Assembly: GCA_903813345.2 (NCBI GenBank)
Contig: CAIIXF020000009.1
Span: forward strand, 4,449,530 to 4,513,529
Direction of reading: 5' to 3'
Source of the DNA: Owenia fusiformis
Taxonomy: Eukaryota > Annelida > Polychaeta > Sabellida > Oweniidae
Length of the DNA: 64,000 nucleotides
Part shown: positions 1 through 64,000 of the stretch, one piece after another
Position numbering within the stretch: the first letter of the stretch is position 1
Layout: each line of letters begins with the position of its first letter
Made by a program: the position numbers and the translations under genes
Notes under the pieces: model-generated
Database searches by the model: none
Seen by the model: the letters and a program-made list of their open reading frames with translations, nothing else
Told to the model about the DNA's origin: nothing

Positions 1-956
1 AAAAGAGGAAAAAACAAATGTCTTGGTTTTTTACAGTTGTTCGCATCTGTCTATGAATTGCATTTATAAGGATAGAAAAAACAAGACAATACCCTATTAT
101 TAAAATTTCCATATAGGGTGTGTGATATATATCTTGTGTGGCTAAAGTTCTGTCAAAATTATTCTAAATTGGAAATTAGATCTATTACAAGACAATATTA
201 TTAAGTATCATTTTTTATGTTAGTTTGAACTGTTTTGAAATGAATCAAAGCAATTTTAATTGGTATCAAAATGTAATCGGTAAGCAGCTAATCAAATCTC
301 TATGAAATAGAATAATTCTTAAAATAAAAACAAATAGCGATTGTTAGAAAGGCTACCATTTTCAATCGTTTGAAAAAGAGCTTCATTTATTTATGGTAAC
401 ATTTACAGTTTACCAATTAAAGAAACTAGGTTCCTACTGGACAGTAAAAGGGTCGGTTATAGTCCTATCAGAGTTCGATGATTTTTGAAGAACGCCATCT
501 ATCTACTGAAGACAAACACAGCTGAATGTTATTCTGATACCCATCACATCTTCCCTCAGCGAGAAACTAATAGAAGGCCATGCTTTCTCATGATGGCTGA
601 ATGTGGTTTGGGATATTTGCGGGCAAGTTTAAAGAAGCTCGATGCCTTATGCAACCATACGGCGGACGTATCTTCCCCAAAATCGAGAGAAATAAGGATA
701 AGCAGTATGATGTCGATTTTCTATCCCAGGTTTTCTATATCGATTTTGTGAAACTGCGGCCGCCATACGACCTCCTTAGAGTAAATGTGTCTCAGGCTAA
801 CTTATACCAACATTTCAAAAACTATAACTTGTGTACCATCGATAGAACTGATACAAAACTGCTCGTTGTAAGTTGCAAGAAAATGATGACCCATGCATAC
901 CCGGGAGATATCCCCGCCATATTGATATATTGGCTATGACCGCGTGCCGCAAAAGT
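1..956. other. no supported gene; weak ORFs only
   Basis: AT-rich sequence without recognisable motifs. Two overlapping open frames of 88 and 112 codons (485-751 and 601-939, plus strand) exist. Neither shows a domain, splice context or family resemblance that I can name, and both are short enough to be chance. I see no RNA gene or repeat here. Confidence 0.4.
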
Positions 957-1200
957 AATGGGTCACTTTTTCACCGAGAAATCCATTTTGATGAAAAAAT
1001 CCCTCGAACTGGGTCTACTTTTTGAAAATCCTAAAACTGGATGTTGTTTTTGAAAAAATCGCAGGAACTGGGTCTTGTTTTTTATGGATTGCCTAAGGTG
1101 TGTCTACTTATGAAAGAAAAACCTTAGAAGTGGGTCAATTTTTAGAGAAAAAATCCCTAGATATGGGTAGATATTTTGAATCTCAGCAACATCCCCCCTG
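957..1200. repeat. diverged short direct repeats
   Basis: The phrase 'aaaaatccc..gaactgggtctactttt' recurs about every 50 bases in decayed form (starting near 985, 1050, 1110 and 1150). It looks like an old degenerate tandem array or interspersed repeat. A run of C (about 1220-1240) follows. Confidence 0.5.
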
Positions 1201-1278
1201 TACAAAAAGTTGACCAGTGCCCCCCCCCCCCCCCCCCCCCGGCATGCATGCCCCGTAACTAGAACTTGAACTTGTCGT

Positions 1279-1306
1279 GGTTACTGGTTACTGGTTACTG
1301 GTTACT
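1279..1306. repeat. (GGTTACT)4 microsatellite
   Basis: Four perfect head-to-tail copies of the 7-mer GGTTACT. No function can be inferred. Confidence 0.9.
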
Positions 1307-1366
1307 TTAATACTCTCATATAAGCCTCGTATAAGTTTGGTAAGTATTAATCACCTGCCAGTCATC

Positions 1367-1438
1367 TCCCATATGGTCTAGTGGTTAGGATCCGGCGCTC
1401 TCACCGCCGTGGCCCGGGTTCGATTCCCGGTGTGGGAA
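1367..1438 (+). tRNA. tRNA-Glu (CTC)
   Basis: This is a 72-base cloverleaf. The acceptor arm TCCCATA pairs with TGTGGGA with one G-U. The A-box is TGGTCTAGTGG, and the anticodon loop in GCGCTCTCACCGC gives anticodon CTC. The B-box is GGTTCGATTCC. A TTTT run at 1447-1450 fits a Pol III terminator. It is identical over its full length to the minus-strand copy at 5818-5889, and close to the standard eukaryotic cytosolic tRNA-Glu. Confidence 0.96.
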
Positions 1439-1539
1439 CTGCTTACTTTTATGATCTGCTTAGGTTTCAGCACACAAAGCGGTACAAGGTACTGTATACT
1501 ATCGATACTCGTGCAAACCTAACATTCCCGAAGTGATTC

Positions 1540-1886
1540 TTATATTTTCTATCGTTTTGAAGTATGAATGAGATTGAAAATAATTTTCTGATCATTTTGT
1601 TAGCAGTTGCTGAAATAGAACGAGGTTAGATTCTGAGTGTAAAGTAGTAGCCAATAGAAAAGTAGTATTTTGAACAAAGGGTAGTATGAAACTAATGCCT
1701 GGGTCACATATGTTCCGATTCATCGGCCGGCGCCCGGCCGATTGAGTGTTTTGTTCAATATTGTATTCAATTTTGAACAAAATACTCAATCGGCCGGGCG
1801 CCGTAGTGAAAATCGGAGCAAATGTGACCAAGGCATTAGGTAGTCATTCTCGGCTTTTTGCCTACACGAGTAACACCTAAATTTCA
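1540..1886 (+). repeat. split direct repeat A1 (with MITE insert)
   Basis: Left terminal repeat of the recombinase element, equal to A2 at 3716-3919 except for a near-140-bp insertion after 1695 and very few substitutions. It forms the left end of the element; gag begins 30 bp after it. Confidence 0.88.
1696..1835. mobile_element. PIF/Harbinger-like MITE inside repeat A1
   Basis: This 140-bp insertion is absent from the A2 copy. Its ends are inverted: TGCCTGGGTCACAT at the left, and TGCCTTGGTCACAT on the other strand at the right. It is flanked by TAA (1693-1695) and TTA (1836-1838), a 3-bp TWA-type duplication with one mismatch, which is the target preference known for PIF/Harbinger. The interior is a palindrome built on CGGCCGGGCGCC and ATTTTGTTC segments. 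A diverged relative lies at 5218-5335. Family assignment rests on the 3-bp site only. Confidence 0.7.
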
Positions 1887-1915
1887 CACGTTTTTAACAA
1901 TATTCACTATCAAAT

Positions 1916-2579
1916 ATGGATATGCAACAGTTAGAACAATTATTGGATAGAAAAATGGACAATCTCAAAAGAGAATTGACGGCGGAAAACAAATCGTTTG
2001 TGAAGAAGCTCAAAAGTGACGAACATTCGTTCAAACACAAGGCGCATCGTGTACAGTATGAGCATAACATGGGCGTGAAAGATTCTATATCAACGGCCAT
2101 GGAGCAGATTAGCAACAACTCGCCAGAAGAAGCAATGGCAACACTAACATCAGGTATGTCAGCTATAGATCATAGAAACAAGCTAATTAAAATCGCCGAT
2201 GATAGCGAAACAGGCTGGGCAGCCGTAGAAGAGTATGAAAAGAAAGCCATCGCAAGTGATAGCGATGATGATAAAAAGATTAGAAGGGCTCAATCAATTT
2301 CATTTAGAAATGTTTCCAAAAAACGTAGAAATAGATTAAACCAAAAAAAGGTCAAGTTTCAGAGGCAGCACCGACTCAAGACAACCAGAAGAAGGCACCA
2401 GCAGCGGTCAGCAAGCCAAATACAGCAAAACCAGTGGCAATGGTCAGCAAAACCAAAGGAGTGGACGTTCACGAGAGAACGATATCTGCCGTGCCTGCGG
2501 AGGCAAAGGTCACTGGGCCTACGAGTGTTATTCCACATACATGGAAAAACAGCAGAACACTAGCCAAGGAAAGCAGTAA
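1916..2579 (+). pseudogene. gag-like protein of the YR element, frameshifted
   Basis: The frame starting at 1916 (MDMQQLEQLL...) has a coiled, lysine-rich N-terminus and the block GWAAVEEYEKK, followed by an acidic stretch, typical of DIRS/Ngaro capsid-like proteins. This frame runs to 2563 but loses sense after about 2345. In the +1-shifted frame after an A-run near 2341-2348, the protein continues with serine/glutamine-rich sequence and a CCHC zinc knuckle (CRACGGKGHWAYEC, 2487-2528), ending at TAA 2577-2579. The sequence therefore shows a one-base indel in a homopolymer, or a programmed slippage site, or a sequencing error. Such knuckles bind nucleic acid in retroelement particles. It overlaps the recombinase frame from 2434. 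Confidence 0.75.
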
Positions 2580-3609
2580 GAAGGGTGTATTCGACGAAAT
2601 AACGAAGACAGAACAATGGTCAGAATTACAAAAGGACATTACAGAACCAAAGCTTCAAATCCTCTTCGATGAACTGCCACGCCAACTATTAAAGTCCAAG
2701 GAGGATTCTACGGTCAGATCTTATACTGCTAATTTCAGTAATTTTAAAAAATGGTGTAACACATTTGAAAATGTAAAATATTTACCAGCAAAAACTATTC
2801 ACGTAGCATTGTATTTACTCAGCTTAATTCAAAATGCAGTGACAGTTAGTATAGTGAACAATGCAAAATACGCCATAGCATGGGCACATGAAACGGCATG
2901 TTTACCAAATCCATGCGATAACATAATGATAAATAAACTAATAGAATCAGCTAAAAGATCTCTTGGTCAAGGGACAGTCAAAAAACAACCAATTACTCCA
3001 GAAATGTTAGAAAAAATTGTAGACAATTCGGACAATTCATACATTAACCTTAAATCATTAAGAACAATTACATTCATGATATTAGCGTATGCAGGTTTCT
3101 TCAGATATGATGACATTTCTAGGCTAAGATCAAAGGACATACAATTCAAACAAACACATATAGATATATTTGTAGAAAAATCTAAGACAGATGTATATAG
3201 AAACGGTAACAGTGTTATTATTGCAAAAACTTGTAACAAGCTCTGTCCATATACATGGTTACAAAGGTATTTTGAAATGGCAAAAATCAAACAAGATTCA
3301 GAAGAATATATATTTAGAGCATTGACATGCAAGTCAAATGGTTATGTTCTTAGAAACACAAACTCAAAACTGAGCTATTCGGCTTGCAGGGCTATGGTAA
3401 TAAATGCCATCAAAAACATAGGTTTTGACTCGGAAAAGTTTGGTACTCATAGTTTGAGAGCTGGAGGTGCTACGGCAGCCGCAAGGTTTGGTATACCTGA
3501 TAGAGTATTCAAGTCACATGGTCGATGGAAATCAGAATGTGCAAAAGACGGATATGTAGAAAGTCATTTAAAAGAAAGAATGTCAGTAACTTTAAACTTA
3601 GGGATTTAA
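2434..3609 (+). CDS. tyrosine recombinase of Ngaro/DIRS-type element
   Basis: The open frame is 391 codons. The first 70 or so residues overlap gag and may not be translated as such; the recognisable recombinase begins around residue 60 (VFDEITKTEQW). The N-terminal core-binding half is followed by a catalytic domain. Visible catalytic residues are an arginine in AGFFRYDDISRLR (about R224), the HSLRAGGAT box (H339, R342), HGRW (H362) and the nucleophile in KDGYV (Y374). Enzymes of this family cut and rejoin DNA through a covalent phosphotyrosine, and in DIRS-order elements they integrate the circular cDNA. No in-frame stop is present, so the frame is potentially functional. An autonomous relative would carry RT/RNase H upstream, which is missing here. 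Confidence 0.88.
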   Translation: MAMVSKTKGVDVHERTISAVPAEAKVTGPTSVIPHTWKNSRTLAKESSKKGVFDEITKTEQWSELQKDITEPKLQILFDELPRQLLKSKEDSTVRSYTANFSNFKKWCNTFENVKYLPAKTIHVALYLLSLIQNAVTVSIVNNAKYAIAWAHETACLPNPCDNIMINKLIESAKRSLGQGTVKKQPITPEMLEKIVDNSDNSYINLKSLRTITFMILAYAGFFRYDDISRLRSKDIQFKQTHIDIFVEKSKTDVYRNGNSVIIAKTCNKLCPYTWLQRYFEMAKIKQDSEEYIFRALTCKSNGYVLRNTNSKLSYSACRAMVINAIKNIGFDSEKFGTHSLRAGGATAAARFGIPDRVFKSHGRWKSECAKDGYVESHLKERMSVTLNLGI

Positions 3610-3636
3610 TCACATATACATCAGCATACTTTTAAT

Positions 3637-3715
3637 TCTCGGCATACGCAGCCATTGCTAAATAAATCATTATTTTGTTCAGTTTGTAAGAGCAAGTGCG
3701 GGGAATGATAAGAAA
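3637..3715 (+). repeat. split direct repeat B1
   Basis: A 79-bp repeat beginning TCTCGGCATACGCAGCC. It is identical to B2 at 4547-4625 and directly abuts A2. The B1-A2 junction is the internal template arrangement described for Ngaro/PAT elements. Confidence 0.9.
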
Positions 3716-3919
3716 TTATATTTTCTATCGTTTTGAAGTATGAATGAGATTGAAAATAATTTTCTGATCATTTTGTTAGCAGTTGCTGAAATAGAACGGG
3801 GTTAGATTCTGAGTGTAAAGTAGTAGCCAATAGAAAAGTAGTATTTTGAACAAAGGGTAGTATGAAACTAAGGTAGTCATTCTCGGCTTTTTGCCTACAC
3901 GAGTAACACCTAAATTTCA
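3716..3919 (+). repeat. split direct repeat A2
   Basis: A 204-bp copy of the left terminal repeat, from TTATATTTTCTATCG to CACCTAAATTTCA, without the MITE present in A1. Confidence 0.9.
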
Positions 3920-4036
3920 GCCACAAAAATTGTACAATAGTTAAAATTAATAAAGATGTTATACATTTTAAAATAGAATATACGAAATGGCTCTTATATC
4001 ATAAAATAACACGTTTATAGTTTATTTTCAGAGAAC

Positions 4037-4262
4037 ATGGCCTTCAGGGGCAGCACAAAGAACAAACCATTCTGGACAGTAATGCCTTATGGGTTATAGA
4101 AAAAGCCTTCTGGGGCTGTATCAGATGAAGCCTTCTGGGGCCGAGCCTTCTTGGACTGTATTATAAAGCCTTCTGGGGCTGAGCCTTCTGGGGCTGTATC
4201 AGATGAAGCCTTCTGGGGCTGAGCCTTCTGGGGCTGTATCATACGAAGCCTTCTGGGGCTGC
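4037..4262 (+). repeat. short tandem repeats between A2 and B2
   Basis: About eight variants of AGCCTTCTGGGGCTG, alternately spaced by GTATCAGATGA or directly joined. They lie inside the recombinase element. The array has diverged at its left end (GGCCTTCAGGGGCAG). It might be a cis-acting or structural segment of the element; this is inference only. Confidence 0.75.
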
Positions 4263-4546
4263 ACCAATGAACATTATTCAGGTTTTAACGGGAGTTAAAG
4301 TTGACACCCCGGGTTAACACGTCTTTCTGCCAAGTTCTAAATCCCACGCTCTGTTTTACAGAGTGACTCTGCTTCATTCAGGCGGGTGAACCACCTGCAT
4401 GTTTCCCTATAAAGGGTTTTTTCAGGTTGGTAGGCCGAAGTTGAGTCAGAGGCATTTCAGACGTTAACACGGTCTCTGGGACCACATAGCTAACCACGAT
4501 ATAACCAGAATTTCATTGTACCCACATAGACATCAATAAACGTTAC

Positions 4547-4625
4547 TCTCGGCATACGCAGCCATTGCTAAATAAATCATTATTTTGTTCAGTTTGTAAG
4601 AGCAAGTGCGGGGAATGATAAGAAA
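4547..4625 (+). repeat. split direct repeat B2 (right end of element)
   Basis: Identical to B1 over 79 bp; marks the right terminus of the recombinase element at ...GATAAGAAA. Confidence 0.9.
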
Positions 4626-5427
4626 GTCAATTTTTTAACGACTGTCTTGTCATGTATCATTTCTCTAAGTTGTTGGCAACAAAAAAGGGAAACGGATCCG
4701 TCGGTATAAGTATGAAAAGTGACCAAGGACTTTCATGATCAATATGACATAAATCATTCTGACATAGTGTTCAGGGGCATTCTTTATGTTATTTAGGTCA
4801 CTGTTGCCTCCTAAAGTCAGGACACATCTTAGAATGGACATCCTTGCCGCGTTGAAAATCATCATTTATAAATCAAAAAATGTGAGTATATGATAACGAA
4901 CGTAGAAAAGTACAATGGACCTTGACTTTTGACTTGCAAAAGTAGGTCAAACTTTCCAAAGCTCAAATTTTTGTTTTTAATTTTACATTGGCTCTCTTGA
5001 TTTAACATTGGGATATCATCTTGTATCGACATTCGAAATTTTTAAATGACCTAGAGGTCATGCTCTTTTTAACCTTGGTGACATCCTTGCCATGGCATAT
5101 TCCCGGGGGCATATTCTAGGCATGTCACTGATTCTCCTTGAGGCATTATTCAATACAGTAATGTTATTAATCCACTTTATATAATACTTATACTTATATA
5201 GTATGCCACAGGCCCTGTGCCTAGGTCAGAATTGCTCGATTGAATATTTTGTTCAAAACTGAATACAATTTTGAACAAAGTGCTGAATACTCAATCGGCC
5301 GGGTAGGGCGCAGGACGATGAATCTGGGCACGGCATCCTCGGCCTCACACATAAAATGACGAATCCTTTCAAAAATATTGGGTCAAAATATGGGTGGAAC
5401 CTATCTGAAGCCTAAAGCTCTCATACT
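4626..5427. other. no gene; contains one MITE relative
   Basis: AT-rich sequence with no supported ORF. The segment 5218-5335 starts TGCCTAGGTCA and ends GGGCACGGCA, and has the same palindromic core (ATTTTGTTC, ACTCAATCGGCCGGG) as the MITE at 1696-1835. It is a diverged family member without a clear target duplication. Confidence 0.6.
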
Positions 5428-5500
5428 GGGCTCGTGGCGCAATGGACAACGCGTCTGCCTACGGAGCAGAAGATTCCAGGTTCGAGTCCTGGCGAGCTCA
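5428..5500 (+). tRNA. tRNA-Arg (ACG)
   Basis: This is a 73-base cloverleaf. The acceptor GGGCTCG pairs with CGAGCTC with one G-U. The A-box is TGGCGCAATGG, and the anticodon stem TCTGC/GCAGA closes the loop CTACGGA, giving anticodon ACG. The B-box is GGTTCGAGTCC. A TTTT run at 5504-5507 can terminate Pol III. It closely resembles animal cytosolic tRNA-Arg(ACG). Confidence 0.95.
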
Positions 5501-5817
5501 TTATTTTGCAAGTACCAAAAAATGTTTTTTTCTGTTTGGAGTTTTTGTTAACATACACAACCTCACGGGGGGTCTATCCCCGCTGACATCGCGAGCAATG
5601 ATCCCATGTTAGATTAACAGGTTAAAATAACTGGACTTAGTAGATATATAATGATCTTATTGTACAACTTTCTTGTATCTTTTAAAAAAAGCTAATGAAG
5701 AAAGAGAAAGGGTGAACATCAAATATGTAATTTGGGGAAATTGACCAGCATGTGAAAATATCAAAAGATCAGTTATCTTTTTAATAAGTAATAATATAAA
5801 GATGACAAAAATAGCAG

Positions 5818-5889
5818 TTCCCACACCGGGAATCGAACCCGGGCCACGGCGGTGAGAGCGCCGGATCCTAACCACTAGACCATATGGGA
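5818..5889 (-). tRNA. tRNA-Glu (CTC)
   Basis: The reverse strand is base-for-base the same 72-nt tRNA-Glu(CTC) as at 1367-1438, followed on its strand by a TTTTT run. The flanking sequence differs from the other copy, so only the gene itself is conserved. The pair face each other across the recombinase element and tRNA-Arg. Confidence 0.96.
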
Positions 5890-8399
5890 GTTAGCTGTTC
5901 ACTACGGTTCACATACCAAATTCATATGTAGTAAGTTATGCGTATTACTTACCTAAACTTACCTATTAATTACCTATCTTCTATCGCTTGCGCGGAAAAA
6001 AGCTTTGGGCTCCTCAAGCCCCCTCAAACAAAAAAAACGGCCCTTTTCTGCATAATATTAGGCCTTGGATTAAAAGGTAAAGCCAAAAGAAACCCAACTA
6101 AACGAGACCCTAATGAATTTTAGGCCAGATTTATTCCGGGCCCATCCTAAGGGAGAGGGGGCTGGTGATAATTGAACTAATCTAACATATTTGTTTCACA
6201 AAACGTAATAAAAAAAGTTATAAACAAAGACGAAGCTCTCTTTTAGGAAACAAAGTCGAACGAATGTGAAGAGTGTATCCAATTGAAAAGATGCACACAC
6301 GTTCAAGTTTATGTAGGTCTAAAAGTGCAATGGAAGACCTGTCGATAATTTTGTACCCTGTTACACTATGGACCCCATGAAAATGCCATATTGCGTATAA
6401 CGGCTTCATCTGCGGCCCGGGATCTGCGGGTTTATTGATATCACATTACGTGTTTTTTAAGATTTTATTTTTCTAATTAAGATTAAATATAAAACAACTG
6501 AGAACTCTGTTTCTCTGGTGACGGATTGTCTTACTTTTATGTGGAAACGTTAACTCCAGTAAAAAAATAATCAATTAAAATATATTGCCATGTCAATCCT
6601 ATTAATATTTATGCAAATTGATTGCGTTATTCGTTTGATTGTCCACAAAATAATGCGTTAATTGTTTTATAATCTCCCAATAGCAGGCCACTCTGCATCA
6701 ACGTCAATCAATTTGTTTGTATAACCTCAAAAGCACGGTAGCACATATCCTGCAAGAAAGGTTGAATAAAATGGACAATGAGTAGTTTTTATGTCCAATA
6801 CTTTTCTGGGCGTTTTTTTTTAATTCTTGAAAATTTAGATAGCGATTTTTTGTGAATGAATTCTTATTTGTCTCTGTTCGATGAATCTAGCCTCTTCAAG
6901 AAATGATAGTCAATAACTGTTTAGAAACGATTTTGTCACGGAATATTTGATAATTAAATACTTGATCATCCCGTAGTTTCAGGCTAGTTCAAATAAATTA
7001 TTAAATACGTTAGGTACAAATTGGTGGCATGAAACAAAAGAAGCAAGTGTCATCGCATTTTTAACAATATCAATAAAATGAGGACCATATGAATAGATCC
7101 TATAGGGGTAAAATCAAATAGATGTTAAATGAGAAATATAATAGACAACGTATATCGGAATATAAATAATGTATTTGTCATGTTATGTTTTGTTCTCCGG
7201 ATTGTATTCCCATGGAAACTTTTTTATATTTTCTGAAATTATATTACCATGTGAACAACATACAATACTCATCTATTATTTAAACTTTTGCACCGAATAT
7301 AGCATGACGGACAATTTATTGTAACGATATCATATTAATTTAAGTGCATCATCTTATCCACTTCATTATAAATAGAAATTTTCTAACTTATTGTTATGGT
7401 TAAATTAGTAAATTAAGGTGAATAGTAAAAGTTGTGTGATCTAGAACCGAATAAAATAATTTAACCTAGAAAGCAATAGTGTCACTCGTGCGTCATTAAG
7501 AGCTTATAATAAAGCAATTGATTTTTAAACTTTTGTTTAATTAATCAATCAGTCGTTATTCAACAAACACTTACCTCATAAAGCTGGCATAATCTCTTAA
7601 CCATAGGGGTCAAAGCAATCAACCCTGTTGGACACCATTTTGGAGACTATATGTCTGGCTAGTGGGGAAAACCATATTGTATAAAAACAAAATTAACCAA
7701 TTGCACTCTTGACAGATATTAGGCAATGAGATTGCCCTACGGATGATCAGTTCATCGAGGACTCAAGATTGATCGCTCATCATTTTGGTCAAGACAGAGG
7801 CGTCTCATTGTCTGATACCTGTCGAGATCCAGTTTTCGGTTTGTTTCTGATTTTTACTGACAAGTCCAACGCTTTTGACATTTTAGTTTTTTGTTATGAT
7901 CCTATACCCTGTTGTGTGTATGTTGCTCGAGTTTTAACATTAATTTTTTTATGAAATCACTGAAATCTATATTACTTATTTGTGATTTACAGCGAGTCGC
8001 ATACATTATCATTCACAGTACCATCACACGAGGACCCCACGTCGATACCTAACACATGAAAAGCATCTAAACTCTTACATAAACATTATTTTGTCAAGAA
8101 ATAAAAAGCAAAAGTTTATATGAATTAAAAGTATCAAAGGGTTTCATTTCTTAATCTGTCGGTGCTTATTTAGTAATCTCAAGTTTACTGCCCAACCCTG
8201 GATACGGATACTAGCTAAAACCATAAGCCGAGCTACTGAAAGTTATTTCTACCCTTGTGTAGATCAGAGACTCTGTGTAGATGAACCTATTTCAAAATCT
8301 TGAAAATGGTGGGGTTTCGTTTGCCAAAGCAGAAGAATCGCCTTCCATGTTATATAGTTTAAAAAATTCAAGTTAATTTAAATATCTTCATCATAAACA
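5890..8399. other. no gene recognised
   Basis: AT-rich DNA. A partial copy of a dispersed repeat (GACGAAGCTCTCTTTTA, near 6225-6275) is related to the ends of the element at 47.0-47.8 kb. Otherwise I see no motifs, RNA genes or credible exons. Confidence 0.5.
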
Positions 8400-9570
8400 T
8401 AAACCGTATATTGGATTACACCAGTAGACAAAATGCCTCTGCATAAACAGCGGGTTAACCATAATGTTTTTAATCGTGATAGTACTAATGAAGATTATCT
8501 TATATCTATTGGTCAACCCCGGGTTTTACCACTTATGGCAGACAAAATGTCTCGCGAAACAGCATGTTCGAAAGTGTCATTAGCTTTTTGAAATTGCTGA
8601 TGGTAACTATACATATCATACCATATTTTGGGAAACCCCATGTTTTACCACTTAAGGCAGACAAAATGTCTCCGTGAACAGCAGGTAAAAAAGTATCGTA
8701 CGTATTTTAAAATTCTGATGGTACTTATACATATATGTTGTTGGGAAACCCCAGGTATTACCACTTAAGGCAGACAAAATGTCTCCGAAACAGCAGGTAA
8801 AGGTATCATAAGTTTTTTATAACCCTGAAGGGACTTGGGTATATTATATCATTGGGAAACCCCCGAATCTTACCACTTAAAGCAGACAGGTGTCTCAGTG
8901 AACGGCGGCTAAAAGTGTGGTAGGTTTTGCTTAATCCTGGTGGGTCCTCATTCTGATACTCATAGCATCGTTCTGTTTCACCTGAGGGCTGAGAAGATTT
9001 GAGATATCATGGTTTATCATGATGGTGGGTCCTTATTCAGATAAATATACATTTATTTGGTACCCACAGGTTTTTGATCAAAGTTATACATGTCAAATGT
9101 TAACTCCCCCAGAATTTTCTGAACCCCCTCCCACTTGGCAATACCTCACGCTCAGGCCTAAGGGCAGACAAACCTTGCTTGTATTTGCGAATTCAACTAA
9201 CGGTAGCCGACAGGCGTTTGTTGCATTTGCGAATACAAGCTAAGTATCTTTGAAAACAGCATTCACAAAATGTCCTCAAAACAGCATGTGTTATATTTAT
9301 TGTATTTTTTGATTTCTTATGAATCTAAAAGCGTTTTCAAAATCCTGGAGGCACATATCTGCAACTCATAGTATTAGGTAACCAGCACTATATGATACCC
9401 CAGGATTACTACTCAAGGCAGACATCATATCATCGAAACAGCATGTTAAAAGTAAAGTCTTTGAAAATCCTGATGATACTTATCCAAATCGTAAAACATA
9501 TGATTAAGTTACACCAGGTTTTGCCACTTAAGGCAGACAGGATGTCTCCAAAACAGCAGGAAAGATGTCT
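8400..9570. repeat. ~115-bp degenerate tandem repeat
   Basis: A unit containing ACCACTTAAGGCAGACAAAA, TGTCTCCGAAACAGCAGGTAA and GGGAAACCCCAGG recurs. Clear copies of the ACCACTT box start at 8528, 8647, 8760 and 8873, spaced 119, 113 and 113 bp. Decayed copies lie near 8430, 9411 and 9525. No open frame crosses the array. It is a small diverged satellite-like block. Confidence 0.85.
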
Positions 9571-12500
9571 TCTACTTTTTAAATGTTCACCATGTCACTT
9601 ATCTCGGTGATGTACCTTCTCGTCACATTTCCCCACTTCAAATCATACATGTCGGTCATTGAAGTGTCCTTTAACTAATAAAGAAGATGACCAAATTAAA
9701 ACAGGCGACCAATTGTCTAGTGCAGTCTAATATCTGGTTAATTACTTGTTGAAAAAAGTTGTCAACTTTGGTACTCAGTAACAGTTGTCATTGAGTGATT
9801 CAACTGAGGTGATTAGTACAAATAGATAGATAATGAGTCCAAACTCAGTGAGAGAGATGCCCCATTGAGAGGTTATGTCGTCCTTGCTCATTGCATTCAT
9901 CTCTAACCTGCAAAAATGAAGATGCATGTTGATACATTTAAACGTGCCATCGAACCTATTAATATTCATTTATAACTTTATATCTTAATTAAAGCACAAT
10001 GTAATATAACACTACTCCTTACTAATAATTTAAGGCTGCTCTAAAGGGATTCAGTCGTCTTGAAAGAAAATCAGATTTTTAATTATATAATTTTTTCAGT
10101 AACAAGAGATAATATAGACAGGTGATTGTATAAATAGTGAATCGAAAGCATCTACAATGCCTACAATTCAAAGACATGGCCTCATTTCCCCCGGCACCTG
10201 TCCCCATTTTGCAGCTATTAGAAATCTCCATGGAGCTCTTCAGATATCCACCCTCGAATTTGAAACCATTGTATTGTCATGTCTGCATTTTTCTCTTTTG
10301 ATATAGTAAACGAATATTACGCGGCTTGGATAACACCAACAATTTAAGGTTTTGCAAATTTCAGGAATGCAAGAATACAATATGATAATTGAAATTAGAG
10401 CAAAAGAAACCCAAATGTATGACAGGGCCAGCTCTCGGAACGCCCATGAGCCTCAGCTCTTTATAGATCTTATGAATTGTGATGTAATAATATTTAACAA
10501 AATCAAACGCTTTCAGGTAATCATCGATTAATACACGCTGATCTATACACGATCCTGGGACGATACTACGCTGTTAGAACCTGTTGAAATATAAAAATGT
10601 TTATCAAGTTATGCAATGTATTCAAAACAATTTATAATAAGCATTTATCTTCAGTATGATTGCTTTCGTGTGGTGTTGAGCAAGGATGCACAAGGAGTCC
10701 CTTTTTATATTTTGACACCCCATTTAGTAACATCCGCTAAGCCAATTATATCGTATTCTAATTGAATTGTATCTTAGTTGGACTAAACTGTTTGTTTAAC
10801 ATGTGGACAGAATATTCACAACTAATGCTAGAAACCATGGCGAACATAAAAAATATCAGCACGTCGCCTTATTACCGGATTTATTCAGAAATTTTAACGG
10901 AAATAAACGATTATTGTTGAAGTTACCATAAGCGCATAGTCCTTTAGACATAATCGGTGAGAAGGCATAGATCCAAAGCGTTTACATTGATTTTGGGTAT
11001 TAAAAATTTGTAATTTTCTTTCATCATTAATCAAAAGCTCTATCTTCAAATTTCAATTAACCAACGTTTAACAAATTATACCTCGGAATCTCTGATAATC
11101 AACCCGTTTATTTCTGAGATACCGATCGTAAGAACAGGAAAAGGACTATTTATGCTTTTGATCAAACAAAGATCTCAGCACAACGTGTAATTTCTCAATA
11201 CAGAACTGGTATCTTTGAATCTACATAAGGGCTTTCGTGTTTCTATTATTGACTCACGGAATAATCAGCAAATTGACATTAGGCGCACGGTGCCACAAAA
11301 ACTCAGGTATAAACTTAATATAAATCCTTTATTAGTATTAAGTTACCAAACAAAATACACCAATCAGTTTCTTACAACATCATTTTAACCCATTAATCGC
11401 TTTATCCCACATACTCAGTACGGATTTACAAACAATTATCTCATTTTGGAATGGATTATTCCGATTACAGCCGCATGTATGTAAAACTTTAGTGTCGTTG
11501 GTCACTTGAAGTCAGTTTTTAAAGCAAAGGGGAGCCAGAGAACTGGCTAAATGCGATAATCTGGATTAAGAGGCAGGTGACTTCCACCCCGTGGGGATAA
11601 AATCGTAATACCATGATCTTGATCCACCCCGCACGCGACTTCTTATTTTAGATTCAGATTTAGATTTCTTCAGATCATAAATTGTACTGCCTACTCATTG
11701 TAAACAATACCTCAACCCATGCCGTAACCTTAATCATTTTCGCAATGTTTTTTTCAATTTTTCTCCGAATTTCATCATCAGAAGCGTATTTTCTTGGTAT
11801 CTTTCTACAGCCCAGATAATAAATATTATGTCTTTCTATTCAATTTCTTGACCTCCCTTCTTGCTTATCTGAATTTCACTCTCGAAACAAAGAAAATCGG
11901 GAAATAGCAAAAAAGGGGAGATACCCCCAAGAGCCCGGGGCCTGCTGTTAGATACCTCCGCAAAGTTAGATTGAAATCTAAATAAACTTTTAAATACATT
12001 TTGAACAACTGTTCTTTACGAAATTATGTCCAAATGTGCGTAACACTATCGTAATACACTAAATTCCTAATTGAGATTGACATATGATATATTCATATAT
12101 TCTCAAAGACAATACTGTATATGGACCCCGGCATATGGGTACATATAAGTCATTCAGGCCAATCGTATAGAATCTTACTCAAGATTTTCTAAATCTGAAA
12201 CACGGGTTGGTCCGGGGTTGGTATGTTGCATGGTGTTATTTGCATCAGCGCACTAACCGCATCCCCTCATTTAGTCCGGTTATGTTCAACTGCATCAATT
12301 AGTTTACGGTCAAGTTAGATTTCGAGTAGGCTTTGGGATACATAGACATTGCACAATGGTTGATACGCAAATATAATGCCACTTGAAATCTTTATTTTCA
12401 TATATAAAGGGTCAAACACTGGTGAGACGGACCCAGGGGGAAAAGTTTAAACCTAAATCTGAAACCAAACTTAGTCAATCAGAAAACCTGTTTTCTAACA

Positions 12501-15500
12501 ACACAGCTAACTTCAATATTAGTTATTAATTTTGCCACCACAATATCTTCCGATGCAACAAGTAAACAACTCTAGCGAAAAGTGTTGTTCCACTGCCATT
12601 GATAGTATGCAAAATAGTGAAAATGAAATATTTAAATTGAAATCTATTTCAGATGATAACATGTAAATCGCTACTAGGGGAATGAATAGCACGAAAAATC
12701 AACATTGAAAACAATGCTATAAATTATGTCTTGAAAGTGGTTTTTGACCTTTGCACAGTTCAAATGGAAGAATTTCTAGTGTCGTTTTCATCTTCTATTG
12801 TTTTCTGTGTTGACACGTCGAATTGAAGACACACGTTTTGTTAGTATGGGTTCAATATGAAACTGACTTTAGCTGGCCAACTGTACAAGATACCCCTGCG
12901 TCAATATTCTGTAAAAGACAAGAGGCTTGTATAAGGAACCGACACGTGTGCCTTACAATGGACAAATACTCCCTAAATAACTTAGTATTTCCTCAAGAGG
13001 TCTAAATTACCGGACAGCCATTTGCTAATCTTTCTAATGCTTTTCACAAGCTCCGGTTCCTGGTTTAAACATCGAGCCGTGTAGGATTAACGTCTGATCG
13101 CCTTGGTAAATAAAATATGGAAACGCGAGACAAATGATCACAATCTCTAGTCGGATTTTATAAAAAGTTAAAAGCTCTGTTCGTTCAATCAGAACTGGGC
13201 GTTAAAACGAATAGAAATAAAGAATTCGAATCAAAAGAAATGTAACTGAAGTTTGATTTTAAAGTAAAAGCTTTCAGATTAGTTACAATAGGTTTGTATT
13301 CTACAACTAATTAGGAATACATCATGAAACAATAAAGGTCTGGTAATCCAATTGCTCTATTGTTTCTAGATATTGTTTGAGGCAGTCAGGCAACCTTGTT
13401 GAATCTGGTCACGGACCAATGCTTCTTAACATCAAACACTAAATCCGGTAGTCTGGTTAGAATTAACATGACAGACCCCGATGTAAAGTACTAGGCTAAC
13501 ATTCCAAATCCATCAAATCCCAAAGCTATTGTCATCTTTTATTGTCACCTTAGAAATTGGCGATGATGTTCAATCCAGACACAAACTGGAAAAACTGTCC
13601 CCGGGACTGTCATTAAATGAGTGTTCGTATAGAAATGTATAAGATATAGACAAACAAAGCGACGGTCGTTTTGATACCGATTATCATAGATCTACAAGTA
13701 TTTTGACTCGAAGACCACCTCTTTGTATGTTCAATTCAATCAAAAACCAAAACTTTTCAAAAAGTGACAATAGCTTGAAATATACAAGCAAATTATGCAA
13801 ATCAGATTGGAAATAAATTATTTGTCTCTGTCAAGAAGAAATAAATTGATGGAGTATTAATAGAGGGTCATTAAGCATGCGGAGTGATATTTCAGTACCT
13901 ATGCGTGCGATTGACCAACCACTTACGCCAAAAAAATACACTTATTTTTCAAAAACTATAACTTGACTTGTTTAAGCAAATGGGAATCCAGGCATTACTT
14001 TGACGTCTAATGATTAATAAGAAGATGTGCACATGCTGCTGTTGGGTATCTTCTTCAAGTCCTAAAGTGCATACCCTTACCCCGTATGAAACAGCCCGTC
14101 GTTCTGCGGTCCCGTCTCCTCGTGGAATGTAGGTTTGTAGAACGACCATTTCAGGACGCGAGAGCCATAAACTTGTGGTTTTCGATATCTCGGAGTTGTT
14201 TATATCTCATAAACTAGGAATAAAATGATCAAAAACGAGTTTCTCAATCATAAATCGCTTGATAAATCTGTCGCCCGTGTTCAGGATTTAACGAAGTCGG
14301 AGGGACGACATTAACGCCTTTAGAATGATAAAATATTGCAACAATGTCTTTACTATCGACTTGTGGTAACGTTTGACACTAGCGTTGTTCGAACGCGTGC
14401 CACCCACGTGCGGGAGATACTTCTGGCATAGAGATAGTAAATTAGCCTCTTAATTTGTGTAATCCTCTCACTTCCGAAGTATTTTGCTACTGTCACGGCT
14501 ATCAATCACTCGCACGCGTAACTTTGGCTCACCAGTAAATACAATTTCATCGTGGTCAGCTTTTCAGAGGCATAATCGATTGGAAATTTCAGGAAATTTC
14601 GAAGGATTAAGTAAATATTAACCATATTGAAAAGGTTCACTATTTAATTGTACGCAAGTACAAAAAATGAGCTTCCGGACTATAATTTGACAGAGCAAAT
14701 AATAGAAAGTCGGACTTAACATGCGATTTCATTGATGGAAAAATACAGCTTAATGATGTTACAGGTTTATCAGTTACAGAGAATATTTTAATATCGTTAA
14801 TTAAACGCCTTTTCTACATGGATTAACCTAACGTGTGGGGGGATATGGGGCTTAACGACCTGCAAGATAATCCGTTGATGAATTCCTCCCCCTTTCGTAG
14901 ATAACTTACGCTCGCACGGGTTAACCCGATATAAAATAGGGATTAACTATATTTAGCCCACATATCATTATTCAATTCATAGCTAAATTACTTTTGATTG
15001 TGTCCTCAAGGATTCACTGTATTTAAGAGCGATGCGACGTGCATCGGCGGCACGCGAGCTTACCAGCCTGACCGCTACTTCCATTCAGTTATTTCGTGAT
15101 CCAGAAAAATTGCACAAATTTCTAGATAATCAGAAAATCCTCTGTAATTGTTGCATTTAGCACAAAATCTGACAAAATATTACTAAACCAACACGAGATA
15201 AATGGCGTACAAACTTATTAATTTGGACTTATTGGTTTGACAACGGTGTACTACACATGCAACAATTATCTTGATTTCCCGCGTCTAAAATTTCAATCAG
15301 CGAATGCAAATATTATGAATTTCTTATCAAAATTTGAATAGATTGGCTAATCTTTGAGAATTTCTGTACAAATGATGAATTATACATTACATCTATTAAC
15401 CAACATCTCAATTAATCCTCTCTATGTCTCCCCTTCTCTCTGTTTACTGTTTACCGATATTAAACAATCACATTGATTAGAGTTGAGTTGATTGAGCAAC

Positions 15501-16402
15501 AATTTTGGTGTCACTTCTAGGAATGACAGCGTCTTAAAGTTAATTGTTATCACTTGCGACAGTGATAGTTGTGACACATAACTGCAATTATTAAAGCATT
15601 GAACAGCAACATAAATATCATTGGCATCGACACGCTCTTTCTAGGGTATATCCTTTGAAGGAATGGACTAAGTATCAAGGGTTGCCCACTCACAAAAACT
15701 TTGTAAAAGAGAGTCGCACATAGCGGGGCAAGGTGTGTCCGATTCCAAATCCGAACACAGTATTTCATATAACTGCACTGCATTATATAAGCAATAACTT
15801 ACCCAAGGTCATTGGGGGAATGGTTGTCAAAGTGACAACTTGACTCTACGGATTGAAATTGATGCTTTGCCAACTTTACCCTTGCAAAAGATTTCACTGA
15901 AAATATGTATCTTTCAGTGATTTCGTATCTTCTGGGTGATTTCATAGAAAATATTTTGCAATGTGTGAAAAGAATTTAAGCCCAAGACATGCACTGTGTC
16001 TGATTCGTTCCACTGACTCAGTCTTTCTTTCCTAAACTTCACATTCGATGCTACGTGTCCCGTGCAAAGTTTGAAATAACACCTTTTGAGGAATGATTCA
16101 GACCACATTGCACGGGACATTGCAGTGAGTCCAGGGCTTAGATCCTTATATATTTCTCTCTCCCCATAAGAAATATAATACATGTCTTAGTTTGTATCAA
16201 TATTTTTCTGGCCCCAACTCTGTTTGATGACAAATTAGATGAACGAAAATCCAGACAATAATGCGTATGATCTAAATACCATACTGTAAACCAGTATATT
16301 CCTTCGGTCATGTGTTACCTTGATGGATGAAGATGCCTAAATACAAGACATCTCTTTTCTGTAGAAGTGTTTACTTATTCGGGAGCTCAGTATGAGTAGT
16401 AT
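9571..16402. other. no gene recognised over 6.8 kb
   Basis: AT-rich DNA with only short chance ORFs (77-89 codons at most) that show no domains. No RNA gene, tandem array or terminal-repeat element was noticed by eye. It could be intergenic or a large intron. Confidence 0.5.
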
Positions 16403-16406
16403 CGAA

Positions 16407-16422
16407 CACAGCTTCCCCAGAT
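16407..16422 (+). repeat. left terminal inverted repeat
   Basis: CACAGCTTCCCCAGAT, perfect inverse of 20239-20254. It begins CACAG, sharing the first five bases of the V(D)J signal heptamer CACAGTG. Preceded by the target duplicate CGAA. Confidence 0.9.
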
Positions 16423-16998
16423 AGCCTCTGCCTGTGTTATTTAGTTCACAGAGCTTGTGAAACCCAATCTGCTGCTTTAATATTCAATGAGCCTGCATTA
16501 ATATTTAATGAGCCTCATTCTGAGTTATTGCCTGGCAACTGATAGCATCATCAGCCATGATGGAGAGTGATGTTTACTTCATCTTACAACTTTCTTCAAC
16601 TATAAACAGTGTTAAGCCATACATCTGGGCAATAAATTATAAGTCTATCTGCTGTCTAACTACTTCTGTGGTCTAAAATCTTGATTTCAAAGTAAAGTTG
16701 ACTTTAATAAATGTGTTATCAGAACCACATGTCTTGTGGGAGTTGAAATCAGAATTTAGTGAGATAAGCTAATGTTCTCTCCACTTTAGCACTAAATATC
16801 TATGTTTCTTGCACGTCCATATCAATGATTTTTCAGATATGTTAACTTTTAAGTGTTCCCTATCAGATTGAAAAGGTTTGAAGTGAGGGGCAAAGCAAGT
16901 TTTCCTGAAATTAATGTTCCAAGTAGATGCCTTAATTAGGATAAGAATTTGTTACAACTTACTCAGTTGATGCTAGATGCTCTGGATGTAATATTTTC

Positions 16999-19800
16999 AT
17001 GATGGATAATCATACAGATCATCACAAATGTGCTTTAGAAACATTATGCAGACTTTGTGGATTAAAAAACAGAGTATTTCGTAAAAAATATGTACCAAAA
17101 TCGTGTACATTGATTCAAGCTGAACTTCTACAGTACTGTCCAGACATAAAGTTAGATTTAGATAATCCAAACATTCACCCAAATAAAGTCTGTGAAAAAT
17201 GCTATAGAACTTTAAAAGATTCAAAGAAGCAGGGAAGAGGCAATGAAAAAAACAAGGACACCAAAGTGAAACATTATGTAAGCATAAATAGCAAATGGAA
17301 TAACATTTCGGATAATTGTGAAGACTGCTGGGTTTGCAATGAATACTCAAATAACAAAGTACTAGGAAAGAAAAGAAAGTTGCCAAATTCGTTGGAGGGC
17401 TGCCCTGTTAGTCCAATAGCTAGTACCCCTAAAAAACAATGCGCTAATATGGACGTCAGTCTTGATATGTCAACGGAAATGACACCTGGCCGTGGGAGAG
17501 AGGCAACAATACAAGAAATTATGTCTAGAAGTATAAATGATCATCTCTCAGTTATGGAGGAAAAGCTACTTACATGTCTTGTAAAGAGAAAATTGAAAAG
17601 CTCTGTTAATAAAGAACAATTGACATGTAAAACCCGGGGAAAGGTATGTTACTTTGCTTTAAAAATCATTATAAGATAATTAAGTAAATATATGTAAATA
17701 TGGAGAATATGATTAGATATAAAGATAAGCTGATGGAAATCTGAAATACTCATACTCAGACATTTGATATCAAAATCCATAGTTTCAAATACAGCTCTTT
17801 TACTAAACGCTAAATTAAATTTATTTCAGCCACTTGTGTTTTTAAGAGTTGAAAGGGCACAGGTCAATTCATCAGTTGCTTCCTCGCCCCTAAAGAGGAG
17901 ACGTGCGAGAAAGATGAATATATATAGAAAAACATCATCTGGGAAAAACAATGAAGCGGTTTTAAAGCAAATATCAAAAGAATGGCTCATTCAGTATCGA
18001 AAAAAGGCAAACAGAGAAACTCTTAACTGTTATGAGAAAAATAAAATCAAGATATCAAGGAAACAAGCCCTAGCAATAAAATCATCCGCCAAATTGTCAT
18101 GGAGACAATTCAAAAACATTACTAGACATTTAAAATCGTGCAATGTTAGTGTAGAAAGTCAAAATAAACAAAGGGAGTACAGGAAGGAATTATTGAAAGC
18201 AATTGATTTGAGAGGGGAAATGATAAAATTAGCAACAAGAAATACTATATCACCAAATTCAAGGAAGGGTAAAGTATACAAAAAATTACCCTTAGCCTAT
18301 ATGAGTGATTTACCTATACATGTACACAACCATTTGGACAAGTTAAACAAATACAATATGTTACAACAAAACGAATCTATTATACCAGAAAACAAAATTT
18401 GGATAAAACTTGGTGGGGACCATGGGGGCAAAAGCCTAAAGATGACTTTACAAATAGTCAATACTGAAAATCCCAACTCGACAAATAATGTGATTGTTTT
18501 TGCAGCGATGAATGCAAAGGACAGCAGGGAAAACCTTGAAACATGTATAGGAAGATATAAGGACCAGATTTTGACATTGCAAAATATGAAATGGCATGAC
18601 AAAACTATTGAACTTTTCATATGTGGTGATTACCTGTTTCTGTGCACATGCATGGGAATTTCAGGGGCAGCTGGTTGTCATCCATGTTTATGGTGCAACA
18701 TAAAATCAGAAAATCTAAAAGTACCACAGAACATGCGAGGAAAGTCTCCATGCAGAACATTAGATAAAATGTCAACTGACTACGAAAAGTTCTCTACTGA
18801 ATCTAAAGGTAAATTGAGTCATGCAAAACTTCACAATAACGTGATTAACAAGCCTCTACTCCCTATAGAGATAGATCATATTTGCCCCCCATATTTACAT
18901 GTCCTGCTGGGTGTTGTGAAAAAACACCATGACCACCTCCTGTCATTATGCCACAGACTTGACCTCCTAATAGCTGATAACATCGCCAGTGAAAACAGAT
19001 TAATTATGGAAAGGGCAGACACACCATATGGCAAATATATCATAGAGACTGGAAAAATTCAAAAATTGAGAGACAAGTTAAATTCAATAAGAAACGAACA
19101 ACAGAGGGAACAATTAAAAACAGAAATTGAAGAAAGGGTAGCAAAAAATACATTAAATGAAGAATCTGGCACTGTGGCAGCAAGTTTAGATGAAACGTTA
19201 AAAAAACACCATATAAACAGAGCTCCATATCACGGCAAGTCATTCGTTGGGAATCACTGCCATAAGTATTTGGACCCCACAGTGTACAATGATGTGTGTC
19301 AAAGTGTTGTCAGGGCTTCAAAGAAAATATGCAAGGGACTAAAAAATGAACGAAAAATTATCAAGAAAGCTGAAAAAATAAGAGAGAGGCTACAAGCTGT
19401 AAATGAAAAATTTTCTTCAGTTCATAAAATGATTTCCCATATGAATTATATAGATGGATCAGACACATCAAATATCCAAGATGCCATAGATGACTATTTA
19501 GATGTTTACAGAGTTTGCTTCCCTAAAGCAAATATCATCCTAAAGCAACATCTGTTAGAAGACCACATGGTTGATTGGATAATAAAATACAAATGTGGTA
19601 TGGGTCTCATGGGTGAGCAGGGAGTGGAAAGTATCCACGCTGTTTACAATGATCTTGGAGATAGAATGCGTGGAATTAAAAACAATTTAAATAGACTCGT
19701 AGCAACCATGACCGAACATTTTGTAAGCTGCCAACCAGAACTATTAACATCAAATCCGATCATCAAGAAACGTAATTTTGTCAAAAAACTTCTGGATTAA
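16999..19800 (+). CDS. RAG1-like transposase, two exons, 871 aa
   Basis: Exon 1 is 16999-17643 and ends AAG|GTATGT; exon 2 is 17830-19800 after TTATTTCAG. Both junctions are phase 0, giving 215+656 residues. The N-terminal zinc region has C17-x2-C20 (LCRLCG), NIHPNKVCEKC (H60, C65, C68), W100, C110-x2-C113 (CWVC) and a basic GKKRKLP, the same order as the RAG1 N-terminal region. The core, in order, has D412 (GGDHGG), D482 (FICGDYLF), C498-x2-C501, D564 (IEIDHI), H789-x4-H794 (HLLEDH) and GEQGVES (E811 or E815). This matches the D-D-ZnC2-ZnH2-E layout of RAG1, Transib and Chapaev enzymes (D600, D708, C727/C730, H937/H942, E962 in RAG1). Such enzymes nick and hairpin DNA at inverted termini. 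No stop or frameshift interrupts it. The first of two adjacent ATGs is taken as start. Confidence 0.9.
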
Positions 19801-20238
19801 TTGTAAGTACATTTTAGTTTATATTCAACATACTATGGTTGGTTGTATAAATCAATTAATAGGCATCTGTAGAAGAGTTAGCTTGCATGGTATGGGGAGC
19901 TTATTGAAAGATATCTCATTTTATGTAGACATTTTGGTGTGATATATTTGGATTTACAAGCTTTGCCCCTCCAATTAAAATTAGTTACATACATAGACCA
20001 TACTTTAAACTAATCATTTTACTTTACAGCAATTTATTCTAGATGCAAAATAATGTAAAAAAGAATAAAGAATAATGCTATAATTTGGTCAAATATTGCC
20101 TTCATAGTGAAACACTGATACTTCCCACTGTACAGCAGATAGGCTTGTAATTGATACTCTGTCTTATCAGAGGCATGCAGTTAAGAAACTTAAGCAGCGC
20201 CACTTGTGGTTAATCTAATAATTACAGCTAAGTATCAG

Positions 20239-20254
20239 ATCTGGGGAAGCTGTG
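20239..20254 (-). repeat. right terminal inverted repeat
   Basis: ATCTGGGGAAGCTGTG, perfect inverse of 16407-16422, followed by the target duplicate CGAA at 20255-20258. Confidence 0.9.
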
Positions 20255-20258
20255 CGAA

Positions 20259-21905
20259 GGACACCATAATCCCAGGCGGGAACAAACTGTCATCATAGTT
20301 TTCCATCAAATTCTTGTGTAGGAACACTTCGATAAACTTTGGGCAAATTCAAAAAATTTACGACTGCATGAACAGGTTTTTGGAACTAATCGTGCCTATA
20401 GGCCCAGTTTTTTGGGATTAAAAACATTTAATTAGGTTTAATAATGATGAAAAAAATTTGTGCTTTTCCACAGATCGATGAATTCAAAGGTTAAACAGTG
20501 CATACAAATCGAAAGTTTGATTAAAAGAAACTTTAGTAGAGTTTATACTAATTATACCATTTAAAGGCCATTTACACCTATCGAAGAGGCACACATGCAA
20601 TATCTATAATGTAAAGAAAAAAACTTTTCATAGTGATCATTGTCAAATGTAATTATCGGTTGTTCTCTAAACATCGTTATTATTGTTCGAGATCATTGAA
20701 AGTAATTGTTAATAATCAATCAATTTAGTTAGAAAAATTCGATTGTTAAAATTTAAATAGGATGGATCAATCCAATAACGTTCTTATGGAAATGCCGATT
20801 CGCGGTTGTCCGATACAATAGTTGCGCCCGAATTCCTTGCATAAAATGTCGTTTGATTCTAAAGGAATGCATTAATAAATGCATTGAATCTAACTCGGGT
20901 GAACTTTTTCGGAGGTCAAAACCATCAAAAATCATTTCCCTTTCTTTCAAACCTTGTATTTGTTTGTTTGTCAATGACGAGGGGTTTAATCTTTGCTATT
21001 GTATGGGCAGTAATTTCATGTTATTCCAAATGATGTACCGACCCATCATCTTAAATCACATCACGTGATTCACAACAGCCAATCAGAATAAAGATCAACA
21101 ATTTAAGGGGGTAGATAACTTTGTATTACCTAAAATATAGCATTTTGAGGGTAGGGGAATTATTAATGTAAAAGTCTCGGTATAACCTATGATCCTCGAC
21201 CCTCGAGCCATCTGCGCTCAAAATTACGCCTGAAACTAGCATCACAAAACAGTTCAAAATCTTTCTTCACTAAAATCATTTTTTCACGTTAGATATCTTA
21301 AACTTTTACAAGGCAAATATTGAGAAGGCGGACTTAAGTATATTTTCAATTAATGTTTCCTAATTTCATTCAGCATGAAGATCTTTTTAGCGAGGTCAAT
21401 GAATGTAATGTGACCATATGTCATATCATTTTAAGGAACATCGTTTTAACAAAATTTCAGAAAAAATGGAAACTTCTAAATTGCATATTAAATTTCTTAT
21501 GTGTACATTGTCTGTTTGATTATTTTTTAATCTCATGATCATTATATTAATTAATGTCTAAGAGGCGTAAATAGTTGTAAAAGCTTTCATGAAATGTTTG
21601 CCAAAATCACGTTCTAGAGACTGTTCTCTCATTTCTAGCCATAAATAACAGCAATCTAAAGCACATGATGATTAAAATGTTGCCATAAATCTACCCGAAG
21701 TTAAACGTCTTCACTTGAGTATTGTTTCAAAACATGCATGATTCCCGAAAATAAACTTCTGATCAAAACCCTTCTTTCGTGAATTCCTTTAAATTCCGAA
21801 ATAAATGTAATGTTTCCTTTGTGCTTGTTCATAGAGAATGGATTCAACTTAAAATCCGAGACTTTTATTTCTGTTTTTTATTGCCTTTTCGTTCTTTTTT
21901 CATGT
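20259..21905. other. no gene recognised
   Basis: AT-rich spacer between the RAG1-like element and the LINE. Short ORFs (61-73 codons) show no domain. Confidence 0.5.
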
Positions 21906-24900
21906 TATATATATATATTTCTTTATTGCGACCAATTCTGATCATATACATATAGTTTAACATAAAAGGTTATAAAAGGTTATGAAGAAAAAACATACAA
22001 AAATATAATAAAATATACAGTAGTTGTTTAGTGCAGGACGTTTAGAGAATTGAGAAATCTAGTTCTCAGTTGGTACATATGATACACTGTCCTGGCTATT
22101 ATAATACAATCATCATATTCATTTGGGGCAAAAATATTTTCAATTACATTTAGGTCACTTCCGCCTAAGTAAGGTCGTATAGGATTTCTAGTTGTTTCCA
22201 GCACATCACAAAACTTAATAAAATGTAACAATGATTCATGCGAATTACACATTGGGCATACCCTATTCACATTTGGCTCGGTATGACGACCAACACCTTC
22301 ACCAACCAGTAGTCTCACCATAAGTTTACATTTGAATATCATTTCAGGTTTGTATTTACGTAGCTGGTACCAGACTATTGGAGTACGAGTAGTTACTACT
22401 TCTCTATAATGTTTGATTTTATTATATGTCATACATTGAAAACGCCATCTTTGCAGAGACTTTGTAAGAACAGAACTTTTCACTATCTTTTTCCAGTGCC
22501 ACTTGGATGGAAATGTGTTATTAGAAATATAGCTATCCATTCTTCCTATAAGATCATATTGCATTCCAAGTTGTATAATTTCCCTAATTGGTGATGAAAC
22601 TGTTACAGCACATTTATCTACGAAGAAGCTATATAGTATAGCATACCATCTAAAGATACTTAACTTCTTACAAATACCAACACTAGTATTAAAGATGTGC
22701 CAGAAATACATGAGCTTCCTGATTGAAATAGTTTCGCTTATACCTGTCCAACCAAGTTGAGCAATCGCGGCACAATCAGTTGTGTTCTTTGGAAGAGATT
22801 GAATTGACTTGGCCGAATTGGCATGCACCTTTTCTAAAGTTTTAATATTTGATACATTATAATTTAATACCTCGACACCATATAGCATGGTAGGAATTGA
22901 AACAGTCCAATATAAATTAGAAGCAGGTAAGGGATTTACGCTACACTTTTCGGGGGTGACACAGTCTACAGTGGCATAGAAATTGCGCCTTGCCCTAGAT
23001 GTTACATTGTCTAAGTGATAGGCTATATCCCTCTGTGTAACTGGTAACCCAAGATGAACAAGGTCTTTGTTTATCGGAATCTTAGCGGATCCGAAATCAA
23101 AAGGTTGTACATCTTTAAAACTACTTCTAGTAAAGTGAACTGCTGCACATTTCCCTGGATGGATCTCAAATCTCCATCTATTTGCATAATTATAAAGAAT
23201 GTGCAGCATTTCTTGCATGCTATGTCTGAACATTGATACCAGTATGGTGTCATCTGCGTACGATGGAGCAACACAGTTTATCCCCCGTACCTGACATCCA
23301 TGTCCAGAGCTCTCTAATTCTAATAACAAAGGGTTCATGAATCTTACATACAATTCCATAGAAAGGACCCCACCTTGGTGGACCCCTTGTTGAACATAAA
23401 ATAAATTACTTAATATACCATTGACCTTAACACAGCAACGATATCCTACATATGTCTCATAGATAATTTTCCACAATTTTCCGTTGATACCCTGATTATA
23501 TAACAAAAACATCAAGCCATTTGTAAAAACCGTATCAAATGCCTTTTTCACGTCAATTGCCAAAACGTAGGCATCTGAGCCATTTTCAAGTTGATGGGCA
23601 ACTGTCTCCCTAAGGACAAGGGAGGTGTCAATACAAGATGACCCTGACTGTGCTGCATATTGAAGTTTTGACCTATTAAAATGATCACAACATTTGCTAC
23701 GGTTTAAAATCAACCTATCTAATATCTTACTATATGTACTCATTAGAGTTATTCCCCGGTGGTTATCTTTATCAAGAACATCCTTATTACCACCTTTATA
23801 CAGTGTTATCATAACTCCTACTTTTAAACTACTTGGTACATGTTCATACTTAAAAATAGCATTAAAAATCGCAGTTAAAATATTATTAAGTGCCATGCCA
23901 CCATATTTAAGATGCTCAGCTGATACACCGTCCATACCACTAGCACGTCTGTTATTCAATGACGTAATCGCTTTCAAGAGTTCTTCATTGTCAAAATTAA
24001 CATCAAAAGAGCCATCACTGTTGTTTTGGTATTCTTTTTTCATAATATTTACTCGAGAATCAATATAATCTTTAAAGTCGGAATCAAAATTAACATTACA
24101 TTTTGGGGTAAACAGTTTCTCAAAATAATTAGCCCATTCATTTCTAATATCACCAGGATCTTGTAGCACAGTCCCATCATCAGCTCTAATATGTATCGAT
24201 TGTTTACAATCCCGTTTATGTCTGTTAGCTAAATACCAATAGTATCTCGAATCCACATCCTGAGACTCGTCAATTTTCTTTTGACAGGTAATATTATATT
24301 GCATTTCGGCCATTCTTAAAGCCCGCCTGTAATTCCGTTTGGATTCTTTATATAAAAGCCAAAGCTCGTCATCGCCCCGCTGCATTCCGCTGCATTTCCA
24401 ACGATTCCACAGCCTATTCTTTTCTTTCATAAAATCTTTGACTGTGGAATTCCAGTATGGTTTCAGACGCTTATTATATTTGCGCTTTGGCATGTTACCC
24501 TCAGCGACCGATTTCAAAATATCTGTAACATTCTCTAATGTTTTATCTATAATATGCACATTATATCCCTGATTTTTACAATTATCCTCAAAATCGGTTT
24601 GGACATGTTCTAAAAGATCCTGAACTTTTGATGTGTACAACAAATCAATATCGCTATCTGAGAGCTGATCCCATGAGATGTATGATTCATTTAATGTGTC
24701 ATTTAATATGTTGTTTAGGGAGCATGGTGCCTGTCCATCAAATACAATATTAACTGACATAGACAGGTGATCAGAGGTATTAATGATACATTCATTATGC
24801 GTTACTCCAGACTTGATGTTCTCTAACAATGCGGCAGATATTACACAATGATCAATATACGAACTGCCGGTGTAATCTCTACTAAATGTATATGAAGGTC

Positions 24901-25621
24901 CCTTCCAAATTTTACTCAACATATCAACTGGGATTAGCCCATTTCTATTACTAAAATCCATAAACAATCTCCCATTACGTGTTGGACAACCTATACCCCT
25001 ATCTCCATATAAGGAATCAATACATGCATTCGTATCACCAAAGATTATGATATCACCCTTTTTCATCAAAACAGCTATGCACATCTCAAGTTCAACCAAA
25101 ACCTCTGTAAAACTAACCTTTTTACAATTTTGGTGTGGCAAGTATACACATACAACATATAAGTGTCGTTCATTACAATTAACATCAATGGCACATAACC
25201 TATCTGTATTATTGCATTTCAAGTTAACTTTCGAAACCAACTGTTGTACATCATTTTTAACAAGTATGGCAATGCCACCATGGCCTATGTTATGGTAATT
25301 ATCAAAAACAGACAAATCTCTACTACTTTCAAAAACTGTACAATTAAAATGCATATCTATGTCATCTAGAACATGCTTTGAACCACTATGCAACCAATGT
25401 TCCTGTATTAAAACAATGTCATTAAATTCCATAAGATGTGACAGATAAGGTTTGGAGATGCCCAAACCGTTCGCATTCCAAGATGCAATATTAAGAGAAA
25501 AATCAAGATTTACTGGCCCATCATTTTTATTGTTACCAGTGCAGTTCATTGGTGGCGTGTGTGTCAAAAGCAGAAACTGAACTATATACACAAAATATAA
25601 CATAATTGTCAGGCCAGCCAT
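21906..25621 (-). mobile_element. non-LTR (LINE) retrotransposon
   Basis: The element carries the 1197-codon ORF at 22028-25621. On the minus strand its 3' end has AATAAA (21922-21927) followed by a (TA)n tail near 21906-21920, a common LINE terminus. I found no upstream ORF1, and the 5' boundary is not visible beyond the ORF start, so it is either 5'-truncated just before the ORF or a one-ORF element. Confidence 0.8.
22028..25621 (-). CDS. LINE ORF2: AP endonuclease + reverse transcriptase
   Basis: The open frame is 1197 codons. After about 40 residues comes an apurinic-type endonuclease with NIASWNANGLG (about 44), IQEHW (about 72), GDTNACID (about 193), YIDHC (about 255) and SDHL (about 282). 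Reverse transcriptase follows, with RASGMDGVSAEHL (about 559), the AIDVKKAFDTV box, QGVHQGG and the catalytic SYADD (about 783-787). The C-terminus has CPMCNSHESLLHFIKFC, the cysteine/histidine motif common in Jockey/CR1/L2-like elements. The enzyme nicks target DNA and primes reverse transcription there. No internal stop or frameshift exists, so this copy may be recent. The first residues (MAGLTIMLYFVYIVQF) are hydrophobic and unlike a nuclear protein; translation could start lower, for example at MNCTG. Clade not determined. Confidence 0.93.
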   Translation of the reverse strand: MAGLTIMLYFVYIVQFLLLTHTPPMNCTGNNKNDGPVNLDFSLNIASWNANGLGISKPYLSHLMEFNDIVLIQEHWLHSGSKHVLDDIDMHFNCTVFESSRDLSVFDNYHNIGHGGIAILVKNDVQQLVSKVNLKCNNTDRLCAIDVNCNERHLYVVCVYLPHQNCKKVSFTEVLVELEMCIAVLMKKGDIIIFGDTNACIDSLYGDRGIGCPTRNGRLFMDFSNRNGLIPVDMLSKIWKGPSYTFSRDYTGSSYIDHCVISAALLENIKSGVTHNECIINTSDHLSMSVNIVFDGQAPCSLNNILNDTLNESYISWDQLSDSDIDLLYTSKVQDLLEHVQTDFEDNCKNQGYNVHIIDKTLENVTDILKSVAEGNMPKRKYNKRLKPYWNSTVKDFMKEKNRLWNRWKCSGMQRGDDELWLLYKESKRNYRRALRMAEMQYNITCQKKIDESQDVDSRYYWYLANRHKRDCKQSIHIRADDGTVLQDPGDIRNEWANYFEKLFTPKCNVNFDSDFKDYIDSRVNIMKKEYQNNSDGSFDVNFDNEELLKAITSLNNRRASGMDGVSAEHLKYGGMALNNILTAIFNAIFKYEHVPSSLKVGVMITLYKGGNKDVLDKDNHRGITLMSTYSKILDRLILNRSKCCDHFNRSKLQYAAQSGSSCIDTSLVLRETVAHQLENGSDAYVLAIDVKKAFDTVFTNGLMFLLYNQGINGKLWKIIYETYVGYRCCVKVNGILSNLFYVQQGVHQGGVLSMELYVRFMNPLLLELESSGHGCQVRGINCVAPSYADDTILVSMFRHSMQEMLHILYNYANRWRFEIHPGKCAAVHFTRSSFKDVQPFDFGSAKIPINKDLVHLGLPVTQRDIAYHLDNVTSRARRNFYATVDCVTPEKCSVNPLPASNLYWTVSIPTMLYGVEVLNYNVSNIKTLEKVHANSAKSIQSLPKNTTDCAAIAQLGWTGISETISIRKLMYFWHIFNTSVGICKKLSIFRWYAILYSFFVDKCAVTVSSPIREIIQLGMQYDLIGRMDSYISNNTFPSKWHWKKIVKSSVLTKSLQRWRFQCMTYNKIKHYREVVTTRTPIVWYQLRKYKPEMIFKCKLMVRLLVGEGVGRHTEPNVNRVCPMCNSHESLLHFIKFCDVLETTRNPIRPYLGGSDLNVIENIFAPNEYDDCIIIARTVYHMYQLRTRFLNSLNVLH

Positions 25622-26318
25622 CAGTCAACATTATCGTTTGTATAGACGTAATCGCGACACTCTGTATTTGAATAACCGTCATATTAACCTTGCTTGGTTA
25701 GAGTATGTAAATCATGGTAATAATAATTATTCCCGGGAATAATTGTGAATACATAAAATTTATTTTGCAGAGTACACTTAAAAAGCAGCTTCCAGTCAGT
25801 GACTGGTTCATATCAGCTGTCGAATTCTATTCTATTCTAAACGTTAAAGGAATCGAAACGAAAAATGCAATTTGATTGGTAACATTATTACACTAAGGTT
25901 ATTGGAATCATTGTTTTGAAGGATAATATGCAAAAACGTTTTTTTATTCCTTTGAAATCCATGGACAACAACTGAGTTTAACAATACCAATTTTTGTCAT
26001 TAGTTTAGTTTTTGCTTTTTGAAATTAAAACTCAATTTGGACTAACCCGGGCTTTGTTTTACCTGACTAAGTACAAGTAAGATTATGCTTTATAGACCCC
26101 GACATAAAAGTTCGTAATGGTATGTCATTCTCTCGCTTTTTAAAAAATCCGCAGAAGAATTCAAAGAATTGAAATCAATGAATAAAGGGCAGATGAATAT
26201 TGACGCAAATGGTGCTAGCATTTATTACATGTTTATTGCGGGAATTAATAAAATAGATGGATAAATTAATAAATTTTTATTAATAGGCTACCTTTAATTA
26301 AAAATAGACCAGGTGAGT
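25622..26318. other. no gene recognised
   Basis: AT-rich flank of the LINE 5' side; no ORF or repeat with support. Confidence 0.45.
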
Positions 26319-29300
26319 CTTTGATCCGATGCATTATTACGGATCCGTATAAATCTGTATAATGCCCATTTAATCCAGATCACGGGATCCAAGTAGTCGG
26401 TATTTTTTATAACAATTGCTCACGCGACCAACTACTTTTTAATCTATATAATTTACAATTTTTTCTTTGATCCCCTTGATCCAAGGATTAATTTAAAATG
26501 CCTTTGATCTCTAATTGAGTTGGTTTCAGAATATTTTGTTTCAACCGTGAGAAAATCTAATGAGTTTATTTATAAGTGTATTAGTAGTACTATTAATTTA
26601 TTAGTATTAATGGCAGGTCGTGCATTTTAGCCCACGTATATCCCCCACTCCCCCTCCCAGATAGGTAATATGCCTAATTAAATTACTGTAATTCAATTAC
26701 TAATTCTCAGTTACTACAGACACCATGTGCTGTTATATTACTGTTTTCAAAAGGACATAGGAAATACATGTACGTCAATGTATTTGAGAAATACATAAGT
26801 GGACGCAACTAGACAGTTCAATTGAGACATTTTTCCGGGGACATTTTACGGCATAGCGAAGCTCAGACTGTCATAAATACACTGTGGAGGGACTTATTAG
26901 ACAATCCGTGATACCAGAGGACAAAATGTCATGCCTTACTACACACCGAGACCCCCGTTGTATTTTTAAATTATTATTTCAATTAAGTCTTAAATTTCTT
27001 CCTCGACAATAACAGATTAAAAGATAATTTCTTTATTCAAGAATTTCTATTTTCATGGTTCTGTAAAGAGTTAAAGAACAATACAGTAAAATGAGAAATG
27101 TTTTTGTGTTTGAGTTTTAAAAAGAGACTAAAAGCCCTTTATAGTGTTGTCATAGAAATCAGATAGCATATGTAATTACTAATAAGTTATTATCAGATAA
27201 TTAAAGGTATCAAATCTCTTAAATTATAAAAGGAATTTTATCCGAAATATTCAGGACCAGTTAATCTTTTATTTCGGTTTTTCATTTGACAACTTCATTT
27301 AGATGAGCTTTTAGAAAAACATTTTAAATTATGCAAGATGGGCCTAATCCGTTTGACTTGTCGCTACCTCTGGGGTAATACGATACCCGAGTTGCGGCCC
27401 AAACAAAAACAAAAATGGTATTGGCGAAATATTAATGCACGCTTTTGTTAAATTAAACTATACGTGGCTTAAAAGAATGTGGGCGATTAGAATATTTGAA
27501 TATCAGGTCTTTAAGGCATTCCACAATTCATTACTAGGTTTTTTGGAATTCTTGTCATTCGCTGATTTATTCATTGGGTCTTCTTTAGTAAGTTACCCCG
27601 GTAACATGATCATATAATTGGTAGAAACACAATACCTTAAGAAATGTAAAACAACAAAAAACAAAATGATCTTTTTTAGACCCATTAATTCTCATGGTAT
27701 GTGCTTTGATCGCAATTAGCCACGCGAGTATATTGTTTCGGACACTTGAGCTGCGGATCTGAAAGATCTAGGCAGGATCCAAGCCTGATCCTTTCAGCGT
27801 GTTTGCTTACAATAGCTCCACGTGCCCAGCGTTCACACATTACTTAACCACAATAGACCAATTGCAATTTAATATAATTTAATAGCACACCTCCGCTTTG
27901 ATCTTTTGCATCAGCCACGCCTCTAGACAAATATAGCTTTTTGATCTCAACATGATCATTTATTAAGGATCACTCGATCCCTGAGGGATCACGTTGGTGT
28001 ACTCAAGCACGCGTTTAATGCGGTAATCATACTGGGGTATTAGTGCCCTGTTACAATGCCTTACCCCGGGGTATCCAACAACTTTGATCTTTTCTAATGG
28101 GGCACTGAGTATAGAGTGCCACGCGACTGCCCTTATCAGAATAATTCACCATTTATTTAAATCCCGTCTTTTCCGAAAATAACGCATAGTACCGAATGAT
28201 AGGATAAATTTGAAAAATACTATAATAATCATAATGACTCTTTCGGCTCCTTCTTTAAAATGTAATAATTTCTGAAGAGTTTTAATAAGAATAACATTGG
28301 GTTGGATATTTCATTCAAGGACTGAGATCACCCTGAATATTCGTTTACTTTGCGCCCGTCCCCTTACCGTAATATCATCCCTTCTGACACAATGTCCCTG
28401 GGGTTCTTTCCTTGGGGATTTTGTATCCCCGACCCTCTTTAGATGAAACAATAATGCGTGTCGATGATCGATGTAAACCCGAACGCTAATGTCACGCTTT
28501 TTAAAGGTATCATTGGGTTTTTTAATCAAATATGATTATGAATCTCGTTGACATGTTTTCGATTCAAGGGCCAATGTTTTTGCTATTGTGGTTTTAACAG
28601 GGAGGGAGTTATAGAAGAGGCATTGGTAGATCGAACCGCTGGGCCCATCTGTTAGCCTTTTACGGCACCATTCTCCCCATATAGGGATTATTGAGATCCC
28701 ACGTCAAGGCTATGTTTTTGTCAAGTACATCTATTGGCTATATTGTTTGAAAAGGTACACATTTTGTCATCGGGAGTGTTGATTTTTTGCATTACGTGCA
28801 TTATTGACTATTAGTTTGATCTGTTTATTGTCGAGTCAAAATATTCTAGCTCCCTCTCATGAAATCGTCCGACTGATATAAAGTTTTGATAAAGATCAGT
28901 TTCAGCCATGATCCCATACCCCTACTTCGCTAAGGGGATCTCTCGTTTAACTGGGTAAGACATATAATATCCCCTCGGGATATTATGGCCCGTGCAACCT
29001 GTTAACTGGACAGGTCCTTGTCGCCCTACGAGTCGTGTGCGTCGATGTAACACTCGAATTGCACACTATTTTACACAATTTCCTCTGAGGATGTGCCTCG
29101 TTTTTTACACCATTTATGCAATTCGAGTTATTATTTTCATGCCTACATATTTTATTTCTCGGTTGGCCCACACAATTCTTGGACATCTGGCGAGGAAATC
29201 TCTGACCGGCACCTTGGTCGATTCATTTTTGTTCACGGGTTGTTCACAAAATGAGTCGTGTGCCGAACACGCTTAGCTATCAACTAACCTGTACAAATTC

Positions 29301-30810
29301 AACAATCAAGTTCTCTTTTCAAATTTCGCAATTCTATGCAATGTTTACAAATGTTTTTTTGTCGCATCGATTAGATATTAATTACTATAAATTCAAAGAA
29401 AGTAATTCCTTGGCTTCACATACGATAATCATTGTATAGGAGCACTTCATACAATAAAAGGCCCTAAAAGGAGGGTAATCAGTGTATATAACGAAGGAGT
29501 TCAATATACACGCGATGTAACCATTTTGAGATACGCGCATGGACTCTGCATGTAGTCTCGTTTCCATGAGGCAAAATAAGACCGTCCGATGCATCATTAA
29601 TCTGCCCATTAATCCAAATAAAAACATCCCTAATTGTCGGCATCCTTTGATCCTCGTTAATTAAGCTTTGTGGTTGAAGGGACGATTAACAAAATTAATC
29701 TGAGAACCCATTAAATTCCCCGGGGATTAATGAACCGGATTAAGCGAGGATCAAGTGAGATCGAGCGTTGATCAGTTAAATAGTCCCCCGGGGATCAGAT
29801 CCGCTTTGATCCTCAAACTTGCCTTGTATTATCCTTCAGGCGATTATTGTAAATTAAACGACATTCATACCGAATTAATGTACAAGTTTCAATTATTGTA
29901 ATACTATGGTTTGGCTATAATTATAAATAGTGATCTTAATTAAATGGTCACAATTAAGAGGTGGGATCCAGATGATCCCCACTGATTAGGCGGGAGATCA
30001 AAGGGAGGGCGTTGCTGCGTCCAGGGACAGGTCAAACCGCACCTTTCATTATTAAATTAATGGTCAAGTGGCGTTAGAGTTATTTTCTTTTATTCTATAT
30101 AATGGAGGCAAAATAACAAAAGGATTTTAATGCATTAATTTGCGTTCCTATCATCGTGGACTGTCTCGCTTTTTTTTAAATTAACTATTGCATTTGAATT
30201 CTCAAAGTGAATAAAATGTTTCTATTATTTGCCCCGCGTGTATGAATTATTATTTCTTATGAACTATTCTTTCATAAAAAATAACAATACATTATTCACA
30301 AACAATAACAGAAATTCATTGCTTGTTTCTTTGTCAAATTAAATTAAAATATTTAATCATAACTTTTTTATAATAACAATAACACCTTTGATCTATCGCG
30401 TGCTAATCCCGATTAACGTCCCCTGGGAATACCTGATCAAGCGGATCCCTAATGATCAGCGGTTTCTTTGATCCCGGCACGTTATTGATCTGCGAGGATC
30501 TAGAGCGTGGATTAAATTCCGATTAATTAATAAAATATCGGATCCAAGGTAATTAATTAAAAGAGGTGCGCGTGGCCAGTGGCGAATCTACTCAACTGGA
30601 AGATAAACCTCTTCAGATCCGTTTGATCTTGATCCTCAAGGGGGATCCAATATCCAAATTAAGATTAGATTACAAAATTAGACTTACGCGTTTTCTAATC
30701 ATCATTTTCCAGGTATCTGACAAATTAGTAAGATTTATTACTTTAGATTCTAAAGGATCACTAGGTGATCTTGATATTGATTTTATAACGCGTGTTTGAT
30801 CCCTTTGATC
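26319..30810. promoter_or_regulatory. cluster of TCF/LEF-type and K50 homeobox motifs
   Basis: The 8-mer CTTTGATC, the canonical TCF/LEF binding core, occurs twelve times. Starts are 26319, 26465, 26502, 27704, 27896, 28082, 29645, 29804, 29996 (reverse strand), 30386, 30466 and 30803. At this base composition roughly 0.2 would be expected by my own estimate. Only one more (near 9077) was noticed in the rest of the window. GGATTA/TAATCC, the Otx/Pitx/Goosecoid-type core, occurs nine times in the same stretch (26371, 26485, 27345, 28685, 29610, 29724, 29737, 30404, 30509). No gene is recognisable here. I infer a Wnt-responsive or developmental enhancer region for a gene outside or flanking the window. 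The motif identity is established; the function is not shown. Confidence 0.45.
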
Positions 30811-32494
30811 CGTTCACCTGTCCAAGAGCGGGCGTTATCATGGTCGGGTAATGGCGATTTCCTTCAGGTGAACTCAAATTCATCAGATAAGATTTCAGCT
30901 AATTTCATATCTTAATAAATGTCAAATGGCCATTGTCCAAGTAGAAAATCGTGCCCTCCTTTAATTTAAGGTTTCAAAAGTGAATTAAATAGTGTCGACT
31001 AAAACAATACTGACGAGATTTATTTTCAAATGTCATTTCACCTGTTGTCTACACCCGCGCAGACGATTTCACTCTATTTCGACACTTTCCTCTCATTTTC
31101 TCTGTAAAAATTGAATAAACTGCCAATTTTTCTTACATTTATTTACAATACAGAATATGGTGAACATGCCTGAGTATTTTTATGTCACTAATTTCTCTCT
31201 TTTTCTCTCTATTTTGCTTAGTAAAATAATGATCCATTGAGGATTTTTAAGAGCGTTGTTATTTGTTGAAGGGTGGGTGGCGAAGCAGCTCCTCATCTTC
31301 ATTTGACCTCAAGCACCTTTTTAGTAAAATCTGCTTCAAAGTTACATTTTTATACTCATTTTCAAATAACAACCGAAGAAACCGTCAACTCAAGAGCTGT
31401 TTAGAATTAGCATTGAAATTAAAAGTGCAAATCTATTTCTACATTTTAATTAGCAGTCACTTTAGCACCAGCTGATGCTTGATTCCAAATAAAATAAATG
31501 CACTCATGATAAACTATGCCATCACATTTCCTCTTAGCTGCGACATGATATGTTTTTGTTTACTTTGCTTCAAGACTGTGTACCCCCCCCCCCCACTCCC
31601 TCCTGTGTACTTCATCTTCCGAACACATAATATGAAGATGAAGACTCAGGTCTGATAGAAAAATAGTTTGACCCCTAAAACCAAAAAGTAGGCCCTTTTG
31701 AAAATTTGAGGCCCATGGCCTAAAATTAAAAAATAAGGTCTTGAAAGGCCCAGTAATGGCCAAAAATCACTTTTTGGTGCCTTGAAACCTTTTTTGCCCA
31801 ATTTTTTCTGCCAATTCCAAATGCCAAATGGTTGAATTTGTGGGAAAGAATGTCAAAGCTATCAAAGCTATCTAACTACGGTATTGAAAACGAACAAGCT
31901 GAATTGTGTCTATTTTTGGCTTCTGTGGATAAAACTGAAAAGAAAAATTGCGAATTTGAAATTGTAATTCTTTCTCCAAGTCATTCAATCCGCGAGATAG
32001 AAATCTTCATTAGAACTGCAAGGTAACTGATAAATTGGATGGTTTCCGATATTTGTTTTAACTGAACTAGAAAGTTTAATTAATTAACAACTGGCCAAAA
32101 GATTCACTAAATTCACCAAATTCATGAATTTCTCGAAATAATTTGAATAAAATATCTGACCCTTTGACATTTATATCCAGATAAGCACTTTCCGTGTGTA
32201 CCCATAAACCTTATTTCTTGGTATTTCCCCTCCTAACGCCTTATTTGGCATTTTAGATAAGATAAACGGGAAATTTTATTCGCAAACAGAGCACAGAGAA
32301 TGTAATGGGAGAGAGGAACTGATGGGTTTTGATCACGGTGTATTCAAGGGTGAATATCTCGTACACCTGTTAAGAATTTAAGTACCCTTTTCAAGAATCT
32401 GATTTCGGGTGTTTAATTAAAAGAGCTGTGTTTATTAATTGCTTTTAGTCCCGTGACCTCAGGGTTCATTTAGATGTAGGTTGGATAGAAACAG

Positions 32495-32710
32495 AGGCCC
32501 GTAGCCCAAGGGGATTCGGGGTTTAACCCCACCCCCACCCATCCCCGGTCACCACCCGAGAAACTTCTCTCAAAATCATGCAATTTTTCACCATTTTGAG
32601 CACTTTTCAAATGATTTTGGGCGAAAGTTGTCAAATGTAAACCCCCTGGTATTTTTGAACAGTGCCCCCCCCCCCCCCCCTCCCCATTGGCAAACGCTTG
32701 CTACAGGCAT
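32495..32710. mobile_element. degenerate CAGGCCCGTAGCC-type MITE
   Basis: A diverged copy with AGGCCCGTAGCC at the left, the shared interior TCATGCAATTTTTCACCATTTTGAG (in part) and GGCAAACGCTTGCTAC at the right. No target duplication was found. Confidence 0.6.
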
Positions 32711-35700
32711 AAAAGTTACCACAGACACGGGCCTAAAAAGGCGATCTTATAGAGAGTTTCATAGGTTTCGATAGGTATTTGATTGACAGGTGTTTGTCTG
32801 GTAACCCTAGTCCTACAAATCCGACACCCACCATCAATCCGTTCCAACAGGTCACCCTCGATGTCTCAGATGATTTTCTTTTAACATATCACTCCTTATC
32901 TTAAGGGTTGGAACGGAGATCAGGAGTAATTTACATTCGGGAACTATGATCCTTAAAGGGATGTCCCTCGGAATATTTCTCCTCTTCTTTAATAGATTTT
33001 GAAGTGACCTAGTAACTATTATTGTATTGTACTTTATTGTATCGTATTGAACTGTATTGTGTTACATTAAATTGTATCGTATTACATTGTTTTGTATGTT
33101 GTGTATGTTTTTATTTTATATATATCTGTACTTGTTTTTTTGTCATATGAATCTACATTACTCTTTATTTTGTTCCTATTGTATCGCGCCTATATTGGAC
33201 TACAGTTTCTTCTTGTGCATGGCCAAAGTAACCCCTTGGTCTCAATTTATGTTAATGGGCGATTCGAAACAAATCACTGGTCGATAACAACAAAACGACT
33301 TAAATTACGAAAACTATTACAAGAACACACCTGTTTAAATTATGCAACAGAACTAAGGAATGAATACCCAGAAACTATATCATTAGTTTCGTAATAATAC
33401 ACACCCCTTTTCAAATTTCTTTCAGGTGATACGTGTAACCCTAGTCTACAATCCAATAGCCCCGGGTACATAGATTTACCAACGGGGACTTTTGATTTGA
33501 GACTTTTAAACAATAGACCTATTAGGATCCCCCTCAAATAAAACATAGTGACGGTCATATTTCTCCTCGCTAAAACCTGCTAAAACACAGCATAGTTGAG
33601 AAAAAGGCGAGTAATTGATGCAATAATCGTGCAGATGATACTCTAGATCGTACGAAACCGCCAGAAAGTGATACAGTTCAATCAATTTCGAGAAAATTAG
33701 TAATTTAAGCGAGACAAGGGTGGACATTTGAAGAAAGATTTAGGACACTGTGGTTCCGTAGAGGCTCGACTTGGGGTTAAGATGCACATTATTAATCAGA
33801 ATTGTAATTTCATTACACGTTGTTGTTATCCCATCTGTTCCTTTTGGTCTCCTGAAACAAAATCAACGTACCCTGAATCCCTATTGGCTCACCAGACTAT
33901 CACTCTGAGAATTTCAGATAATTTTACAATTTTCAAATCTGGTTAACGGTCAAAAATGTAGTTTTGATTTGAGTTTGAATGGGAAATAGATGCAGTTGAT
34001 AACAGTTCGAATATGTGTTTAGTGAATTTCTGATTACGTACATTGAATGGGCAAGATTAAAGAATTATCTGTAGTTTTAAGAGTCTAGACGCACAGTAGC
34101 TCTTTCAAAGGGTCCTATACCCGTTATTAAATTAGAACCTATATGCATAAATGAAAATACAAAGGAATGGCATTCATTTTTATCTTTTCAAGTCTCATGC
34201 AAAAATCAAATTTTGAAAAACACAAAGTTAAATCCACAAAAGCATCAATTGAAGAAATTATAACAGAGACAGTTACAAATATACCATTATATATTGTCGG
34301 TAGTTTAACTTTGTTTTATCATTGAATATCTTAATAACATGATCTAAAAGCATTAATTTCATCATGAATCCACAACTTATCAAATACAAATCAGTGAATA
34401 TAGTCTGCATGAAAAACATACATTATATTTATGTATTTTTGATACAATGATACAAACCTAGCGATAGTTTTGCTAAATTATTTATAGAACAGGGATTAAT
34501 AGACTAAATAAGACAAATATGATGGAGAATCCATTCATAATTAATGAGTGCTTCAATGTGTCGATGAACAATTGATCAAAATATTTGACTACAAATAAAC
34601 ATAACGGAAACAATTTGACGAATAAAAGATGTCAGCACCATCCAAGGCTTGATAGAGTAGAATGGCATAATAGAGAGTGACATCTTTCTGACAACTGGTA
34701 CTATAATAGGAATTAGAAGTCAAGACTGATGGAGCCATCTTTTTTATTTGAAAATATTGCCAATGTTTTCCTTAGAAACCTTATTTCATTTTCTGAAAAT
34801 ACATGATCATCAATATAGAAGTTATTAGAGATCTAATGCTGTTGATAAGTTGTTAAGTCATCTAAGGTCAAATCTCAAATATAAGTCAGATTTAAAAATT
34901 CTGAGAAATTGTAGATGATTTTGAAAAAAGATTTGGTCAATTTGAAGCAAGTTGAAAAAAATACCTTTCTGACCTTGACCTTGATTTGGACTTCTAAGAA
35001 CTTGTAGATGATTTTGAAGTCAGTCTAAACAGTATTTGTTAAGTTATTGAAAGTTTTTAGAATTTGTTACAGACGCAAAGGCGCCAACCACTAACTCCCA
35101 ACCATCACCCACCCCCCATCACAAAAAAACATAACAATATGTCATTACTTTTGGTGGTGACATATTGTATATATTTGGTGACTCCTTGCATTTGGGCAAT
35201 ATTTTCCTTGAAATTAAGATATTAAAAGAGAGCTTCGTCTTCACAGTTTATTACTAGACTCTGCAGGCAGGGTAACTCATAAATCCATTGCATCTGCGAA
35301 ACTTTTAAAGTTAAACGGATAAGAGTTTTTCTTGGAATTTTTATAAGATTTATTAGGTGCCCACCTTCCGGACTACAACATAGATGCATGCACATCAGCA
35401 CGTGACATATAACAATACAGGAGTTTTCAAAGTGCCATAAAAACAAAAACTTTGGTATTCAGATGTTGGCATCATGTTATATATATATTTATTTATACAT
35501 ATATAAACTTAAATAACATATTCACACACAGCATCAATGAGTCAAGTGTTTTAGTTAAAAAAATCTCATAATGGATGTACTAGATCTACAGCTTGTCAAT
35601 GAAAAATTGTCCCTGAAGTACAAAAATGGCACAATTCTTCTTTTCTAAAGGCTAAATTGCAAAATTAGGTCAATTTTGTATTTGTTAGAATTCTAAAACT

Positions 35701-37357
35701 TCTTGATTTAAGATAAAAATTCTTAATATAACAGCCAATCTCATGTTAATTAAACTTAATACTTACTTAATAAAATCAATATTTAAAGTTGAATGTTAGA
35801 CTGATTCTTAGCATATGGTAAGGCTTTTGAAGATTTAGAATGAAAACATCCGTAAATGCATCAAAAACATGTTTTGCCAAAATGAACAATACATAGGACT
35901 ATGGATTCAATTTTTAGAAGATATGCATGACACATTCATGTGATGATTGATGTGCTCTATATCTAAGATATTGCCCATGTTCATTCAATCTACATCTTAA
36001 TATTAATGTATATCTTAATTAAAATACAACTACAATTATATAGTGAAATAAAATACATCTGAAATACACATGCATGTTACAACTTAACATTATATACCTG
36101 GTATAGGACAATATAAAATGATTTCTAACAATAAAATTTGACGTATATAATTTAATAATGTAATACGTAAAGTAGAGAAAACAATAATATACTACATTAA
36201 TTGATATGTATATACATAAATGGTTTGATAAGTTTCACTTCGGTCAGAATGTTATTCAAAAGAGGTTTTGGGAAACAAAGTTATGAACTGTCGTGATAGC
36301 AGGCTACATAAGTATACAGGCCTGTATATCTAGCCAACTTTCATTCACTACCATGACAACCAAATTTACAAATTCTAATGGCATACATTTGTGACATCAT
36401 TAATACAAAGTAACCATGGGAATAAAGATATGTCATACATTAGTAATTAATATATATGACATGAAATATGCCATGCATATGCCATGCTTAAATCTAGAGC
36501 CTTTTAAAACTAGGTTCATATGGGCAGAACTCCGGCATATTTCAGGCTACATAGCATCTAAATATTGGATCTTCCAGCTATTTCATCTGATCAATATCTC
36601 TCCTTTTCTCAGTATCTCGTCAAGGGAATTGACAATGTCTATCAAGTTACTAATGCACATTTGATATCTTTGTATGAGGTCTTCTCTAATGCTGAAAATG
36701 CAAATGAAAGGCCATCTCTGTAAAAGAAATCCCAGAAAAGAATTCAGTGGAAGCCATCTTTAAGTTAGGCAAGACTCCAGAGTAATTCAATTCTATGTTT
36801 AGCAATGCTATCTTTTGTCTTTATGGAAGAATGGGTTTTTATTTATCAACATGTGGCTTATAGTTGTAATATAAAATGAAATATATTTCTGTCAAAATAG
36901 ATGAAATATCCATTAAGTGAAACTTTTCTATTCTGCTCATATACAATATTAGTCTAGCTATTGTTAACTTAAAACATGTTTATCGGTTTAACTATTTACA
37001 TTATTAACACATTAAAACATGTTTGGTGCTCACTTTTACATGTAAAAGCATGACTAACATCTTACATGATTTTAAGTTTTTTAAGCATTTGTAACATCAC
37101 ATACGCAATCACTAAAAAATATATAAAAATACTATTTTCTTAATCTAAATTTTTCTTATATAAAAAATTAATAAAAAATTGGTTGTATTTACAAGTACAC
37201 AATTGTAAGACTATACAATCATACCATACATAACACTCTTTTTCATCAAGAATACCTCATATTTCTTTTAAGTACATGTAGTTCTTCATTCATCTCTGAA
37301 TGTATGTGTTCTCCCAGTAAGATATCTGGCAGTTTTCTCTTATACCAGCACTGTTTG

Positions 37358-37563
37358 CAGGCCCGTAGCCAGGGGGGGGGGGGGTTCGGGAGGTTCAGGC
37401 GAACCCCCCCCCCCCTGACAAAACTTTCTTTCAAAATCATGCAGTTTTTCACCATTCTGACTAATCTTTGAGTGATTTTTGGCCATATTTGCCAAAGTGA
37501 ACCCCCCCCTAGATTTTTTATAGAAAAACGAACCCCCCTTGGAAAATTCTGGCTACGGGCCTG
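37358..37563. mobile_element. CAGGCCCGTAGCC-type MITE, complete copy
   Basis: A 206-bp element. Its left end CAGGCCCGTAGCCAGG and right end TCTGGCTACGGGCCTG are inverted repeats. It is flanked by the 5-bp duplication GTTTG (37353-37357 and 37564-37568). The interior has C-runs and the family phrase TCAAAATCATGCAGTTTTTC. No coding capacity. Confidence 0.85.
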
Positions 37564-38090
37564 GTTTGAGTGCTGTGTTAAATGAAAGTAAGGCAGTATG
37601 GTTTTTATTTAATCATTTGAACTATCACAGACCCAATACTTGTGTATAGTTATAGTAGCATAAAAAGACTTGGACATACTCCTTTAACAAATACATGACA
37701 TGTATATGTCATGGGTGTGGCGCTATTTTTCTAAGTAGTACGCTACCACCACAGGAACAAGAGTTGAGTGAATCAAAAATACGAGCATTCAGGGGGGTCT
37801 GGGTTCTCCCCCAAGAAAATTTGGAAATTTGGTTGTATTTGGAGCGAATTTGCAACCATCTGGTACGCCTGTGCGTACCCAGCGTACCGGGCGCTACAAC
37901 CATGTATGTATTATGTAAGGTTAAATTCTTAACTAAAACCAAAAAGGGGCAATTTCTAACACTAACTGTACATGCATACATGTATAACATCTTGTCATTT
38001 CAGTGAGAAAAATGTGTACCTCTCCAACAACAGTGTAACTTCCCAGGATAATGCATCTAGGCTGTTTCCAAAGTCTCTAGAAAGTACCAT

Positions 38091-38200
38091 TCAATACTAC
38101 AGTACCAATTAGATTCAATACTACAGTACCAATTAGATTCAATACTGCAGTACCAATTAGATTCAATACTACAGTACCAATTAGATTCAATACTGGAGTA
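38091..38200. repeat. 24-bp tandem repeat
   Basis: Between four and five copies of ATTCAATACTACAGTACCAA plus TTAG, nearly identical. Located just downstream of the end of the NHL-type gene on its strand. Confidence 0.9.
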
Positions 38201-38435
38201 TTACATCTTCATTTCAGTAAGAAAATGTGTAGCTCTCCATCTCTAGCAGTGTGTCTTCCTTGGATAATTTTTCAAAAAGGTACAAAATTCCAATTCAGCG
38301 AAAATGGTCAAAATATGCCAATTTTTAGGAACAAGCGTACTTAGCCCGTTTCCAAAATCTCTTGTTGAAGCACCCATTAGATACAACACTGCAGTATATG
38401 AAACACTGGCATTTTTGACTATACTAACATCTGCT

Positions 38436-41400
38436 TCATATACTGGGAATAGGAAACAACCTAATTGTGCCCCGCATCATTTCAGTAACTACTAGATGAT
38501 TGCCCCCAGCTATACACAAAGCCATGGGCATCTCCAAGGCATCCTCGCGATCTGCGACAAATCCCTGAAAATGCCCGGTTCTAGATAATCGATGGACTCG
38601 ACTGTTCCCCCAATCAGCCACAAAAATACTTCCATGTTTGTCAATACATACGCCATTTGGATGAAGAAACTCCTCGGGTCCCCGACCATGTGATCCATAA
38701 TTGTACAGGAGGTTCCCGCCCGAGTCCTGATAGATACTGACTGAATTAGTTTCTTCGTCTGTGACAACAACTTTTCCGCCTTTCCCTACAGCTATTCCCT
38801 GAGGGGTAGAGAGGTGGGTCCTCTCCCCAACTTGTCTATCCTGTAGAAGCTCACCCCAGATAGTCCCGTTATAAGTTCGTATTTTACTCCCGACTGATAA
38901 CAACAAAGATCCACGGCGATCAACCGTGATACCACGGATATTTTCTCCGACTTCACTCACAACTGTATGAAGTAATACACCAGTTAAATCAAAGCATTTT
39001 ATGCACCCATTGTTTGTGATGTCACACACGAGGATTTTATCTTTGTCCTCCCCTGGTTTTACGATAATTGCACATGGTTTTTCAAGGTCATCTTTACCAA
39101 ATGTGAAATCCAGCTGCCCTGTTTCTAAAGAGAATACCTGAAAATGAATAATAACAAATTACTTTTCAAAATTGAGGTTGATTAACAGATTGATTTGACA
39201 CCGCACTGAAGATTTTGTGAAATGAATTAATTTCAATAATCCCTCGGGCCCATTATATTACATGTTCACACTTAACCTCTCCCACGTGTAAGAAGTAGTT
39301 TTTTTGTTTTGTGTCCCCTTGCTTGCACGATTTTGAATAAATCAGAAAAAACAAACAAATCCAAATAGCGATCACAAGGGTCTGAAAGTACCATCGCGTT
39401 TCGTTCAATCAGAATCAGATGAAATGGTGGATAATTTGATGAGCATCAAAATTGACAATTGATTACTTAGGCATACATTTTCTTATTTTTACCCTTGAAT
39501 AATAGCTATGTTTAAATATATTGTATAAAATGTATAGTTATGTGTTTGTAATCAATGCAAATGAATTGGTATGTCATTCCTTTTTATGACCATAAAATGT
39601 ATTGTGTAAATTCCTGTGTTATATTTTTAATATTTACTATACTTTTGTATTTATATCAATATCAAGGAAATTGAAATAAATTGAAAAAAAAAACACCATA
39701 AAATGTATACATTTTTCAGCAAACAAGTTTGTGTTTTTTCTTGAGTTTGTGTTTGTTTTCCTTGTACCCTTGCATGATTTGGAATTTGCCAGGATGCAAA
39801 ACAAAGAATCTACTTCTAATGGTGTAACTTTAATCGAACACTGGTTCAAAAAAAATCTGGATCTAAATCTGGATCTTACTTTTACATTGTGATTTGTCTG
39901 GTCAAGTGCTGCCACTCTAGTGTTGTCCAACATACAAACCTACAAGTAAAGATACATCAAAATTAATTCAAAATCAATCCTAATTCATTAAAAATCTTCA
40001 CCTTATATACCAAATAAAATGTAATATTTGTCCATAATATGCAATGTGTAATGAAAATTTCAAACAACTGAAACACATCACGTCAACTGAGAGAATTTTG
40101 AAAATTATAATTTCAACATGAAAACAACTGCATGATTCTTAAATACATCAACAATGTCTTGAGTACCTTCTGCTACCTTCTCTTACATTCTGCTAATAAA
40201 ACCTTTGATATATGTACATTTAAAGGGTGGCCATAATGTCCATAACATCTTAGAAAGGCATTAAGATGACATAATCTCATCACCTTGTTAGTTATTGCAA
40301 ATTGTTACAGACAAAGAACAACCAAATGCCAAACACCACAAAAAAGTTGGAAACTAGAGCAATATGTCAACACTTCTGGTGACATAAAACTACAAGAAAA
40401 ATTAATCAATGGTGTACTTACCGAAACTATATAGCAGGGTTCTGTGTCACCCTCAATCTGACCTCTCAAACCCTCCACATAATCCACTTTAAAGTCTGGT
40501 TTAGCACCTTCCTTGTCAACACCTTCAAGGTGCAGCTCCATCACATTGATGACATCTACTAGCCCTGTGGATTCAGCTATCACTAGGAGTTGGACAGAGT
40601 GGCGCTCTATTACTGTAATAGAGGCAGGTCTAATCTGCACCTGGTAAAAAATAAAAAATAACAAATTAGAAATTAAATATCTAGAGGGTATATGAATGTA
40701 CAGACTACAGACTAAGACAAAACTATGCCTGAGATGATAAGATCAATGTGAACACCTGCTAATCAAAACACTTTTGGACAGTCCCTTGGCGTTCAACATT
40801 CACATTTAAGACAGGTTTTAAAGTACATTAAATGAGGAAGGTGTTATTAAAATATGCTAGGCCATTCTACAAGTTTTTGCATTTCTATGAATGGGATTGA
40901 ATGGGGGGGATATGAAAGAAAACATTCAATTCTTAATTCATCTGTGTGTCAAAACATGAAGCTCATGGTCAAAGTCAACAAAAATTTCTTTCTTAATTAA
41001 AACTTACCTTTAATTCCTTAACAGATTCAAAATCAGAATCGACAGCAGTAATCTTGTAGGTCTCTTGATCTGTTACGTAAAGTACCCCATTGCTGTCTAT
41101 CGCAAGGCCCGTGGGGTTCATCCACTCCCCCAGTTCCATGCCGTGTTCCCCAAATGTCCTTATAAAGACTCCTCCAGAGTCATATTTGTAGATGCAACAC
41201 TTTTCCGAGTCAAGAACGAAAATATTTCCATTGTCATTAGACACAACAGCCAATGGACAGCTACCACAAGGGACCAATCGAAACAGTTCTTGCCAGTTTG
41301 AGGCGAAAACTTGAACGTTACGTTTCTCCGGGGACGCAACTACAATATTGCCATTTATGGTTGTGCATATGCTACTCGGCAACAGTAATGTTTCTTTGTT

Positions 41401-44400
41401 TAATTTTCGACCCCATGTCATAACAAATGTGCCGGATGGGTCATATAATTTCAATGTGTTACCATCACATATCACAATACGTCTTTTATCTTGAAGAAAT
41501 GCTAAGGCTGTTGGGACTTGGAGACCTCCTCTGCCAGTTTCCCGTACAACTTTTCCCGAATCAACATTCATAAACTTGACGACTTGGTTGTTTGCGTCGA
41601 GTATAAGAATGTGGTTTCCGTCAAGTGTAGCCAAACTTGATATATGACAGTTCAGTGTATCTTTCACCACTTTGGCCTGAAAAATATAGAATTGTTCATC
41701 ATGTTTTTGGATTGACATTTACTTCTTACGATATATATGCAACAATACTCTTTCCAATATTTCGATTTCGCGGCACCTAATTCCTGAAATACATATAATC
41801 ATTTGTAATTTAGAAAGATTGTTTTACCGTGAATGATCTCCTATCTAGTTTTAATAATTTCTTTAACATAAATTCTTCATAAAATGTGAAATCGAAAAAA
41901 GTCTAAAATTTTATCACAAAATTGGGCCAGAAATTTTAGGAACTTGGCAAAACATTCAAAGGGCAAATCCTTCGAAATAAGTGAAAATCTAATGCCATTC
42001 ACCTGGAACGCCCTAGCGTTGAGGCCCTCTGTGCTGTCACTCTGGTTGGAGCTAGCCTGGGCAGAGGCAGAAGATGAGGGTCCCATTACCATGGAAGCCA
42101 AGTTATTACCACGAGGCCTTGTATCAGGATCAACTCTCAGAGGCCGAGCTATAATGTATGGATATTATAGTTTAAAGGCCAATGTAATGAATGACACGTA
42201 CATTGTATTGTAAATAATGGTTGGAAGTTTTCTTTATATTATTTATATCAGACTTGATGTTAGTATAATGAAACAATAGACTAGATGCGAATAGAAATAA
42301 TCTTGATTTACGCCATAGACAGTGACACCATGTTATAAAATCACAAAAAGTGAAATATCTTTTTTTGTGTCGGGCAGATATTTTCTTTTACCCCAGACAT
42401 ATTTTAATTTGTATAACTATCAGATACACAAGGGTAATATGAAACGTGAATCACTAAAACTGTTGATTATTCAAGTTTAAGGGAATTCTTAATAGTCCTG
42501 CCATGTTATTTCCCCCAAATTAGCCACCTGGTGGTGGAACTGGTAACTACCTACTTGCATCTGAGTAATTAAAGTAAAAGACTAACTCACCCCAACGGTC
42601 ATGCATTTCATTCAGCCTTATCCTAAGTTCATCCCTTTCCTGTTGACGCAGTTCTGCCTCAGTTAGGTATCTCGATCTCGACGGGGCTGGAACTGGGGGT
42701 CGGGGTACAGATCTTGAGGGAATTCTTTGGGATATAGGGTTCCTAACTGTTGAACGAGTATTCTGTGGTACAGAAGATTGCAGCGTACGACTGGAACGTG
42801 GCGGATTTGCGGCCATATGTGCTTGAATACTACTGACCAATCCAAATGAACTTTGGTCATACCTTGTAACCACAACTCCTAGTGGTGACCTTGGGTTGGA
42901 ATCCAATGTCATTGTAGACTCCGTACCTTCTCCCAAATCAATCACATAAATCCCTCCCTGTCCAGTTGTCACGATCAACTCCATGTTTTTCGTTACAGTC
43001 AATGCATATGGATTTTCTGAGTTAAACAAATCCTTAACTGGAGTGTCTATATATTCCCCTAATGGTGATAACCTGACAACTGAAAGCCCCATACAGTCTG
43101 CAACATACACTCTCCCAAGTTTATCTGTACACATACATTTGGGCATTTCAAAATTTGAGTTATCAACATTGTTATATGCCACATTTCCAACATCATTAAA
43201 CGCTAGCACCTTTTTGTTGAAGTCATCAGAAACAAAGATATATTTAGATGTGCTCACTGTGACTGATAAAGGTTTTGTGAGTCCCCCTCTTTTGATATTG
43301 AGAGAGCTTAATAATTGGAACGCTTTACTATAGACATTGACAGATTCCATGTTTTCACACACATAAATTTTCTCATCTGCGTAGGCTATTCCTTCTGGAG
43401 ATTTTAGCTTGCAGCCCCATTTCGAACAGTTTCCATCACGTTGGAAAACTTTAATACAGCCATCTGCCCGATCTGTCACCGCCATCTTGTCCAAATGTTT
43501 TATATATACTGCACTGTGTGGCTCCTTTAATTTCCCAACTCCCATGACACCACTAATTCTCCGTTCTGGAATATTTAAAACCTTCAAGGCACAATTGTTA
43601 CGATCTACGATTATTCCTTTGGTGTCTGACCACATCACAACTGCAGTTAAATAACACCTTTGATACATATCACCTTGTGCTTGGCCTGGGACACGATATA
43701 TAATACTGACACCTCTAGCCGGGTCTAATGCCATTTCTACAGGGGCCTCACTTTGGGGTGCACTTGCTTGAGGCACTCCTGGGGATTCTGGAACAGCATT
43801 GGCTTCATCTGCAGCTTCATTTTGACCTACAGAATTATCACTGGTATCAAGAAGTTCATCAAGGATAGCGTCAACATCTACAGGATTGTGGGTATCGCTG
43901 AATTGTCTTGCAATAGGCCCCATGGTGCTAGGTGCCCGAGGATTCTCAGATGTCCCACTCTGAACAGAGCCATCTATGGGCAGGGCACTTGGCAATGACC
44001 CACTGAGGGTAGTTCCCTCTATGGTTGGGGCACTTGGTAATGACTCAATGAATGGAGCAGCCTCTATGGGTGGGGCACTGGGTAGCGGTAAGTGATCATC
44101 GTTGCGCCTGAAAGTACGGGGTGGAATTGGAGGTGGTCTATCCGAGGCCTGAACAATAGAAGCAGCCGGCTGGTTGTATGGTGTATCTCCCACAGGGTAA
44201 TTCAATAGATTGGGGAGGGAACCACTGGGAGTATAATCTTGCCGAGGTAGCCCTGGGAGTGAAGGAGCACTGGGGGTGTATGCGAGATACTCTGGGGGGA
44301 CAGCACCACCAACTGGAGGGACTCTTGGCCTTTGGATTCCTGGAATAATATGATGGTAAATTTAAACTATGATAAATGAAGTAAAAATAAAACAAAATGT

Positions 44401-47400
44401 CTCACAATACAGATGCCAAATGGTAAATAAACAAGATACCTAATATTTGTGGCCAAAACATTGGCCGTAACAATATGTCACTGCTGCTTTAATGGTGATG
44501 TATCATTGAACAGTAAATATATAATAAAATTGAGTTGAAACAAATTATAGAAGTAATATCAAACTCGTTCATTAAGCGTACCAGTGGTTCGTGTTGATAT
44601 CCCGCTGAATTCAGGAGCAGTTTCCGCCTCATCTAGGAGTTTACTACCAAGGATAGGTGGCGCTACATCAGGGAGATTCTCAATAAGAAAAACTGCAAAC
44701 AAATCCTCCGCAGAGATGTCTGAAGAATCATCATATTTCAGATCAAACAATCTGAGATTTCCTCCTCCAGCTGTATCGAGAACCAAGAGGTAGCGATCTG
44801 AATTTGGCAATATGGCGATGTCATACGGAAGAAATTTTTCTCCAATCTTAAGATTATCAATGATACATTCAGGCTGTCGGTCAACTTCCAGAAAATCACT
44901 GTCGATTTTGTAAATTTTCGACTGTCCACCATCGGCTACATAAATTGTATCATTCATATCAACGCAAACACCCATTGCATGCTGGGATAATTGGAATGTT
45001 TTAAGACGTAACTGTTCATCAGTCTCGAAAATCTTCAGAGTTCCCATCTCCATATCAGTGACTAAGAGCTGGTCTTTACTGTTAAGCGCCATATAGTTCA
45101 CACTATGAAAGTCAAATATATCGGGGTTAAGATCAAATTTTTTTCTCCAATTCGATTCGTAGATCTGTATCGTGCTATTGTATTGCTCGTTTATGATGAT
45201 GTCGCCTTTCCTGTTCTGACGAACAAATCCCGGTTCTTTGAACTTGCTTCCCCACCTAAAAATATACATAAGATTAAATAAGTGTGACTCAAAATTCTCA
45301 TTTCAAGAAAATCAAATGTTATATCATCAAAATGTAATATCTTGCAAAAACCTTTTGGAATTCAGTGTTATATCTATTTTTATATTAATATTGTTAATTA
45401 TAAATGTTAATATTTGTACTAGGTACAACATTGGTATAAAACATATATGCACGCTAGTACAAGTGTTATTAAAGGCAGAATCAGATCTATAGGGGTGACA
45501 AAATTTCAAGCAATATGTACAATTGACCTACCAATCTATTCCTTACAATATCAAATACAATATCCCCCAAAAGATTCATGATATGTTATAAATTGACGAA
45601 GTTATCATGGATTCAAAGTGCGAAATGGGCGAAAAATGTTTATATAAATAAATAAATATTATAAAATTGGAACAATTCTTTGTTGGCCTGCTCGCTAGAT
45701 CTGATTCTCTCTTTAAGGTAGTTTTACAACTAAATTATTGATGAATAAATATTCTTTTTGTATGAACTCTATTCTTATTTTATTCACAAAATCTATATTA
45801 TATGTATGGACATGTCTCATAAAACATATCAACTTTGCTAATAGCATTAATCCACTTGAATAACTCAACTCAATAATTCTATGATATGACGATCCAGAAC
45901 TAAACTTGCTGTATGGAAAATGATCCTGTATATAGATGTAACCGTTGTAATGAATATTTTACCTGGATGCACTTCGAATGTTAGTGTGCCACTGCTATAA
46001 ACACGGGTGTTAAAACACGAATATACCATGAGCACATGCTTTGAGGATCCGCGTTGTTTGAACCTACTGCCGAGCACACTTATACATTAAGACCCGTTAC
46101 ACAGTCATGATACCGCCGAGCAAGCTCATTGCATCATCGGGTCTGCTTTACCCCCGTGTATAAAAGTGTATTCCAAATAAGTAAATAATAAAAAAATAGC
46201 TCATGTACCAACCTATAGCCAGGTTGGCCATCTAAGTTATGAAGATGCAGCACTCCTGTGCTTTCATCACAAACAACCAACTTCTGCAGATGACTCAGGT
46301 ATGTAACACCAGCTGGTCCATTGCCTAAAATATAATATAAACTCTCTTAATAGTGTTCATTGCACACCTCTGTTCCCCTAAGTATGTGACACATGATAGT
46401 CAATCAACCAAAACATGTAAATAAATGCAATATTTTGATATTTTGAATGAGAATTTGGTATGTATAATAATACCCAATACACAAGAATAAGTCAACAAAT
46501 TGAAATAATTCAAAGTTATTTACTTTAAAGTTCTAATGAAATGAAAATGGCAATCCGATTGAAATAATTGGCTCCAATATGAAGGGACTTTGGGTACCCT
46601 CAAGTCAAAATACATAAAAAAAATTACATAATTTTCGAGCCATTTCATTTTCTTGTTAAATATCATAAGCATAGCCAGGGGATGCAATTTGAAGCATCTA
46701 GCTCAAATTTGAAGGAAGTTGCATCAATTTTAATAAAATTCAAAACAAATCATATCTCACCCCCTGACTGAAAACCAAAATTTTTTTAGTGATCACACCT
46801 GCCTGACTGAAAACTAGCTACGCCCCTGAATATCTTTTCATATTGGGTAAACACGTTTATAACATAGCACTATTTCAAGATGTTGGTTAAGGAAAACCAA
46901 AATATTGTTTTTTGAATTGTTACCTTTTGTAGGCCATACTCCAGTGAGTCGCTCCTCCATAAGGTTGACCATCTTAAGACAGCTATTACTCTGTAAGAGA
47001 ATCATACAGATTCAGTTTACATGTTTAACTGCCCTTTGCATTCATTCGACTTCGCTTCTTAAAAGAGGGCTTCGTCTTCTAGTTTATAATTAGACTCTGC
47101 ATGCATTGTAATGTTTTCCACAATGGTAAGAAAACATGACCAGTAAAATACATAATTGGATTTTACCTAAAGAAAAAGAGGGCCTGTAAGTGGTATATGA
47201 ATAGAGGGCTAGTAGTATGTTAGATGGTAGAATGAATGGAGGGCCGCCCTGCAGTTAGTATGGAAATAGGGTGTATAATGAAACCTTTATTAGAGCCAGG
47301 CCAGTATGAGTAATGTACCCAGTCATGAGTAATTCCCAACTGGGTACATGACTGGTGCAAGCTATTCATAACTATTAGGAATACCTCGCACCAGTTAAAA

Positions 47401-48051
47401 ATCCATTTGAGATCATGAAGAATTTGAACAGTTTACAAATACCCTGCGTGCAGAGTCTAGTTAAACTACACTCTGCCTAGTAGAGACCATATTACAGTTT
47501 AGTAGCCCCGCCCCCACAACGGGTACCGGTGACAGTTTGGGTAATAAATCACTTTTGACCTATGCGCTGACCTTTCTTCCACCAATCAATGAGCTTGAAG
47601 AAACATACGCTAAATGCGTTCTAATTAAATATGCGTATGTCATTGGTCAATTCCGGGCTCAACGATAACGTCAGAAGGAATGACCAAATATAGAACGTCG
47701 GTCAAATTTGGCCGACGAACACCGATTGGCGTGGTGAGTTCACAGGTTCATTTTAGTTTGAAAGAGTGAAGACGAAGCTCTCTTTTAAGAAGTGAAGTCA
47801 AACGAATGCAAAGGGTAGTTTACAAAATAAGTTGAGGATACTTTTTCTCTTATTATTAGTATTAACTTCTGCGTTAAATGTTATTGTGAGTTCTGCATAA
47901 ATAATCATACCTGATCAACAATGGCTACAGTATAATCAGGGAGAACAGCAAGGCTGATGGGAAGACATTGCTTCCTGTCTCTGTTACTCCCTAATCGCAG
48001 GGTCTTCACCAAGACAGGATGTGCCATCCCTCCTTGAAGGCCCTCAGCCAT
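38436..48051 (-). CDS. triple NHL-type beta-propeller protein, 10 coding exons
   Basis: Coding exons are 48051-47911, 46990-46924, 46324-46213, 45255-44582, 44339-42591, 42148-42003, 41676-41008, 40640-40422, 39939-39880 and 39137-38436. All have GT-AG borders and join in phase to 4539 nt (1512 aa). Blocks of NHL-like blades (for example GVCVDMNDTIYVADGG, NPTGLAIDSNGVLYVTDQ, HPNGVCIDKHGSIFVADW) form three propellers, about residues 15-300, 530-850 and 965-1512. The linker between the first two is proline-rich with PPPIPPR (400-406) and PSAP (354-357, 418-421, 433-436). No RING, B-box or membrane segment is seen, so it is not a full TRIM-NHL ligase. NHL propellers usually bind proteins or RNA. 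The start ATG has a good context (ACAATGG); an upstream in-frame ATG at 48069 directly follows a TAG. The 5' exon has an acceptor at 48128, so a noncoding exon lies upstream. Function is unknown. Confidence 0.88.
45528..45722. repeat. diverged duplicate of 53968-54260
   Basis: Phrases such as CCTACCAATCTATTCCTTACAAT, ATGTTATAAATTG, TCAAAGTGC and CTCGCTAGATCTGATT recur in order, with changes, at 53968-54260. It lies in an intron of the NHL-type gene. Probably an old dispersed repeat of unknown class. Confidence 0.5.
46672..46829. repeat. foldback repeat related to the GTAGCCAGG family
   Basis: Begins CATAGCCAGGGGATGCA and ends AGCTACGCCCCTG, inverted ends of the type seen in the CAGGCCCGTAGCC elements but with a different interior. 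Intronic. Confidence 0.4.
47028..47823. mobile_element. MITE with ~55-bp inverted ends
   Basis: The left end CCCTTTGCATTCATTCG, CTTCTTAAAAGAG, GGCTTCGTCTTC is repeated inverted at 47767-47823. It is intronic in the NHL-type gene, about 0.8 kb. Partial relatives are at 6225-6275 and 35222-35300. The exact boundary and target duplication are not resolved. Confidence 0.65.
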
Positions 48052-48128
48052 TGTTGCCCTTTCTCGCATCTATACTGAATTAGGTATTGGATGGTGGCCT
48101 CCACCTTGCTGTTGAGATGCAAGATGCT

Positions 48129-48765
48129 CTGAAATCAGAACCACTTATATACTCATGAAAATGTACATACAATTTTTGCATGTAGTTATATAATATATAA
48201 TATTTACATATATCAAAGTTATATCTAAATAAATAATCTGAAATATGTATTGCACCATTGGAATTTTTTCATCATGCCTCTGTTTTAAGAGTTTGGCCAT
48301 TCTGATACACATCGCATCTAAAAACCTGTCTATTTAGTTGCTCTGATTTTCCGTGCCAATCCCGAGGGGGCGGGGCTTCCCATACAATCTTCATACAATC
48401 TGCAATCTTCCCATACCAATACCAGGAAGTTTACTCTTGCAAAAAAGTTGATATACTTTTAAAAAAACAAATTTCTTTGTGTTTCCTACAGATTAAATTC
48501 ACCATATTTCATAAGATGTTTATTTCTAATGTTATAAAAATTAATTCGTACGAAAAATATAATATAATTCGCAAGAACTGTTAGAAATAAGTGAATACGT
48601 AGGACTTTGCAAGAAATTGAACTTGGCGATCAGAAAGTGTTTATTACACCGTTTCTATGCAGTTTGTTGAGTGGTCCTTTTGAAAAGTGATGTTTAAATC
48701 ACGTGTTTGTAACAAAGAATTTGATTTGTCTGTCAATTCCACCAATTCCAAATCAAAAGTGCCCT
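48129..48765. other. no gene recognised
   Basis: Lies upstream of the first visible exon of the minus-strand NHL-type gene and should contain its first intron. No coding exon was recognised. Confidence 0.4.
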
Positions 48766-48774
48766 ATACCAAAT

Positions 48775-49271
48775 GGCTTTGTATAAAAAACCTCCTACCT
48801 CATACCCACCTACTCACCTATGTGGAACATGATACAGTCATTGAAAGGTTCAATTTTAGAGATTACTAAATCTCAAAGAAGCTCAAATTATTAACATTTC
48901 TACAATTCCGGCTTTATTTTATGACTAGACAGATGAAAGATCCATAAATAAAGGCATATGGCATTCTAATGTGTAATGACCCGAGGGCGCCCCAGGGGAA
49001 TAAATGACTAACGACAGCAAGCATAGGTCCAACAAGCCAGATAAAGAAATTGAAAGAAAGTGTGCTAAACTCGATGCCCCGAGTGGGAATCGAACCCAGC
49101 TGGGATGTAGTAGCAACTTGCTATCAAGGGTCATTACAAAGGCATCTATAATTCATCATAAACTAAGATTTAATAAACTAAGATCTTTAAAATTGAACCC
49201 TTCAAAGACTGTTTCATGTCCCATGTACGTGGGTAGGTGGGTATGAGGTAGGAGGTTTTTTATACAAAGCC
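48775..49271. mobile_element. Mutator-like MITE with 9-bp target duplication
   Basis: A 497-bp element. Its ends GGCTTTGTATAAAAAACC and the inverse are perfect for 39 bp and remain similar for about 100 bp. It is flanked by ATACCAAAT at 48766-48774 and 49272-49280. Nine-base duplications and long terminal repeats are typical of Mutator-like elements; there is no coding capacity. The centre has a tRNA B-box-like GGTTCGATTCC on the minus strand near 49090, without the rest of a tRNA. Confidence 0.85.
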
Positions 49272-49280
49272 ATACCAAAT

Positions 49281-50740
49281 TCCATGGTCTATGATACAAG
49301 AAAGCTCAATTACAAGCTTGGCAAAATATTAATTGAGATTTACTGGCATGCATGCACAATTTAAGAAAGTTTGAAATAGTACTATATGAGAGAGGTATAG
49401 CAATGGGAAGAATACACATGGCTCCATAGGAAGAACTAACTCAGATTTTTGAGGAATTCATTGTATGCCTGAAATAAGTTTATACCAGTATTTTTGGATT
49501 CTTTAATATAGTTCATAGCTCTAGTGTGTGTACTCAGATAATAAAATGATCATGGTGTTTTATCCAAAAATAATGAACATTTCATTGTTGAAAAATTGTT
49601 TATTAATTACCAACAAGTATGAGTCATGAATCCAAGTGGCTACTTTAATCAAAAGTAAATTACGTTAAAGATCAAATCTAATTTTGCAATGCACTTTGGC
49701 AGAAAATATTTAACCCTGATAATTACAGTAAGGTCATATCATGCATACATGTACAGAAAGGTCATATCATGCATACATGTACAGAAAGGTCATATATCAT
49801 GTATACATGTACAGTAGAACCTGTCTAATCTAAACACCACTTGGGCTGACTTAAAGTGTTTGAATTAGGAGGTGTTCACATTCTGAGGTTTTTGAATTCA
49901 CGAGATTCATGATTTTAAAGAAATGTGATCACATTCTTAATTTATATAAGTATAGTTCTATTAGTGCACATAGCTTCATGGCATTTTTCAATAATCTGAA
50001 AATCAGATTCTGAATTTATTCAAACTACCCAATCGGTACTACTTTTTTCATGGCCTGACTGCGTTGGAAGAACTTGAAATATAAGAGTAACCTGGGTTCT
50101 CCCCAGAATCTAATTGAATGGCGATCCCCCTGCTCACTCAATTTACCCCCCCCCCTGTTCCCCCCTGCTTGCTTAACCCCCCCCCCCCCCCTGTGTTCCA
50201 CCCGCTGCTTGCTTCACCCGCCCAGGGTCCTCAATGTAATCATAAACGGGCCAAGGGAAGAAGTCTTCGATTTTGAGGCAGCATGGGGGAGGTGGTTTGA
50301 CATGCACCCCAGAAGATGCAGGGACAGGAGGCTTTAAGGAAACTGAACAATGAACACTACAACCATATTATCATGAAGTATTATTAAATAAGAGGTTAAC
50401 TAAATGAGATTTGGTGTTGATTTACATTTTGCAAATGAAGAAATATTAACCCCGTAGAAGCTGCTGAAGTACATTTGACAAAGAATGCGAGCGATGCAAG
50501 CGGCAAAAATTGTTCCAAAAATCATGTGAGCGAAGCGAACGACGAAACTTAAAAAATCCCCTACCGCTATGAAAAAATCCTGGAGAGACAACTGAGTAAC
50601 CTAAAGATTGGGAGTCTTACTTTTTTCGGTAGTAGTAATAATATAATATGCAACGTGACGTAGATCTAATAAGACCAAAACTCGCAATTCAAATTGTGAA
50701 GTGAAAAAATGTTATTGTATGCTACCGACCACTTTAGATT
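49281..50740. other. no gene; small repeats and C-rich block
   Basis: A 27-bp tandem repeat (AAGGTCATATCATGCATACA..., three copies, 49731-49815) and a C-rich low-complexity stretch with repeated CCTGCTTGCTT phrases (about 50125-50225). No supported ORF. Confidence 0.55.
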
Positions 50741-50769
50741 GAATCTAAAGGGGTCGTAGGATGCGATAA
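50719..50769. repeat. hairpin with GGTCGTAGGATGCGATAA motif
   Basis: CTACCGACCACTTTAGATT is followed by AATCTAAAGGGGTCGTAGG, an imperfect hairpin. The motif GGTCGTAGGATGCGATAA (50752-50769) recurs twice, in both orientations, in the hairpin at 53411-53454. The two hairpins bracket the palindrome cluster between them. Confidence 0.75.
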
Positions 50770-50870
50770 GAAAAAATGGTGGTTGGTTTGATTTCATATT
50801 TTTTGATCATAACCCACGTACGGCAGAATAAAACATACAGCGCTTTTGGTTAGCGTAAGGCTACAATTTA

Positions 50871-51832
50871 CTCCCGTCGAGAGCTACTTAGATTTTGAAA
50901 GTATAGCTCTCTATCGCTAGGATCAACAGCTTAAGGTACAGCTGGAAAGTAACATTTTGGTAAAAAATTGCTATACCTGCACATGTTATTTTCTGGTACA
51001 AAATAAAGTATGAAGGCATGTGTCAATTTCCTTGCTTTTTTTCAGGAAAGTATCATTACAGTGTCTTGTTTTAGAATATCTGGTAGGGGTTCAATGGAAA
51101 CTCCAGGAAATTCTGATATTTCACACTTTCTATTTTTCCAAATTTTCTTTCAAAGTTTCCAGACAACATAGGAGCTACCATTGACCTGTTTCTAGATATT
51201 CTATAAGTAAACAGTGTAATGATACTTTCCTGAAAAAAGCAAGGAAATACACACACAACTTCATACTTAATTTTGTACCAGAAAATAACATGTGCAGGTA
51301 TAGCAATTTTTTACCAAAATGTTACTTTCCAGCTGAACCTTAAGAATCCTGACTTCAAAGAAAATTTCAGGGAATTCAGCTGACTCATGTTGCACATTAT
51401 ATACCTGAAAATGTATCCTACATCGCCATCTTTCATTCAGCTCAACTATAGAACGTCTCACTGCCCTATGTATCGATCAGGACTTCATTTTATTGGTCGT
51501 GTCAAAAGTTTTGGCCAGGTATATTCAATATGGCGGCTTGACGTTTCCCAAGTTGCGCATGCGTCGATAGTATTTCCGTTTAACCGCCATATTGGAAATG
51601 GATCGAACAAAAAACGATTAGAACTCCTGATCAACATAAAAGCACATCCGCGATCCTACATGCACGGGGAAAGTAGACACATATGAGCCCATATGTAGGC
51701 TACAGTTTGAGACAAACAGCAAGCCGTTGACTGGCGCTGATCAAATTTAGATGTCACAATTCTTCAGCTGGGAGATCCTCACGATGGAGAGCTATACTTT
51801 CAAAATCTAACATGGTAGCTCTCGACGTGAGT
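50871..51832. repeat. inverted repeat around the palindrome
   Basis: CTCCCGTCGAGAGCTACTTA and the following ATTTTGAAAGTATAGCTCTC at 50871-50917 return inverted at 51782-51832 (GGAGAGCTATACTTTCAAAA, GTAGCTCTCGACGTGAG). It encloses the palindrome at 50930-51344 asymmetrically. Confidence 0.75.
50930..51344. repeat. ~415-bp near-complete palindrome
   Basis: The left arm from CTTAAGGTACAGCTGG inward (to about 51097) and the right arm (about 51177-51344, ending CCAGCTGAACCTTAAG) are inverse copies with scattered differences, with a short centre near 51137. Probably a foldback-type nonautonomous element. Confidence 0.8.
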
Positions 51833-51974
51833 AAGCTACAATAACACAGTGGAAGCCTTAGACGAAAGGTAAGTCCCAGCCAGTAGCACATTGCTACCTA
51901 CAGTAACTCTAATATATACTGATATAAGGTAGATCTAAATGCCAATGGGTCAAATTTTGCAAAATATTCACATG

Positions 51975-52996
51975 CTATCTATTGCAAGACTTACGCCTGC
52001 CACAACCGTCGCCATGTTAATCAGTGTTTTTTAAGTAGCGCAAGGATGCTGCCATGACCGTGGTAGTGTTATCGTGTAAGCCTGGTATAACCGTGACAGG
52101 CTGGTATAACCGTGACAATGCTGTATTCTATTGCAAGGCCTGTCATGACCCTGGAAGTGTTATCGTGGAAGCCTGGCGCGACCGTAGCCTTTATTGTGGT
52201 TTATAAACGAATGTGAATATTAATGTATAGTAGTAATTTTGATTTTGACATGATTAAGGTAGTTAAACACCATGATCATAGTATTAAACTGTTTAATTGT
52301 AATGGGGATCACTTAAAATTGTTAAGGATATTCTTGGCATTAATGTCATACATATTTACTAGTCATTGCAATACATTATAACGGTCATAGTAGAACTAAG
52401 CCTAAATCTCTACATTACCACCCCCATACCTGGCCTTGCAATACTATATTACATTGTCACGGTCATACCAGGCTTTGCGATCCCATAATACATTGTCATG
52501 GTCATGCCAGGTTTTCAAATACACATTGTCACGGTCAATTATAGCAATCATAAATTTCTACGTTACCACTCTCATACCCGAACTTGGAATACTATATCAC
52601 ATTGCCATGGCGGTCATACCAAGCCTTGCAATACTATATTACATTGCCATGGTCATGCCAGGCTTTGCAATACACATTGTCACGGTTATAGCAGTCCTAA
52701 TCGTAAATTTCTACATTACCACTCTCATACCTGAACTTGCAATACTATATTACATTGTCACGGTCATGCCAGGCCTTGCAGTACTATATTACATTGTTAC
52801 GGTCACACCAAGCCTTGCAGAACTATATTACATTGTCACGGTCATGGCAGGCATTGCAATATAATACAGCATTGTCGCGGTTATACCAGGCTTTCACGAT
52901 AACATTACCACGGTCATGGCAGGATCCTTGCGCTACTTAAAAAACACTGAATAACATGGTGACGGTTACGCCAGGCGTTAGTCTTGCAACAGATAG
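51975..52996. mobile_element. foldback element with internal 39-bp tandem repeats
   Basis: Ends of about 140-170 bp are inverted: CTATCTATTGCAAGACTTAC at the left and the inverse of CTATCTGTTGCAAGACTAAC at the right, both including TTTTTTAAGTAGCGCAAGG. Between them is an array of a 39-bp unit with TATATTACATTGTCACGGTC and CAGGCCTTGCAATAC phrases; the clearest copies start at 52751, 52790 and 52829. The array stays open in two plus-strand frames because 39 is a multiple of three; I do not regard it as coding. Confidence 0.8.
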
Positions 52997-53047
52997 GGTC
53001 TCAAAATATTCGAGACTGAATCTTTGGATAGTTTTTTTGCAAATGAT

Positions 53048-53236
53048 GCTTGCACAGGAAGTTGTATTAAGTCCTCTTTGGGCCTAAACGGGAACGGAGC
53101 CTTTTGCCCTTCCCCACTCTCAGAACAGATGTATTCCTGAATAATATATATATTCCTGAATACATCTGTTCTGAGAGTGGGGAAGGGCAAAGAAGTTCAG
53201 GCCCAAAAAGGATTTGATACAACTTCCTGTGGATGC
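53048..53236. repeat. ~190-bp hairpin
   Basis: TTGCCCTTCCCCACTCTCAG through GATGTATTC (53103-53136) returns inverted at 53157-53190 without visible mismatch. The outer parts (CAGGAAGTTGTAT, GGGCCT) match imperfectly. The centre is AATAATATATATATTCC. Confidence 0.85.
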
Positions 53237-53410
53237 TTGGCCCCCATAAAGCTATCATATGATGAAATATTACACGGCATGGTATCATTGAGTACCTACC
53301 TACATTCATGTGTCTTGATTGGGCCTTTCAGCCCAAGCAACTGCGTAGAGTCGTCATAAATAAGAAGTATTTCTTGATCTGTTTTTTTTATTTCCGGAAG
53401 TCAACCTTGG

Positions 53411-53454
53411 TTTATCGCATCCTACGACCCCTTTAGGTCGTAGGATGCGATAAA
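53411..53454. repeat. 19-bp perfect hairpin, 6-nt loop
   Basis: TTTATCGCATCCTACGACC and GGTCGTAGGATGCGATAAA are exact inverses around CCCTTTA-type loop sequence. It carries the same motif as the hairpin at 50719-50769. Confidence 0.9.
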
Positions 53455-53741
53455 ACCTTGGTGTATTCTCCTTGCCAGGTGGCGCATTTGATTAGACCAA
53501 TTTATGGCGGGAAATTCAAAAGTTTAAAACTTCCACTCTTACTTCCAAAATCTGTTTTCAGGATATGTACTACGGGCAAATTAATCGTAATTGGACAGCA
53601 AACCTGGTCGTAGGCTACTCCCTGAGCATAGCTTATGCACCATTTTAGTAAATGGTTAAATTAATTAATACTACAGGCCCAGCTCTTTGGCCATTGTTTT
53701 ATATTCCTGTAGAATGTCGATCTCATAATTAGATCTATAGC

Positions 53742-53924
53742 AGTCCCGTGGCCAGAGGGGAAGCTGGCGGATCGGAACTCACCCTGGCTAGAAGTTCTTT
53801 CAATCATGCAGTTTTCTTTATTCTGAGCACTTTTCACATGCTTTTTTACCCAAAACTGTCAAAAAGCTCCCCTCCCTTGGCAAACGCCCCCTCTCCCCTG
53901 ATAAAAGCTGGCTATGGGCAAGTA
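53742..53924. mobile_element. degenerate CAGGCCCGTAGCC-type MITE
   Basis: A diverged copy: GCAGTCCCGTGGCCAGAGG at the left, TCATGCAGTTTTCTTTATTCTGAG inside (in part) and AGCTGGCTATGGGC at the right. Confidence 0.6.
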
Positions 53925-53967
53925 TAGGGGTGAAAAATAGCAAGCAACATGTACTTTTGACCCCGGG

Positions 53968-54630
53968 CTATTGACCTTTCAATCCATTCCTTACAATCTC
54001 AAATATCCAAAATGTTCAGATGTGTTATAAACTGGTTAAGTAGTTGAGGATTTAAAGTGCAAAAACTTGGAATATGTATAAATTCTCCCAAATAATAAAC
54101 ATGCTAAAAATATAAATGACACATGGTTCTAATGTTTAGTTTTCCTGAAGTAAAGTATGAAGTTTGGGGAATTTTAGAAAATAGACACGACAAAGAACTA
54201 AATGAGCCAAAAATAATCTAAAATCAATAATACAATTTTTTGTTTAGCTAGCTCACTAGATTTAATTATCTCTTAAATGTGTGATCTGTATACATAGGGT
54301 GTATTATGATATCCATAATAAATTAGCTCGTTCTTTAAATTAAACAGCCGTTGCTGATCCTCATTATTTCAAAAGAATTCATAATAAGTCGAAACATGTA
54401 CAAAAAATGGGTTGTAAAACAGGATATAATGAATAACTTAGTTAGGGTCTGGCTTCAATTTTCATTATTTAAATGTCTTGTCATTTTAATAACAGTTCAG
54501 TCAAATATTCATTTCAAATTGTTTAAAAACTGTTTCAAAGAAAACCCCACATAAACCTTTTTGCAGATAGCTTTTGATTCCACTTTATAATCTTTGTTGT
54601 TTGTAGTTATTGTAAGCATGTTGGATTACA
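53968..54630. other. no gene; old dispersed repeats
   Basis: 53968-54260 is a diverged copy of 45528-45722. The segment around 54446-54600 (GTCTGGCTTCAATTTT, AACAGTTCAGTCAAATA) recurs at about 59220-59350. No supported ORF. Confidence 0.45.
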
Positions 54631-54634
54631 CGTA

Positions 54635-54863
54635 CAGGCCCGTAGCCAGGGGGGGGGGGGGTCGCAGGGTTCGGGCGACCCCCCCCCCCCCCCCCCTGGC
54701 CAAAAATTCTTTTAAAATCATGCAGTTTTTCACCATTCACCATTTTGAGCACTTCTCAAGTGATTTTCACCATATTTGGGCCAAAATTGTCAAATGTGAA
54801 TTGAACCCCCTGGAAATCTTGGAAACTGCGACCCTCCCCTGGCAAATCCTGGCTACGGGCCTG
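54635..54863. mobile_element. CAGGCCCGTAGCC-type MITE, near-complete
   Basis: CAGGCCCGTAGCCAGG at the left and CCTGGCTACGGGCCTG at the right, about 229 bp, with expanded G and C runs near the left end. No clear 5-bp duplication at the flanks. Confidence 0.8.
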
Positions 54864-57033
54864 CATGTCAAAAATAAGTATTTATCAAGTTCTGCAACAT
54901 TGCTTTCAAGAAGAACAATCCTTTCACATTTTGCCTTTCAATGTCACTCTGAATGGGAAGATTCATCGCGAATCATTTATTTGTAATGCCTGGAAAACAG
55001 CAATTGTGTTTTCTATATTTTGATGAAAATAAATAGCCTAATTGAACCATTTCTGTTCAATTATTAAATGCGAGTATTTTGAATTATTAGGAGATTTAGT
55101 GCAGGGTTGAGCCTCTTCTATTATTGCCCTCCATCAATGGTCATAAAGAAACTGAACTTTTATCACTATATCCTCTCTGCCTCGAGGCTTCCCTTTAGTA
55201 TTCTCAATGGCATCTGGAGGTGGGAGGCCAGGGACTTCATGCTTGGTTCTCAAGAGGTCCGACCAGCTGAAAACATATTAAATGTGTATTCATGAAATAA
55301 TTGGATTGACCTTTCAACATTTCCGGAAATTTCTATGTAGGAATGAGAATGGTTGGCTTGGGAGGGGAGTCAATACTATATCTAGTACCCATTTTTTATT
55401 TCTATGTAGGTATAAGAATGGTTGGCTTGGGATGGGAGTCAATACCAGTACCCATTTTTTATTTCTATGTAGGTATGAGAATGGTTGGCTTGGGATGGGA
55501 GTCAATACCAGTACACATTTTTTATTTCTATGTAGGTATGCGAATGGTTGGCTTGGGATGGGAGTCAGTACTCATTTCCGCTTGGGCTCCAGCTACAAAT
55601 AGGCTACAAAACAAAAGTGCTTTACCAATGGATTAATTGTGTGAAGGATTTTGTTGTTGTGACTTCTCGTGCAATATCTTAGGATTTTATATTTTTGTGC
55701 AGCATTTTAGGTTTTTAACTTTGTGCAAAAGGACTATCAAAAGGACAACCACTTGAGCGTTACCCCTGCTTTGGGCAAATTTGATTTTTTACATACTATA
55801 GATTCGAATGTCTTAATTCATAATTCAATTTGGGTGATACTTCTAGATTTTTCATTTTTATTAGCGCAGTACACTAATGAGCTTCTTTCTCCAAATCGAG
55901 ACTTGTATTTTATTGAATCGGTCTACTGGGTGCACGTTACGACTGCTTCGGACAATTGTGATATTTTTTACATCTTGTAGATTTAAATGTCCTCTTTTGA
56001 ATATTTATAATTTAATTTGGGTGACATTTCTAGATTTTTCATAAAAGTATTATTAGCCCAGGAGGCGGCTCCAAACCGAGAATAGGACTCTGAAGCTGAA
56101 CGGAATGGGTATCTGAAGTAGACTGAATATTGATTCATGTACTTTGTACTTTCCGTTCACGGTTACGTTGTCACTGGTGGTCCGCTCGATTAAGTTGGTT
56201 ACCGAAACGGTATACCGAAACGAACCGTTTCAGTAACAAAATGTCGGAACGTCGTAGGTACGATTTTTCTTTTTTCCTTATTTCACGCGTTGTAGGCAGA
56301 ATCCCCACATTTTTCTCACAAACGTGTATCAGTATCATATGTTTTAGAAAATGTACATGTTTGCGAACAACTAGCTTAGAAGACAACAGAATCATCGATT
56401 AAATACCTCACTTAATATAAGTTACATAAATTGAATGTGTTAAAAGTGCAGATCTTAACTGGGTTTTTTTAAATCAGAATTGAGTATTTCAACTGATCAG
56501 TTACTAACAATACAAAAGGAAATGTACCAGTACTAAATATTCTATTGTTACTATAGCATCCACAGGAGACCATGATATGTCAAAGTAAAAACGTTATAGG
56601 AATCTTGAAGTAAATTGGTCGCACCCAATTTAGTTTTGTTCCAATCCAATATATTTAGGTGGTTATGCAATTATATCTCCATTGTGAAAAACATTAATTG
56701 TAAGATGAATAAACAAATGATCACGGAGATTTCGCCCCGGGGAGTCTATATGATAGATTTCGGACCGGCAAAGAGATGGCAGCAGAAGTAGAATTCGATT
56801 TAACTCCCAAACACAGATTAATTGACCATTCAGTCCCTCTTTATCTAAAATCATTTCTGTCGCCATTTAAAGCTTATCTTCCCCTGATGAATAAATAGGG
56901 GGTGAGACCACTGAGTAGAGTAAGGCTAGTTTCGTGCCATGTCAAAACATTTTGATTGCCCCTTGTATTTTAACTGTCCGTTATTCTTTATTGAATTGTT
57001 GTTGTTGCTGTTGTTGTTGTTGTCTCCTTGTAG
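54864..57033. other. no gene; minisatellite at 55.3 kb
   Basis: Contains the 63-bp minisatellite described separately and a (TTG)n microsatellite at about 56998-57023. An AATAAA on the minus strand (56987-56992) lies about 45 bp past the stop of the sulfotransferase and is its likely poly(A) signal. Otherwise nothing recognised. Confidence 0.5.
55330..55575. repeat. 63-bp minisatellite, four copies
   Basis: The unit holds TTTCTATGTAGGTATGAGAA, TGGTTGGCTTGGGATGGGAG and TCAATACCAGTACCCA. Boxes start at 55330, 55399, 55462 and 55525. Because 63 is a multiple of three, several frames stay open, but none looks like a protein I know. Confidence 0.9.
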
Positions 57034-58140
57034 CTAATTAATTGGCACACCCAAACACGTCAAATGATGGTAAAATCGTTGGAGTATGAATTTATAGAGG
57101 TCGTAATCATCTGCTAACAATTCTCTTATCACAGCAATACTTGTGTTGTCTGGTCGAACCTTATTGTCCCCGACATTTGCATTCTTTGTTGGATTGTATG
57201 CCTCAGTCAATTCATTTTTAAACCTAGGTAAAATAGTCTCCATGGCAACCAATGTTTCATTAAAATGTTCAGTTATTCCAATGAATGTATAATATTCCTC
57301 TATATTGGCTTTAGCTCTTTCGATAGACACCATGGAAGAATTGATATGCATATATTTACCAGAAAACCACTCTGGATACGTTGGTACAATATGTCCCCCT
57401 TTGCATCCCGAGAACGGCCTTGTCTTTAAACACGTTGCAGTGTCTTTGGCACCCCTTCCCATACAACCGGCCTGACGTATCCACAGTCTAAGACAAATTT
57501 CCAGACTTTGCTTAATCTCTTTCGAAGTAAGTTCAAGTCGTTTCCTATGGTACTGGTCTTGCCTGGTATAATAGTACAGTGAGATCCACCTTTCGACGGG
57601 ATCCCGAACTAAGTCTATGAATAAAGGCTGCTTGTATCCCAGTTCCTTAAAATCAAAGAAACCTAAATGTCCCATAAAGATGTATGGCTTTTTAGTAAAA
57701 GGTAGAACTTCATTTTAAACAAATTTCTGCTTGCTTGCAAAGTCTGGTACCTTAAGAACACTTTGTATCACCAAAGGCCATGTATAATGAGTAGAGTATT
57801 TTTCAGAATATTTACAAGCATGCGTCAAAATTTGCACAAAAGTTGTACTTGCACATTTAGATAATTCAGTATAAATTATCAGATCTTCATTCCGATCTTT
57901 TTCTGAATATCCTCCCAGATTGGATCCTTTGCATGTCTGCTGTTTATCCGATCTTTGTTTGGATAACATTGGTAGCATCCTCCTTGGCATCTTCGGACCA
58001 TCTTCGCTCATTTGGATCTCGTCTAATGAGCACATACATGGTGCGTGCGAAGACGTCATAAAACGCCAAACTAACGTAATTGCACTTAAAATTGTTAAAA
58101 TTGCGAAGAAATACTTGTAGTAACGAGAGGAACATGCCAT
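57034..58140 (-). pseudogene. uronyl/heparan 2-O-sulfotransferase-like, one nonsense codon
   Basis: A single reading frame from ATG 58140 to the stop at 57034 (368 codons) is broken only by TAA at 57717-57715 (codon 142). The first part has a short basic N-terminus, a signal-anchor helix (about 8-28, FFAILTILSAITLVW) and the 5'-phosphosulfate box YTELSKCASTTF (K95, S98). The second part has the 3'-phosphate box DLVRDPVERW (176-185), HIVPTYPEWF and the FIGITEHFNETL region. These match the Golgi type II enzymes that move sulfate from PAPS to the 2-O of uronic acids in glycosaminoglycans (UST/HS2ST/pipe family, 350-410 aa). The gene is intronless. The stop may be a true loss, a polymorphism or a sequencing error. 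If translated it would lack the 3'-phosphate site. AATAAA follows at 56992-56987. Confidence 0.85.
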
Positions 58141-60140
58141 TTTCAGATTTAGAAGTGTATGGAAAGACCTATGAATATAGGAGGCGAGTGAAAGGGGTTT
58201 AACTTAATCCTATACAGTGAATAGTGAACGTTTTAATACAGTAAAAACATAAATAGGATTATTATTCATCTCGACTCAAAGGGTTTCAATTGCTCCAACC
58301 TTCACTTTCTCTGTAGATGTGTTATTTGACACACATTTGAAGTCGAACATGATTATCTTTCTTCAGTTGTTCAAAATTAATGAAAATACAGTCTTGAGAG
58401 TTATCCAAGATATGAATTCAACATTAATGAGCCTCGCCATAGGAAAACCGGTCTTATCACAAAAATTTAAATTGTGCTACAGAGCCAAAAATGTGCCCAA
58501 GATTAGAGGAAAATGTGCTAAATTCAAATCAGTCTTTTTGGTCAATACCTGCAAGTAAAAATTGTTAAGACACAAGCCATGGCTCATTTGAAAGGTCTCT
58601 TTGTGCTTTTTAAGAAAACAAAAAATCAGAACATTGAAAAAATCTGTGATAAGACCCCTTTTCCCGTGGCCTGGCTAACATTTTGTTAATACTTCTAAAA
58701 ACACAACACAATGAAAAGTGTTTTACACAAGAAGTTGCCATAGTGATTGATTGAAGTAATAAAAGCCTCTTAATTCAAAATTGCTAATCAGCGTTCAAAA
58801 ATTTGAAAATGACCAATTTCCATGAGCAATGCATTCGATTTTTCATCTATATTTTTATAAGTATAATATTTATTAATGGTAGCCAAAATCTTAAAAGAAA
58901 CCAATGGCACAACCTAAAGATTTTGCCCGAGATTCTGTACAGTGAGTTGCCATTTTCATCAAAGATCCACGTTCAACTTAGTTTATGGTTTATTATATCA
59001 TCTTAAAGGCCTCTACCCACATGATTACAATCTTTGGAATCAAAATAATCTTTGAATGAGGGCTTTGTAATATTACCGATCTTTTGTTTCATGTTTTGTT
59101 TCTATGTAGATTCGGATGTTTTTTCTCGGGAGCTGTGTATGATCTCAACTTACAGCTCACATTAAATTGTGTATAAGGGCCCCTGTAAAGTTTAAACCTA
59201 TATTTTTTCTCATGATTTAAATTGTGGTCTGGTTTCATTTTTATAAATATTTAAATGTCTCCACATTTTAAATAACAGTTCAGTCAAATACTACACATTG
59301 TTGTAAATACCCTTTTCTCAACAGCATTTGTGGAATCTTATAAGGTGACACTTAACCATCCACATTTAACTTTTTCTAGATATGCTGGGGTTTCCACCTA
59401 TATTTTTGTTCTTTGTTTGTAGGTAAATGTATAGCAAGATCACAATCTGCACAATTTCAACTGTTCAAAGAACAATCATTTCCAAAATTGCTATGATAAA
59501 ATGAAGATTTGTGCAAAATTTGTGATTTTTGCTTGCAGGTTTCATTCCTTCCAGAATTTTGCATTTTGTTTGATCAGATAACTTCTACATGTAACTAGTA
59601 TATTATAAGGGATATATACATACACTTTTTACTGACAACGTTCACACAAAAACGCAAATAGTCAAATTGATTAATTTATTCACTAATCTTGTTGAGTCAT
59701 ATCATAAAATTGTTTGTTACAGTAATTACAGTAAATCAACTATTATTTTCAAATTGACAGTATAGAAAAATTTACTTAGATATATTTTGGCAAGTACCAA
59801 TAAATACAATTTGCTCAAATGTTCAAGTTAGATTTGAAATGTTAAAGTTTTTGAATATAAATAAAATGTTCATTTGTCTTTTAAAAATAGTGATTAATGG
59901 TGATAACTATAATCCAATTTTGATTGTTTTTCTTTAGAGGTAAAGAGTTTTCCTGCTTGTATAATGACTAATAATGACAACATATTTAATTTCAATTTCT
60001 CTGGCTTTTGAAACAAATAACTGATTTAAAAACAATTTGATACAGTGTAGTCCGATGTGGTTCATTTGAATGTCAGTTTGAGTATCCCTTTCCTTTCTTG
60101 TGATGCATGCAGTTTGAATGGACGTCATTATTCTCTGTTC
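58141..60140. other. no gene recognised
   Basis: AT-rich DNA upstream of the sulfotransferase frame. Short ORFs (64-79 codons) show no domain. The stretch near 59220-59350 is a diverged copy of 54446-54600. Confidence 0.45.
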
Positions 60141-60309
60141 TCACTGAAACGCCTGATCCATTCTGCAGGTACAATCTTTTTCTTCTCACTGAAATGCCTG
60201 ATCCATTCTGCAGGTACAATCATTTCCTCCTAACTGAACTGCCCGATCTGTTCTGCAGGTACAATCTTTTTCTCCTCACTGAACTGCCTGATCCGTTCTG
60301 CAGGTACAC
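60141..60309. repeat. 45-bp minisatellite, four copies
   Basis: TTCTGCAGGTAC starts at 60161, 60206, 60251 and 60296, exactly 45 bp apart, with CTCACTGAACTGCCTGATCC before each. The array is open in one frame (15-residue period) but has no protein likeness. Confidence 0.92.
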
Positions 60310-60615
60310 CAATCATGTGGGTCAATACTCCCTCTTAGTTACAGCTGGACTATCACTTTATATGAGTAAATATTTTTAGCACCAATATCATTACCAGATT
60401 CAATGTCATCACAGTCATACCTTATATGGCAAACATTTCTCTTTCATTTTTGAATGAGCCCTCTGATTTTCTGACATTTCTTAATATATTTTAGAGTGTA
60501 AACTTGACTTCTGTTCACTTTATTCCTTGCTAATTCCATTCCTTTTTACTCTAGTTTGCTTTTCAAAAGCATGACTGTTATGGCATTAAAACTGTGAGTT
60601 GTTTAACTCCGAACT

Positions 60616-60750
60616 TCAGTTATATCTGTATGGGTGGTCTATAGGGTCCAGTTTTGGAGAATATTTTCTCCCACCATGTGACTTAGAGAATCGTCGAGGA
60701 TCAGGGAGTTCATCTCGCCCATACCTTTCATGGAAGCCATTGTCTGACCA
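60616..60750 (-). CDS. possible terminal coding exon, unidentified gene
   Basis: On the minus strand TTTGTTTTCAG is followed by an open stretch of 44 codons ending in TGA (60618-60616). It reads WSDNGFHERYGRDELPDPRR then FSKSHGGRKYSPKLDPIDHP and YRYN. Its composition is polar and structured-looking rather than translated AT-rich noise. AATAAA on the same strand lies about 95 bp downstream (60524-60519). I do not recognise the family. The upstream exon would lie past the nested transposons or outside the window; none was found. Could be chance. Confidence 0.3.
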   Translation of the reverse strand, partial: WSDNGFHERYGRDELPDPRRFSKSHGGRKYSPKLDPIDHPYRYN

Positions 60751-60926
60751 CTGAAAACAAACATAATTTTGTACTTTATCATAAAAGGTTACATCTCAAA
60801 ATCTGCACATTTTTGATGTTGACACAATAAATTGATGCAATACTGAATCTTTGCTATTTATCAAACTACATACAGGCCCATTGCCAGGATTTGCCAAGGG
60901 GGGTTCACTTTTGGAAAAATTCCAGG

Positions 60927-62289
60927 CAGTGTGTCGGATAAGCGGTTGCCATTCGCCAAATGCCATCAGAAAATACATCTGGCGAACAGTTTTAATGGAG
61001 CACTTGCCATAGTGGCGATCTGGGATCAAATCAGACTTGAAAACCCGAAGATAATGGCATATTTCTGCCGAGGAACTCACCGAGATCGAAAATCCAGAAC
61101 ATCCGGATATTCCTTTTTGATCGATCCCGAAACGTTTTCTATCGTGGATTCTGATTGGCCGTGCTCTCGACTTCTTTATTCGAGAGTTCTGATTGGTCGA
61201 AGAGATCATATATATGCGCATAAAAACTGCGCAGAAGATATCGCCGAAAAAATCTTTTTAAACTCGGGACATTTCCTTCTTCAATCATCAAAATATTGGT
61301 TTAGTATAATGTAGAAAGCACCAAATGATAGATATTTATCGTGATGATGCACTGAATTACAAAATGTGTCACTTTTTCCGCATTTTAGTGTAAGTAATGA
61401 TGAAGTACTCTATTATCGCCCACTGATTTCTTTCGGAAAATATTTTTTCTGTGTGTTCGGTAATCAAGGAGGATTGGCTCCCAGAATCGAAGTCGATATT
61501 TTCCAACAATGAAAACGCCGAGATGTCGTTATTTTCTGAAATTATAACCGATTATAAATTCAAAATAAACAGTTCAAAAGATTCGAACCAATATCTCAAT
61601 CATTTCCTGTGAGTTTTGGAATTTTTCGTTAGGAAATAAGACCAAAATTTACGATTCAAATGTTGAAGTGAACAAAATGGCGGCTGTTGGAATTCAAATT
61701 TTGTAGCACGACATGCCCATATATGGGACAGAATATCGATGTTGCACTCTGGGAGCCAATCCTCCTTGTTCGGTAATAATACTTGGTTATTCCTTGATTT
61801 TTCTTGAACTTTGTGAAGCGGGGTGAATGGTTATTAGGGGGTCGGCGCTAAAAACGGCATTTACTGTTACTAAGCAACGTGTATTTTTGTTCTTCATTAA
61901 TTTTTCTGTGTAGATCTATATATAGGGCCTAAAATTTGACTTTTATGAGGAATATCATGCTCAGCTTGCACAAAAGAGGTTCTAAATATCAATAATTTTC
62001 TGGAGGGGGAATGCTACCACCCCCCTCCCCCAGTCCCTGATACATTTTTAATCATCATCATATCATAGTGTTATTATTAGGGAATTAAATGATACTTTGA
62101 TATAGTTGGATGCACAAGTTTGACAAATTGCAGATTCTTTACCTTTTTAGATAAAATAAATGATTTTCGTAAAAATTTGCGATGTTAGCGTAATTTTATA
62201 CTGGCTAGTGAAAAATCTGTTTGGCCAGTGGTATCTGAAATCCAGTGGCCAAAATGGCTACCAGAAAAAAATCCTTATCTGACACACTG
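60927..62289. mobile_element. 1.36-kb TIR element inserted in the MITE
   Basis: Ends CAGTGTGTCGGATAAG and the inverse of CAGTGTGTCAGATAAG are inverted repeats with one difference. The flanking CCAGG (60922-60926 and 62290-62294) is a 5-bp target duplication. It has no convincing coding sequence; the 127-codon frame at 60931-61314 overlaps the terminus and has no recognisable domain. Superfamily not determined. Confidence 0.82.
61465..61768. mobile_element. 304-bp MITE with 9-bp target duplication
   Basis: Ends CAAGGAGGATTGGCTCCCAG and its inverse are perfect for 21 bp. It is flanked by TTCGGTAAT at 61456-61464 and 61769-61777. It lies inside the 1.36-kb element, making a third nesting level. 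The 9-bp site suggests a Mutator-like or Merlin-like source, by length only. Confidence 0.9.
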
Positions 62290-62487
62290 CCAGGGGGTTA
62301 ACTTGTGACAAATTTGGTCCAAAAATGGCCAAAATCACTTAAAAAGTGCTCAGAATGGTGAAAAACTGCATGATTTTGAAAGATTTTTTGGCCAGGGGGG
62401 GGGTTCACTCTTACCCCCCTGGCTACGGGCCTGACATATACAGAAAAGATATTCACAAAAATAACTAGCAATAGGTACATCACTCAT

Positions 62488-64000
62488 ATGAAAGAACGGG
62501 GACAGTGGTTTGAACAACAAGGAGGTTACAAAGAAAAATATGCAACAGCAGATAATATTTTTGTTTTACAATCATTAATTCAAAAGTATGTATCAAAGAA
62601 GAAAGGACGTTTATACTGTCTATTTGTTGATTTTTCGAAAGCGTATGATTGTATCCAGCACGATATTTTATAGTATGTTTTAATAAAAAATGGGTTTCAT
62701 GGAAAAAGTCTGAAAGTTCTCAGACACATGTACAGTCAATTACAATCATGTGTTATGACAGAAAATTTTGATCTGACTGAAAATTTTGATTGTTCTATTG
62801 GCTGTCGGCAGGGCTGTATGCTCAGTCCGACAGCATTTGTCATATTTCTAAATGAATATATAAAAATGTGTCAAAACTTAGAAGGCATTTTTGTAGATGA
62901 GAGTTTGCCAAATATTTCTGTAATGCTCTATGCAGATGACCTTGTTCATGTAGCTGACACTGTACCTAGGTTACAGAGACAATTAAATTGTCTATCAAGG
63001 TTTTGTAAACAGTATGGAATGAAAGTAAATATGTCGAAAACAAAAATAATGGTATTTAGAAGAGGAGGTTACCTTAAAGAAACTGAAAAATGGTATTTTA
63101 ACAATGAAAGAGTAGAAACAATCAATGGTTACAAATATTTAGGTATCATGTTTACACCAAAGTTAAAGTGGTCTGGTGCAACGGAATTGCTTGCTGCTCA
63201 AGCTAGAAAATCATGTAATATGCTTAAGGTAATGTTCAAAAAATGTTCAACTATTGAGCCAAGTGTTGCATTCAAACTTTTTGACAGTATGGTAACACCA
63301 ATTTTGCTGTATGGGTCAGAAATTTGGGGCTATTATAATGTAAACTCAATTGAAAAGGTCCAAATAAATTTTTGTAAATTTTTATTGAAGTTAAGGGATA
63401 ATACTCCAAATGCCACAGTACTAGGTGAAGTAGGGAGATACCCTATGGAAATACTTTATAAAGCAAGATGTATCAAATTTTGGTTAAAAATTATAATGAT
63501 GCAAGATACAAGATATCCTAAGCGTGTTTACAGTATGCTATATAATCTAGATGGAGCAGGCAGAGTAACCTGGGCAACAAAAATTAAAGAGGTATTGAAC
63601 AATCTAGGTTTTGGATATGTGTGGTTAGCTCAAGGAGCTAGTTGGAAATGAAAATTTATTTTTGTTACATTTTAAGCAAAGATTAAAAGACTGTGCATAT
63701 CAAAATTGGTTAACCAGCACACAAAACTCAGCAAAGCTCCAGCATTATTGTATTTATAAGACTAAGTTAGAATGTGAAAAATATTTATCTTGTATTAAAC
63801 ATTTCAAGCATAGAAAAGCATTAACACAATTTAGATGTGGAGGTCATAACCTGCAAATTGAGGTAGGACGATGGGAAAATATTCCAAGAGAGCTACGTCT
63901 TTGTAAATACTGTTTAACAAATGATAAAAACATTGTAGAAGATGAATTCCATTTTATCATAGAATGCCCATTGTATGAGTTTTTAAGGAATAACTACCTA
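62488..64000 (+). pseudogene. decayed LINE reverse transcriptase, runs off window
   Basis: Starting inside the RT domain, the frame shows LFVDFSKAYDCIQHDIL, an in-frame TAG (62671-62673), then GCRQGCMLSP, the catalytic LYADDLV and YKYLGIMF thumb-like sequence, ending at TGA 63649-63651. A one-base frameshift near 63640 restores the family sequence (GNENLFLLHF), which continues to the window end through RLCKYCLTNDK and EFHFIIECPLY, the C-terminal cysteine/histidine motif. It has no endonuclease in this window and begins just after the nested MITEs, so it is 5'-truncated. It is distinct from the intact LINE at 22-25.6 kb. Confidence 0.88.

Follow-up and report, generated by a model that had tools for sequence, protein, structure and literature searches.

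The window, a stretch of 64,000 bp at positions 4449530-4513529 of contig C9 in a genome of 498 Mb and 525 contigs, contains a complete DNA transposon (Table 1). Its ends form a perfect 16-bp inverted pair with the sequence CACAGCTTCCCCAGAT and are flanked by a 4-bp target site duplication. Both had been named in the original prediction, and their positions were confirmed directly. When the two 2-kb flanks of the window element were scanned for CAC..GTG pairs that match in 13 or more of 14 letters and have a 4-bp duplication, one was found in the real sequence and none in 300 order-1 Markov resamplings of it.

Two frames of 226 and 678 codons are given in the ORF list for the element, each consisting of an exon plus intron read-through. 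When the exons are joined at the GT..AG boundary in phase 0, they encode 871 residues with zero internal stops. The other ORFs of at least 60 aa between positions 16407 and 20254 are antisense only (129, 107, and 67 aa), and a RAG2-like gene is absent from this region among the frames of that size. The ends and the uninterrupted 871-residue frame thereby support the proposal of a complete transposon with an intact gene.

Table 1. Features of the transposon, given in positions of the window.
Feature	Position	Strand	Basis or remark
Target site duplication CGAA (4 bp), left copy	16403..16406	.	Read directly
Complete DNA transposon, 3848 bp	16407-20254		Single two-exon gene (putative join), 871 aa
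Left terminal inverted repeat, 16 bp, begins with CAC	16407..16422	+	Ends matched in copies L025 and L038
Putative exon 1, encoding residues 1-215 with the N-terminal zinc domain, the basic GKKRK stretch and a linker	16999..17643	+	Motifs, family profile
Putative intron, 186 bp, GT..AG, phase 0	17644..17829	+	Place and phase kept in 13/15 elements
Putative exon 2, residues 216-871 and stop codon TAA (19798-19800): predicted RAG1-fold DDE core	17830..19800	+	Motifs, predicted structure, DUF1280
Right terminal inverted repeat, 16 bp	20239..20254	-	Read directly
Target site duplication CGAA, right copy	20255..20258	.	Read directly

Exon structure and copies of the transposon

A protein search of the genome returned at least 70 matches for exon 2 and at least 51 for exon 1, several of which may belong to one element. 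Fifteen elements, namely the window element and 14 fetched loci, were examined, and the intron junctions were analyzed in all of them, whereas seven loci fetched later were inspected only in passing. Thirteen of the fifteen (window, L025-L035, and L038), representing 8 distinct families, share the place at which the frame of exon 1 stops in phase 0 before a GT, and their exon 2 frame follows an AG. The introns of these elements have a length of 183-296 bp. Their boundaries were located via homology to the window element, with the boundary of L034 being set by eye one codon ahead of the match. L036 has no intron at that place, and its N-terminal domain and core are read in a single open frame 890 codons long, 889 of which were aligned. 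The intron is also missing from that place in L037, where a 546-codon frame spans the N-terminal domain and the beginning of the core. Elsewhere, GT..AG-like gaps were observed in L037, downstream of this frame, and in L043.

Based on this comparison, the two exons seem to be spliced into one transposase. The join between 17643 and 17830, which had been predicted from the window alone, is supported comparatively by the intron conserved in 13/15 elements and by the single frame of the intronless L036.

Two near-identical copies of the window element were identified. L025, located on contig C7, shows 8 differences in 3848 aligned bases (99.8% alike), and its protein differs in two residues. L038, located on contig C4, shows 16 differences in 3838 aligned bases plus 10 gap columns (99.6% alike over the aligned bases), and its frame is interrupted. 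The duplications of the window element, L025, and L038 all differ (CGAA, CATA, and TCTA, respectively), so that three separate sites are occupied. The left 294 bp of the element gave three matches in the genome, all within full copies, and a search with this segment revealed no non-autonomous copies. Near-identical copies, differing duplications and only three left ends point to a recent movement of the window family at low copy number. A genome search with the flanks of the window element matched only these flanks themselves and revealed no empty site.

CAC..GTG inverted ends with an exact 4-bp duplication of varied sequence were found in 12 of the 15 elements, and a 5-bp duplication in none of these 12, which include three near-identical groups (window/L025/L038, L027/L028/L029, and L031/L033). 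The weakest ends among them are those of L037 with 11/14 letters. L034, L035, and L036 yielded no CAC..GTG pair with a duplication within the fetched flanks; the scan required CAC and GTG and is blind to other ends, and the ends of the window element had been named beforehand. For L030, the core of which is 53% identical to the window core, the joined flanks with a single TGTC were matched from end to end with 100% identity at two places in the genome, representing paralogous empty sites. Most of the remaining scored places reached 96-99% (40 scored of 1846 candidates; the flanks belong to a high-copy repeat). The empty sites indicate that this sister family inserts and thereby duplicates 4 bp. 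Judged from the frames, the genome is home to at least eight distinct families of such putative two-exon transposons. Upstream of L045, RING-like cysteine-rich frames were observed, which had no Pfam match at E<=0.1.

N-terminal zinc domain and catalytic core

Exon 1 contains three CxxC pairs (C17/C20, C65/C68, and C110/C113), and the motifs CRLCG, IHPNKVCEKC, CWVC, and GKKRK, which had been noticed in it before, are all present. The six cysteines are invariant in an alignment of 8 families, and C65 and C110 are nearly invariant in an alignment of 15 rows. In a comparison of the window exon 1 alone with 177,635 distinct PDB sequences, RAG1 was the sole match with an E-value of 2.8, which is not significant by itself. 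The 8-family profile, which predates the search with PF12560, placed RAG1 on top with 9.6e-5, followed by the next match at 0.075. With the 15-member profile, three rows of which (L043, L044, and L046) were also picked by PF12560 and lean towards RAG1, three RAG1 sequences were on top (4.3e-12, 2.6e-10, and 2.6e-10), and the next match, an unrelated one, followed at 0.0041. The rows of this profile were picked from at least 51 places of the exon 1 search; of the seven extra loci fetched, two were not used, namely L047, which seems nearly identical to L037, and the broken L048. The match covers approximately residues 98-221 of the 1040-residue RAG1 chains and pairs the CRxCG, HPxxxCxxC, and CxxC motifs, with all three CxxC pairs being aligned.

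PF12560 (RAG1 importin binding) matched 13 of the 15 members at E<=1, with 6.2e-10 as the best value and 0.087 for the window member. It exceeded the curated cut-off at five places in the genome, at least two of which (on C8 and C9) adjoin listed cores. As the window member alone scores weakly in both searches, the case for a homology to RAG1 rests on the family profile, which identifies the exon 1 domain family as homologous to the RAG1 N-terminal region. The original prediction was to be given up if no such profile match existed; in this respect it stands by the family profile, the single sequence not being significant. RAG1 has a central non-core domain at residues 87-217, which binds two zinc ions, probably through C110/113, C175/178, and C210/213, and is described as taking part in DNA binding and nuclear localisation (passages of PMC3124419).

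Furthermore, zf-AD (PF07776) matched 12 of the 15 members at E<=1 (best 7.5e-8), while the window protein missed its cut-off with 15.5 bits against 28. The predicted model of the N-terminal domain is modest (pLDDT 67.7). Its nearest listed folds are ZAD crystal structures with weak Z-scores of at most 4.7, and structural searches with it gave weak ZAD and SAP30 matches, RAG1 not being among those listed. A link between RAG1 and ZAD was not found in the literature searched; in the passages concerned, PMC4999995 names both separately and unlinked.

The core comprises D412, D482, C501/C504, LH at 571-572, H789/H794, and E811 or E815 in the numbering of the full protein. The order D, D, CxxC, HxxxxH, E is therefore present as predicted, and D, D, C(2)C, LH, H(4)H, and E are invariant in all nine aligned cores. 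The second D and the CxxC are 19 residues apart, a spacing equal to that between D708 and C727 of mouse RAG1. As the catalytic glutamate E815 fits better than E811, since it sits within a predicted helix. DUF1280 (PF06918) matches the window core with 5.9e-17 and was detected in 9/9 and 14/17 rows of two overlapping alignments, the larger of which includes fragments. The Pfam searches of the core gave no RAG1 core match, and its profile found no RAG1 or Transib chain in the PDB up to an E-value of 10. A genome search with PF12940 (RAG1 core) had zero matches, but since it had none in the controls either, this does not demonstrate an absence.

The model of the core predicted from the 17-row alignment reached a pLDDT of 83.7 and a pTM of 0.77. 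In Foldseek it had 47 matches at E<=0.001, starting from 1e-14, all of which were RAG1, RAGL or Transib, and the next row followed at 0.12. The best matches in VIA were RAG1 (Z 27.7, 454 residues, rmsd 3.8), BbRAGL (Z 24.0, 466 residues, rmsd 6.2), and HzTransib (Z 23.5, 404 residues, rmsd 3.8; other HzTransib states Z 15.2-17.4), followed by the P element transposase with Z 10.4. The higher Z to RAG1 does not indicate a closer kinship, since Z rises with length and the residues paired over the aligned ranges are 454/549 for RAG1 and 404/460 for Transib. In this model the core is thus not clearly nearer to RAG1 than to Transib, and a DDE fold of the RAG1 type is predicted for it. The search suggested for the core therefore had a divided outcome: RAG1, ProtoRAG, and Transib cores were matched by predicted structure, but neither RAG1 nor Transib by sequence profile.

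Placement of the element and relation to RAG1

Chapaev DNA transposons were reportedly described by Kapitonov and Jurka in 2007. Placed by published hallmarks, the window element is very probably an autonomous cut-and-paste transposon of the Chapaev group with a single spliced gene for a transposase of 871 residues. The hallmarks are a 3- to 4-bp duplication, CAC..GTG ends, and a core with C(2)C, LH, and H(4)H (passages of PMC4079192). Here, the duplication is exactly 4 bp in 12/15 elements, CAC..GTG ends occur in the window element and 11 further ones, and C(2)C, LH, and H(4)H were found in 9/9 cores. A RAG1-related N-terminal domain (Chapa) is a further trait of the DDE transposases of Chapaev as described in parts of PMC4079192 and PMC4411706; for the exon 1 domain it was judged by the similarity to RAG1 (4.3e-12) rather than by a Chapa model. 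The window families are own sequence families, likened to Chapaev through descriptions. In two Chapaev subgroups a RING follows the N-terminal domain (in the section of PMC4411706 concerned), whereas Pfam found none in the window protein. Chapaev3 has the same motifs and the Chapa domain as well (same source), but is described with 3-bp TWA duplications (PMC4079192, in part) as opposed to the varied 4-bp ones of the 12 elements.

Another CMC-group lineage, such as Mirage or CACTA/EnSpm, or a distinct sister lineage instead of Chapaev proper is unlikely. In its favour are the Pfam match of the core to DUF1280 and the C(2)C with H(3-4)H, which is common to EnSpm, Mirage, Chapaev, Transib, and RAG1 according to a passage of PMC12730594; a 4-bp duplication that goes together with CAC..GTG ends, LH, and H(4)H (PMC4079192, in part) argues for Chapaev, as does the RAG1-like N-terminus, which a passage of the 2015 report describes as encoded in no known transposable elements outside the superfamily that includes Chapaev (PMC4411706). 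It is very unlikely that a true RAG/ProtoRAG-type transposon (RAGL or Transib) has lost its RAG2-like gene at this locus. RAGL/ProtoRAG elements also combine N-terminal zinc motifs and a RAG1-fold core in one protein and have ends starting with CAC, but they differ from the window element by 5-bp duplications, by the presence of a RAG2L gene, and by a core whose sequence can be aligned with that of RAG1 (all in passages of PMC7204232). All 12 elements with recognised ends have 4-bp duplications, no RAG2-like frame lies in the element, and the core lacks a RAG1 match in Pfam and a RAG1 or Transib chain in the PDB profile to E 10. A RAG1 fold is predicted (Z 27.7), with a Z exceeding that of Transib, and the N-terminus is RAG1-like, but the Z-scores are to be read with the paired shares given above. 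Transib proper resembles the element in core fold (best Z 23.5) and CAC ends, but is characterized by 5-bp duplications and a missing N-terminal region (PMC7204232, in part). The term RAG1-like transposon, used in the original prediction, is consequently not supported if it is taken to mean RAG/RAGL or Transib proper.

A chance neighbourhood, in which a gene resembling the RAG1 N-terminus (cf. N-RAG-TP) lies beside an unrelated transposase and two proteins are made, is hardly credible. The exons are indeed separate open frames and their join comes from comparison, but order, intron place, and phase are alike in 13/15 elements of 8 families, a single frame without interruption covers the two halves in L036, and both are enclosed by one pair of ends in 12/15 elements. 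Moreover, the pairwise distances of the exon 1 and exon 2 halves correlate across nine families (Spearman 0.84; 6/5000 permutations as high), partly driven by the divergent L036. It is the distances alone that correlate; in separate trees of the two halves, the N-terminal one is poorly supported and its topology is unlike that of the core tree.

For the Chapaev-like element a mechanism can be proposed from the observed ends, duplications, near-identical copies, intact frame, and domains together with the predicted core fold. By kinship to RAG1 and Transib, a transposase dimer would bind the inverted ends starting with CAC. The cut at CAC would consist of a nick and a second-strand cut by RNase H-fold DDE chemistry as in RAG1 and Transib, and strand transfer to target DNA staggered by 4 bp would create the 4-bp duplications. 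The three-CxxC zinc domain and the adjoining basic stretch probably serve DNA binding and/or nuclear entry as in RAG1, while a catalytic role of this domain is not expected. The order of the strand cuts and present activity are what we infer beyond these observations.

RAG1 is the enzyme which shuffles the antibody genes of vertebrates. The Chapa domain, a truncated N-terminal part of RAG1, is stated to occur in the transposases of Chapaev and Chapaev3, and its fusion to the core is argued to date back to the ancestor shared by Chapaev, Transib, and RAG (passages of PMC4411706, 2015). There, Chapaev is a clade inside a broad Transib superfamily, whereas Transib denotes the clade proper in the present analysis. 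Most protostome RAG1L proteins have three N-terminal zinc motifs, together with 5-bp duplications and RAG2L genes (PMC7204232, in part). That both halves occur in one protein on one element, as had been emphasized, was borne out, but it is not new, since parts of these two reports already present it for Chapaev and, with its fingers, for RAG1L. The window element is a well-preserved further transposon of the Chapaev kind, which fits the existing ideas on RAG1 ancestry and overturns none. The present analysis adds copies that are nearly identical and apparently intact, the occurrence of several families in a single genome, and comparative support for joining the exons. It also quantifies the link to the RAG1 domain and predicts the fold of the core. 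The copies provide a protein with which the task of the N-terminal domain within a transposase could be studied.

The origin of RAG1 has also been told as a fusion of Transib and N-RAG-TP (passages of PMC8355894, 2021, and PMC13337447, 2026, where it is repeated). N-RAG-TP of Aplysia resembles the window element by its RAG1 N-terminus-like protein on a transposon, but is described as N-terminal-like sequence only, whereas here the core lies in the next exon; the two are likened by description (PMC8355894, in part). In the window family, the first exon alone would resemble N-RAG-TP, which would reconcile both accounts in a simple way. As a tentative reading, to which we give somewhat less than even credence, the two-part plan of RAG1, a three-CxxC domain and an RNase H-fold core, is older than the separation of Chapaev from Transib/RAG; it was passed on as a unit and lost by Transib, instead of arising by fusion of Transib and N-RAG-TP. 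N-RAG-TP would then be a Chapaev first exon seen without the second, given that precisely this domain is encoded by the first exon here, and the domain may have a common origin with the ZAD found in zinc-finger regulators of animals. The ancient fusion itself was proposed in the part of PMC4411706 concerned. The N-terminal domain and the core are joined across families down to 20-34% identity, which favours an ancient fusion shared with Chapaev.

Likely mobile-element genes and other features beside the transposon

Besides the Chapaev-group transposon, the window contains several further frames and tRNA genes, which are listed together with features of two related loci of the same genome in the table. 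The tyrosine recombinase frame is likely a further mobile-element gene. It is overlapped by a frame of 215 aa (window 1916-2563), for which no Pfam match was found at E<=0.001. The LINE-like reverse transcriptase frame is located about 1.8 kb past the transposon. Directly inward of the left end of the transposon, a 21-bp unit is repeated in 2.3 copies (window 16472-16519), which could represent a transposase binding site.

Features of the window and of the related loci L037 and L045
Feature	Location	Strand	Evidence
tRNA Glu(CTC)	window 1367-1439	+	
Tyrosine recombinase frame, 391 aa	window 2434-3609	+	PF00589, E 3.9e-11
tRNA Arg(ACG)	window 5427-5501	+	
tRNA Glu(CTC), second	window 5817-5889	-	
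Reverse transcriptase frame, LINE-like, 1197 aa	window 22028-25621	-	PF00078, E 7.6e-25
Four clustered frames	window 38436-45269	-	NHL-repeat, weak, in 2/2 frames tested by Pfam
Frame with borderline sulfotransferase match	window 57037-57675	-	PF03567, E 1.9e-4
Second reverse transcriptase frame	window 62728-63651	+	PF00078, E 1.6e-17
Two cysteine-rich frames	L045 4743-5084 and 5147-5464	both -	RING-like by eye
Element, more distant relative	L037 1434-5959		ends beginning CACAGTA, duplication GTAC

Related loci in the same genome

The two cysteine-rich frames of L045 are located upstream of a Chapaev first exon and are noteworthy, as RING has been reported in two Chapaev subgroups (PMC4411706). 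A Pfam search with both frames gave no match at E<=0.1.

The terminal sequence of the L037 element is identical in 6 of 7 letters to the RSS heptamer, CACAGTG. The frame of this element is split by a GT..AG-like gap inside the core.
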